64,000 bases of DNA from NCBI RefSeq assembly GCF_965363235.1, contig NC_134846.1:64097121-64161120 (forward strand), read 5' to 3'. This document shows, in pieces, positions 1 to 64,000 of this stretch. The stretch comes from Mytilus galloprovincialis (Eukaryota; Mollusca; Bivalvia; Mytilida; Mytilidae). The translations under genes were made by a program, and so were the position numbers. Below the pieces are notes generated by a model. It was not told the origin of the DNA. It did not search any database and saw only the letters and a program-made list of their open reading frames with translations. Each line of letters opens with the position of its first letter. Within the stretch, counting starts at the first letter, position 1.

Positions 1-483
1 CATTTTTGGATTCAGCATATCAAAGAACCCCAAGATTTCAACTTTTGTTGAAATCAGACTAAGTTTAATTTTGGACCCTTTGGACTTTAGTGTAGACCAA
101 TTTGAAAACAGGACCAAAAATGAAGAATCTACATACACAGTTAGATTTGGTATATCAAAGAACCCCATTTATTCAATTTTTGATGAAATCAAACAAAGTT
201 TAATTTTGGACCCCGATTTGGACCAACTTGAAAACTGGGCCAATAATCAAGAATCTAAGTACATTTTTAGATTCAGCATATAAAAGAACCTAACTGATTC
301 ATTTTTTGTCAAAATAAAACTAAGTTTAATTTTGGACCCTTTGGACCTTAATGTAGACCAATTTGAAAACGGGACCAAAAGTTAAGAATCTACATACACA
401 GTCATGACAGTTAGATTCGGCATATCAAAGAACCCCAATTATTCAATTTTGATGAAATCAAACAAAGTTTAATTTTGGACCCT
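1..483. repeat. Interspersed repeat, diverged tandem units
   Basis: Diverged units of about 130-150 bp that share phrases such as TTTAATTTTGGACCC, ATCAAAGAACCCCAA and AATCTACATACACAG. The same units recur at 1215-1470, 2240-2780, 3320-3540 and 10915-11420, in the same order ahead of the 161-bp arrays, so they look like the 5' part of one long repeat family. No coding potential beyond chance frames. Confidence 0.8.
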
Positions 484-1213
484 TTGGGCCCCTTATTCTG
501 TTGGGACCAAAACTCCCAAAATCAATACCAACCTTCCTTTTATGGTCATAAACCTTGTGTTTAAATTTCATAGATTTCTATTTACTTATACTAACGTTAT
601 GGTGCGAAAACCAAGAAAAATGCTTATTTGGGTCCCTTTTTGGCCCCTAATTCCTAAACTGTTGGGACCTAAACTCCCAAAATCAATACCAACCTTCCTT
701 TTGTAGTCATTAACTTTGTGTTTAAATTTCATTGATTTCTATTTACTTAAACTAAAGTTATTGTGCGAAAACCAAGAATAATGCTTATTTGGGCCCTTTT
801 TTGGCCCCTAATTCCTAAACTGTTGAAACCTAAACTCCCAAAATCAATCCCAACCGTTCTTTTGTGGTCATAAACCTTGTGTCAAAATTTCATAGATTTC
901 TATTAACTTAAACTAAAGTTATAGTGCGAAAACCAAGAAAATGCTTATTTGGGCCCTTTTTGGCCCCTAATTCCTAAAATGTTGGGACCAAAACTCCCAA
1001 AATCAATACCAACCTTCCTTTTGTGGTCATAAACCTTGTGTTAAAATTTCATAGATTTCCATTCACTTTTACTAAAGTTAGAGTGCGAAAACTAAAAGTA
1101 TTCGGACGCCGGACGACGACGACGATGACGACGACGACGACGACGCCGACGCCAACGTGATAGCAATATACGACGAAAAATTTTTCAAATTTTGCGGTCG
1201 TATAAAAATCTAA
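484..1213 (+). repeat. Tandem-core element (about 161-bp units) ending in GAC run and hairpin
   Basis: Four tandem units of about 161 bp, with the phrase TTGGGACC or a variant near 501, 662, 823 and 982. They are followed by a GAC trinucleotide run (about 1105-1145) and a terminal inverted repeat (ATACGAC ... GTCGTAT) just before position 1210. A core of tandem units plus a short microsatellite and a terminal hairpin is the layout of bivalve pearl-type elements, which are usually seen as non-autonomous Helitron relatives. Assignment to that group is by architecture only. Confidence 0.7.
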
Positions 1214-2029
1214 GTACATGTTTAGATTCAGCATATCAAAAAAGCCCAAGAATTCAATTTTTGTTAAAATCAAACTTAGTTTAATTTTGGACCCTTTGGA
1301 CTTTAAAGTAGACCAATTTTAAAACGGGACCAAAAATTAAGAATCTACATACACAGTTAGATTTGGCATATCAAAGAACCCCAATTATTCAATTTTTGAT
1401 GAAATCAAACAAAGTTTAATTTTGGACCCCGATTTGGACCAACTTGAAAACTGGGCCAATAATCAACCAGATGCTCCGCAGGGCGCAGCTTTATACGACC
1501 GCAGAGGTTGAACCCTGAATGGATGGGGCAAGTATGGACACAACATTCAAGCTGGATTCAGCTCTAAATTTGGATTGTGATTAAATAGTTGACACAGCAT
1601 AGCTTTCTGACACAGAATGAATGTGGTCTAATGAACTTAAAAAAAAATTTTTGTCTTTGAGCAATTCACTATGCTGTTGAATATTAATCCTCTCAAAAAA
1701 ATGTTTGAAGAAATTTTCTTTTTATTTATGAAATCTGAAATAAAAAAAATTGACCCCCCAATTTTTTTTTCACATCCCCCTTTCCCTTATTTCAAAACTG
1801 ATCTCAATTCAAATTTCTAATGAAGTTTGCAACAATAACTACTCATTTCAATACATCATAAAATATTAAAATGTAAAAAAAGTGCTTGTTATCACTGAAT
1901 AGTAAAGATTGTTTTAATCTATCAGTTGGTAGTAAAAGTGAATATACATTGTATATTGTATAAAACAATGATTTAAGTTGATTCAACTACTATTCTGGAC
2001 AAAGAAAGATAACTCCAATTCAAATCCAA
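1214..2029. repeat. 5' portion of the same interspersed repeat family
   Basis: Begins with further GGACCC-type units to about 1470. At about 1489 a junction reads CTTTATACGACCGCAGAGG, which carries the complement of the GGTCGTATAAA end signal. About 500 bp of A/T-rich unique-looking sequence follows, with no reading frame of note. It is probably the internal part of a long copy of the element whose ends are seen at 1210, 3318 and 4240. Confidence 0.5.
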
Positions 2030-2240
2030 TTGGAATTTCTTGCTATTGCACAATATTGTGCAATTAGATATTTCTTGCTATTGTGCAATACTGTGCAATT
2101 GAAAATATTTGCTATTGCACAATACTGTGCAATTGAAGATTTCTTGCTATTGCACAATACTGTGCAATTGAAGATTTCTTGCTATTGCTGAATACTGTGC
2201 AATTGAAAATTTCTTGCTATTGAACAATACTTAATATAAT
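2030..2240. repeat. Minisatellite of about 36 bp whose unit is a palindrome
   Basis: Five to six units of about 36 bp, each containing TTGCACAATACTGTGCAA or a variant, which is a near-perfect self-complementary sequence. Units are separated by ATTTCTTGCTA. A second, shorter array of the same unit lies at 10775-10912, inside a SIRT1 intron, and is followed by the same downstream sequence (TAATTTTGGATCCTGATTTGG). The array is therefore part of the mobile repeat rather than a local expansion. Confidence 0.85.
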
Positions 2241-3318
2241 AATTTTGGATCCTGATTTGGACCAACTTGAAAACTGGGCCCATAATAAAAAATCTAAGTA
2301 TATGTTTAGATTCAGCATATCAAAGAGGCCCAAGAATTCAATTTTTGTTAAAATCAAACTTAGTTTAATTTTGGACCCTTTGGACTTTAATGAAGACCAA
2401 TTTTAAAACGGGACCAAAAATTTAGAATCTACATACACAGTTAGATTTGGCATATCAAAGAACCTCAATTATTCAATTTTTGATGAAATCAAACAAAGTT
2501 TAATTTTGGACCCCGATTTGGACCAACTTGAAAACTGGGCCAATAATAAAAAATCTAAGTACATTTTTAGATTCAGCATATCAAAGAACCCCAAGTATTC
2601 AATTTTTGTTAAAATCAAACTAAGTTTAATTTTGGACCCTTTGTACCTTAATGTAGACCAATTTGAAAACGGGACCAAAAATTAAGAATCTACATACACA
2701 GTTAGATTCGGCATATCAAAGAACCCCAATTATTCAATTTTTGATGAAATCAAACAAAGTTTAATTTTGGACCCTTTGGGCTCTTTATTCCTAAACTGTT
2801 GGGACCAAAACTCCCAAAATCTATACCAACCTTCCTTTTATGGTCATAAACCTTGTGTTTAAATTTCATAGATTTCTATTTACTTATACTAAAGTTATGG
2901 TGCGAAAACCAAGAAAAATGCTTATTTGGGTCCCTTTTTGGCCCCTAATTCCTAAACTGTTGGGACCTAAACTCCCAAAATCAATACCAACCTTCCTTTT
3001 GTGGTCATAAACATTGTGTTTAAATTTCATTGATTTCTATTTACCTAAACTAAAGTTATTGTGCGAAAACCAAGAATAATGCTTATTTGGGCCCTTTTTG
3101 GCCCCTAATTCCTAAAATGTTGGGACCAAAACTCCCAAAATCAATCCCATCCTTCCTTTTGTGGTCATAAACCTTGTGTTAAAATTTCATAGATTTCTAT
3201 TCACTTTTACTAAAGTTAGAGTGCGAAAACTAAAAGTATTCGGACGACGACGACGACGACACCAACGTGATAGCAATATACGACGAAAAATTTTTCAAAT
3301 TTTGCGGTCGTATAAAAA
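2241..3318 (+). repeat. Second copy of tandem-core element
   Basis: GGACCC-type units to about 2780 are followed by three 161-bp units (near 2799, 2960 and 3120), a GAC run (3241-3262) and the hairpin end with ATACGAC at 3278-3284 and GTCGTAT at 3307-3313. Confidence 0.75.
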
Positions 3319-4240
3319 TCTAAGTACATTTTTAGATTCAGCATATCAAAGTACCCCCAGGATTCAATTTTTGTTAAAATCAAACTAAGTTTAATTTTGG
3401 ACCCTTTGGACCTTAATGTAGACCAATCTGAAAACGGGACCAAAATTCAGAATCTACATACACAGTTAGAATGGGCATATCAAGGAACCCCAATTATTCA
3501 ATTTTTAATGAAATCAAACAAAGTTTAATTTTGGACCCTTTGGGCCCCTTATTCCTAAACTGTTGGGACCAAACCTTCCAAAATCAATCCCAACCTTCCT
3601 TTTATGGTCATAAACCTTGTGTTTAAATTTCATAGATTTCTATTTACTTATACTAAAGTAATGGTGCGAAAACCAAGAAAAATGCTTATTTTGGCCCCTT
3701 TTTGGCCCCTACTTCCTAAACTGTTCGGACCTCAACTCCCAAAAGCAATCCCAACCTTCCTTTTGTGGTCATAAACCTTGTGTTTAAATTTCATTGATTT
3801 CTATTTACTTATACTAAAGTTATTGTGCGAAAACCAAGAATAATGCTTATTTGGGCCCTTTTTTGGCCCCTAATTCCTAAACTGTTGAAACCAAAACTCC
3901 CAAAATCAATCCCAACCTTCCTTTTCTGGTCATAAACCTTGTGTCAAAATTTCATAGATAACTATTTACCTAAACTAAAGTTATAGTGCGAAAACCAAGA
4001 AAATGCTTATTTGGGCCCTTTTTGGCCCCTTATTCTAAAATGTTGGGACTAAAACTCCCAAAATCAATCCCAACCTTCCTTTTGTGGTAATAAACCTTGT
4101 GTTAAAATTTCATAGATTTCTATTCACATTTACTAAAGTTAGAATGAAAAACTAAAAGTATTCAGACGACGCAGACGATGACGTCCACATCATACCAATA
4201 TACGACCAAAAAATTTTCAATTTTTGCGGTCGTATAAAAA
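3319..4240 (+). repeat. Third copy of tandem-core element
   Basis: GGACCC units (3320-3540) are followed by four units of about 161 bp (near 3561, 3724, 3886 and 4040), a degenerate GAC run (4165-4185) and the terminal hairpin ending in GGTCGTATAAAAA at about 4227-4239. It directly precedes the SIRT1 part of the window and probably lies in the next SIRT1 intron. Confidence 0.7.
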
Positions 4241-4654
4241 TGAGAAAATAGGAGGGCCAAAATGGGTCTTATCGTACCTTGTCCTTAATCTTGCTCAGAA
4301 ATGTTTTTCTCACTTGAATTTTAGGTATGATAACATATTTTCTCTTTTGTTTCTCTTTAAAAATGTGTTCAAAAGTAATGTGCCCTTGTTTAAATGGTTA
4401 TTAAAAATTATGTATATAAAAACATTTTTAATTTGTAAAATTGTTTGCTCAAGTATTCCCACTGAGACATTTGATGTCTCATTAACATTTAGCAAAGAAA
4501 TCTAGGTAATTGTGTTTAACCTTGATTGAAGAAACTAATTGATAAAATTACAAATGGGGAATGCTTTCAAGAGACAACAACCCAACTAAAGAGCAGAAAA
4601 CAGTAAGTTTGTCTGTAACTGTCTTATTTAGTATTATTTTTCAAATCTACCCAC

Positions 4655-7600
4655 CTGATTGAATATATCTTCTCTAACAATTTCTGCACTAACTTTGTGT
4701 TTACATGACATACAAGTGGCTGTAGCAAAAGAACCTGGAATATATAAAACTTTGTTTTAATGATTAAGAAGAGATAAAAATGCTCCTATTTCTCAGCTAG
4801 TATTCAGGATTGCTGTTGTATGCACCTTTTAAACAAATGTGTACTTATGATAAACAAATATTATTTCTCTATGATTGCACATACTTAATCTGACCACTGT
4901 CTGGCACTGAAGCATTAAACTTAAGTCAAGATCAAGTAACAAATGTCTCAGCGTAAATAAAAAATTGCTGTTTGCAGTAAAAGTACACAAAAAGGAACAA
5001 GTTTTATAGTAACTGATTTCCAACAAACAATTTTCATTTCACAATATCAAGTTCATGTTTGACTGATAGAAACTTGATAAAAGGAAGAAAAATTATAGTT
5101 TTCGAATTCCAACTAACAATGCTCATTTCACAATATAAACTTCCTTCAGTGATGAAAAAATTGGTTGTGCTTTTTCAACTGATATCTATCATTAAAAAAA
5201 ACAAATGAGGAATATGTCTAGGTTCTTACAGTCAGACAAGGGAGAAACTTAATGCCCCCTCCGTTACAGCAGATGCATACAAATAATAACATGATATAAC
5301 CTACCATGACATTGAATAACTTTAGTTATACCAGCAACTTGTTCCAGTGTGTCAATATTCTGTGTGTAGTTTCTCAATAATTTACCATGTTTCTCTATTG
5401 TATTTATAAACTTGTGTGAACGTGATGGTTCAAACTGCCCCGGATAAATTTCCTGCAATAAAAAAAAAAAGAACCTTAGTGAGCATGCTCACATACCCCA
5501 CGTCCCCACATTGTCATTGGAGAAATTAAATAAGTATAAGAAAAAAAATTGTATTAGAAAAATTATTGAATAATAATTTCCTGTTAATATACACATCTAC
5601 ATAGTATGTCCTTATTATCTACAAAATTTCATGAAATTCTATTGTGTGTTTTCAGAGGAGTTGAGATGACAAACTGTTGCAGAAGTACTTTGAAGCAAAT
5701 AAGTTCAAAGGGGCGTAACTCCTAGAAATAAAATTGAATCATCATTTCCCGTCGATATGCACAACTACATAGTATGTCCTTATTATCTGAAAAGTTTCAT
5801 GAAATTCTGTTGTGTAGTTTCAGAGGAGTTGCGATGACAAACTGTTGCAGTAGTACATTGAAGCAAATAAGTTCAAAGGGGCGTAACTCCTAGAATAAAA
5901 TTGAATCGTAATTTCCCGTCGATATGCACAACTACATAATATGTCCTTTTCATATAAAAAGATTTCGTGAAATTCTGTTGTGTGGTTTGAGAGAAGTTGC
6001 GATGACAAACTGTTGCAGTAGTACATTAAAGTAAATAAGTTCAAAGGGGCGTAACTCCTAGAAAAAAAATTGAATCGCAATTTCCCGTTGATATGCACAA
6101 CTACATAGTATGTCCTTATTATCTGAAAAGGTTTCGTGAAATTCTGTTGTGTGGTTTGAGAGGAGTTGCGATGACAAACTGTTGCAGTAGTACATTAAAG
6201 TAAATAAGTTCAAAGGGGCGTAACTCCTAGAAAAAAAATTGAATCGCAATTTCCCGTCCATATGCACAACTACATAGTATGTCCTTATTATCTGAAAAGG
6301 TTTCGTGAAATTCTGTTGTGTGGTTTGAGAGGAGTTGCGATGACAAGAAACAGGACTGACGGACGGACGGACGGACGGACGGACGGGTCAAAAACATCAT
6401 ACCCTTCGCAACTTCGTTGCGTGGGGTATAATAAAACATTAGGTATACAAATGCATCAAAATTGAGAATACAACAAGTTTTGATTTATTTGAAGAGTTTT
6501 AAGGATGTACTTTGGTGAGGTTTTGGAATTTGTATCAAATTTTCGGACTCCTTGGTGTTTTTCCATACAATACAATGTAAAATATTTTGCCCCATAACAC
6601 CAATTTATTTTTTCATATAAGACTTAATAGCTCATGAAAGGTCATTAACCAAAATTTAAGAAGATTCTTGATTTTCTTTTCTTTTGTATTGAGACCCAAA
6701 TAATACCAATGCAAATATAAGGTAAAAGTCTGAGTCAGCCTTTTCCCACCATATTTTAAAACTCAAATATCTCAAAAAGGAGGTCCATGACCTATCAATA
6801 TTTCTAGCTTATCTTTATCCTTAATTGATGCTCTACCAGCTTAAAGTATCAATTTTAATTTCTTAATTTTTACCTAACCTCACCTAAGTAGATCCTTAAA
6901 GTAACTTTCTTCTCATTTGTACTTAATACTTGTGGTCAGTATTAATGCAGTGATATAAATTTCAGGGGTTTATCTGGGTATTTTGGGAAAAAGGACCCTG
7001 GCCAGTTTTGGGAATTTTTTAGCGCAGTTTTCAATGAAATTGGGAAAAACAACCAATATACCAGATGTTAGTTTTAGTGTGTTTAGTTCATTAAATTTGT
7101 TTTTAAATAAGACAACATGGCATTAAAGTTTATTTGAGTATCAAAATAATGAGTTCTAACTTTTTAAAGGATTGTTATTTTTTTTTATTTTGACATGAAA
7201 ATTTGTGAACTAAAATATTTTGAGTTCTGTATAAAATATATCCTGTTTCTATTTTCTTTTATATATATCTTTTACTTTTCAATTTTAGTGTTGCTATGAT
7301 AGCTGTCACATGTTTGGTTCTTTTCATTTTTTATTAACTGTATTTGATTGACAAACCCGGAATTATATACTTGTTCGTTTCCGGATTTGATCTGGTTTTA
7401 GTATTTTCCCACACTTCCTGTTTATTTATGGCAGCCATTGTTTGTCAAATGTTGTTTGTCATTCAATATGTTTCAACTTGGATTTACACATTACTTGTTG
7501 ACGATTTTTGACATAAAGCTAGCTGTTGAATAAAATAAACATCTCCGTCATGAACAATAAAGATGAAAATAAATTTCGTGATCATTTGGGAATTTTACTC

Positions 7601-10600
7601 CCAAAATTGGGAAAAATGTAGGGTTTTTGCTGTTGGGAATGGGTCCGAAAACCGGACCCTGTGGAATGCTAGAAAAATCCATGATATTGTTGGCTTTTTT
7701 CAAAACTACCTCTACCCTTTTTTATTGGGAAATTATGCGTCATTTTTATCAATTGGGAAAATTTATAATAAACCATGAATTTGACTGGAACTTGAATTTG
7801 CAGACTCCTTTCAAGAGGTAAACCATCATTTGAAATAAGACCCCTTACTGTCACTGATGATACAAAAATAGAACCTCAAATTTGCATATATAGTCATTTT
7901 AGGCATGACAAATGTTTAAATGAGTGTTTTTCAGTTTGAATCCATGCTTAATTACTAAGTTGGTACTTAGACTGCACTGTTTGGGAAAAAAGTTGTCTTT
8001 TTGGGAATAATTTTAAGCCATTTTTTTTTCAAATTTGGATTCTTCTCCAGGGGAAAAAGTCTGTATTCTCCAGTAATTTAAGGCAAACAATATCACTGTA
8101 ATGGTTTAGGAAAAATTGTTGTTCATGGGAGTTCACCACATTCAATGCATAACTTTTCAACTGCTATTATATGATAAACTACAATTTACATGATTTTTTC
8201 ATTTCCACTGACTAATGCTCTTGATGCAACTATTACATTGATTGCATTGTATTACAAAGTCTAAAAAGATTCAAAAAAGGATTAGAAAAATGTGTGGATC
8301 ACTCAATTTTATTGGATACATGGCATAAATGTAGACACAGTGCTCCAATTTATCCCCCTAACTTCATTGAGATGACACAATTGAGTGTCTCAGTCTCTTT
8401 ATATTTGTACTTCATTTCCAGCTCAATAATTTTTCTCAACTGTCATGTAATAACTAATTTGTGAATCATCTTTGAGAAGAAATTCAACTTTACCTTTGCA
8501 AATTTGAAGAAAGGTCTAGGATCATTACGGAAGTAGTTGATATCAAACATGGCTTGTGGATCTGGTAAATCTGGAAAGTCTACAGCTAGACGAGCATAGA
8601 TTCCATCTCGGGATCGGAAATCTGGGATCCCACAGGATACAGATACCTATAAATGATCAGAATATTACCCTTTATAACAATTTTAACTTGACAAACAATT
8701 CTACACAAAGTATACATGTACAGCTCAACCAAAAATATTAATCAATCTAGGACAAAATGTAGGAGAAGAAAATAAATTTTCACACACTATTGTGTTACAA
8801 TTATATCGGACATCTTAAATATAAGTTTTAAACATACCGGTGAAAAAGAAAAGCACAATATATTTACAGCAGAATGCATTGAGTATGTAGGTTAAGGTAT
8901 AATCTTTGGTTAGCTTGCTTGTTAGCTGAACCATGAAGTCATAAGTATGTTATATACACTACCTCCCTCTTGAAGTAGTTTAGTCCTAATGACAGATAGA
9001 TAAGTTATCTGTTGGACTAGCCTACTCTTAACGGAGGGTAGTTTACCTAACATAATAATCACTTAAAGTTCAGCTAGCAAGCAAGCTAACCAAAGATATT
9101 ACCTTTAACTACACACTCAATCCATTCTACTGTAACTATCCTGAGCAATTGTTTTTGGTTCAGATGAATTTAAAAGGTGTCCATTATAAGCTTCATTTCT
9201 ATTTATGTTTACACATAATTTATCTTTGACTTTAAGATCATTTTTAAGCATGTGTACTTGGGTATTGGTATAACAAAAATGTTGACTTTTAAAGTATAAT
9301 AGATTGAAACATACTTATAAGCACCATAATAGTTCAGTTGACAGTTCCAATTAACTTCTGAAGAATTATATGTTTTAAGAGAACACCCAAGCTACATTGT
9401 ACAGTCAGATTTTAAAGCTCTAGTTAAAACCATTATCATGATTATATTTAAATGTTCTAAAATAAGTTGATGTTTTGAGACTTACTCCAGCTCCAGTAAG
9501 TACCATTATATTTTTACAGTTCTGAAGGAGTTGTATGACATCTTGCAGTGTGTTAATATGGCTGAGTTTCTTTCTTGGAGGTGGCTCTGACATTATATTA
9601 ATGACTATCTTCCATAAAGTAAAATCATCAATGTCATTGGGGATTAATGTATCATCCGGTATCAGCCCATTTAGTATTGGGCGAGGGTTTACTCCATTCA
9701 TTATCTGTTTGTGAATCCATGTCATAGCACCTGTTTTTTAATTAAAAATAGATACATAGTTTTAGCGTTTTAAAGAATGAAAATGTGCAATGTGATGAAA
9801 TAACAAAAAAATCCTTGTAGTTGTACACATCAAAGTACTAATCATGTTCTCAATATAAAGTTATAAATATAAAAAAAAACATTGTACAGACACAAATGAC
9901 AAAATAAGATAAAAGAATGTCACTGTATATTTAAAGAATTGATTCACTGATGTTATTTTACATAAGGGTTGATAAATAAAGTGACAATCTCTGATACAAA
10001 GTTAACATAGTTATAACTCCCACAAGATCAAAATGATGGTATCCATGAAGTTTTGTTAGTTTCTCGTTACAGTTAAAACAGATTTATAAATAAAATGCTA
10101 ACTCAGCATTCAGTTGTTCTAAAATTTGTTTCAGTCTAACATTTAGACCAATGAATTAAATATATTAAAGGAGAATCTGTTAAGCTATGCAGAATGTTTT
10201 AATATGTAGCCCTACCAGCTCTGAAAAAGATGTCAAATCTAATGGTTCATGGAGGAAGAGTGTATGGTTCCTTGCTGTAACTTTCTGAAGATCTGAAGAG
10301 TCAATTAACTGGGATTAAATTAAAGGTAAATAAATGTAAAAGCCTAAACCAACCTGATGTAGGTTTCCATGCTTCTTCAGATAGTCCTGACAGATTACTG
10401 ATCTCGCTACAATTGTCAGAGTTGTCTGTTTGTGTCTCATGAACTTGCTGCAAACAAACATGTACGATACATGATGAGGAACTTTGAATTATAACATTTC
10501 ATAATATTTACACAAAGGCATGTACATTGTATCTCAGCTTTCTAACATGTATGCATGTAGTTGGCTGTTTACACTTAGAAAAGGTCATAGTTCTTATTGT

Positions 10601-13600
10601 TACCTTGATGATATTTTTGCTTGAAATAATCAAAAACTATTTAATTTTACTGTTAAATTTACCCAAAAGACCTTTCTTTAAATAATTTAATAAGGATAGT
10701 GATAAGAGTTTTTTTTCAAGATGTTACACATGGGAAACTCTGTACTAAAATTAAAGAAAGATAACTCCAATTTTTGAAAATTTCTTGCTATTGCACAATA
10801 TTGTGCAATACTGTGCAATTGAAAATACTTGCTAATTGAAGATTTCTTGCTATTGCGCAATACTGTGCAATTGAAAATTTCTTGCTATTGCACAATACTT
10901 AATATAATAATTTTGGATCCTGATTTGGACCAACTTTAAAACTGGGCTCATAATCAAAAATCTAAGTACATGTTTAGATTCAGCATGTCAAAGAACCCCA
11001 AGAATTCAATTTTTGTTAAAATCAAACTTAGTTTAATTTTGGACCCTTTGGACTTTAATGTAGACCAATTTGAAAACAGGACCAAAAATTAAGAATCTAC
11101 ATACACAGTTAGATTTGGCATATACATTTTGTAACAGAACCCCAATTAATCAATGTTTGATGAAATCAAACAAAGTTTAATTTGGACCCCGATTTGGACC
11201 AACTTGAAAACTGGGCCAATAATAAAAAATCTAAGTACATTTTTAGATTCAGCATATGAAAGAACCCCAAGGATTTAATTTTTGTTAAAATCAAACTAAG
11301 TTTAATTTTGGACCCTTTGGACCTTAATGTAGACCAATTTGAAAACGGGACCAAAAATTAGGAATCTACATACACAGTTAGATTCGGCATATCAAATAAC
11401 CCCAATTATTCAATTTTTAAAATGTTGGGATCAAAACTCCCAAAACCAATCCCAACCTTCCTTTTGTGGTCATAAACCTTGTGTTAAAATTTCATAGATT
11501 TCTATTTACTTATACTAAAGTTAGAGTGCGAAAAGTAAAAGTATTCGGACGACGACGACGCCAACGTAATAGCAATATACGACGAAAAATTAAAATTTTT
11601 GCGGTCGTATAAAAACACTCATTTAAACCATATTCATGCCTAAAATGACTATATGTCATGATATGTGCAGATTTGAGGGTCTATTTATGTATCATCACTG
11701 ACAATAAGGGGTCTTATTTCAAATGAGGATTTACCTCTCAAAAGGAGGTCTGGAAATTGAAGTTCCAGTCAAATTCATCTTTCATTATAAATTTCCCAAT
11801 TTGATAAAAATGACGTATATTTTCCCAATAAAAAAGGGTAGAGGTAGTTTTGAAAAAAGCCAACAATATCACTGCAAGTGTACTAAGTTTCAAGTTGATT
11901 GGACCTCAGCTTCATCAAAAACTACCTTGACCAAAAACTTTAACCTAAAGCGGGACGAACGGACGGACGAATGAACAGACCAGAAAACATAATGCCCCTC
12001 TACTATCGTAGGTGGTATCGTAGGTGGGGCATAAAAAGAATGATTTTTCATGAAAGAATCCCAATTGATTTTTCAATTTCTCCATGGTGATGTTCTATTG
12101 GCTCATTTTTATGTATTCACAATACATTTGTATGTTCACCATTTCTTTGTCTGTGTTATCATTTTAATTTCAATGAGACATTCATGTATAACTGGTAAAT
12201 TAAGTCGGGGATTTCTTATCACATCCTAAATTTTACAGTAATGATGTTTATATAATTTTTTTAGCCCACAAACTTAGATAAAATCCACATAAATTATTTC
12301 TTGATCCTTTGAATTAAGCTATTCTTTAAGATGATTAATTTAACAATGGTAAAATCTTTAAATATTGTTTTTAATTGTACTAACGGATTTTGTTTTTGAA
12401 AATTAAACCATAACTAAATATACATTGCTCAACATGTACAGTTATGTGGACTCATGATACTACATCCCGTCAACTTAGATTTTGACATTGCATAAGAACA
12501 TGTGTTTCCAAAACTATTTGTTCTCACTTTATACAAGTATTAAATGTATATTATTCTTCGCTCATATTTATATATATTATATATCTCTTGTAAAATTCTT
12601 GTATTGGTGTAAAATTGTGTAGGTATAATATGTATCCTATAAGCTGTATTGCTTTCGGAATAAAGTATTATTATTGACCTTTTACACTAAATCTGTTAGA
12701 TGTGTAATGATTGAATTTTTGGTCTGGGAGAAAATAATTGCTTTATCAGTTGTAATTGGCTTTCAATTAGCTTTCAATAGCTGTGGGTACACTTTCTTTG
12801 GTGTTTTTTAATTTGTGTCCATAGTTTCATGTTGGTTTTTTTTGTGCCTTGTATCAATCTTTTGAGTTAACATTGTTAAACCTAGTGCAACTGATTTTTA
12901 CAATTTGTTCTTATTTTGTGCTGCAACACTACTGTTTCAGGTTAGGGCAAGGGTTGCAAACATATTGAAACCCGACTGGCAACACATTCTTGATGTGCAG
13001 GTCCCATATCAGAAACCTGTAGTACAATGTTGTTGTTGGTAGCAGTTGGTTTCATGTCTGTCTTATTTGCTTATTGTTCAATTGTTTTGTTATCAATAAG
13101 GCCTTTAGTTTTCTCGTTTGAATTGATCCATATTTTTCATGTTGGGGCTTTTCCTGAGCTGACTGAACAGTATGGGTTTGTCTCATTGTTGAAGGCTGAA
13201 TAGTGCCCTGGAATTGCTTTTTACTACTTTATCTTAACCCTAAAGGTGGATGGTTGTCTCATTGGCAATTTTGCATATACATGTACATGTACCACATCTC
13301 CTCATTTTTATAATATATGATATCCTTTTCAACATCATGTATTACATGTAGCTTACCTCAGTACTCCCAGCTTCATTATCTTTTGGTATATTAATATTAG
13401 AACATCCTTGTTGTTCTGAAAATATTTAAATACAACTCAAAATTTTGATTACAGTAACAAGAAACGTAAAAAAGCACATGTACAAATGTACATGTAGATC
13501 AAATGGACAATGTATTGAATGTAATATTGACACAACTGAACAACACAATAATACTAAAGGGATGGAAATTACTTCCAAAGGTTTACATTTAATAATATGA

Positions 13601-14667
13601 CACAGGTTGAATTATATATCAGCCCTCAAAGACCAGTACATGGAACTGATCGCAATCTCCATGGTGAATCAAAGCCAGGAGTTTATTAAAGAAATTATTT
13701 TTAAGCCTATACACATTTGAATTTTTCAAATAGGGTCAAATGACATAAACTGTAAATTTCATTATTTATAGTCAAATAACTTAAAGTGACTTATTAATAG
13801 TCCTTCTATAATGTTATATTGTTTGCATATTTTTTATCTACCTCAATAATGTTTGCATATTTTTTATCTACCTCAGCCCTCTTTTTTCATTTGGATAAGC
13901 AAAACATCTTTATAGTTGATGTTGTTCCAAATTAGGTGCAGTTCTTTATTTCCTTGTTCACGTTAGTGAACATTCTACTATCAATATATATTGGTTTTTT
14001 TTGCAATGCATGTACATATCCTCTGTTTTTCTAATAGATACATGTACAATGTAGGCAAGAAAGGGGTTGGTGAAGTTAAACACATTTAAAACTGCTTAAA
14101 CCCAACACATTGTTTTGCCCACTGAACCAAGGCATAAATGATACAATATATATAAAACATATAAAAGGGTCAAAAGGTCTCCAGAACTATAATGCTCATT
14201 GTTGGTTGTTTTATAATCAATTGAACACAAAGTGAAAGTAGCAAACTGTTATAGAGTTATCCCCCTTATTCTATAAAAACAAACTGGATTACAGCCCTTT
14301 GATCTATTTATAAATAATTTGCAACTTTGTTTTCATTTTCTGACAGGTGTAACAAACAGCTTCAGTGAATATTTTAATGTGAAGTTACATTGTTGGCTTA
14401 ACACCTTCCATGGATAAAAAATGTTTTCTTTGTCTGAAAAAAGTAAAAATCTAATAATAGGAATGAATCATCAAAATAAGGGAGGTAAGTTTCGGGATTT
14501 CGTAGATTTCAATAGTAAATAAGTACCATCCCGCTTATATATAACACATTTTCAATACATCAATTGATGCTTTGTTTTATTACATGTATACCTGAATCAT
14601 CAATACCCTCTTCATTGAGTTTTTGACGTTTGACAGGTGGTTCGTTTTTTAGGGGTTGGTCCGCCAT
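4655..14667 (-). CDS. SIRT1: SIRT1, NAD-dependent protein deacetylase (first seven coding exons; 3' part outside window)
   Basis: Class I sirtuin; the family removes acetyl groups from histones and transcription factors using NAD+, mainly in the nucleus. Coding exons on the minus strand: 14667-14592, 13415-13357, 10447-10354, 9730-9486, 8646-8494, 5452-5305 and 4734-4655. All have AG/GT borders and compatible phases, giving 285 residues. Visible motifs: N-terminal MADQPLKNEPPVKRQK (basic, possible nuclear signal); the pre-core helix region DDFTLWKIVINIMSEPP; the Rossmann motif TGAGVSVSCGIPDFRS split across two exons; YTQNIDTLEQVAG; QCHG with the catalytic His; and the first zinc pair CMSC. 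The second zinc pair and the rest of the core are not found before position 1, so the gene runs off the left edge behind a repeat-filled intron. The N-terminal arm is about 100 residues shorter than in human SIRT1. The start is the ATG of MAD, shared with vertebrate SIRT1. Confidence 0.95.
5545..6432 (+). repeat. Pearl-like element: 168-bp tandem units plus GGAC microsatellite
   Basis: Four to five units of 167-169 bp; the phrase GGGCGTAACTCCTAG recurs at 5711, 5878, 6047 and 6216. The array ends in a (GGAC)n run at about 6357-6387 and the unique end CATACCCTTCGCAACTTCG, then TGCGTGGGGTATAATA. CGCAACTTCGTTGCG near 6407-6421 is a short hairpin. Lies in the SIRT1 intron between the exons at 5452 and 8494. 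Confidence 0.8.
7690..7935 (-). repeat. Interspersed repeat, inverted partner of 11610-11870
   Basis: Reads as the reverse complement of the block at 11610-11870: CAAAACTACCTCTACCCTTTT here against AAAAGGGTAGAGGTAGTTTTG there, and TGAAATAAGACCCCTTA against TAAGGGGTCTTATTTCA. Both copies lie in SIRT1 introns in opposite orientation, 3.7 kb apart. The partner also contains the (GGAC)n end described at 11610-12033. Confidence 0.8.
8864..9136. mobile_element. Foldback MITE in SIRT1 intron
   Basis: Two arms of about 65-70 bp are inverted copies of each other. The left arm runs from TTACAGCAGAATG to TTAGCTGAAC (8864-8933) and the right arm, read in reverse complement, from TTACAGTAGAATG to CTAGCTGAAC (9136-9069). 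The shared core is ATCTTTGGTTAGCTTGCTTG. About 135 bp separate the arms. No coding capacity; a non-autonomous DNA transposon of unassigned superfamily. Confidence 0.8.
10775..11615 (+). repeat. Truncated copy of tandem-core element in SIRT1 intron
   Basis: Contains the palindromic minisatellite (10775-10912), the GGACCC-type units (10915-11420), a single remnant of the 161-bp unit (near 11424), a GAC run (about 11548-11562) and the hairpin end GCGGTCGTATAAAA at about 11600-11613. Same order of parts as 2030-3318, so it confirms that these blocks form one mobile unit, here with most of the core lost. Confidence 0.75.
11610..12033 (-). repeat. Interspersed repeat with GGACG microsatellite and TACGATAG end
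   Basis: Family recognisable by AACTTTAACCTAAAGCGGGACG, a short GGACGGACGA run and an end containing CTACTATCGTAGGTGG and GGGGCATAAAA. Related copies in either orientation lie at 17350-17600, 29960-30240, 49400-49680 and 53030-53310; the last three lie within the inverted duplication. Confidence 0.7.
12780..13315 (+). repeat. Bivalve interspersed repeat (TTCTCGTTTGAATT family)
   Basis: Diverged copy of a family marked by GTTAGGGCAAGGGTTG, TTAGTTTTCTCGTTTGAATT, ATTGTTGAAGGC and a 3' end TTGTCTCATTGGCAATTTTG. A partial copy lies at 61262-61445 and fragments at 27070-27160 and 38300-38460. The short, structured 3' end and the lack of any frame suggest a non-autonomous element. Confidence 0.65.
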
Positions 14668-14779
14668 TTTCCTTGGATAGCTCTGCGCAGTCCTTCGACG
14701 CAACTTCCTGTTTCTAATTATAAATAATCATCATGCTCATTTTATGAAGGAGAGTTTCCCTACTCAGTTGTAACTTTAA
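14668..14779. promoter_or_regulatory. Shared bidirectional promoter of SIRT1 and DNAJC12
   Basis: Only 112 bp separate the SIRT1 ATG (14667, minus) from the DNAJC12 ATG (14780, plus), so both 5' UTRs and the core promoter must lie here or overlap the opposite gene. Seen in the sequence: ACTTCCTG, which is the reverse of an ETS-type CAGGAAGT site, CTGCGCAG, and an A/T stretch ATTATAAATAA. ETS sites are typical of TATA-poor bidirectional promoters; their use here is inferred. Confidence 0.75.
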
Positions 14780-17700
14780 ATGGAGGCCATATTTAACTAT
14801 GAACCTGACGAAGAAGAGGATTTCTATAAAATCCTTGGCTGTAACGAGCATTCTAACGTAATTCATTGATTGTTTTTACAACTTACAAGTTAGAAACTGA
14901 TGCAATTTATTTTCCAATATCTACTTTCACTTTAGTAAAGACTATAGACTAAAGTCCTTTATAATTATATAAAGTATTTGTATTGAAATCCTTGTACTAT
15001 TGTGCAATTTGCATAATTAATTCACTCAAAGGAATATGTGCCTTCTTTTTCTTGCAATATTTTTTGCTTATATAAAATATGGTTTGATTAAAATGGTTTT
15101 ACAATGTAAATAGGCAGAATGAATATGATGATTATAAATACACAAATTGATCTACCACCCAATCCAATTTGGACACATTGAAATGCCTAAAAATGCATAT
15201 GGAAAAGTTCTTTCAAGTTATGTAATTTAAAAGGCTATCGTATATAGATATAGGAAGATGTGGTATGATTGCCAATGAAACAATGAGTATGTCAGTTTAG
15301 GTAACTCTAAATTTAGTTGATATTTAGAAATATTAACAACTATGATAAAAGTGGGAGGTTTACCTAGCTATAAAACTAGATTTAAACTTACCTGTACCAA
15401 ATCATGGTTCAGTTACGATCCGATTTTCGATGTTCATTGTGATATTGGTCAATAAATCCTATTTTGAAATTTAAGGTTAAAAAGGGGGTCATTCTAGGGC
15501 CTTATTGAACCTACATGTACTCCTTTAATGTAATTATTATTATTATCATTTATTCTTCTTATACAATTTGTGTTCTCCCTTGTAGACTGTACAGATAACA
15601 ACAGAATATAAAGCCAGGGTTCTGAGTTGTCACCCTGATAAACATCCTGGAGATGAATCTAAAGGTAAAGATCATTAAAATAAAATATATAGAGATCAAG
15701 ATATATCAGCACATTTTTGTCATGCTTTGTCATGTTAGCAAACCTTATTATGGCAAGCTGTGATTGGAAAACCTTAATATTTCAGGGTGTTTTCTGTCCA
15801 TTAAATTCCCTATTTGAATATTAGCTTTATGCATTTTTTACCAATGATTAGAAATCTTTGATAACACAAGCAATCATTATCTCATTATTTGCCTAGATGA
15901 ATTTATACAAGCTCATTTATTTTGTAGTGATTCATACTTTTTTTTCTTGATTGACATTATTTGCAAGAAAATGGTGTGTAGAAAAGAGGATAATCAATAA
16001 TGATGACTTTTCATGTTGTGCCTATTTACATTGTTCTTTGGAATTGAAAAAAGCTGAACTTTGATAAGAGTCATGTTCAATTTATAGTTTACAAGTTTTG
16101 ACCTAAGATAACTAGGTAAAATAAAAACCTATTTTTTTTAGGTCAGTTTAATAAGAAGAATCAGATTTTCTGAAAATAGAAATGTTGATGTGATCTGCTT
16201 TTCAAAATGTAAACCTTTTTAACTTCATAGATATAAAGCTCATTTGCTAATTAAAGCTTCATGCTGTGATAAGTATACACATGATACTGTTTTCAGATAA
16301 ACAGTTTAGACTATTACAGCAAGCAAAGGATGTATTATGTGACGAGGAGAAAAGAAAACGTTATGACCAATGGAAGAATGGCGGAATCTCTATGTCATTC
16401 AGCCAGTGGTGTTCATTACGGGATTCTGTACACACTGTAAGTTTTATGTCCTACTTACAGTAGTAAAGGGGCATTTTGTTTTTCAGTCTGTTGCCTTACA
16501 GTCCTATATCAAATAATATTTAAGGTAGTTTGTTGTTTGAAAAAGATGTTTTTGAAGTTTGATTAATTATACCCCCACTTTGAAAAAAAGGGGGGTATAC
16601 TGTTTTACCTCTGTCTGTCCTTCCGTCAGTCCGTCAGTCCATCAGTCCATCAGTCTGTCAGTCCGTCCGTCTCATGAATATTTTTCGTCACATTTTTCTC
16701 AGGAACTACACTACCAGGATTTCTGAAATTTGGTTTCAGGCTTGATATAAGTCAGCTATACCGTATGTTGCGTTTTCAGATTCATCACTCAACAACTTCT
16801 TGTTTACCGAACACTTGTTTGATTTTACACATGATAGCCAGGTTGAAAATTTTTCGTCACATTTTTCTCAGGAACTACAATACAAGGATTTCTGAAATTT
16901 GGTTTAAGGGTTAATATAAGTCAGCTATACCGTGTGATGCGTTTTCAGATTCATCACCTGACAACTTCCTGTTTACCGAACACTTGGATATTTTTACACA
17001 ATTAATATTATCCACTTTCGGCAGGGGTATCATCAGTGAGCAGTAGCTCGCAGTTTCACTTGTTTTAGTTGTTGCTTTAGTAGTCCGTATCTTCCAGTTT
17101 TTTACATTATTCAAATGAAGATTGGTCATTAATGTTTAGTTAAAGTTGTTGCACAAGTACCTAGATTGCATACTAGAAAGCCCTGCAAGCTACTTTTGTT
17201 CATCAAATTGCTGTTTAATTTGGCTGAAGTGTGCATGTGGGTGTGATGTATTCATATGTTAAAACTTTTGTTTATTATATAAATACTTATTTTCCTGCAT
17301 AACATAATTATTAATCTAGTTTTAAAGTTAAAATTGTAAATTCAAACTTGATTTTTTATGCCCCACCTACGATAGTAGATGGTCATTATGTTTTCTGGTC
17401 TATGCGTCCGTTCGTTGTTCGTCCCTCTGTCCCACTTCAGGTTAAAGTTTTTGGTCAAGGTACTTTTTGATGAAGTTGAAATCCAATCAACTTTAAACTT
17501 AATTTTAATGCCAAATTAGAGTTTATACCCCAATTTCACGGTCCACTGAACATAGAAAAGGATATGAGGGCATCAGTGTACTGTGTACACATTCTTGTTT
17601 TATTCTCAATTAATTTACAGTAACAGTAACTAACATATTATAAGTTTAAAAATCCATGAAAATGCTTGACAAATTCTCTCTGAAAGATACACATACAGGG

Positions 17701-19010
17701 TTAAAATATATATAGAAATTTTTCCAAAACATGACAGTCTGATGCTTGGTCCGTTTCTGTGTGTGTTACATTTTAGTGCTGTGTCGTTGTTCTCCTCTTA
17801 TATTTAATGCATTTCCCTCAGTTTTGGTTTGTTACCCCGATTTTGTTTTTTGTCCATGGATTTATGAGTTTTGAACAGCGGTATACTACTGTTGCCTTTA
17901 TAAATGCTAGAAGGGTGATTACCCATTTCATTAATTTAATGTTTCATCTTTGGTATCATTTGCCTCATATTTATTTATATTGGATAAATGTTTTTGTCCG
18001 TATTATGCATTTAGGAAGCTACATAATTTCTTCTGTGTTTTTAGTTCAAATGAAATTGTTATTGTTTTGTTTTCTCATTAATATTGAGATTTAGTACTAC
18101 ACTTAATAAATATCCATGCAAAAGTGCCATTTCAAGTGTAAATTACTTGTTACCTTGAAATTGGCTTGTGTTTTTTTGTGTGCTGAATTTAGGTCTGTTA
18201 ATGAAACTTGAATGTCTTGCACGTTCAGCAATCTTATGGGCTATAGATGATAGAATATATAAGAAATGAGATCCAACATATATTTTTATTATTGGTGTTA
18301 TTTGGCTTTTGATATCTAATACAGGGACCTCTGAACATGTTTTTTTCGAGACACAATTTTTGGTTTGTTTCTTATCTTCTGTTAGAAATTTTTGTAATAT
18401 GTTACATTAAAATTTAGTTGTCAGTGAATTGGGCATTTGATGAATTGTAAAATAGTGTTGATTGATTATTTTCAGTCCATGCACTGGGGTTCTGTGAAAA
18501 CCAAACCAATGATAGAACACGATAAACCGGAGACAACACAACACAACTTAAGAAAATCTGGTAAATACATCTCATTTTAAGATACAAATTGAATCTCAAA
18601 AACAATCATTGGATGGATCACACTAAAAAATGTTTGAAAATTCATGATATTTATATATTTTAAGTGAGAAAAAAAAATACAATGATCTTTAACTGCGTTA
18701 CATACTTATTTAATTATCATTATATTTCTGTTCATAACTTAAGGAAATATGTTCCAAAAGTCATTCTATCTTCTTGTTTCATTTTTCATCACTGATAACA
18801 TCTTTCTTAAGTATTCTTATTAATGATTTAGAACAAAAATACTTGTGCTGTAATTAAAAATGAAAAGATGCATGTATCAATTATAAACATGAAAATATGT
18901 ATATGTATTTCATTTCAGATTTTGACAATGTTACCATAAGCACTCATCAAGACTGGAATAGAGATGAACCATCAGAAATGTTGAGGAAGTTCAGGAACTA
19001 TCAAATATGA
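14780..19010 (+). CDS. DNAJC12: DNAJC12, J-domain co-chaperone (complete, five exons)
   Basis: Type III DnaJ protein. In vertebrates it works with HSP70 on the aromatic amino-acid hydroxylases (phenylalanine, tyrosine and tryptophan hydroxylase). Coding exons: 14780-14857, 15586-15664, 16297-16436, 18476-18560 and 18919-19010, phases compatible, 157 residues (human 198). The J domain spans about residues 15-80, with the HPD motif in CHPDKHPGD, helix III/IV LLQQAKDVLCDEEKRKRYD, and DQWKNGGISMSFSQW. The family's DSVHTSMHW follows across the exon 3/4 junction. The C-terminus MLRKFRNYQI matches the family-specific LLRKFRNYEI end of vertebrate DNAJC12, which fixes the assignment. The acidic/lysine-rich middle is shorter than in human. 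A possible AATAAA lies at about 20222. Confidence 0.95.
15240..15430. repeat. Fragments of bivalve interspersed repeats in DNAJC12 intron 1
   Basis: GATGTGGTATGATTGCCAATG (15256-15276) and GGGAGGTTTACCTAGCTATAAAAC (about 15354-15376) are end and core pieces of families seen more fully at 22320-22700, 30716-30930 and 60030-60340. Confidence 0.55.
16570..17010 (+). repeat. Tandem interspersed repeat with GTCC/CAGT microsatellite
   Basis: Begins with CCCCCACTTTGAAAAAAAGG and GGTATACTG, then a GTCAGTCCGTCAGTCC-type run (16620-16672), then two units of about 180 bp that share TTTTTCGTCACATTTTTCTC and AGTCAGCTATACCGT (near 16682-16770 and 16850-16940). Another element with a tandem core and tetranucleotide run, here with the run 5' of the core. 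Confidence 0.75.
17350..17605 (+). repeat. Copy of TACGATAG / GTCCG interspersed repeat
   Basis: ATGCCCCACCTACGATAG at 17358-17375, a CGTCCGTTCGTTGTTCGTCC run, then CACTTCAGGTTAAAGTTTTTGG, ATCCAATCAACTTTAAACTT, CACGGTCCACTGAACATAG and the end GTACACATTCTTGTTTT. Plus-strand counterpart of 11610-12033 and 29960-30240. Confidence 0.75.
17720..17915 (+). repeat. Interspersed repeat (GGTATACTACTGTTGCC family)
   Basis: Contains CCGTTTCTGTGTGTGTTACA, GTGTCGTTGTTCTCCTCTTA, GGTTTGTTACCCCGATTTTG and GAACAGCGGTATACTACTG. The reverse-complement copy is at 22320-22690; a further copy in the same orientation is at 60030-60340. Short remnants of the TATACTACTGTTGCCTTTAT end also lie in both arms of the inverted duplication (about 32185, 47658 and 51278). 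Confidence 0.75.
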
Positions 19011-20289
19011 AGTAATATCATATTGTTGATTAAACATTGACAGTTTGATTGGTATGATAATCATGTGAACATTCCAGTATTATTCCAGGTTACATAAACA
19101 CATAAACCATTCAATGAAGCTATATGGATAAACATCTTGCCCTTGTGTGTTTGCATTATTTATTAGAAAATTTAGATTGATTGATTGATCGTTGGTTGCT
19201 TAACATCCAGTGGCAAATATTTCATGCATGTTCAGGACAAGAACAAGTTTACATTAGATATATAAAGTAGGTCTTGTAATAGAGACCACCTGGGATGAAG
19301 GCTGGGTAAATTTGGACTGCCACTGTAAAATTATGGTATATTGGACAGGGACAGAAATTTTGCATTGCAACAGGCCCCCTATTGACCCCTCAAAGAGTTG
19401 TTGCTAGGGTTCTTAACATGCAGAAGGTGTGGCACTCTCTTTACACGAGGCATCAGTTTCAAAGTCCCCATTCTGACTGGACGTGACTTCAAACTTGATA
19501 TGGCTTCAAACTTGTACATCCCACACAGCCAAACGGAGATCCCACTTTGGCAAGTGTTTTAGTGCTGGTCAGAAGAAGACCTAGTGACCATACTTCTATT
19601 CCCTAGTCATCCTTGGGGATTAGAAATTTAAGATCATATTAAGATAGATGAACTAGAGATATGCAAAAAGGCACAGTTTGCCATACTTGAGTATTTTGTT
19701 GAAAAGGGAAATTTGTTTGGTTCTTAGTTGTTCAGATGATTTGTCAGAGAAAACCCCAAAATTAATTATGTGTTTCCACCCATCTTGTCCATCTGTCCAT
19801 CCACCAATTAGTTATTTTGTAGCTAGCATTTGTCTTTCATTTATGGTTTAACTGTTGAGATTTTTATAGCATGATTGCATTGCATCTGTTGATTAACCTT
19901 TGAGTCTAGGTTAAGGTCCCGAATAATAAAACCGAAATTAATACAATGCAAAATGCTCTTGTGAAGTTTATGTCCTCTGTTAATCCTGGGTCAAGGGATT
20001 TTTATATATAAAGAAACACATTCCTGATAATATGTAAATTTTGATGACAGTTTGGACGTTTGAACTTGGTTACATGTATGTAATACATTTTTAGTTACAT
20101 TCTTGTCCTTTTGTCTTTGCTGAATAGAAATCTCCTTTGTTAACTTATACTTTATTAAAAAGTTATGTATTTAAATGTTGAAATATATATTGGTATAAAG
20201 TTCATGATCAATGATTTTAAAAATAAAATTCAGATGAAAACTAAAATGTTAACTTAATTTATTGGAGTTATTGTCCTGAATACTAATAT
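19011..20289. other. DNAJC12 3' flank and intergenic repeats
   Basis: Probable 3' UTR of DNAJC12, then at 19178-19640 a repeat in minus orientation that starts with a GATTGATTGATC run and GTTGGTTGCTTAACATCCAG and continues to GCCAAACGGAGATCCCACTTTGGC. A related piece is at 26440-26700, inside the large DNA transposon. The GATT run is the complement of the AATC tail of the LINE at 29360-29390, so it is probably a LINE- or SINE-type element. No host exon recognised. Confidence 0.5.
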
Positions 20290-21800
20290 TCATGTTTTAA
20301 AGCCCCAAACAACATCGTTTTTGTGTGTAAAACACATTACATTAAATGCTTGATAAACGAATTCGGTATTGACAATTCAATTGGAAACGCAACATATACC
20401 CTCACGACACTTACCAAAGAGGAAATCCTAGATAATCATAGGTCTGTTCTATGTTCCTTTGGAATTTCAACCAAAGATGAAGAACTGGATCTGCCATCAC
20501 TGTATTGGATACCTAACCTTCATAAGTGTCTTTACAAACAATGGTATATTGCTGGGTCTTCCAAGTGCTCCACGAAACCTCTTTCTAAATTATTAACATA
20601 TATTTTATCAGCAATCAAAGACCGGCTTCCAAGTTATTGTGAAACTGCCTATTCTAGGGGTGACTTGAATTAGATGTGGATACTTAAAAATTCTAAAGAT
20701 CTTTAAGAATACATAAATCTAACTCTCTTTCATCTTGCAATACTATTAAAACATTTGACTTTTCTACACTTTACACAAGTATTCCACATTATAAACTAAA
20801 AGACAAATTAAAAGAGTTGGTATTGCTTTGTTTCATAAAAAAGAATGGCCAACATAGATACAAATATCTTGTCTCAGGGAGGGATACATCCTACTTTGTG
20901 AAGAATTACTCTGATTCAAACAAAATTTTTTCTGAAACTGACATTATCAAGATGCTTGATTTCTTGATCGACAACATATTTGTTACGTTCGGAGGACATG
21001 TTTTTCAACAGACTGTCGGCATTCCAAATTGCCCATATTCTTGCTGACTTGTCTCTTTATTATTATGAGGTTGACTTCATACAGGAACTTCATAGGAAGA
21101 AAGATAAGAAGTTAGCAATATCCTTTAACTCTACTTTCTGCTATTTAGATGATGTTCTTTCACTAAATAATTCAAAATTTGGTGACTATGTTGAACGCAT
21201 CTATCCCATCGAACTAGAGATAAAAGATACAACAGATACAGTTAAGTCGGGCTCATATCTTGACTTATATCTAGAAATTGACAATGAGGGTCGGTCGAAA
21301 ACAAAACTTTTCCTATCAGGATTTTCTTGATAGAGGGTTACTGCTCACAAGGAAGCTATTAAACCAATAGTTTTAAATGGTGAAATTGAAATCATCCCTT
21401 CGTAAATTTTATGGACGCCATCACGAGTTGGTTGACCGTTATGGAATAACTGTTTCACAAATGATATCGGATATGTTCCTTACGTCGTAACTACAATCCC
21501 CTTCCCTTTCATGAATGTGACCTACCGAATAAGACTATTTACCAGATTTGTTATAACATGAGCAACATGACGGGTACCACATGTGGAGCAGGATCTGCTT
21601 ATACCCTCCAGAGCACCTGAAATCACCCCTAGTTTTTGGTGGGGTTCGTGTTGCTTATTCTTTAGTTTTCTATGTTGTGTCATGTGTACTATTGTTTGTC
21701 TGTTTGTCTTTTTCATTTTTAGCAATGGCGTTGTCAGTTTATTTTCGATTTATGAGTTTGACTGTCCCTCTGGTATCTTTCGTCCCTCTTTTATAATGTT
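20290..21800 (+). mobile_element. Penelope-like retroelement, broken 3' part with reverse transcriptase
   Basis: Translated pieces match a Penelope-like reverse transcriptase in the expected order: NNIVFVCKTHYIKCLINEFG, the region LPSLYWIPNLHKC (the YGLPKIHK-like motif of these elements), IDNIFVTFGGHVFQQTVGIP, and the catalytic box CYLDDVLSLNNSKFGDYV near 21140-21190, then IELEIKDTTDT. The pieces lie in different frames and the 5' part is missing, so this is a dead copy with several breaks. A non-coding tail follows (GGGGTTCGTGTTGC ... TTTATGAGTTTGACTGTCCC, 21640-21790). Solo tails of the same family occur at 22030-22062 (reverse) and 29636-29780. Family assignment rests on motif recall. Confidence 0.7.
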
Positions 21801-22319
21801 GAGAGATACCTTCAAAATAACAATGCATTAAGAGTAACTATTGATCAACAGAAAATTGAAATTGACAAATAATCTTATTTTTCTGTAATATTTTGAACGA
21901 TCTTGTAAGGGCCAATTAATATAAAGAGAGTTTAAGTTTAAGAAGATTTTGTGAAAAAAGTCTTGATCCTGCTTTTTATATAGATAATTGACCTTATTGG
22001 AGAAAACAAATATTGGCCTGGATCTAAAAGAGGGACGAAAGATACCAAAGGGACAGTCAAACTCCTAAAAACTTGCATGCTCTTAAAAGCTGTTTACAAA
22101 AAAAGGGTTCGATTCAAAAAAGATAAAATTAATATCAGTATTTCATTTTTGTTTTGCGGTTACTGGGTCAAAGGTCAAGTTCACAGCAGATATTGACAGA
22201 TTGAAATTTGGAAAAACTTTCATCACCAGACATTTTCTTTTGAACCATTTGTCAAACTTAAAGTCAAACAGCTTGAAAATACCATTTGAAAAGTAAAAAA
22301 ACACATATTGATTTCTTGA

Positions 22320-22700
22320 CTATGTTTTGAGATATATATATATGAAGATGTGGTATGAGTGCTAATGAGACAATTATCCCTCCGAGTCACAATTTGTAAA
22401 AGAAAAGCCATTATAGGTCAAGTACGGTCTTCAACAAGGAGCCTTGGCTAACAATGAACAGCAAGATATAAAGGGCCTAAAAAGTTACTAGAGTAAAACC
22501 ATTCAAACTGGAAAACCAATGGTCTAAATAAAGGCAATAGTAGTATATCGCTGTTCGAAATTCATAAATCAATTGAGAAAAAAACCCAACAAATCCGGGT
22601 TACAAACTAAAACTGAGAGAAACACATCAAATATAAGAGGAGAACTACATCACAACATGAAAATGTAACACACACAGAAACGAACTATAATATAACAATG
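22320..22700 (-). repeat. Interspersed repeat (GGTATACTACTGTTGCC family), reverse orientation
   Basis: Reverse-complement copy of the family at 17720-17915 and 60030-60340, more complete here: GATGTGGTATGAGTGCTAATG, TCAAGTACGGTCTTCAACAA, AAAGGCAATAGTAGTATATC, ATTCATAAATCAATTGAG, ATCCGGGTTACAAACTAAAA and ATATAAGAGGAGAACTACA. No coding frame. Confidence 0.75.
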
Positions 22701-24451
22701 GCAAATAATATATATCAAAAATGAGAAACGAGAAACATTGATGAACCACACATCAAACAGTATTGTAACATCATAACATATAAAGACACACTTTAAAATA
22801 CCACTTTCAATGGCTTAACTGAATCAAAAGACATATGAAAACAAACAAGTGAATATACATTGAATGAATGAATTTGATCTATACGAAACAATGTAAATAT
22901 TTTTTTTTTATCTTTTTTTATCTAATACATTGTATATCTTATCTTTAGCAAACTTTTGATGGAAAATACACCTTGAATGAGAAAGACCCCTGTGTTTATT
23001 TAAGCCAACTTAGTGAAATGTCAAGGTCTCACCAGCAATAAGTAGGGTTTATAATTGGTTTTCCATCAATTGACATAAATGACAACCTACAGTCTTAAAT
23101 ACATGTAACTAGTAAAACTCCTTTATTTCAAATGACTTATGCTTTTTTTTTAAATCTTGACCTGGCTACAAGCAATTTTAGCTGTTGTTATTTGTTTTAG
23201 GCCATAGCTGCAGTTTGTAAAATGACCTCTAATATAACCTCTTTTTCCTGATCTTCAGGAGGGTTGTAGACAGCTCAATTATATATAGCATGACAGGTCA
23301 GGCAGGCAGGCAGATTCAGATTCAAAGGGAAATAATAGTTACCATTTTTTTTAAATCAAATCCTATAATTTTCAACGATGATAGAGCATTAAAAATTAAA
23401 TAGAAGTTTTTAGATAAATATTTTTGTACATTAAAGAGGTACACTTCACTCAGAGATGGGGAATATATATTTTAATTAGAAATCAACATGAAGATCAAAT
23501 CAACCAAAAGACATCTTAAGGGCAACATGCAGTCCTTAACAACAGACAGGTGCTGATACAATATGTGAAGCTCTAAATTGTCCGAAGTTTATAAAAGTTG
23601 AGATCTGCAAATACAAAAATGTAGCATCAAAGTCTAATAACAAACAATTATTAAGATATAGTAGTATCATACAAAAACTACTGACAAGATTACTGCTAAA
23701 AGCTGTCATTTGGCATTCCTTTTTTTCTGTTGTCCTGTTTTCATTGTCTTATACTTCACATTTTTTACCCTGAAATCACTGGAACAAATGTTACCAAGCT
23801 TATTTTAAGGTTCCTTAGGAGATATATATACATTTTAAAATTTTATACGAAGATATGACCCAATAACAAATAGTCTGCTGTTCTAAAAAATAGAACATAA
23901 GGATAAAAGTGCATATACTTTGCGTGTATCTAAAAAAACAAAACAAATCCAACCTTGAGCAGTTAAAACAAAACTCAAAGTTAAAGTGATCAACAGGTCT
24001 CTCTACTATGGAATTGAAGGAGTTATAGCACTTGAATGACGATTTTAACTTTTCTTATAAACATTTTGTGGAAACTATGATATTATAAGAAGAGTATCTT
24101 CCATAGTAAAACATTTCTGCAAAATAAGGTCTGCAAATGAGTCAAATTGTCTTGCATTACATTTATGAAATGTTATTGTCCTACATGCTGTCGATATTAT
24201 GTACTCATAATTTGGCTTGCACAAGGTCATTCTTTTCTCCGATTGATTACGACATCTTTACACTAAATCCGTTATAGGTTTACCGATTGATACGTAAGTG
24301 GAGATGAACATGATTTATGGTATCAGTGTGTGTGTGTGTGTGTGGGGGGCTTTGAATTAGATTCAGTAACTGCGAATACTCTTAGACTGGTACTTTGTGT
24401 CTTTTGTCTGTATGAGCTATGTGCCAATCTTATTAGTCAAGACATTTCCAC
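22701..24451. other. Intergenic, no gene seen
   Basis: A/T-rich sequence without a convincing exon. Holds a CAGGCAGGCAGGCAG run (23301-23316), a (GT)n run (about 24326-24343) and short homopolymers. Confidence 0.6.
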
Positions 24452-25006
24452 CGAATCAGGGGCGTAGCTAGGTATTCATTCAACTGTAGGCACAAATCGG
24501 CAGGGGGTCTGGGGGCCGCTTAAGGCCCCCAGCAGGTCCAGCCCTGGTAGGGGGTTCAGGGAGGCGAAGCCCCCCGACGGAAAACGGATTTCAGCGTTTT
24601 GGCTGCAAAATTTTATGCACAAAAATATTAAATTCTGATATACATGATGAAAAGTTCGAAGAATTATGAATAATTTACCATAACATCTGAATGGTGAATT
24701 AAATATAACGCAGTACAATTGGAAAATCAAATATTAAAAAAAAAAATTTACAATATGTACTGCCCAGCATAGATCTGCGTATCCTTTTAATTAAGCAGTA
24801 CATCCTGTTTGGTATTTTCAAATCTATTCCGTTATGATCGATATATACGTTTGTAACATAAATTGGATTTTTTCCTTTGATGTTTTTAAGAAATAATTTG
24901 CTTAAAAAGCGTGGTGAGGGAAAACCATGGTATATTATATGCAAATTTATGTTGTACCATACTTTGCTAATTAAATATGCAACTCGACTAGAATCCAAAG
25001 GAAAAA

Positions 25007-25072
25007 AGGCGGAGCTTCAGCCATGGTATAACATATTCATTTTCATGTTATTCCATGGCTGAAGCTCCGCCT
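25007..25072. repeat. Near-perfect 66-bp hairpin
   Basis: Arms of 28 bp (AGGCGGAGCTTCAGCCATGG onward and its complement) with one mismatch and a 10-bp loop. The motif CCATGGTATAACAT recurs in weaker form at 24927-24960. Part of the internal sequence of the 2.6-kb transposon. Confidence 0.9.
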
Positions 25073-25400
25073 CTAAAATATTTAGGAAACTGTAAAACGT
25101 ACTAAAAGGTCAAGATCTTCATTTGTTTTCATTTTATAAGAAAAAGCAATAAATTATGTGTACCACATTTCAAGAAACCCTTTTCAAACTATATAGGATT
25201 GTTACGAATTCCCTTAATTTTGGAAACAATTACTAAATGTTTCTTCTTTAAGTTTTGAAAAAAATAAAATGTAAAACTATTATTTCCTTTGCGAAAATTC
25301 AATTAAATTTCGATTTAAAAAAGGGGGTACCTATACAAAAAGGAATAAATATCGGCTACAAATATCTGTGAAAAAACATGATTAGGGGACGTACACTATC

Positions 25401-25422
25401 TACGCCCCTGGATCCGCCACTG
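25401..25422. mobile_element. Internal hAT-like terminus inside the larger transposon
   Basis: TACGCCCCTG at 25401-25410 is followed directly by GATCCGCCACTG, i.e. a second terminal signal CAGTGGCGGATC read on the other strand. This is a typical end of hAT-like elements. No matching left end was found, so this is either the edge of a nested, decayed element or a compound terminus. Confidence 0.5.
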
Positions 25423-25896
25423 TTAAAATATTGTTTTATCATTAAAATTGTGTTTTAATAAATAATCTAATAAAATAACGGAAGAAAAGCATTTTTCAAT
25501 TAGATGAAAATTCTGTAAAATATGATTAATTTGTATGATACATTGAAAACTAAAAAAAAAAAACAATTCTTACCGTCATTAGAATAATTATTTAATCCTT
25601 GTCGCTGGAATCCGACAGTTTTGTTTACCTCAGTCTGATGACATTATGAAATTACCTGCGCCTACAATCATACACGGGGCGCAAAACTAAAAAAAAATCG
25701 GGAAAATCCGACATTTTCTTTACTTTCTACAAATTCAGGGGTTCTATTACATGAAATACACAGACGATCATACACGAAACGCAAAAGTGACTTGCACGCG
25801 CTTCCATTTCATTGGATAAAACTGTAACGTGATCAGTTTCCAATATTAGTTGAAGGTCTTGAAGCTGTCAATCATTTTATTTATATTACAAATGTT

Positions 25897-25991
25897 ATAT
25901 ACCATGTGTCTTACTCATTAACATATTTAAACAAACTCATCCTTCGGATTCGTTTGTTTAAATATGTTAACTCGTAAAAACCATGGTATAT
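25897..25991. repeat. 95-bp imperfect palindrome
   Basis: Inner arms of 19 bp (TTAACATATTTAAACAAAC at 25918-25936 and its exact complement at 25952-25970) around a 15-bp loop, and outer arms ATATACCATG (25897-25906) and CATGGTATAT (25982-25991). Shares the CCATGGTATA signal with the hairpin at 25007-25072. Confidence 0.85.
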
Positions 25992-27038
25992 ATAGTACTT
26001 AACTTAATTGCTAGTACATATTGACGATCCTTCATTAAAAAAAAAATAGGCACGTGCACGTAAACACTAATATTACTATATAATAACACTATCCTTTCGG
26101 CTAGAAAGACATCAACCATCAATCTTTAGATTCTTAAACCTTCACCCTAGCCACAAAAACACAAACACACATAGTCGATGCCTAATGCAAAAGTTCTGTT
26201 CTGTTCATACTAACGTAACAAAATTCAAGAAATCCGTATTTCTTTATATCCCGCATTTCTGTAAAACCCCTACCTGCTTAGGAATTTGAATAATTGTGGT
26301 CATTACACGTGGATCTGAGAGTACTCAAAACTACTGGAAGCTAGTTGATAGATTGATTTTGAGTGTAAAATATTTATGCAAGTTTAGAACAAAAAAAAAA
26401 TTGATTATTTACAATAAACACAACAGGGAGCTTAGTCCTGTAATAGGTGTTGTACAGGACGAAGGTCTCGAAATTTGAAAATGCCATGCATTGGAAAATG
26501 AGGGATTATTGGATAGGAGCAGAAACTTTGCATTTCAGTAGACCAACTACGAACTCCTCAAGGAGTGGCATTCTCTCTACAACTAGGCATAAAATCAAAT
26601 GTCCCCATTCTGACCAGACGTATTTATACATCCTGCACAGCCAAACGGACGACCAACATTGGCAAGTCGGGCGAAGACAAAGTGGAAAGCTGGTTGAAAA
26701 CTAACAACAACTAATTAAAAATTCATGTGTCTAAGTTGAGGTTCATTCAAGTTTTTGTTGATAGAATTGAGATGATCTGAACCAAAGTTCTAGTTTATAG
26801 TTTCTATATAAGGTACACACATAAAAAAACATTCAATTCTATCCAATATTTCATTCACTAAGGACGAGAGACTAGTGTACACATGATATTCGACAATTAG
26901 AGTTGTGACAACTTCACTGGAGTTCATCTACATATAACGTTGTTTATTATTTTTTTTAATAAAAAAAGAATATTTGTGAAAAAAATTATGTGTAGGCACG
27001 TGCCTAAAGTGCCTAACGGCAGCTACGCCCCTGCGAAT

Positions 27039-27599
27039 AATGTTCATATGTTGCACTGTTACACCAATGTCTCAGGTTAGAGGAGGGTTGAACCCTCACT
27101 AATATGTAAACCCCACTACATCATATATGTGCATGCTACATGATGTCACACTCTTCATGTAATGTAGTTTGCTGGCTCTATGTGATCGCTCCGAATTTGT
27201 CACTTGTGTGGAATTATAAGTTGAAGACATATCATGGAATTAGTTGTGTTTTTATTACTTTCAGAAACTTTATACACCATTTTATTTATCTGTTGTCAAC
27301 TTTTGACATGTTATTTAACCTTAAATTAAGAAAAGATTGGTCGAACAGCTACTTTATATTAAAGTATTAAATAAACACTTGCATGTAGTTCCTTTGTAAA
27401 TCAAAATTTATAATAAAAAGTAAAAAATGAAAAAATAATATAAGAAATTTAAGCAGTTGACGAGAAATATCTTATCAGTATCTTATGCTTGTGTTTTAAA
27501 GTGATTGAACAAAATTTGTGCAAGATGTGTGTTGATATCAAGTTTGTCTCCCACACTTTTTTGAATGACGTTTCTAGTCCCCTACCGACGAAGTACGCT
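27039..27599. other. Intergenic, repeat fragment only
   Basis: CAGGTTAGAGGAGGGTTGAACCC at about 27073-27095 is the start of the TTCTCGTTTGAATT family (see 12780). The rest shows no exon. Confidence 0.5.
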
Positions 27600-28080
27600 A
27601 GTTTTGCACTCCGGCAAATCAGTTTTCCACATTTTTTTTTGTGTTCAAAGATAATGATTTGATATTTGGTATCTAGTTCTATATCGGGCTACAAATCTTA
27701 TTCAGGTCTAATGATTTTGTGCTGAGATAAGTTTCTTGGGCTTCGAAAATTCGTGCAAGTAATCAGTTTCCGCACTATTTTCGTCATGCTAAAAGATGTT
27801 GATTTAAAGATGATATTCAGAATATAGTTTTACCATGACAAGTTACAGATCATTTGAATTTTGTACAGGTCTAATGATTTTGTTCAGAGTTATGGTCCAG
27901 CTTTCCACTAATTTATAGCATATTTGGTGTATGGGCTGATTGTAAGGTGTAGATTTATTTCTTGTTTGGTTCATTTGACCTTGATTTCATTTTCTTGGAT
28001 CATTTTTAGTTTATGTGATACTTGTATATAGTAAAGCTTTATATTTAGAACTATCAACATAAAATCAATGGTTAGAAAAG
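27600..28080 (+). repeat. Interspersed repeat with about 150-bp internal units
   Basis: Two diverged units: AATCAGTTTTCCAC and AATCAGTTTCCGCAC about 141 bp apart, and GGTCTAATGATTTTGT at 27706 and 27868. Another bivalve family with a short tandem core. Confidence 0.65.
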
Positions 28081-28429
28081 AAGACGAGACATATCAGCGT
28101 GTGCACTCTCTTTTTGTCCCTATTTATATTTATTGTTAAAGTGCATTTTATATGCTTTCTTTATGAAATTATTAAGACAAACTTCAATAAGAAATATACT
28201 ACAACTTCCTTTGAAGATTTCCATTTTCAATCATGCCAAATTTATTTATTTGTAAAAAGGAAGATATGCGAAATTGTCCTCCTTCTACAAATCGAATATC
28301 GAAAGAACTTGTACCAATAATGAGAAATTCTCAATCGTTTGGTATTTTAATAAACAATTTTGTAAATGAAATAAAACATCTTCAGTATCATTCAATATTT
28401 ATCGAAAATCAATTAGTGATCAGAAGATG

Positions 28430-29391
28430 AGAAGAAATATTGGCATACCAATAAACATAGAGCAACCATTTACGAGTAAATTTAGGAAGACAAGCGTTTT
28501 TTTATCAACTGAAAAAAAGAATTATCTTTCTCAAGTTACTTCAAGAGTGATATATCAACTTAAAAAAAAAATTCTTCTTGAAGAAATAATATTTCTATGG
28601 GTGCCGAGTCATGTTGGAATCCTTGGAAACACAGATGTAGACCTTGATGCAAAGAATGCCCTGGGTGACCCTTTATCTAACTGTGATATACCATATACTG
28701 ATTTTAAATCTAATATTAGAGAATATGTTTTTTTAATATATTGAAAAATGAATGTAAAAAAGATGATAATAAATTACATGAAATTAAACCTAATTTAGGC
28801 AAACCTTTGAATAATTTTATGTGCAGAAAAGATCAGTGTGTTATTTCTAGATGTCGTATTGGTCATACTAGAATAACACATGAGTATCTTTTAAAAAATG
28901 AAGATGAACCACAATGTGTACTTTGCAACTGCAAGTGTACTCTTAAACATGTTTTAATTAATTGTATTGACTTTGCTGATATTCGTAAGAAGCATTTCAA
29001 TGTCTATAATATGTATGATTTATTTAATAATGTTCCATTTACAAATATTGTTGCATTTTAAAAAGAAATTGGAATTTATTATAGAATATAAAAATGTTAT
29101 TGTATTTAAGTCGTTTTTAGCTCACCTGGCCCAAAGGGCCAAGTGAGTTTTTCTCATCACTTGGCGTCCGTTTTTATCACCATGATCACGTTATCTTACT
29201 GTTGATTTTTATTTGTAAATAATGAATTTGCTTTAGTCTAGAATTTTAGTATATTGAAGGACTTTTTGTCTTATTTTAAAAATATGCTTTAAATTGTAAA
29301 AATATTCGAATTAGCTCTCGCCGCGATATAGCCTTTTTGTGCTAATGCGGCGTAAAACAACCAACAATCAATCAATCAATCAATTATTCAC
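28430..29391 (+). mobile_element. LINE (non-LTR retrotransposon) 3' end with RNase H
   Basis: IIFLWVPSHVGILGNTDVDL (about 28590-28650) is the RNase H C-terminal motif of I/Jockey-type LINEs. After a stop and frame change at about 28740 comes VISRCRIGHTRITHEYLL, PQCVLCNCKCTLKHVLINC and FADIRKKHFNVY, the usual C-terminal zinc-knuckle-like tail (Cys-Cys-His-Cys). The 3' UTR carries CGCCGCGATATAGCC, GCTAATGCGGCGTAAAAC and an (AATC)n tail at 29366-29385. The reverse transcriptase part is absent, so this is a 5'-truncated copy with at least one frame break. A LINE clade close to I/Nimbus is inferred from the tail. Confidence 0.85.
29115..29180 (+). repeat. Fragment of GCTCACCTGGCC repeat inside LINE 3' UTR
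   Basis: AGCTCACCTGGCCCAAAGGG and CCAAGTGAG form a hairpin, followed by TTCTCATCACTTGGCGTCCG. This is the end of a very common bivalve non-autonomous element; a longer copy in the other orientation is at 40835-41068. Confidence 0.75.
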
Positions 29392-29635
29392 CGCAATACC
29401 TGTGAAGATGACTTGAAATTATGCACACAACTCTTCCAGTATTTCATTAGTGATTTCGATCACTTTAATTGTCAGAGGTACCTTAGAAGAAGTATCGTTT
29501 AACTGAGAATTTAATGAACTGAGGTGATTGAAAAAAGAAGAAAAAATATAACACAGGTTTATTTTTTTCAGTTACATAATAATTAAAATGATAATGTTCT
29601 ACCTTCAATTCTAGTGTTGTCTGTCTTTTTCTGAA

Positions 29636-29782
29636 TGTGGGGTTCGTGTTGTTTATATTTCAGTTTTCTATGTTGTGAAGTGTGCTGTTGTTTGTTTGTC
29701 TTTTCATTTTAGCCATGGTGTTGTCAGTTTGTTTTAGATTTATGAGTTTGACTGTCCCTTTGGTATCTTTCGTCCCTCTTAA
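29636..29782 (+). repeat. Solo tail of the Penelope-like family
   Basis: GGGGTTCGTGTTGTTTATAT, TTCTATGTTGTGAAGTGTGC, TTTATGAGTTTGACTGTCCC and GGTATCTTTCGTCCCTCTT match the tail at 21640-21790. It lies exactly at the outer edge of the left arm of the inverted duplication. Confidence 0.75.
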
Positions 29783-29959
29783 CTGTTGAGCCAAAATCAC
29801 TTGTTTAAAGTGGGAATGGTCGTCTCTAAATGTCTTACAAGATCTTGTGTACATTTATTTTTATGAAAAATTTAGACCAGAATAATGTCGGTCTACCAGC
29901 CGTAGCTAGATAAATGGCCAAAATCACAGCTCCGACGATACTTTTATCTATCTTTTTTG

Positions 29960-30240
29960 CCTAACCTAGGTGCATTATGCTTTAAGGTCTATGCGTCCGT
30001 TCGTCCGTCCGTTCGTCCGTCGATATGTCCCGCTTCAGGTTATAGTTTTTGGTTAAAGATTTTGGGTAAGGTAGTTTTTGATGAAATTGAAATCCAATCA
30101 ACTTGAAACTTAGTACACATGTTCCCTATGATATGATCCCTCCAAATGAAAGTTTTACTTCGATTTCACGGTCCACTGAACATAGAAAATGATAGCGGAG
30201 TAAGTTGAGCATCTGTGTATTATGGACACATTCTTGTTTA
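29960..30240 (+). repeat. Copy of GTCCG / TTAAAGTTTTTGG interspersed repeat in left arm
   Basis: GTCTATGCGTCCGTTCGTCC, GTCCCGCTTCAGGTTATAG, ATCCAATCAACTTGAAACTT, CACGGTCCACTGAACATAG and GACACATTCTTGTTTATTTT. Its duplicates in the right arm are at about 49400-49680 and 53030-53310, so it was present before the duplication. Confidence 0.75.
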
Positions 30241-30709
30241 TTTTGGTTTTATTAGATAATTTAATCAAATTTTTATTTTGACATGTTTGGGATTCGTAGC
30301 TGACAATACGGAATGGGTTGGGCTAGTTGCTGAAAGTACGGTGATCTATAATTGCTTAGATCCACATTATTTAGAGTCCGTTGGATTAAATATTTCCTCA
30401 TTGTATATCTGAAACTGAATGCTTCATTTTGTAAAAATGAGCTATTAACTTAAATTTCATTTCACTTGCATTTAAAGAAAAATTTGGTTTGGTTTACAGA
30501 AAATATATAATCTAAATATTCGATCGTATAGTTAAGATATTTATGAAGACGTGTATTTTCGGTAGTAATGAAGATTCATCATGAATTTTGATGCAAAACA
30601 ACAGATTTCAAAAAGTTATCTGCAATCTGATGACAGTCACAGTTAATTCTCTTTGGAATACCAATCTATTTTCGGTATTTTATACCTCCAAAATCAAAGC
30701 AAGAAGCTT

Positions 30710-30931
30710 GATGCGACTGTCATACAAGTGAGAGGTTTAGCTAGCTATAAAACCAGGTTCAATCCACCATTTTCTACATTTGAAAATGCCTGTACCAAGT
30801 CAGGAATATGACAGTTCTTGTCCATTCGTTTTTGATGCGTTTTGTTATTTGATTTTGCCATGTGATTATGGACTTTCCGAATTGATTTTCCTCTGAGTTC
30901 AGTATTTTTGTGATTTTACTTTTTTTTTAGA
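30710..30931 (+). mobile_element. About 220-bp repeat inserted in left arm only
   Basis: Block from GCTTGATGCGACTGTCATAC through GAGAGGTTTAGCTAGC and TGCCTGTACCAAGTCAGG to a run ending ACTTTTTTTTTAG. In both right-arm copies the flanks are joined directly (CTATCTAATTTCTTGCTTTA at about 48928 and 52548), so they show an empty site. The family is a common bivalve short repeat with an oligo-T/A end. No clear target duplication. Confidence 0.75.
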
Positions 30932-31283
30932 TAGTTTGAATCTTTTCTTTGAATGTGTTATGCGTATGCTATGTTATTGAAAAGGGGAATTTAAAAAACT
31001 GCAACAGACACAGTAACATAGGATGATGAAGATTACACGAAAAGACATTTCAATAAAGGCATTTCTATATAATAATATTTTGAAGTATTGTAGCACAAAG
31101 TACACAGAAATCACAACTGTCCTTTAAAGGATCGTAACTTAGTTACTTATCCCGAACTTCAAATGAGTGACCAGCCAATATCGTTATTGACATAGACATT
31201 GTTGTTGGCGTAACAACATCTGCTTGTAAATATGCATGCATTTTCATGGCGTGAGTAACACACACAGTGATTCAGTAAACACA

Positions 31284-31289
31284 TTTATT
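31284..31289 (-). terminator. Polyadenylation signal of copy A
   Basis: AATAAA on the minus strand, 10 nt beyond the stop. The same signal follows copies B (48571-48576) and C (52191-52196). Confidence 0.7.
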
Positions 31290-31298
31290 GTATGTTCA

Positions 31299-34200
31299 TT
31301 ACTTGGTACAAACAACACAGCTAATCCTTGTATTCTGAACATACGGTGGACATTTTAAAGATCCACATTTAGCAATTGCTGGATAAATTAAATAACCATC
31401 TTCATTTCCAGCTCCAGCTTCAAGTACGTCTGGATTCTGGTCAATACAGATGAAAGAAGATGCACCATCGTGCCCGTGGTACCCTGCTACCAACATGCCA
31501 CTATATTCTTTTCGCCATCCAGTCAGGCAGGTTATTTTGCCAGGAATTATCACTTTGGAAGTAACATGATTCGCCCTACATACGGCACAAGGCACATCTT
31601 TATCATATAAACTACTACCAAAGTTGTCTTGATATTCCATGCCGTATACAGAAGTATAGAGGATGTTGTTAATAGTGTTTCCAATGTGTGGGTCGTGTGG
31701 AAGACAAACTGGTTCTGCTGCTCGTCCCTGTTCTGTATAGTGTCCACCCCCAGAAATTCCTAAAATGTATTTTCGAAGCAACATGAAATGCATTGGAATA
31801 CAAAGCGTGAGGATGTTTAAAACTCACGAAGACAAAATACCCCCCCCCCCCACACACACATAATATCATATAGCAATCTTCATTGATTCACCTAGCAAAA
31901 TTCATGCTAGACTTTAAAGGTTAAAAGTGTGGGTCCGGCGTCTTATCACCAGACCTTATTTCCACAAATGAATAGAACACATTACAATATTGCTGAATTT
32001 CCTGTGGAAGAAGCACGGAGAAGTAGGATGGTTGTAAAACTATAGTTTTTTCAACAGCTGAAAGGACAGTGTGAAATAATTGACTCTTTTGTAGATATTT
32101 TCAATTTTATGTTTTTATCAAATGACTTCAGACTTACAACTTGTAACTAGTATGCGTAGATTACTTCATCATGTTACCTAGATTAATAAAGGCAACAGTA
32201 GTATACCGCTGTTCTAAGTCTTAGTTCAGGTTTCATTTTTATTTATATAAAGACTGGCATTTCTTTTGTCAGTAACACAGCTTTTAAAACGAAAGGGTAC
32301 ATCTGAACGTAATAAGTGACAGAAGGTTAAGGTCAGAACATTACAGTGATGACTGATGCAATTGGTTCAGGTCGAGAACAAATGCATGAACAGTCAATGA
32401 AATCGATTGGTAAGTAGCGCACAATGGGTCGACAGGGGTGAAGAAAATGAAATTTGCACTGTTCTTTGGAAAGAAGAGTTTTTTAAACGTACAGAGGGAC
32501 TGCCGCCAGACCTCGCTGAAGTACACGTCCAATAATATTTTTCAGTAAAAAAATATAGAAAACATATTTTGGAATCATTGCCAAGCAATCTATCATTTTA
32601 TTAAACATGATGTAGCTCATTATCTCCCCATAGGTTCCATAACTTGCACGCTTTTTTAGGCAGTATAAGAGAAGTTATCTATCGCCAATATCCTAATGCC
32701 GAAATTGACTTTTTAAATCTAAAGATAATGTTTTTCACCTCTATTTTATTTCAACATACAAACAAGGAGATGCGATATGATTTTCAATGAGACAGCAATC
32801 CACCTAAGCACAAATAAATTGAATGTGAGTTATTATAAGCAACTGAACGACCATTAACAATAAGAAAAACTCGAACCGCAGGATTGGCTATAAATGCACC
32901 GACATGAAACATGTGGGTCAATTTAATTGAAAAAACTAGGCAGCCCAATTAAGCAACCTAATTGATAAAATAACAATTTACAAAAACAATACCAAAGTTG
33001 ATTTCCTATTTGATGACAAAAAAGTGTGAATTTGTAGCTGCAAAGTGAACAAATGGATTTTGATTAACTAATGTTTTGTACATTGTTAAAAAGTAAAATA
33101 ACACAAACACCAAACTCCAAGGAACATTCAACACGGAAATTCCCTAATCAAAATAGCAAAACCAAAAAGAACTAACACACCAAACAGATGAGGCAACTGT
33201 TATAGTCCCGATTTGGTAAATACATTTTCTTATGATAAAATCGTGGAATAAAGCTGGTTTTAAAAAATCTCTCCCTTGTATGACAGTCGCATAACATTCG
33301 ATTATATTGATAACGATGTGCGAATAAAACAAACAGAGTCGTAATTGGTAAAAAAGTCAAAAACAGGGGTACAACAGTCAAACATGTTGTAGTTTTAATG
33401 ACAATAAGTCAAACAAAAAGAATATGGCAACAAAGAAAAACAAAAATTGCATATAGGCAGAGCACATATGCAAAAGTGAAAGACAAGAATACAAAAAATG
33501 ACCCCAGCACACAGTTTTCCCTTTGAAGTTTCTAAATAAATTTCAAACACCTGGAAACACAATTTTCAGTTGTTAAAACTTTTCAGAAGTAGCATTTTAA
33601 ATTTTTGCAAAATTGTAACAATAGATAAAAAATGCATAAGAACCTGAGTAAACAAGATCGGTATCGTTCCCTGCACAGTCCTTCCTTCCCCATCTAGTAT
33701 ACACTACACCAGAAGGTGCTACAGAAAAGAAAAATATATGCATACAGTATTAAATTTTTATTATCTATATATGATAGCATTTGCTTATAGCACACACACA
33801 CTACGAAGGAAAATCTATCCGAAATTTCCTAACATATATTTTTTTATAATGATACTAGCAGGTGGCGCAGTTATGTTAACCATTGGTTCGAGCGATTTTG
33901 GTTCGATGAAATATAAGACATTGTACCAAAAATTAATTTTTGGTCACAAAGGGAATAGGATCTAGTCTGAAATATATCCCAAGCTATTTTATTGTGTATT
34001 GGAACAAATTAAATCATAACACTGTTCTTGCTCTGGACAGTGGTTCGAAATTTAAAGTTTAAAATCAATTAACGAATTGCTTCACCATTAATCCAATAGT
34101 GTCGACGTACGTGTAACCCTTTTATTTTCATTCATGGAAATGTTTGGGTTACGCCATTCAGCGCTTGTTCTACATAAGAAAGATAATCGAAAGTCGTTTA

Positions 34201-34572
34201 CATATAAAATACAAAATAGCACGCTATGCAATTCACAAAACAGTCCGTATGATTACAAATTGCTTGGTCATTGGTAAATCAAGACTGCAAAAGATTTCTG
34301 TATATGCTTAAAAAAGTTTCACACAAATTGTTAGCATTATGCAGCACTAAATTCAATAAGTTTACAGTACCTGTGACTGCGAATTTTTCGATCATTCGTG
34401 CTTGGTTTTGAATGGTTCCTTGCATTTGCTGTACAAGAGCTTTTAAATTTTGCACATCCTTATGTAATTGTTGGTTGTCTGCAAAGTCAGGATCAGTCAG
34501 AAGAATACGTTTTGAATTTTTCGCTGATGATCCATAAACGAGAATTGAAAAAAGGACAAGTAGCCTTGCCAT
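31299..34572 (-). CDS. Secreted short-chain collagen C4-like protein, copy A (complete, three exons)
   Basis: Coding exons on the minus strand 34572-34371, 33718-33644 and 31759-31299, all AG/GT with matching phases, 245 residues. Exon 1 encodes a signal peptide (MARLLVLFSILVYGSSA) and a short heptad-rich helix (HKDVQNLKALVQQMQGTIQN), a likely oligomerising coiled coil. Exon 2 encodes YTRWGRKDCAGNDTDLVYSG. Exon 3 encodes the rest of the C4-like domain: GGGHYTEQGRAAEPVCLPHD, VPCAVCRANH, IPGKITCLTGWRKEYSG, AGYHGH, FICIDQ, AKCGSLKCPPY and ISCVVCTK at the C-terminus. The many paired cysteines fit an extracellular domain. The family is annotated after sponge short-chain collagen C4 and is expanded in molluscs, but this protein has no Gly-X-Y repeat, so the collagen name describes homology only; its role is unknown. 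An AATAAA lies 10 bp after the stop (31289-31284). Confidence 0.88.
33140..33345 (-). repeat. Short interspersed repeat in intron 2 of copy A
   Basis: TTCCCTAATCAAAATAGCAA, TTTTCTTATGATAAAATCGT and CCTTGTATGACAGTCGC. The same block occurs in copies B (46540-46745) and C (50170-50350), and a diverged one at 59200-59400. Confidence 0.7.
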
Positions 34573-36939
34573 TATGACATATGGAATGATTCTTATCTTA
34601 TCATGGGCACATGTGAATAAATGTAATATGTTTATGATAATAATTCACGTTTTAAGAAGGCATGTGATGCCACTAAAACCACGGAAAAATATAGCTAGTA
34701 AACTGTTTCAACTTCAACTTTTTGAGAAACGTGTCATAAAGTTGTCACTTTCTGTTAGGCAGACAGCAGTACACGATTTCGTTAATTTTCTTTAAACGAC
34801 CAGAAAACATTTTAAGCTTTTACCGAACACACAATTAAAGTGCATTACATTAGAATCCTGATATAATATCTGTAATACCACGTATTACTAAGAAATATAA
34901 CATCCAATCTTTTAATTTTGAAAGAAAATGCCCTCCTCACTGTACTTTTTCGGAAATTTCATAAGTCGCTTGTAATAATTTTATTCTTTATATTTATTCT
35001 TTACCGATTTTTTAAGACACCAAAAATATTTTAGACCTCTGTTAAAATAAATATGATAAAAAATTCTGTAACAGTCATAAAGACGGATAACTAGATAACT
35101 AGAAATATTTATAGTTCAACATTAACTTGATGCCTACAATTATTAAATTGAAATATATCAGAACATCTTGTGTATTTTAAGAAGTCAATACAAAGTGGTG
35201 ACAATTTGGTGTCCAGTAGCATCATTTGAACTGTTAAGGAGGCTCGAGGGTATACTGTAAGCCACCCGAGAGCATCCTGTCCTATACTCGGTAGTTTACT
35301 TTAATAACACTTAAATACAGTGTGTGACTCATGTAGCAACTCTACATTTGTATTAAACTTCCCAAATTACTTGTCAGGTATGGTCTTCGGAATGTTTAAT
35401 ATGTATGTATTGAGCAATCCCTTGTATTCGAGTGTTACTGAGCTAATTTTGTTCCTAACGGCTTTCCATAGTTTTTATGTTTGAACGAGCGTCCTCCAAC
35501 ATCTAATGTTTTCATCAGTGTAAATTCATGTGCTTTTTGTATGTGTCCAAGTTCAATAAAATAAAGTTATCTTTCCAATGTTAACAGTTTTTATTTGTTC
35601 ACTGTTAAAAGTATGTAACATTATAACATCGTAAAACTATATAAATAAACAGTTGCGTTCAAGTGTACTGAATCATAAATCCTTAAATACATATTTGTGG
35701 TGTCCGACGTGGTGGGAGATAGCTTACTGTACAAAAGACGGCTAATTAAATATCATTAAACTTCATTATGTTATCCTTATTCTCACCTAAAGGTTATTGT
35801 TGCTTTATTTGTTTTTCAAGGTTTGAACTTGCCGCCAGCAAAACTTTGGGCTATCTGCCATTGCTGAGTGCTCGCGCGTTTATATACTAAATTGTAATTG
35901 TCACGTGACATACTAATCCAATGGAAACTTGTCCTTTCCGGGAAGCCGGAACTATAAAAATTTCAGATAATGAAAAACATGATATACATATCATCTTAAA
36001 ATGTCCGAACATTGTCCTTATATATAAAATATCAAAACAAAGCTATAGCATCTGAAATATCGACAAAGAAGCTTGAAATAAACAATCGGACACCACTGCG
36101 CGCGCATTGATTTAGCAGACGATCTGCGTAATTACATAATACGTAAATAACATACAACATAGTTCATTTCAACCATCTAAATATTTACAATATATTTGTG
36201 TCCGGCAGGGTATACTTATTAAAAATCTTATCTGTGGTATTAAAAATACAATATTAGATCAAATGTCCAGGGGACGAATTGGTATTTAAAGATATCAAAA
36301 CACATGTTTCGGTCCCCACAAAATGGCAGACGACAAAGTCTCCGTAAATAAACAATTCGATTGAAGTATTTTCCTATGTATATCAGGCATATTAGACGTT
36401 TAAATATGAATATTTGGTTACAAGAAATGATCCTTAATACGGGAATTACATGATATATAGCATGTAGAAGGTAAGCCATGAGTAATTACATACATTCCCT
36501 GCCGTAACACTTGTACAACAAAAAATGTAAACAAATGAAAAATTCATTTCACTTCCAGTGTTTTACGCATTAAAAATTTGTTATCCTTGATAATTGTCAA
36601 CATCATCTTGAACCTATATACAAACATGAACTAGAAATTCATATCATAGCTGATGAAATGCTTTCCCCCTTTATATTTGGTAAACAAAAAAAAAAAAACC
36701 AAAAAAATGAAACTTTGGCCTGTGAAATCCATACATAAAAATAGTAAATTAATGCCATATCTTTGATTAAAAAAAATGTTTTACTTGCTCGTGCGAGCCA
36801 AGTTACTATGCGTAAGAACACAACCGTTATGTTTAAAAGAATAATATTTCCTTTTTCTGAATTTATAATATCATACCAAGTACTTCCAATGCCTTACAAT
36901 ACAAATTAAATTACAGTTTTTCCTTATAATTTGTTGATT
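34573..36939. other. 5' flank of copy A and spacer of the inverted duplication, no gene seen
   Basis: To 35238 the sequence is shared with the right arm and should hold the promoter of copy A. Beyond that it is spacer, A/T-rich, without an exon I can support. CACGTGAC at about 35902 is a lone E-box. Confidence 0.55.
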
Positions 36940-37552
36940 GAAACCTCTTAACATATGGATGAAAAAAATGCAAAAAAAATAGGGGGTCACCGACCATCTA
37001 AGCGAGTTACCGAGTGCTAAAAAATAGGGTTTTCCCTCATAAATCGTACAATTTTTACAAAGACTAATAGGGGAAATTGCACCTCCATTACCTTAATCTT
37101 AAAGTACGGAGAGAACTAAATTACAGATTTGTATTATACTTTCCATTCTAAGAGAGTTGGTATTGAAGTACAGAAAAAGTGAAAAAAAATTGGGGGTCAC
37201 CGACCTTTTTTAAGAGAGATAGATCACAAAAAGTGTGAAACCATGGCAACCAAAAATGGTAATTTAAAAAAAAAATCAACTTTTCTTTCGTTTTTTTGGC
37301 TTTAACTATATAGAATTAAAATCTGTTTATGGTTAACAGTACACATGATTGATATGCAGGCCAACATCGAGTTTTTGGTCATTTGATAAATTCGTAAGGT
37401 CAAAGGTTAAGGCTATAAGGTACATAAAAATGCTAAATTTATGTTATTTTTGAAAGTTTTGATAAAACTTTAATGAGATCATTCGCTAAGTTAAATCTAA
37501 ATTACAGATTTGTATTATACTTTCCATTCTAAGAGAGTTGGTATTGAAGTAC

Positions 37553-37583
<31 letters not shown>

Positions 37584-37830
37584 AATGCGGGTCACCGACC
37601 TTTTAAGAGAGATAGATCACAGCTTTAACTATATTGTATGAAAATCTGTTTATGGTTAGCAGTTCACATGATTGATATGCAGGACAACATCGAGTTTTGG
37701 GTCGTTTGATAAATTCGTAAGGTCAGAAGTGAAGGCTATGAGTTGGTAATAAAATACAGAAAAAACCAAAGAAAAGGTGGGGTTCACCGACCTTTAAAGA
37801 GAAAGAGATCCTTCCAAACACCGAATATAC
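36940..37830 (+). repeat. Diverged tandem repeat with GGGGGTCACCGACC
   Basis: GGGTCACCGACC recurs near 36984, 37193, 37587 and 37785. A block of about 60 bp (AAATTACAGATTTGTATTAT ... GTATTGAAGTACAG) recurs at 37118 and 37500, and TCTGTTTATGGTTA plus ATGATTGATATGCAGG recurs at about 37323 and 37650. Units of about 330-390 bp, with a long oligo-A at 37562-37584. Confidence 0.75.
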
Positions 37831-38590
37831 TATCCTATTGCTTATAGTATCTAAGATATGGACCTAACCTTGTTCACTGATCCATGAAATATAGTTATCC
37901 TATTACTGATAATAAGATAGAATTTAACATTTACAAAAAATCTTAATTTTTTTTCAAGTAGTCACTGAACCATGAAAATGAGGTCAAGGACATATGACAT
38001 ATGACTGACGGAAACTTCATAACGTGAGACATTCATATACAAAGTATGAAGCATCCAGGACTTCCACCTCCTTAAATATAAAACGTTTCATGAGTTAGCT
38101 AATGCCGCTTCCTCCAGATCACTATCCCTATGTCGAGCGCAGGCTTGACAAAAATGATTCCTCCACTTTTCCTCCAAGTTTGATATGGAATAACTCTAAC
38201 CTCATTATAGTTCAATCAAAAAATAAAATAGGTGCATAATGTATTATGTCTCCTTGAAAACTTCGGGACTTGCATGTCACACTTTTTTTTGGTGGTTATC
38301 TGTTAAAGAGTTAATGGCTTAGATTAAGATGTTGTTTGTATCTGTCCCAAGTCAGGAGACATGTAGTTCAGTGTTTGTGGTATGTTGCTGTATATACAAT
38401 GACATGTATCTTTATTTTCATGTATTGCTCTGTACATAAATCAGGCCTCTGGTGATTATAAGTATCAATGGTCCAGGACGAATCTATATATATCATATCC
38501 TATCCACATTTGTGATAGGGCATAATGCAATATAATCTTTGTTTCTACATAAAATACAAATAAACAACTTGCAGTATAGGTGACATTTAT
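37831..38590. other. 3' flank of the transposase-exonuclease gene
   Basis: No exon. A diverged fragment at 38330-38440 (TGTCCCAAGTCAGGAGACATG) belongs to the TTCTCGTTTGAATT repeat family. TTTATT at 38602-38607 is a possible polyadenylation signal for the minus-strand gene that ends at 38821. Confidence 0.5.
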
Positions 38591-38820
38591 AATTATAACC
38601 ATTTATTTGTGGACATACTTATGGTCCCATACATTTACAGATCCATATACAATGTAACATTAAGTCCAAAATCAATTTATAAAATTCTGTGTATAAAGCA
38701 GGAGATTATACAAAAAATATTTACAGACAAGTCATGATTGGTGATGAAAATTACCAAAAAGGTTAGCTGAAAAGATATACATGTAATATATAAGTCAATA
38801 CAATTACAAAGAATTATCAA

Positions 38821-41800
38821 CTAGCTTTCAGGTGTAAGGAAGTCAAATATTTTGCGAATGACCTTCATGCAATTTGTGACTCGAACATTTCCTCTGTCAG
38901 TTTTTTCAGACAATAAAGCTTTTAATCCTTCTAGACCCATTCTCTCAATAGACAGTTTCAGATGAGAAAGCTTTAAGTTGGATTTTGATGCCTTCAAAGC
39001 AGTGGCTCGTGTAATTGCTTTACAAGCAATGGCTTCAATGTAAGACTTCAGATTGTCTTTCTGGACTATACAATCATAAGGATGACTTACAGGAAATACA
39101 AATGAATCCAGATTGTTTAAGGCTTTTGAGGTTAATAATTTAAACAATGCTCTAGTGTCATCAACTGCATTATGTGCACAATAGTTTTCACCGAGAAGAT
39201 GTGACACTAATGAAGTTTGAGAATATGATGGTAATCCTGGCATTATTTTCTTAAATAACTCCAGAGTGTCTACAAACCCACATACGTGAGATGAAAACTC
39301 ATTCCACATCTGATTTGCCTTTAAAGAATGATACAAAACATGGCAATCGAATCGTTTGATGTTGTGTCCTACTAGAACTGGCTTGGATGGATATTTGGAA
39401 AGAAATGTTATAAAATCAGTGAGAGCTTCATGCGGTAACTTGTATGAAACAGGTTGTAAATTATAAAACATCTGATTCGCAGAAACGGTAATTTTTGTTA
39501 TTTCGGAGGCCTGTATTGAGATAGGTTGGTTTGGAAAGATGTAACTGCTAAATTCATTATTGCTTGAAGTTGCAGCAATCTGTATAACATCTGATGTTCT
39601 ATCTGGAAGAAAAAATATTTAAAAAATCTCAATTTATACAAAATATGTCACCTGCTAATTCTATAGTTTAAGCAATTGACATATTAATCTTATCACCAAA
39701 ATGAACCGAAAATGAAAAGAAAAACAAAATTTTTTTTTCAGGATTTATTATTCTCATATTGCATTTACAGTATGCAATGTTCAATTTTCTTCAGTTTTTC
39801 AGTGAAGCCTCCTGTATGATATAGGTTATTTTCATTGTTGAAGTCTGTTTTCTTGCCTTTAATTGCCCACCAGTAGCGAATACAGAAATTTTTATAAGAG
39901 GGGGCCAGCTCCGGTCATGCTTCAGAGATTCCCTATATAATCAACCAAATTTTTCCAAGAAAAGGGGATGCCCAGGTCCTCTGGGCCTCCCCCCTAAATC
40001 CGCCTCTGCCTACTTTCATTTCATTTAAACTGCAGGTTGATAGAGTCTCAATGGCAATCGTACCACATCTCCTTTTTTCATATAGATAGTTTCAGAAATT
40101 TGTATGGTCAATTTTCCTGCTGTCATATATATATGTATGGTCAATTTTCCTGCTGTCATATATATATGTATGGTCAATTTTCCTGCTGTCATATATATAT
40201 ACATTTATCTTTTTACCCTTAATATTCAACTGAAATCATATAATAGTATTACTTCAAAAAGAAGAATAAAAATTAAGTTTGTTCAAGGTGCAATAACCAA
40301 TGTATATATACTATGTGTATAAACATGAAGTATGTTCATATAATTTATTATAAAACCCAATCAAATTCATTTTGTTTTTAATTTAAAATGTTAAACTTTT
40401 TTCATATTAAGGACTTACATAGGCTTGTAGTTTCTAAATCAAAGACTACCAGTGGAGCTGTAGAAATATCTATCGGTATACATAAAGATGCATTCCTTGG
40501 AGCGGGGATTTCTTCATCTAACTGCTCATTGTCCATTCCTATAGCACATTAAGTTTTGTAAAGACAAAATTGCAGATTTCAATTGTTATATACATGTATG
40601 GTATAAATGTGTTTGTACATAAGTAAATGCAATACCAAATGTTTAATGTATGTTCGATTGTATAACTTTGCATCAATTTAACATACAAATAAACAGGCTC
40701 TCCATTTAATAGATAATTGTATTGTATTTGAAGATCTTTACCTAATGGATAACTTTTTCCCAATGTCATGATTTGGTTTTTGAGATATACATTTGCAAGC
40801 CAAAATCTACATTTTATCCATATTTCTAGTTTAAGCCATGGCGACCATCTTGGTTAGCTGGCCGGGTCATTAAACACATATTTTTAACTAGATACCCCAA
40901 TGATTATTATGTCCAAGTTTGGTTGAATTTGACCCAGTAGTTTCAGAGGAGAAGATTTTTGTAAAAGTTAACAGACGATAAATGACGATGAAGAAAGATG
41001 ACGGACGCCAAATGCAAAGTGATGAGAAAAGCTCACTTGGCCCTTTAGGCAAGTTGAGCAAAAGATGAAATATCTTAAATAAAAACTGCGTGAGAAGAGC
41101 AATACATTAAGCCATTTTTATGAGGGCTAGGATAACATTTAAAAAAAGGGCAGGATAGAAGTTTTGATTAAAGAAAATGCAATGAGATTTACCTATTTCA
41201 CTTTCATAAGTTCTTCCTTCTCTTATTTCAACTCCGGTACTTTTCACTGATCTTTCTTTTTTTAGATTGATTCTTCTTTTTTGTGCTGCTTTGTTTTGGC
41301 TCTTTCGGATTTTTATCCCTCTTTCCATTCAATCGTATAGCACTCTTGATAGTCTCATTCCCTGGTGACAATCCAGCTGCTTCACTTACTTTAAAATATA
41401 AATAAAAAAACAAAATGTATAAATAAGATATGAGTATCGTCTTAACAATAATTTAAGAATTGACTCTTTCTTTTTGTTTAAAAATTTTACTTTGATGTAA
41501 AAGCATTGATCAAGGCACATGTTCTATTTAGTTAGGTTTGTTGTCTGTTTAACACATGCCCCATTTCAATTCTAAATTTTATTTCTTAAAATAACAGTTC
41601 ACCTTTGAAATATACTGGTTGTATATAGTGAGATAACAGATTTCCCTTAACTTGTTTTTAAACATTAGGGAGCCATTATTGAATTTCAGTTGGGGGAGGG
41701 GGTATGTTGTGGGATTAACATTTTTTTTCCGCACAAAGTTATTTCATTGAGTCTGTGATGTGAATAATCATTTTTTCTTCTTCTTCAAAATTAAAAACTA

Positions 41801-43194
41801 TCAAGGGAAAATCTGGATTCTGAATATTTTTTCGTCATATGCTTGAACAGTATATTTTTTTTCATCAATATACATTGGAATAACTTTTTTATGGAAAAAA
41901 AAACCAGTGTAATTTGCAAATATTTAATATTACCTTTGACACATAACCATATCCCTCATTCTTTTGTAATACTGCGGCACTGACACGATAATTTAAACTG
42001 GAAGAGCCTGAATAATGTTTATTTTTTGCTGTTTTGGTTGAGACCGTATGGTTAAAGCTCTCATTTGCTTGGGAACTGGCAAGTTTTGATAGTTTCTTTG
42101 ATTGGCTCTCTATTTTTCCCAGAAACAATTTCTCCAGATCAGCTTTTAGACTTTCAGATTTCAAGTCCTTTCCGAATGGTAAATTTGTGTGCCTGTATGA
42201 CGCTCTGTCTTTTAAAATTCCACACCATTTTATATCACAGTTTTCGTGTTTCCCACAATCGTAACTACTCGGCCATTCTCGCTACGCAGTACAATAACCT
42301 CGTATGCACTACGGAGAAATTCTTCTTAAATTGTTGGCCGGAATTGTAGTAATCCGCGACACAAAGAAGTTCTATCCTCCAGGTGGCGCTATAATTTGGT
42401 TACATATCACAGTAATCAAGAACTTTAACTCTGCCAAATATTTTGGCGCGAAAGAAGGAGCAAAGTAAATAAGTAATGGTAAAAAATTTGTACCATTCCA
42501 GTCGAAAAAATATAAAATTCAATCGGATCGGAAAATTTTCCGGACAGGAGCAAGTTAAATCAGTAGTGGTAAAAAAAATGTACCAGTCCAGTCGAAAAAA
42601 TATAATTTTGAATCGAATCGGAAAATTTTCCGGACAATGATTCCTCCGCCTAATGCATACGAGGTTATTTCTTCGTGCAACCAGAAAGGCCGAGTTGTTC
42701 CGATTGGTGTTTCCCATACATATGATCGATCATGCCTCTGACTCCTTTTTCTATCTTTTCTGGAGAACCTTGATTTTGTGCCAACATGTAGGAATAGTTT
42801 TTGGTAATTGCATTAATTACCATTGGTGTCAACTCTTTTTGTCTTGGTTTAAGACTGTAAAGCTTTTTAGTGACATTTATGATGATATGATTTCTGTCGC
42901 TTGTTTTTACCATTTTAGAATTTGGTAGTAGTTTCTTTGCCCTGTCAAACCCAACTGAATCATCATCACCTGCCAGTTCATTTATATCGATATTTTGTTC
43001 ATGTACATCCTTCACCAACTGAACTACCATGTCTGGTTCCATGCCCTTTGCTGTCCCCGACCAGTTTTTCTTACAGTTGTGGGGTAAAGATGGTCCTCCC
43101 TTCTTTTGTGCATTCCGACATACACGGCAACCAGATATTCTGACGGTGTGATGCACAATTTTCCCTGTTTTTTCCCCTATCAGTGAGGCCACAC
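38821..43194 (-). CDS. Mutator-like transposase domain fused to DEDDh 3'-5' exonuclease (5'-incomplete, interrupted copy)
   Basis: Minus-strand exons: 43194-41934 (split by a 451-bp insertion), about 41390-41193, 40538-40419 and 39602-38821, about 630 residues once the insertion is set aside. The first exon matches the metazoan Mutator-like transposase domain: ISGCRVCRNAQKKGGPSLPH, NWSGTAKGMEPDMV, AGDDDSVGFDRAKK, KTSDRNHIIINVTKKLY, KWCGILKDRASYRHTNLPFG and SSQANESFNHTVSTK. A lysine-rich linker follows (KAAQKRRINLKKERSVKSTG). Exons 3-4 carry a full exonuclease active site: VVFDLETTSL (Exo I, D and E), GHNIKRFDCHVLY (Exo II, D) and CAHNAVDDTRALF (Exo III, H and D), plus a helical tail of about 95 residues. 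Splice phases join exon 2 to 3 and 3 to 4 in frame. Signs of decay: no N-terminal exon in the 1.5 kb upstream, one frame change inside exon 2 near 41310, a poor acceptor at exon 2, and the insertion. The exonuclease half is open throughout and may still be used. Confidence 0.7.
39871..40008. mobile_element. Small hAT-like MITE in intron
   Basis: Ends CAGTAGCGAATACAG (39871) and, on the other strand, CAGAGGCGGATTTAG (40008) are imperfect inverted repeats of hAT type. 138 bp, rich in GGGG/CCCC. No convincing 8-bp target duplication. Confidence 0.5.
40102..40200. repeat. 33-bp tandem repeat, three units
   Basis: GTATGGTCAATTTTCCTGCT begins units at 40102, 40135 and 40168; each unit ends in an ATATAT run. 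Intronic. The period is a multiple of three, so it keeps a chance reading frame open, but there is no evidence of coding. Confidence 0.9.
40835..41068 (-). repeat. GCTCACCTGGCC-family element in intron
   Basis: Runs from TGGCGACCATCTTGG through CCAAGTTTGGTTGAATTTGA and a GATGACGGACGCCAAATG end to AAAGCTCACTTGGCCCTTTA. Common bivalve non-autonomous element; a fragment in the opposite orientation is at 29115-29180. Confidence 0.75.
42246..42716. mobile_element. Mutator-type MITE (451 bp) inserted in the transposase exon, 10-bp target duplication
   Basis: The element spans 42256-42706. Its ends are inverted repeats of about 55-60 bp: CAATCGTAACTACTCGGCC from the left and CAATCGGAACAACTCGGCC from the right, both continuing to AATAACCTCGTATGCA. 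It is flanked by GTGTTTCCCA on both sides (42246-42255 and 42707-42716). A 10-bp duplication and long inverted repeats point to the Mutator superfamily (9-10 bp). Taking out the element and one copy of the duplication leaves HMYGKH followed directly by ENCDIKWCG in frame. The interior has two direct units of about 110 bp sharing CCAGTCGAAAAAATATAA and CGGAAAATTTTCCGGACA. Confidence 0.88.
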
Positions 43195-43539
43195 CTGAAA
43201 AGTGAAATGCATATGTTAATGCAAATAAGTGTAAATATGTAGTTATCATGTTGCTATACTACTCATTTAAAATGATGGTTTAATAATTCTTATGTGGTTT
43301 GCATATCTATAAATACTTGACTTGGATAAGTCAATTCAAATTTTTCTCTTGGTTTAAAATTAGATAAACCATGTTTCCGAAACTCATTTCATAATCTGTT
43401 CATACATGATACACATGCTTGCAGGGATCCTATGATTTTCAGCAAATTGAGATTGAATAACAAATAATAACAAGAAGTTATTGTAACAGGATGCTGTTAC
43501 GAAGTCTCCCAAACAAGGCTCCCATAATTCGCCATTTCC
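43195..43539. other. Sequence upstream of the transposase exon
   Basis: The acceptor TTTTCAG lies at 43201-43195. I looked for the missing N-terminal exon of the transposase here and found none. Confidence 0.5.
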
Positions 43540-44060
43540 ATGGTCCCATATTTTATTAGATTTGTTTAATTATCCCATACAAAAATATATAAGGTTTTGA
43601 GGTGGGGATCTCTACTATTTACAAGTTTTCAAACAGAAAGTTGTGGGGTGACCCCATATACTCCCCCTATTTTTTTTATCGTCCCATACAAGAATAAAAA
43701 TGGTTTAGTGTGGGAATCTCAACCGTTTACAAGTTCTCAAACAAGAGGGGGTGGGTGACCCCTAAGGACTTCCCTTTTCTTTCATTTGATTTGTTTTATT
43801 GTCCCATACAAGAATATACATGGTTAAAGGGTGGGGATCTGAACTGTTTACAAGTTCTCAAACAAGAGGGGGTGCGCGTTACCCCAGGGACTTCCCTTTT
43901 ATTTCATTTGATTTGTTTAATTGTCCCATACAAGAATATATATGGTGTAGGAGTGGGGATCTGGACCGTTTACATGTTCTCAAACAAGAGGGGGTAAGGG
44001 GTGACCCCCAGGAACTTCCCTTTCATTTCATTTGATTTGTTTAATTCAAGAATATATATG
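43540..44060 (+). repeat. Minisatellite, about 120-bp units
   Basis: Four to five units; GTCCCATACAAGAATA recurs at 43681, 43801 and 43923 with an older unit near 43572. Each unit has GTTTACAAGTTCTCAAACAA, GAGGGGGT and a run of C or G, then TTTCATTTGATTTGTTT. Confidence 0.9.
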
Positions 44061-44709
44061 ATTTTGCAAAAAAAGTTGTGTACAAAAATGAATATAAGTT
44101 TCGCCGCGATAAATAAATGATCCGTACTATCAGCCGGTAAAAAATGAATATTCTATCAGCAAGAAATCTCCATCACACTGAAAACCAAATGGTTAAATAA
44201 TGCTGTCGAATTTAATCATGATTTGAACGGAGCAATTTTTGAGTTTATGTCATATAAACAGGAAAATAACTTAATTCATATTATTATTATAATCATATTT
44301 ATTCAATAAAAGTAACTTCTGTAAAAATTCACAATAAAGTCCACGTTCTTGTAATCTTGTTACACTTAACCCAAACAAGTCCTGCATTGAATATCGACTG
44401 CATGTTGTTACAACCTGTTTTACACTACATGTAAACATGGTATCAATGTGAACGCAATTTAAGTTTTAGTGTAGAGTACATTTACAACACACCGAGTTTA
44501 GCTCAATGTGAACACCGCCTAACATAATGAAATATTGCTGTCAGAAAGCGCTTTGATCAGAAAAAAGGAGGCATTTTTTTTTTATTATTTGACGTAGGTA
44601 TTAGTACTGTGATACTCAAAAACTGAGATTGCTTAGTTTAGTACATTCATACATTATGCTTTAACTGAAAGGGGAAATGAAGGGAGATTGATATGTTTCA
44701 ACAACGACT
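44061..44709. other. Spacer, no gene seen
   Basis: A/T-rich, no exon supported. Ends at the inner boundary of the right arm of the inverted duplication (about 44710). Confidence 0.5.
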
Positions 44710-45381
44710 TAAGAGTTCAAATGATGCTACTGGACACCAAATTGTCACCACTTTGTATTGACTTCTTAAAATACACAAGATGTTCTGATATATTTCGATT
44801 TAATAATTGTAGGCATCAAGTTAATGTTGAACTATAAATATTTCTAGTTATCTAGTTATCCGTCTTTATGACTGTTACAGAATTTTTTATCATATTTATT
44901 TTAACAGAGGTCTAAAATATTTTTGGTGTCTTAAAAAATCGGTAAAGAATAAATATAAAGAATAAAATTATTACAAGCGACTTATGAAATTTCCGAAAAA
45001 GTACAGTGAGGAGGGCATTTTCTTTCAAAATTAAAAGATTGGATGTTATATTTCTTAGTAATACGTGGTATTACAGATATTATATCAGGATTCTAATGTA
45101 ATGCAGTCGGTCATTTTAATTGTGTGTTCAGTAAAAGCTTCAAATGTTTGCTGGTCGTTTAAAGAAAATAAACGAAATCGTGTACTGCTGTCTGCCTAAC
45201 AGAAAGTGACAACTTTATGACACGTTTCTCAAAAAGTTGAAGTTGAAACAGTTTACTAGCTATATTTTTCCGTGGTTTTAGTGGCATCACATGCCTTCTT
45301 AAAACGTGAATTAATATCATAAACATATTACATTTATTCGCATTTGCCCATGATAAGATAAGAATCATTCCATATGTCATA

Positions 45382-48300
45382 ATGGCAAAGCTACTTGTCC
45401 TTTTTCAATTCTCGTTTATGGATCATCAGCGAAAAATTCAAAACGTATTCTTCTGACTGATCCTGACTTTGCAGACAACCAACAATTACATAAGGATGTG
45501 CAAAATTTAAAAGCTCTTGTACAGCAAATGCAAGGAACCATTCAAAACCAAGCACGAATGATCGAAAAATTCGCAGTCACAGGTACTGTAAACTTATTGA
45601 ATTTAGTGCTGCATAATGCTAACAATTTGTGTGAAACTTTTTAAAGCATATACAGAAATTTTTTGCAGTCTTGATTTACTAATGACCAAGCAATTTGTTA
45701 TCATACGGACTGTTTTGTGAATTGCATAGCGTGCTATTTTGTAATTTATATGTAAACGACTTTTGATTATCTTTCTTATGTACAACACGCGCTGAATGGA
45801 CTAACCCAAACATTTCCATAAATGAAAATAAAAGGGTTACACGTACGTCGACACTATTGGATTAATAGTGATGCAATTCGTTAATTGATTTTAAATTTTA
45901 AATTTCAAACGAGTGTCAAGAGCAAGAACAGTGTTAATTAATTTTTGGTACAATGTCTTATATTTCATCGAACCAAAATCGCCCGAACCAATGGTTAACA
46001 TAACTGCGCCACCTGCTAGTATCATTATAAAAAAATATATGTTAGGAAATTTCGGATAGATTTTCCTTCGTAGTGTGTGTGTGCTATAAGCAAATGCTAT
46101 CATATATAGATAAAAAAAATTATTATTATATGCCTATACTTTCCTTTTCTGTAGCACCTTCTGTTGTAGTGTATATTAGATGGGGAAGGAAGGACTGTGC
46201 AGGGAACGATACCGATCTTGTTTACTCAGGTTCTTATGCATTTTTTATCTATTGTTACATTTTTGCAAAAATTTAAAATGCTACTTCTTAAAAGTTTTAA
46301 CAACGGAAAATTGTGTTTCCCGGTGTTTGAAATTTATTTAGAAACTTCAAAGGGAAAACTGTGCGCTGGGGTCATTTTTTGTATCTTGTCTTTCACTTTT
46401 GCATAAGTGCTCTTCCTATATGCAATTTTTGTTTTTCTTTGTTGCCATATTCTTTTTGTTTGTGTTTTATTGTAATTAAAACTACAACATTTTTTGACTG
46501 TTGTACCCCTGTTTTTGACTTTTTTACCAATTACGACTCTGTTTGTTTTATTCGCACATCGTTATCAATATAATGGAATGTTATGCGACTGTCATACAAG
46601 GGATAGATTTTTTAAAACCAGCTTTATTCCACGATTTTATCATAAGGAAATGTATTTACCAAATCGGGAATATAACCGTTGCTTCGTCTGTTTGGTGTGT
46701 TAGTTCTTTTTGGTTTTGCCATTTTGATTAGGGACTTTCCGTTTTGAATGTTCCTTGGAGTTTGGTATTTGTGTTATTTTACTTTTTAACAATGTACAAA
46801 ACATTAGTTAATCAAAATCCATTTATTCACTTTTCGGCTACAAATTCACACTTTTTTGTCATCAAATAGGAAATCAACTTTGGTATTGTTTTTGTAAATT
46901 GTTATTCTATCAATTAGGTTGCTAGTTTGGGCTGGCTAGTTTTTTCAATTGAATTGTATCACATGTTTAATGTCGGTGCATTAATAGCCAATCCTACGGT
47001 TCGAGTTTTTTTTTATTGTTAATGGTCGTTCTGTTGCTTATAATAACTCACATTCACTTTATTTGTGCTTAGGTGGATTGCTGTCTCATTAAAAAATCAT
47101 ATCGCATATCCTTATTTGTATGTTGAAATAAAATGGAAGTGAAAAACGTTATCTTTAGATTTAAAAAGTCACCTTCGACATTAGGATATTGGCGATAGAT
47201 AACTTCTCTTATACTGCTTAAAAAAGCGTGCAAGTTATGGAACCTATGGGGAAATAATGAGCTACATCATGTTTAATAAAATGATAGATAGCTTGGCAAT
47301 GATTCCAAAATATGTTTTCTATAATTTTTTACTGAAAAAAATGTTATTAGAGGTGTACTTCAGCGAGGTCTGGCGGCAGTCCCTCTGTACGTTTAAAAAA
47401 CAAAAAACAGTGCAAATTTCATTTTTTTAGCCCTGTGAACCCATTTTGTGCTACTTACCAATCAATTTGATTGATTGTTCATTTGTTCTCGACCTGAACC
47501 AATTGCATCAGTCATCACTGTAATGTTCTGACCTTAACCTTCTGTCACTTATTACGTTCAGATGTACCCTTTCGTTTTAAAAGCTGTGTCACTGACGAAA
47601 GAAATGCCAGTCTTTATATAAATAAAAATGAAACCTGAACTCAAACTTAGATCAGCGTTATACTACTGTTGCCTTTATTAATCTAGGTAACATGATGAAG
47701 TAATCTACGCATACTAGTTACAAGTTGTAAGTCTGAAGTCATTTGATAAAAACATAAAATTGAAAATATCTACAAAAGAGTCAATTATTTCACACTGTCC
47801 TTTCAGCTGTTAAAAAAACTATAGTTTTACAACCATCCTACTTCTTTGTGCTTCTTCCACAAGAAATTCAGCAATATTGTAATGTCTTCTATTCATTTGT
47901 GGAAATAAGATCTGGCGATAAGACGCCGGATCCGCACTTTTAACTTTTAAAGTCTGGCATGATTTTTGCTATGTAAATCAATGAAGATCGCTATATGATA
48001 TTATGGGGGAGGGGGCATTTTGTAAGATCTTAGCGAGTTTTAAACATGCTCACGCTTTGCATTCCAATGCATTTCATGTTGCTTCGAAAATACATTTTAG
48101 GAATTTCTGGGGGTGGACACTATTCAGAACAGGGACGCGCAGCAGAACCAATTTGTCTTCCACACGACCCACACATTGGAAACACTATTAACAACAACCT
48201 CTATACTTCTGTATACGGCTTGGAATATCAAGAAAACTTAGGTAGTAGTTTATATGATACAGATGTGCCTTGTGCCGTGTGTATGGCGAATCATATTACC

Positions 48301-48561
48301 TCCAAAGTGATAATTCCTGGCAAAATAACTTACCTGGCTGGATGGCGAAAAGAATATAGTGGCATGTTGGTAGCAAGGTATCACGGGCACGTTGGTGCAT
48401 CTTCTTTCATCTGTATTGACCAGCATCCAGACGTACTTGAAGCTGGGGCTGGAAATGAAGATGGTTATTTCATTTATCCAGCGATCGCTAAATGTGGATC
48501 TTTAAAATGTCCACCGTATGTTCAGAATACAAGGATTAGCTGTGTTGTTTGCACCAAGTAA
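45382..48561 (+). pseudogene. Short-chain collagen C4-like gene, copy B (frame problem in exon 1)
   Basis: Exons correspond one to one with copy A: 45382-45582, 46155-46229 and 48101-48561. Exon 1 starts ATGGCAAAGCTACTTGTCC, but the T run that follows is one base shorter than in copy A, so the frame leaves the signal peptide after about eight residues and meets a stop; the downstream exon 1 sequence is otherwise intact. Exons 2 and 3 are open: PSVVVYIRWGRKDCAGNDTD, then GGGHYSEQGRAAEPICLPHD to ISCVVCTK. Exon 3 has lost a cysteine kept in copies A and D (ITCLTGW in A, ITYLAGW here) and changes AGYHGH to ARYHGH, which fits relaxed selection. A homopolymer error in the assembly is the alternative for the exon 1 change. 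AATAAA at 48571-48576. Confidence 0.8.
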
Positions 48562-49399
48562 TGAATATACAATAAATGTTTTTAATGAAACACTTTGTGT
48601 GTTACTCAAGCCATGAAAATGCATGCATATTTACAAGCAGATTTGTTACGCCAACAACAATTTCTATGTCTATGTCAATAACGATATTGGCTGGTCACTC
48701 ATTTGAAGTCTGGATAAGTAACTAAGTTACGATCCTTTGAAGGACAGTTGTGATTTCTGTGTGGTTTGTACTACAATATTTCAAATTATTATTATATAGA
48801 AATGACTTTTTTGAAATGTCTTTTCGTGTAATCTTCATCATCCTATTTACTGTGTCTGTTGCTGTCTGTTTAATTCCCCCTTTCAATAATATAGCATACG
48901 CATAACACATTCAAAGAAAAGATTCAAACTATCTAATTTCTTGCTTTAATTTTGGAGATATAACATACCGAAAATAGACTGGTTTTCCAAAGAGAATTGA
49001 CTGTGACTGTCATCAGATTGTAGATAACTTTTTGAACTCTATTGTTTTGAATCAAAATTCATGATAAAACTTCATTACTCCCGAAAATACACGTCTTCAT
49101 AAATATCTTAACTATACGATCGAATATTTAGATTATATATTTTCTGTAAACCCACCAGATTTTTCTTTAAATGCAGGTGAAATGAAATTTTAGTCCATTA
49201 GCTCATTTTTACAAAATGAAGCATTCAGTTTCAGATATACAATGAGGTAATATCAAATCCAACGACTCTAAATAATGTGGATCTAAGCAATTATAGATCA
49301 CTGTACTTTCAGCAACTAGCCCGATCCATACCGTATTGTCAGCTACGAATCCCAATCATGTCAAAATAAAAATTTAATAAAATTATAATAAAACAAAAA

Positions 49400-49680
49400 A
49401 AAAAACAAGAATGTGTCCATAATACACGGATGCTCCACTGACTCAGCTATCATTTTCTATGTTCAGTGGACCATGAAATCAGGGTCAAAACTCTCATTTG
49501 GAGGGATCATATCATAGGGAACATGTGTACTAAGTTTCAAGATGATTGGATTTCAATTTCATCAAAAACTACCTTACCCAAAAACTTTAACCAAAAACTA
49601 TAACCTGAAGCGGGACAGATTGACGGATGAACGGACGGACGAACGGACGCACAGACCTAAAAACATAATGCACATAGGTT
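49400..49680 (-). repeat. GTCCG / TTAAAGTTTTTGG family copy in right arm, unit 1
   Basis: Reverse-oriented copy of the repeat at 29960-30240: AAGAATGTGTCCATAATACA, CTATGTTCAGTGGACC and ACTTTAACCAAAAACTATAA, with an ACGGACGGACGAACGG run at 49628-49648. Unit 2 holds the same block at 53030-53310. Confidence 0.75.
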
Positions 49681-51720
49681 AGGCAAAAAAGATAGATAAA
49701 AGTATCGTCGGAGCTGGAGTTTGGCCATTTATTTAGCTACGGCTGGTAGACCGACATTATTCTGGTCTAAATTTTCCATAAAAATAAATGTACACAAGAT
49801 CTTGTAAGACATTGAGACAACGATTACCACTTGTTTACTCAGGTTCTTATGCATTTTTTTTTTATCTATTGTTACATTTTTGCAAAAAATTAAAATGCTA
49901 CTTCTGAAAAGTTTTAACAACTGAAAATTGTGTTTCTCGGTGTTTGAAATTTATTTTGAAACTTCAAAGGGAAAACTATGTCCTGGGGTCATTTTTTGTA
50001 TTCTTGTCTTTCACTTTTGCATATGTGCTCTTCCTATATGCAATTTTTGTTTTTCTTTGTTGCCATATTCGTTTTGTTTGTTTTTTATTGTAATTAAAAC
50101 TACAACATTTTTTGACTGTTGTAACCCTGTTTTTGACTTTTTTACCAATTACGACTCTGTTTGTTTCATTCGCACATCGTTATCAATATAATGGAATGTT
50201 ATGCGACTGTCATACAAGGGATAGATTTTTTTAAAAACCAGCTTTATTCCACAATTTTATCATAAGGAAATGTATTTACCAAATCGGGAATATAACCGTT
50301 GCTTCGTCTGTTTGGTGTGTTAGTTCTTTTTGGTTTTGCCATTTTGATTAGGGACTTTCCGTTTTGAATGTTCCTTGGAGTTTGGTATTTGTGTTATTTT
50401 ACTTTTTAACAATGTACAAAACATTAGTTAATCAAAATCCATTTGTTCACTTTTCGGCTACAAATTCACACTTTTTTGTCATCAAATAGGAAATCAACTT
50501 TGGTATTGTTTTTGTAAATTGTTATTCTATCAATTAGGTTGCTAGTTTGGGCTGGCTAGTTTTTTCAATTGAATTGTATCACATGTTTAATGTCGGTGCA
50601 TTAATAGCCAATCCTACGGTTCGAGTTTTTTTTTATTGTTAATGGTCGTTCTGTTGCTTATAATAACTCACATTCACTTTATTTGTGCTTAGGTGGATTG
50701 CTGTCTCATTAAAAAATCATATCGCATATCCTTATTTGTATGTTGAAATAAAATGGAAGTGAAAAACGTTATCTTTAGATTTAAAAAGTCACCTTCGACA
50801 TTAGGATATTGGCGATAGATAACTTCTCTTATACTGCTTAAAAAAGCGTGCAAGTTATGGAACCTATGGGGAAATAATGAGCTACATCATGTTTAATAAA
50901 ATGATAGATAGCTTGGCAATGATTCCAAAATATGTTTTCTATAATTTTTTACTGAAAAAAATGTTATTAGAGGTGTACTTCAGCGAGGTCTGGCGGCAGT
51001 CCCTCTGTACGTTTAAAAACCAAAAAACAGTGCAAATTTCATTTTTTTAGCCCTGTGAACCCATTTTGTGCTACTTACCAATCAATTTGATTGATTGTTC
51101 ATTTGTTCTCGACCTGAACCAATTGCATCAGTCATCACTGTAATGTTCTGACCTTAACCTTCTGTCACTTATTACGTTCAGATGTACCCTTTCGTTTTAA
51201 AAGCTGTGTCACTGACGAAAGAAATGCCAGTCTTTATATAAATAAAAATGAAACCTGAACTCAAACTTAGATCAGCGTTATACTACTGTTGCCTTTATTA
51301 ATCTAGGTAACATGATGAAGTAATCTACGCATACTAGTTACAAGTTGTAAGTCTGAAGTCATTTGATAAAAACATAAAATTGAAAATATCTACAAAAGAG
51401 TCAATTATTTCACACTGTCCTTTCAGCTGTTAAAAAAACTATAGTTTTACAACCATCCTACTTCTTTGTGCTTCTTCCACAAGAAATTCAGCAATATTGT
51501 AATGTCTTCTATTCATTTGTGGAAATAAGATCTGGCGATAAGACGCCGGATCCGCACTTTTAACTTTTAAAGTCTGGCATGATTTTTGCTATGTAAATCA
51601 ATGAAGATCGCTATATGATATTATGGGGGAGGGGGCATTTTGTAAGATCTTAGCGAGTTTTAAACATGCTCACGCTTTGCATTCCAATGCATTTCATGTT
51701 GCTTCGAAAATACATTTTAG

Positions 51721-52181
51721 GAATTTCTGGGGGTGGACACTATTCAGAACAGGGACGCGCAGCAGAACCAATTTGTCTTCCACACGACCCACACATTGGA
51801 AACACTATTAACAACAACCTCTATACTTCTGTATACGGCTTGGAATATCAAGAAAACTTAGGTAGTAGTTTATATGATACAGATGTGCCTTGTACCGTGT
51901 GTATGGCGAATCATATTACCTCCAAAGTGATAATTCCTGGCAAAATAACTTACCTGGCTGGATGGCGAAAAGAATATAGTGGCATGTTGGTAGCAAGGTA
52001 TCACGGGCACGTTGGTGCATCTTCTTTCATCTGTATTGACCAGCATCCAGACGTACTTGAAGCTGGGGCTGGAAATGAAGATGGTTATTTCATTTATCCA
52101 GCGATCGCTAAATGTGGATCTTTAAAATGTCCACCGTATGTTCAGAATACAAGGATTAGCTGTGTTGTTTGCACCAAGTAA
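51721..52181 (+). pseudogene. Short-chain collagen C4-like exon 3, copy C (orphan exon)
   Basis: Copy of exon 3 in the second tandem unit, identical in protein to copy B exon 3 except DVPCTVC for DVPCAVC. Acceptor, stop and AATAAA (52191-52196) are kept. Unit 2 starts inside exon 2, so it has no exon 1 or complete exon 2 of its own. It could only be expressed by splicing from the exons of copy B, as an alternative last exon, or from an unrelated upstream start. Confidence 0.8.
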
Positions 52182-54282
52182 TGAATATACAATAAATGTT
52201 TTTAATGAAACACTTTGTGTGTTACTCAAGCCATAAAAATGCATGCATATTTACAAGCAGATTTGTTACGCCAACAACAATTTCTATGTCTATGTCAATA
52301 ACGATATTGGCTGGTCACTCATTTGAAGTCTGGATAAGTAACTAAGTTACGATCCTTTGAAGGACAGTTGTGATTTCTGTGTACTTTGTACTACAATATT
52401 TCAAAGTATTATTATATAGAAATGCCTTTTTTGAAATGTCTTTTCGTGTAATCTTCATCATCCTATTTACTGTGTCTGTTGCTGTCTGTTTAATTCCCCC
52501 TTTCAATAATATAGCATACGCATAACACATTCAAAGAAAAGATTCAAACTATCTAATTTCTTGCTTTAATTTTGGAGATATAACATACCGAAAATAGACT
52601 GGTTTTCCAAAGAGAATTGACTGTGACTGTCATCAGATTGTAGATAACTTTTTGAACTCTATTGTTTTGAATCAAAATTCATGATAAAACTTCATTACTC
52701 CCGAAAATACACGTCTTCATAAATATCTTAACTATACGATCGAATATTTAGATTATATATTTTCTGTAAACCCACCAGATTTTTCTTTAAATGCAAGTGA
52801 AATGAAATTTTAGTCCATTAGCTCATTTTTACAAAATGAAGCATTCAGTTTCAGATATACAATGAGGTAATATCAAATCCAACGACTCTAAATAATGTGG
52901 ATCTAAGCAATTATAGATCACTGTACTTTCAGCAACTAGCCCGATCCATACCGTATTGTCAGCTACGAATCCCAAACATGTCAAAATAAAAATTTAATAA
53001 AATTATAATAAAACAAAAATAAACAAGAATGTGTCCATAATACACGGATGCTCCACTGACTCCGCTATCATTTCCTATGTTCAGTGGACCGTGAAATCGG
53101 GGTCAAAACTTTCATTTGGAGGGATCATATCATAGGGAACATGTGTACTAAGTTTCAAGATGATTGGATTTCAATTTCATCAAAAACTACCTTACCCAAA
53201 AACTTTAACCATAAACTATAACCTCAAGCGGGACAGATCGACGGATGAACGGACGGACGAACGGACGCACAGACCTACAAACATAATGCACATAGGTTAG
53301 GCAAAAAAGATAGATAAAAGTATCGTCGGAGCTGGAGTTTGGCCATTTATTTAGCTACGGCTGGTAAACCGACATTATTCTGGTCTAAATTTTTCATAAA
53401 AATAAATGTACACAAGATCTTGTAAGACATTGAGACAACGATTACCACTTTAAACAAGTGATTTTGGCTCAAATGTTAAGTTGTGTTAAAACAGAGAAGA
53501 ATCCAATGGACTCTTTTATATATTTTTTTCGTTTGGGCTTGTATCATATTTTCCCTCCGGTGTACATGATCCGTTTATCCTATATTGACTCTTAAAATTC
53601 AAGAGTCTATCTTGAAATGAGGGTACTTTTTCTAAAAATGAGGGTACTTTTTATATGGCCTTCCAAATACCGTTTCGATCCCTAACATCACTGAAGAGAC
53701 ATTTATTGTCGAAATCCGGATCTGGTGTACTTAATAAATATTGACACCTTATGTGTGTGGCATAACATCGTGGCCACAAGTAAAAAAAAATTCTGTTTAG
53801 TATAAAATTTATATTAAGATCCATTTTGTTACATCTTGTGATCAATTTTATTTGGCAATCGCCAATGGAAGTCAGCAGGGTTAAAGAACATCAGTTGTTC
53901 GACCTGTAAGTCAAATGCGTTTTGTTTCAATATACTTTTTCACTTTTTTGGTCTTTTGAAAAATGTTGTTTGTGCCGTTTTTAGACCCTTCTTCAACGAA
54001 ATTTGTTTTACATGTACACGTATAAAAATTGCGGTTTTTATTCAACGCAATCATAGGTTTGAACGTAGTTTTCAATTTAGACTCGTTTATATTTTTTCGT
54101 TTTGGCTTGTATCATATTTTCCCTCCGGTTTATATGATCCGTTCATCCTATATTGACTCTTAAAATTCAAGAGTCTATCTAAAAATGAGGGCACATTTTA
54201 TATGGCCTTCCAAATACCGTTTCGATCCCTATCATCACTGAAGAGACATTTATTGTCGAAATCCGGATCTGTTGTACATATA

Positions 54283-54427
54283 GAATAACCATACATTGTC
54301 TCGAAATATCAAAGTTAATTGTACAAGGCTTAGAAACAGGTAGAAAGCGAGGCTGTGCCGAGCATTTCTACCTGTTTCGAGCCGAGTACAAATAACATTT
54401 ATATTTCGAGACAATGTATGGTTATTC
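54283..54427. mobile_element. 145-bp foldback element, first copy
   Basis: Almost the whole 145 bp is self-complementary: arms of about 63 bp start GAATAACCATACATTGTCTC and end GAAACAGGTAGAAA, around a 17-19-bp loop GCGAGGCTGTGCCGAGC. No coding capacity. Confidence 0.85.
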
Positions 54428-55562
54428 TTTATATACTGCAGCTCTTATTTCTGTTCTGAATGAAGTATTTAGGGTAAAAGCCATCAATTCTTAATTTTGA
54501 GTGGAAGACGTAAAATTTCTGCGAACCTGAATGTTTTATTGACGTCATAAATAAAACTCTACGGAAACGCATTGTCAACGTCATAAACAAGGCGATTTAC
54601 GGTCAGTGACTGTATATCACATATGCATATACGATCATTGCAGTTTGACTATTCAAACAGTACAGCTGCAGTATATAAAAAAATGTTAACACCTTATGTT
54701 TGTGGCATAACATCGTGGCCACAAGTCAATTGTTTTCTGTTTAGTATTAAATTTATATTAAGATCCATTTTGTTACATCTTGTGATCAATTTTATTTGGC
54801 AATCGCCAATGGCAGTCAGCAGGGTTAAAGAACATCAGTTGTTCGACCTGTAAGTCAAATGCGTTCTGTTTAAATATACTTTTGCACTTTTTTGGTCTTT
54901 TGGAAAATGTTGTTTGTGCCGTTTTTAGACCCTTCTACAACGAAATTTGTTTTACATGCACACGTATAAAAATTGCGGTTTTTATCCAACGCAATCATAG
55001 GTTTGAACGTAGTTTTCAATTTAGACTCGTTTATATTTTTTCGTTTGGGCTTGTATCATATTTTCCCTCCGGTTTATATTATCCGTTCATTCTATATTTA
55101 TAACAAAACAGTTCCGAGATCCATTCTTTGTACTTTAAACTGTTTTGTAGAAACATAATTTTTATGCAAGCTTTAAGTTGGTCAGCTAGTATTTGTAAAG
55201 GACAGTAAACCCAATTCAGTCGCTCTTCGGCCATCACAACATGCCAAGTTTCTTTCATTTTCATGGGAGGAAAACACTGTTTAAATGTTACAAGATATTT
55301 CATTTTACATTACAATTTAGCTATATTTTGATGAGATACATTTAATACTCTTCCAACAAATTAACCATTATTCAGACGAAGCGGAATATATTCCGACATC
55401 TTGAAAATATTTCTTCTGGTGTACGGGAGATAACTCCCATAGCAACAAACGCCGATTTTCCCGTTTTCCGCTAGAGGCGTTCATTTACGTACCTCTCACC
55501 TTAAATCCATATCATCTCTGAAGAGACATTTATTGTCGAAATCCGGATCTGTTGTACATATA

Positions 55563-55707
55563 GAATAACCATACATTGTCTCGAAATATCAAAGTTATTT
55601 GTACAAGGCTAAGAAACAGGTAGAAAGCGAGGCTGTGCCGAGCATTTCTTCCTGTTTCGAGCCGAGTACAAATAACAATTATATTTCGAGACAATGTATG
55701 GTTATTC
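55563..55707. mobile_element. 145-bp foldback element, second copy
   Basis: Same length and ends as 54283-54427 with few substitutions; spread by the tandem duplication of the larger unit, not by independent insertion, since the flanks are also shared. Confidence 0.85.
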
Positions 55708-56333
55708 TTTATATACTGCAGCTCTTATTTCTGTTCTGAATGAAGTATTTAGGGGAAAAGCCATCAATTCTTAATTTTGAGTGGAAGACGTAAAATTTCT
55801 GCGAACCTGTATGTTTATTGAGGTCATAAATAAAACTCTACGGAAACACATTGTCAACGTCATAAACAAGGCGATATATACGGTCAGTGACTGTATATCA
55901 CATATGCATATACGGTCATTGCAGTTTGACTGTCAAACAGTACAGCTGCAGTACATAAAAAAATATTAACACCTTATGTTTGTGGCATAACATCGTGGCC
56001 ATAAGTTTATTGTTTTTTGTTTAGTATTAAATTTATATTAAGATCCATTTTGTTACATCTTGTGATCAATTTTATTTGGCAATCGCCAATGGCAGTCAGC
56101 AGGGTTAAAGAACATCAGTTGTTCGACCTGTTAGTCAAATGCGTTTTGTTTAAATATACGTTTTCACTTTTTTGGTCTTTTGGAAAATGTTGTTTGTGCT
56201 GTATTTAGACCCTTCTACAACGAAATTTGTTTTACATGCACACGTATGCAAATTGCGGTTTTTATCCAACGCAATCATAGGTTTGAACGTAGTTTTCAAT
56301 TTAGACTCGTTTATATATATATATATATATGTA

Positions 56334-57137
56334 GGACTCTAAAGTGCGAGTCGGACGATAAAGTACGATGGTCATGCTAAAGTGCGATGGTATACGCTAA
56401 AGTGCGATGCTTACACACGCTAATGTGCGATGGTCCGCGAAAGTTTAGACGTAAGAAACGTTGTTGGATTATAACGTTAACAGTCGTTTATACAAATAAA
56501 AACTGTATAAGCTAGAATATATGTTACAACTTATAAACCAAGCAGCCAGAAACCAAGTGTCCATGACTTAATTAATTTAAACCGAACCGTGCTTTGTCGG
56601 CTGAAGTAGATGTGTGTTTTTTTTCGGGTGCTGGAAGGAGAACTTGTATCTGAAGTTTACTTTATAGATACAAAATAGTATACGTATCCGTATCCTGTAT
56701 CCTGCATTTATTAAAAAACGGATACATTTTAATAATATTTACGTTAATTGAAGTTTTATCAATAACTTTGCGGTCCCCATTAAAATATTGTGGATTTTAT
56801 GGAACAGAAACGTATGTTGAATAAAGGTACATGTTTTCAAGCGTATATTTATCATGCACTTAAATCACTACCGGTAAATTATAAAGCCTATTACATATTT
56901 AAACATAAGCTTACTAGCTTTTGCAAAAAGAATTTTTTTAACATCCGTGTACTTTAACATTTGAGCCTTATATGATCTTATCCGTTTGGTTCATCGCACT
57001 TTAGCGTGCTATACCATTGTACTTTAACAAACAAACAACCATCGAACTTTAGCGTGAGACACCATCATACTTTAGTGTAGACCATCGCACTTTAGCGTGA
57101 ACATCGCACTTTAGAGTACCATCGCACTTTAGAGTCC
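56334..57137. mobile_element. TA-flanked DNA element with arrays of subterminal CTAAAGTGCGATGG motifs
   Basis: Ends GGACTCTAAAGTGCGA and TCGCACTTTAGAGTCC are exact inverted repeats, flanked by TA on both sides inside TA-rich tracts. At least five AAAGTGCGATGG-like motifs lie in the left 110 bp (56340-56445) and seven in inverted orientation in the right 145 bp (56996-57133). Interior of about 550 bp A/T-rich, no transposase. A TA duplication fits the Tc1/mariner group or an unclassified MITE. Confidence 0.8.
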
Positions 57138-57140
57138 TAC

Positions 57141-57302
57141 ATATATATATATATATACAACTCGTCTAAACATCAACCCAACAATGTTAGATCTGTAAAT
57201 TTGCTTTCACAAATGTTTTATTCTTCCCTCGTCGGGATTCGAATCCATGCTACTGAGATATCGTGACACCAAATCGCCTGCACTGTAGCCGTCCCGCTAG
57301 AC
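57141..57302 (-). mobile_element. tRNA-derived SINE
   Basis: On the minus strand a tRNA-like head (CTAGCGGGACGGCTACAG ... GGCGATTTGGTGTCACG) is followed by a clear RNA polymerase III B box, GGATTCGAATCCC (57246-57234), then a unique body (AGCAAATTTACAGATC, TTGTTGGGTTGATGTTTAGA) and a (TA)n tail (57141-57157). The TA tail abuts the end of the 56334-57137 element. Confidence 0.8.
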
Positions 57303-58280
57303 ATGTATCATATATGATATAACGAATATGTTATTATTTACTCCCGATAGTTTACATAAAGTGTATAATTGTATGTACAAAGAAGTATGTCCAATAAGGG
57401 CAAATTTTGGCCTAAAACTTCAGTTATATCTGATTAAAGATTTTGGACACTTTTTAAACACCTTAGTGCCTACTTCAGCCGATTGATCATTCAATTAGCT
57501 TATGTGAAATTTTTAAACTGCTTTAGTAATGGAAGACGCTCAAAGTCAGGCTTAAATATGAAAAATCTATCAAATAAATCTATCATAAAATGACATGACA
57601 TCCGTGTTCAGTCATAACCTTTATATATGTTATGTATCATCATCAAATACAACATACATTTAAATATAAAGACTGAACACAAATGAAGCCACACCACTTC
57701 CATTCAAGACGGAAATCGTCTAAAAATTGTGAAGATTTCAATGATTTTGTTTGACTTGATAACACTAGTACCCGATACATGAGCATTGTATTGTCAAAAG
57801 CAACCCATTTTTATGTTACTGAGTATTTTACATTCCAATAAATAGTTGAAAGTTTCCATTTTAACAATTTTGTAAAACTACTATATTTTGAGGCCAAAAA
57901 CAGAGGTCTTACTGTGCATACTCCTTAGAGTGTTTGGCATATATTTAGAAGATAATGCCATGCATACACATATGATACAGATTTCAATTCCCTTGATAAT
58001 GTTTTGTAAAAGCAAAATTGTATCTGCTCACGAAATCGTCTATACACGAATAGATAATCCCCCTTTAATTGATTAGCCCGATGCTGATTGCATAGATAGG
58101 TTGGTGTAAATTTTAAAACATTTAATTCTTATGGCAGGGTTCTATAATGTTTTATACTTGAAAAACATTTCTTAAGATTTGAATGATGTGATTAATCCTA
58201 CATATCGATTGTTGAAAGATCTAGGCATATATATATATTGAGAAGGCTAGTCAATAACATAATGTATGTATACACATTTA
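57303..58280. other. Intergenic, no gene seen
   Basis: A/T-rich. An open frame of about 60 codons near 57888 has no recognisable feature. Confidence 0.5.
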
Positions 58281-58282
58281 CA

Positions 58283-58735
58283 TTATTTTGAGCAAACAAC
58301 ATAACTAATAATTGTTTCCTGAACATAAGACGGACATTTCAAGGATCCACATTTGGCAATTGTAGGATATATAATATAACCATTGTCATTAGCAAAACAA
58401 CCTTTGAGTTCGTCTGGATCCTGGTCAATGCAGAAAAATGAAAATGCACCTTTATGTCCGTGATATCCTGCTACCAACATGCCATTGTATTCTTTTCGCC
58501 ATCCAGCATGACATGTAATGTTCCTGGAATTATAACTTTGGAAGTAACATGATTTGCCCTACATACGGCACAAGGTACATCTTTATCAGATAAACTGCCA
58601 AAGTTGTCAGCATTTCATACCATAAGCAGTAGCAGCATAAACACTGCTTAAAATATCACTTCCGATAAATGGGTCTTGTTGAAGCTGATAGCCATATTTC
58701 GGTGTAGTGTCCACCACCACAAATACCTTAAATTT
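58283..58735 (-). pseudogene. Short-chain collagen C4-like exon 3, copy D (decayed)
   Basis: The last third is open: MLVAGYHGHKGAFSFFCIDQ, AKCGSLKCPSY, then a terminal VVCSK and stop. The upstream part matches GGGHYTE, DVPCAVCRANHVTSKVIIPG and ITCHAGWRKEY in piece-wise frames, with several small indels (near 58520, 58610 and 58690). An acceptor-like TTTAAG precedes GGTGGTGGACAC at about 58735. No exon 1 or 2 was found at higher coordinates. It is much more diverged from A, B and C than they are from one another, so it is an older copy. Confidence 0.8.
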
Positions 58736-59189
58736 ATTTTGACAATATTACGAAATTTATTAAAACTGCATACCGTTCTAACAAACTAAATTAGATAAAT
58801 AATAACCAATCTACCAATTAGCCAAATCAGTTCAGACTAAGGTACGTTGTATCGATTAACCAATATGTTATGCATCTAACGTCTATTTGAGTCTTTCCTA
58901 ATTTTGACTATAAAGATACCAAAATGCCATATGATTTGACAAAGGATATGTTACTACTGAGAAACAAAACACCGACAAAAAGAAAGCTGAAATCGTAACG
59001 TCTGTCATTAATATTTAGTAGTCAAGCTGTGTCAATTTAAAAAAAAATTAAATACGAAGAGTAATTAATAGTATTGGTAGTATCCTTATTGTTGACTTGA
59101 ATATAGGCAATGCAATCATTTGCTGAAATGTGGGTTATTGTGTAAAATGAATATTGCTATAAAAACAGTAAAAATACTTAACTCCGAGG

Positions 59190-59430
59190 AAAACTCAAAA
59201 GGGTAATTCCCTAATCAAATGGCAAAATAAAAAGCTCAAACACATCCAACGAATGGATAACAACTGTCATATTCCTGAATTGATACAGGCATTTTCTTAT
59301 GTAGAAAATAGTGGTTTTATAGCTAGCTAAACCTCTCACGTGTATGACAGTCGCTTCAAATTTCATTATATTGTCAACTATGTGTGAACAAACCAAACAA
59401 ACATTAGAGGCTTTTTGTAATAGATAAAAA
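59190..59430 (-). repeat. Short interspersed repeat, diverged
   Basis: GGGTAATTCCCTAATCAAAT, CAGGCATTTTCTTATGTAGA, TTTTATAGCTAGCTAAACC and CGTGTATGACAGTCGC. Related to 33140-33345 and to the 220-bp insertion at 30710. Confidence 0.65.
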
Positions 59431-60029
59431 TGTCAAAAATAGGGATACAGCAGTCAACATTGTATTATAACCTTAATCACAACAAAAACAAACAAATTTA
59501 CACAATTGTAAATTGTCCAGCTGCTGTGAAATCAACAAAAGTTTCAAGAAAAATAAAATAAAATAGTAATTGCTAGTATCGATGTGTAGACTGCATGCTA
59601 GAAGAATTGATGCCAAAGAACAAGAATTTGTCAATAGTAAAAGGATCCCCCACTCTCACTATCCTTTTATGTTCGGTGGACCGAGAAATTAGGATTAAAA
59701 CTCTAATTGTTATAATTGTGAATACAAAATAAATGTCCTATTATTCACAATAAAAAATCAATCCAGTAATATCTTCTTTTTTTATAACATGGTTTTCAAA
59801 GGGTTTTTTGCGTGGAAATTGGGAAAAGTAATCTACAAACTGAATAAAAGTCTTTCCTTCAGTTTATGAGTTATTAGACCTTTTACGAGTAACGCGTATT
59901 AAATTATAAGCCTTGTACCTTTTGATGCCTTTTATTTGTGTATTTTTCTGTCCTGTATGTTCTCCCATTTGTTTGTATTGTAGTCCTGTCATGTAATGTT
60001 GTTATTTTAATGCTAAATTTAACATTGCC

Positions 60030-60340
60030 AAAAAAAGCGGGAGGTTTGGCTAGCCACAACACCATGTTAAACCCACCATTTTTCTTGAAATGTCCTGTAC
60101 CAAGTTAGGAAGATGGCCATTGTTATTTTATAGTTCGTTTCTCTGTGTGCATTTAAGTGTTGTGTTTCTGTTGTGTCGTTTTTCTCGTCTTATATTTGAT
60201 GTGTTTCGATCAGTTTAAGTTTGTAACCCGGATTTGTTTTGTCCTCAATCAATTTATGAATTTCGAACAGCGGTATACTATGGTTGCCTTTATCTATAGA
60301 AATAATGTGTTTAATCCTTATAATCTCACCTGCAATAGTT
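60030..60340 (+). repeat. Interspersed repeat (GGTATACTACTGTTGCC family)
   Basis: GCGGGAGGTTTGGCTAGCC, ATGTCCTGTACCAAGTTAGG, GTTTGTAACCCGGATTTG, ATGAATTTCGAACAGCGG and TATACTATGGTTGCC. Lies in the 3' flank of the polycystin gene. Confidence 0.75.
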
Positions 60341-60435
60341 TCTGTTTTCAATAAGAACTTCCGTGGTACTTTCATTCATGTATATCGTACATGAATATAT
60401 AAAAGTTCAATCGATAAAAAGAAAAACAGATTTGA

Positions 60436-60441
60436 TTTATT
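60436..60441 (-). terminator. Possible polyadenylation signal of the polycystin gene
   Basis: TTTATT on the plus strand (AATAAA on the minus), about 475 nt beyond the stop at 60915. Other A/T-rich candidates exist closer to the stop. Confidence 0.35.
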
Positions 60442-60914
60442 TAATAAAGGTGAAAATTACTGAACAACATTCAATCAAAGTATACAATCAAAGGAAAACT
60501 GAAATTATTATTTATAGGTAAACTTTGTAGGACTACTAATCTCGTGAGGGAATTTTGCAAATAAAGTTTTATAATTAGCATTTTCTAAAAAAAATTATAT
60601 TAATTAGAAAAGATAAGAAAAACTATCGGTGAAAATACAAGTAGAAATTTCCCAAATACTATGTATGATGTTAAGTTCTGAGCATAGAACTCGGTTCTTG
60701 CAGTTTTCAGAAAAAATTATCATCACTGATCAAGTGTATTGTCATTTTATGAATAACATTTGAATTACATATTCCCTTTTGATAGCTAATTGTTTTGACG
60801 TATTTAAGCAGTTTTTAGAAATGGTAGTAAAAAAGAAATATACAGTAACTGAAAAAATACAATTCTGTGACTTAAAAAATATAAAAAAACTTATAAACTT
60901 TGAAGTAGCATATA

Positions 60915-63862
60915 CTAAAAGTTAATTCCAATATCGCGCGGTGTTGCTGTATTATCCCTCGAAGATGCATCTGGTGTTAGTGAATCCCTGTTGCCAAAAC
61001 CCATGTAATCACGAGGAGTAGTTTGTATGCCTTCCTTTTCAAAATCAATTTCATCATAGTCAGAAACATAAGTCATAGCATTAATGCCCTTATCTTGCGA
61101 TGTTCTTCGGCTAGTATCATATGGTAAAAATATATTCTGTCTAGATAACGCCATTGAACTCTTGCCACAGGCGATTTTTGAAGACATATTGTTCTTGCTC
61201 TGAAAAAAGATATGATGATTATAATATCAAGCATTTTTATTGCTTGAAAAGCAAAATAAACGTACTTAGTTTTCTCGTTTGAATTATTTTACATTGTCAT
61301 TTCGGGACCTTTTATAGCTGACTATGCGGTATGGGCGTTGCTCATTATTGAAGGCCGTACGGTGACCTATAGTTTTTAATTTCTGTATCATTTTGGTCTC
61401 TTGTGGACAATTGTCTCATTGGCAATCATACCACATCCTCTTTTGTATGTATCATACTGATTTCTACTTGTAAACGACATTCAATTAGTTGATGACTGCA
61501 CTAAAACATAATAACAAAATTGAGAATGGAAACGGGAATGTGTCAAAGAGAAAAGAACTTGACAAAAAAGCAGAAAAAAAGCCGAAGTCAACATATTGGT
61601 TTTCAACTTAAGTAGAGCGGAGTCATTTAGCTGGCCCCTTAAAAATATAGACTCGTTCAGCAAATAATTCACAAGAATCCGAGACATACAAACGAACCAA
61701 AATTTCAACAAAAAAAAACATGAAACTAACAAAGGTCAGAGGTTAGCCTTGGCAAAAAATCTGTTCTTAAATTTGATAATTGTGTTTTACAATTGACTTC
61801 ACTCAGTTATTTATTATCAATGTACCTCTTCTTGAAGATTTAATGTTATCACATCTCTCATCAGTTTCAATACATTTTGAGTATCAACAGTGTTTTCATG
61901 ACTGGATTCTGAAAAGAAAAAAACAAACAACCAAGTATTAAACTAGACAAAAAGACAAACCATTCAAAATTTGTATAGTTTCTTTTAACAATTTTCACTC
62001 ATATAAGGCTGAAGATGTAAAAGAAAAATATTTAAAAGAAGGTCTAATATGTTTTTGGCTGATCGGATTATTAATTAAAATGTAATAGTCAATAGGCAAA
62101 CGAAACTCTTAATTTACCAAGTTATATCTGTTTCACAGATGACGACGATTATGTTCCAACTGTTTTATTCCAATCCAGTCCTCTGTGACCTCGACTGTGA
62201 TCGATGAACTTGCATTAGCAACACAAAGGGTGCCAAATATGGCACAGGATATTTTTATATTTTCGGAGCTCCTGAGATACTTTATGGTGTTTTGTGGATA
62301 ACTATTGCACAGTCTTTATTTTTCTATGAAGTGTTTTGTTGATTGCTGTTAATCTTTGAGTAGTGATATTTTGTATTGTAATAGCATTGTCAATACTATT
62401 TTGATTTATGAGTTCACTATCATTAGGTTCCCTCCGGCTCTCTTTTATAAGCAATAGAATATAATAAAACAATGCAATATGTAAAAAAGAATCATTGTTG
62501 GTCGGTTTTATAAAAGAAAGTTAAATTAGAAAACAAGATGTGTTATTAGTTAGAAAAATCTGTCTAGATTAGTCTCAAAATGATTCAAACAATATCATTT
62601 CTTACTTTTAATTTTATAAATTGTTAATGACATATTCATACCTTCTTTTCTTTCATTCTTGCTGTCTGTGCGTTTAATGTGGATTCCAACTAAACCAAAC
62701 ATATCTTTGATACTGTTCTTCATCACATTCAGTATTCCTATTGGTTCTGGTTGCTGTAGCTGTACCTGTCGGACATGCGATATACTGTCATTCAGAACTG
62801 CAGCAAATATCGTCAACAAAGTGAAGATAACAAAGAAGGCATAAACAAAGAAATAGACTTCTGCAAAATTTGGAGCCGCCCTTATCATGGAGTCGAGACT
62901 ATTCCGTCCAATAAGAGTATTTGTTAAACTTCCAAAAGTTACAAAAATATTTCTGTATTCATAAACAGCAGGACCAAATAGCAAATACCCCAAAACAGCA
63001 AATGCCCCAAGACCAATAAAAACTAAGACAGAAAACTGAAAGATTGCACGTCCACCATGACGTAAAGTATCTGCAAGGGCAGTCATTCGTTTGTTGTATT
63101 CAAGCGCACTCATTACTCTTAATGTTGAAATGAAAACGAGAAATCCCAGTATTATACTGAAGACATAATCCCAGATAACAATATGTTGAAAGTTGATAAA
63201 TACATCTTTATTATTATAATATTGATTCAGCGCCTTCTTCGTGTAAACGAACTTTCCAACCCATACCACTATTCCAGAGTATCCGAAAATACAAATAAAT
63301 GCATCTATAACATTCCAGAACCCTTTCCAAAATGAACATTTTTGGTTTTTCATATTAGTTATAAGAAGTTTTGTTCGATAAAGTAGTATTACAATGAACA
63401 GAAAATAAAATAAAACAGAAAAAAGACCAGTTGCGTCAGTCAGAAATGACGGTCGGAAACATTGTGTATCTACCCAGTTTGTCCCATGTCCTGTTTCTAA
63501 AAACTCTGCCAAAAATATGGAATAGCACAAAAGGTTTACGTTAGCATTGTAAAGTGTAAACTCTACAAAAACTGCTCTTGTCAGTCTATCGATCCAAAAA
63601 TGTTCAACTAACTCATCAACAATGGCCAAAGTAGTAGCTTTTGTGTTGTGAAGGTTCTGAATGTAACCACCCCCACTGTAGGTATTGTAATGACCAACAA
63701 TTGGAATGCCCCAGATATCCTTAGCTTCTGTGTACGTCCAGGCATCTGCTGTCAGTGATTTTGAACAACCAACACAGTATTCAGATTTGTCTTCTTTGCT
63801 GGTATCGAATTTAGCACCGCAGAAATGTCCGGTTACTATGTCGACAGGAACGTCACACTTTT
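60915..63862 (-). CDS. Polycystin-family cation channel (PKD1/PKD1L-like), last three coding exons
   Basis: Minus-strand exons 63862-62642, 61908-61826 and 61199-60915, AG/GT borders and phases consistent, 529 residues plus stop; the 5' part lies beyond the right edge. The first exon holds the end of the extracellular polycystin (TOP) domain: GIPIVGHYNTYSGGGYIQN, then WIDRLTRAVFVEFTLYN and ANVNLLCYS. Next come five membrane segments in channel order: LFSVLFYFLFIVILLY; WNVIDAFICIFGYSGIVVW; VFSIILGFLVFISTLRV; FSVLVFIGLGAFAVLGYLLF; and the last, VYFFVYAFFVIFTLLTIF. The pore-helix region is FGSLTNTLIGRNSLDSMI. The cytosolic tail has a short helix (QNVLKLMRDVITLNLQEE) and a Ser/Thr/Asp-rich end (RDSLTPDASSRDNTATPRD). 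TRAVFVEFTLYN favours the PKD1/PKD1L side; the upstream GPS/PLAT regions that would prove it are outside. Confidence 0.9.
61262..61445 (+). repeat. Interspersed repeat (TTCTCGTTTGAATT family) in polycystin intron
   Basis: TTAGTTTTCTCGTTTGAATT, CCTTTTATAGCTGACTATGC, GAAGGCCGTACGGTGACC, TGGTCTCTTGTGGAC and TTGTCTCATTGGCAATCATA. Better preserved than the copy at 12780-13315. Confidence 0.8.
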
Positions 63863-64000
63863 CTGAAAATTAGGAAAATGAACTAATTTTAAATTACGAC
63901 GAGCTTTTCGATTTAAACCATATATACTGGGACTAATAAACTAACAATGCCATATATCTATACATTAACTAGTATATGTAAAGATATGTATAATTTTCTC

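Follow-up and report, generated by a model that had tools for sequence, protein, structure and literature searches.

A Mytilus galloprovincialis locus that very probably derives from a KolobokD transposon, and the PML_C-bearing exonucleases of its family

Introduction

Kolobok DNA transposons are recognised by TTAA duplications, 5'-RR/YY-3' termini and a C/DxxH motif, which is followed by a zinc finger that precedes the last E (Kojima & Bao 2022, Mob DNA 13:24, PMC9587614). The group named KolobokD in that paper additionally encodes a DEDDh (DnaQ) exonuclease that resembles exuperantia and TREX, and its hosts are molluscs, arthropods and cnidarians. KolobokD is one of the groups for which a CCHC finger is given downstream of the first D, and its nuclease was suggested there to digest DNA intermediates starting at their 3' end. 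KolobokE, KolobokH, KolobokP and Kol0 are also Kolobok transposases with accessory proteins, which are however a lambda-exonuclease-like nuclease, a RecQ helicase, a His-Me nuclease or KolX and not a DEDDh exonuclease (PMC9587614). In the literature searched, the names KolobokD, KolobokP and KolobokE were found in Kojima & Bao 2022 only.

Related exonucleases are also known without a transposase, among them one of fish that is related to the human leukaemia protein PML. The structures 9mrc, which is zebrafish Plex9.1 according to a preprint on PML (PMC12934764), 9mrd, 9l85 and 9l8b comprise chains of 189-196 aa that consist of the exonuclease only. Exuperantia and the C-terminal PXL domain of PML-I share with the KolobokD proteins analysed here an EXO domain combined with a SAM-like or PML_C part; both are called pseudonucleases (PMC12934764), whereas KolobokD keeps the active-site residues. 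The SAM-like part is, according to that preprint, reported from no nuclease except Exu and PML, a difference from TREX1 and TREX2.

Results and discussion

Organisation of the locus

The window is a stretch of 64,000 nucleotides from M. galloprovincialis (C9:64097121-64161120). An earlier note had described positions 38821-43194 as a Mutator-like transposase joined through phase-compatible exons to a complete DEDDh exonuclease. The motifs lie inside that span, but the element reaches further, with its 3' terminus at 35234. The following features could be assigned; C12 denotes the copy that is closest to the one in the window.

29778-35238, no strand assigned: flank outside the element, left arm of an inverted duplication of about 5 kb, ending at the element's 3' TTAA
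35234-35254, minus strand: 3' terminal inverted repeat (TIR) starting with TTAA, TTAAGGAGGCTCGAGGGTATA on the plus strand, without mismatch to the TIR pattern
35255-36898, no strand assigned: insertion of about 1.64 kb, absent from the C12 copy
36899-38820, minus strand: non-coding 3' region of the element containing short tandem repeats; its long pieces match C12 at 88-92% identity
38821-39602, minus strand: exonuclease exon 2 with the remaining DEDDh domain, the PML_C domain and the stop codon (open frame; Pfam)
40419-40538, minus strand: exonuclease exon 1 with the DLE motif; the same segment is contiguous in both one-frame copies described below
41193-41390, minus strand: linker exon from transposase to exonuclease, borders inferred, frame broken relative to C12
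41934-42255, minus strand: second part of the transposase core with a zinc finger (HENCDIKWC) and the last catalytic Glu (SSQANESF), from open reading frame and copy comparison
42256-42706, no strand assigned: 451-bp MITE interrupting the transposase exon, its terminal inverted repeats imperfect; neither the C12 nor the C6 copy has it
42707-43195, minus strand: first part of the transposase core with the CCHC zinc finger, AGDDDS (second catalytic Asp) and DxxH (SDRNH), PF20700 at 2.7e-39, motifs read
43471-44708, no strand assigned: stretch upstream of the core exon without alignment to C12
44708-49832, no strand assigned: flank outside the element, inverted right arm of the duplication of about 5 kb

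In the exonuclease half, the exons 40538-40419 (DLE) and 39602-38821 (KRFD, HNAVDD) together carry the DEDDh motifs named before, and the joined translation matches RNase_T (4.4e-16), PML_C (1.2e-12) and Exu_RNase_H_like (3.1e-11) in Pfam. The exonuclease exon is 96% identical to that of the C12 copy and still open. In an alignment of 12 exonucleases of the family D125, H183 and D188 are invariant, and the DLE motif is seen in all three rows that include the DLE exon. The window exon folded alone gave a pLDDT of 34.9 and this prediction was discarded; when the last 93 residues were compared with the PDB, no credible match resulted (best E 0.43).

The transposase half is damaged, as had been noticed before. 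Its match to the Pfam family PF20700 ('Mutator-like transposase', 2.7e-39) covers only profile positions 173-348 of 357. AGDDDS and SSQANESF are present, but in two parts of one exon that is split by the 451-bp MITE, on both sides of which the 10-bp sequence TGGGAAACAC is directly repeated (42246-42255 and 42707-42716). For this MITE 344 candidates were found in the genome; the best 40 were scored, the window copy included, and all are 98-100% identical over about 450 bp. The linker exon, which is open in C12, has lost its frame by two single-base deletions, and phase-compatible exons were not confirmed for the window copy. For the exon with the first Asp (DTCWQKKGSG in C3 and C12) there is no credible match in the window, and neither a 5' TIR nor the N-terminal exon that C12 and C3 possess was found at the window copy. 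Lacking a 5' end and the first-Asp exon, and with a split transposase exon and a broken linker, the window copy cannot make the fused protein. Judged from its sequence it is a relic, from which no working transposase would be possible.

In its first 21 bases the 3' TIR is identical to the 3' terminus of C12, which is a complete copy. Behind them lies the insertion of about 1.64 kb, the first 49 bases or so of which recur elsewhere, often paired 9.3-9.5 kb apart. As the pair spacing is also found from 7.7 to 16 kb, the insertion can only tentatively be called a possible solo LTR. Two neighbouring open reading frames in the arms of the duplication gave nothing above the cut-off in Pfam.

A repeated family with fixed order and strand

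The 1.38-Gb genome (331 contigs) was searched with one exon from each half. At least 148 exonuclease and at least 150 transposase matches were listed, the best candidates being scored, and were merged to 140 and 141 loci, respectively; a search with the N-terminal exon listed at least 150 matches. In 89 of the 140 listed exonuclease loci a transposase core in the same orientation precedes the exonuclease by no more than 12 kb, with a median spacing between the queried exons of 3.1 kb (range 0.4 to 9.2 kb). Among the same 140 loci no core was found on the opposite strand and only one pair is in the wrong order. If the N-terminal exon is counted as well, 103 of the 140 are preceded by at least one transposase exon (core or N-terminal) in the same orientation, and none of the 140 has an N-terminal exon within 15 kb that is downstream or oppositely oriented. 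No scored transposase exon is found near the other listed exonuclease loci (37/140), and for 53 of the 141 listed transposase loci no exonuclease was scored downstream. Among these 53 is the C6 transposase copy, which is very close to C12 and has no scored exonuclease within 12 kb. Chance adjacency of the two halves was considered and is ruled out by these genome-wide counts of order and strand.

At two loci the transposase core and the exonuclease are even encoded in one open frame, of 675 and 685 aa. These carry PF20700 at positions 142-357 and 145-357 of 357, in addition to Exu/RNase_T and PML_C. Since the PF20700 match begins only at 142 or 145, the N-terminal part sits in a separate exon. 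A search of a one-frame copy against NCBIfam gave only matches to polymerase exonucleases, all of them below the cut-off. One further one-frame candidate of 557 aa was noticed at C7:66.81 Mb.

As far as can be judged from genomic sequence, the fused transposase-exonuclease is a real repeated family. What matters here is that in some copies the core transposase and the exonuclease share one frame.

Dispersed copies and their termini

Five copies on four chromosome-sized contigs were compared, with the C3 copy as reference. The longest alignments to C3 are 99.35, 99.56, 99.60 and 99.46% identical, and one further 1-kb piece is 97.35% identical. The 5' end of this family lies at TTAAGGGGGCTCACGGGTTTAAA in all five copies, each with different flanks. 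Its 3' end (reverse complement TTAAGGTGGCTGGGGGGTATAAA) was found in three of the five, namely the C5 copy and two C1 copies; the C3 copy is cut off and the C13 copy is divergent before that point. The C12 copy, which is closest to the window copy, is complete and spans 13,909 bp from TTAA to TTAA, with the ends TTAAGGGGGCTCGCGGGTTTAAA and TTAAGGAGGCTCGAGGGTATAAA. The ends of the element are imperfect inverted repeats beginning with TTAA. In a subfamily that is about 40% identical the 5' start is likewise at TTAA in 3/3 copies, followed by CG. The terminal bases are GG...CC in the C3 family and in C12, while the 5' terminus of the 40% subfamily reads CG; two of the three families examined follow the terminal RR rule. 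From what is known of Kolobok, TTAA is probably the target site duplication and not part of the repeat.

Further sequence features of Kolobok and KolobokD are present. The C/DxxH motif reads SDRNH in the window and DIKH and DMGH in the one-frame copies. By eye, a Cys/His run that closes with WC, such as HENCDIKWC of the window, corresponds to the zinc finger before the last Glu, and the CCHC finger is represented by CRVC...HNC in the window and by CRIC...HNC and CRTC...HDC in the one-frame copies. RNase_T and Exu_RNase_H_like are matched by 12 of 12 exonucleases of the family at E up to 0.01. What is shared with KolobokD as published (PMC9587614) is thus the Kolobok transposase, the CCHC finger downstream of the first Asp, the DEDDh exonuclease and a molluscan host; the differences are that the window copy is truncated and interrupted, and that the exonucleases tested here carry PML_C. 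According to the earlier note no standard Mutator element is known to carry its own 3'-5' exonuclease, but KolobokD was named in 2022 and this kind of element is therefore already known.

Selection on the two halves

Ratios of dN/dS, the determination of which for each half had been proposed before, were calculated for 11 exonuclease pairs, six of them close, and for nine transposase pairs, of which five were close and evaluable. The pairs share members and are hence not independent. In the close pairs the values are below 1 for both halves. For the exonuclease they are 0.16, 0.14, 0.24, 0.06 and 0.20 in five of six, i.e. within 0.06-0.24; the sixth pair (0.78) differs by one synonymous and three nonsynonymous changes. 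Another exonuclease pair with a dS of 1.37 gives 0.20, and four are saturated. The transposase values are 0.12, 0.13, 0.16 and 0.12 in four of five (0.12-0.16), and the fifth (0.93) comes from one synonymous and four nonsynonymous changes. Of the remaining transposase pairs one lacks synonymous changes, another with a dS of 2.6 has a ratio of 0.12, and two are saturated. The window copy itself, compared to C12, shows 0.16 in the exonuclease exon and 0.12 in the part of the transposase core. Both halves thus look as if they had been kept by selection within the family.

Alternative explanations

The target site duplication of MULEs is 8-11 bp long. By eye, no direct repeat of that length was seen beside TTAA in four two-ended copies. 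A Mutator (MULE) element with a captured nuclease would agree with the name of PF20700, but TTAA at both ends as well as DxxH and two zinc fingers, as given for Kolobok (PMC9587614), speak against it, and we regard this explanation as extremely improbable. The Mutator identity was dropped on the TTAA termini; because of these ends, the DxxH motif and the zinc fingers the family is assigned to Kolobok, and the Pfam name is misleading. Of the earlier proposal of a mobile element with a TREX- or PML-exon-9-like nuclease the repeated fused family and the likeness to PML exon 9 are retained, whereas Mutator has to be replaced by Kolobok.

The other part of that proposal was a host gene that took up a transposase domain; with the nuclease retained, this would be domestication at the window locus. 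The open exonuclease exon and its dN/dS of 0.16 against C12 would fit, but the similar value of the transposase core (0.12) is to be expected if the element was under selection while it was active. Many dispersed copies, the TIR at 35234, the missing first-Asp exon, the MITE in a coding exon and the broken linker are hard to reconcile with a host gene, and for a locus that is multi-copy, TIR-bearing and decayed this explanation is unfit and very unlikely. Equally slim are the prospects of two separate neighbouring genes without a fused protein. The distances of 0.4 to 9.2 kb between the queried exons in the 89 listed paired loci and the frameshifted linker of the window could be read in this way, but not the one-frame copies of 675 and 685 aa, the order and strand fixed throughout the genome and the open linker exon of C12.

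The window locus is, with very high probability, a copy of a KolobokD DNA transposon that has decayed and lost its 5' part. The assignment follows the published description of KolobokD.

Proposed function in fuller copies

Fuller copies would encode one product, in which the transposase core (DDD/E, C/DxxH class) is joined to the C-terminal DEDDh 3'-5' exonuclease with PML_C; separate N-terminal exons precede them. Judging from family membership, the transposase half would recognise the TIRs and cut at the TTAA ends, and the tethered exonuclease may trim 3' DNA ends arising in transposition. Its targets would most likely be donor-flank ends or by-products and not the element's own 3' ends, since the latter would have to be protected by the transpososome. 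Complete copies bounded by TTAA allow tests of the function of a transposase-tethered 3'-5' exonuclease.

Relationship to Plex9 and PML

PML_C is found in 12 of 12 KolobokD exonucleases tested at E up to 0.01 (best 4e-21). A profile of the same 12 exonucleases matches the PDB entries 9l8b, 9l85, 9mrd and 9mrc, which are labelled exodeoxyribonuclease III, with 142-174 bits. Exuperantia reaches about 51 bits with this profile and the PolC exonuclease 35, while TREX1 and TREX2, which share the DEDDh fold, stay at 33 bits or below. In the opposite direction three segments of zebrafish Plex9.1 and its PDB relatives were tried and matched all 12 KolobokD members with 64-118 bits and 33-44% identity over about 155 aa. 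In a comparison with the PDB the Plex9.1 segment gave at most 19.3 bits for TREX1 and 14.6 for Exu, versus 64-91 bits for the 12 KolobokD proteins. As the solved Plex9 chains consist of the exonuclease only, this link does not include PML_C.

New here are PML_C on the KolobokD exonucleases and their closeness to Plex9.1. Words starting with 'PML' are absent from the main text of the Kolobok paper (PMC9587614) and words starting with 'transpos' from the PML preprint (PMC12934764), where 'retrotransposon' would escape that check. No paper in the literature searched combines promyelocytic leukemia with Kolobok; an earlier mention in the main Plex9 paper is possible.

Plex9.1 is far nearer to the KolobokD exonuclease than to any solved TREX1, and Plex9 and PML exon 9 may therefore share its ancestry. 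It is conceivable, though a little short of probable, that vertebrate Plex9 and PML exon 9, perhaps together with insect Exuperantia, obtained their exonuclease by domestication from a KolobokD transposon, and that this module subsequently decayed into the RNA-binding PXL domain found in PML-I. If so, the accessory nuclease of a transposon was turned into a host nuclease module. The KolobokD nuclease is a concrete candidate, open to testing, for the origin of the exonuclease domain in Plex9 and PML.

A small exonuclease tree was rooted with distant sequences from viral contigs, a scan of which had given four matches of 26-29% identity; three of them served as outgroups. In the first tree a 91-residue TREX1 fragment is placed beside Plex9 with a support of 40 and on a very long branch. 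The fragment was removed from the second tree because it is too short. There Plex9 is nested within KolobokD next to the subfamily of the one-frame copies (SH-aLRT 89, bootstrap 64), yet a tree with a monophyletic KolobokD is not rejected (AU p 0.33). Close kinship is thus supported, and either direction of descent is compatible with it.

Duplications and insertions around the KolobokD copy

The decayed KolobokD copy, which lies on the minus strand, is flanked on both sides by an inverted duplication of about 5 kb, whose arms (29778-35238 and 44708-49832) are 92.7-96.9% identical in the long alignments. The left arm terminates at the 3' TTAA of the element. The right arm sets in 1.2 kb past the final stretch aligning to C12, the closest complete KolobokD copy, and its first bases are CTTAA. 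A rearrangement initiated at a transposase cut is one putative reading of this sequence arrangement. Through a direct tandem duplication of 3.6 kb (46217-49832 and 49830-53450, 98.8% identity), part of the arm is present three times; a Pfam search with the ORF 48037-48561 inside it returned no match.

The transposase exon of the element is split by a MITE (42256-42706), which is bordered by a 10-bp direct repeat. All 40 candidates that were scored, out of 344 in the genome and with this copy among them, are 98-100% identical to this MITE, which appears young and is possibly a non-autonomous MULE. The insertion adjoining the 3' TIR of the element (35255-36898) may be a solo LTR; its first approximately 49 bases, the sole part searched, were found elsewhere as pairs, mostly 9.3-9.5 kb apart.

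The start of the window (1-11871) is a dense array of repeated blocks, with direct copies about 71-97% identical. Matches to these blocks likewise occur inside C3, a KolobokD copy of another family on another large contig, at its positions 5216-6137.
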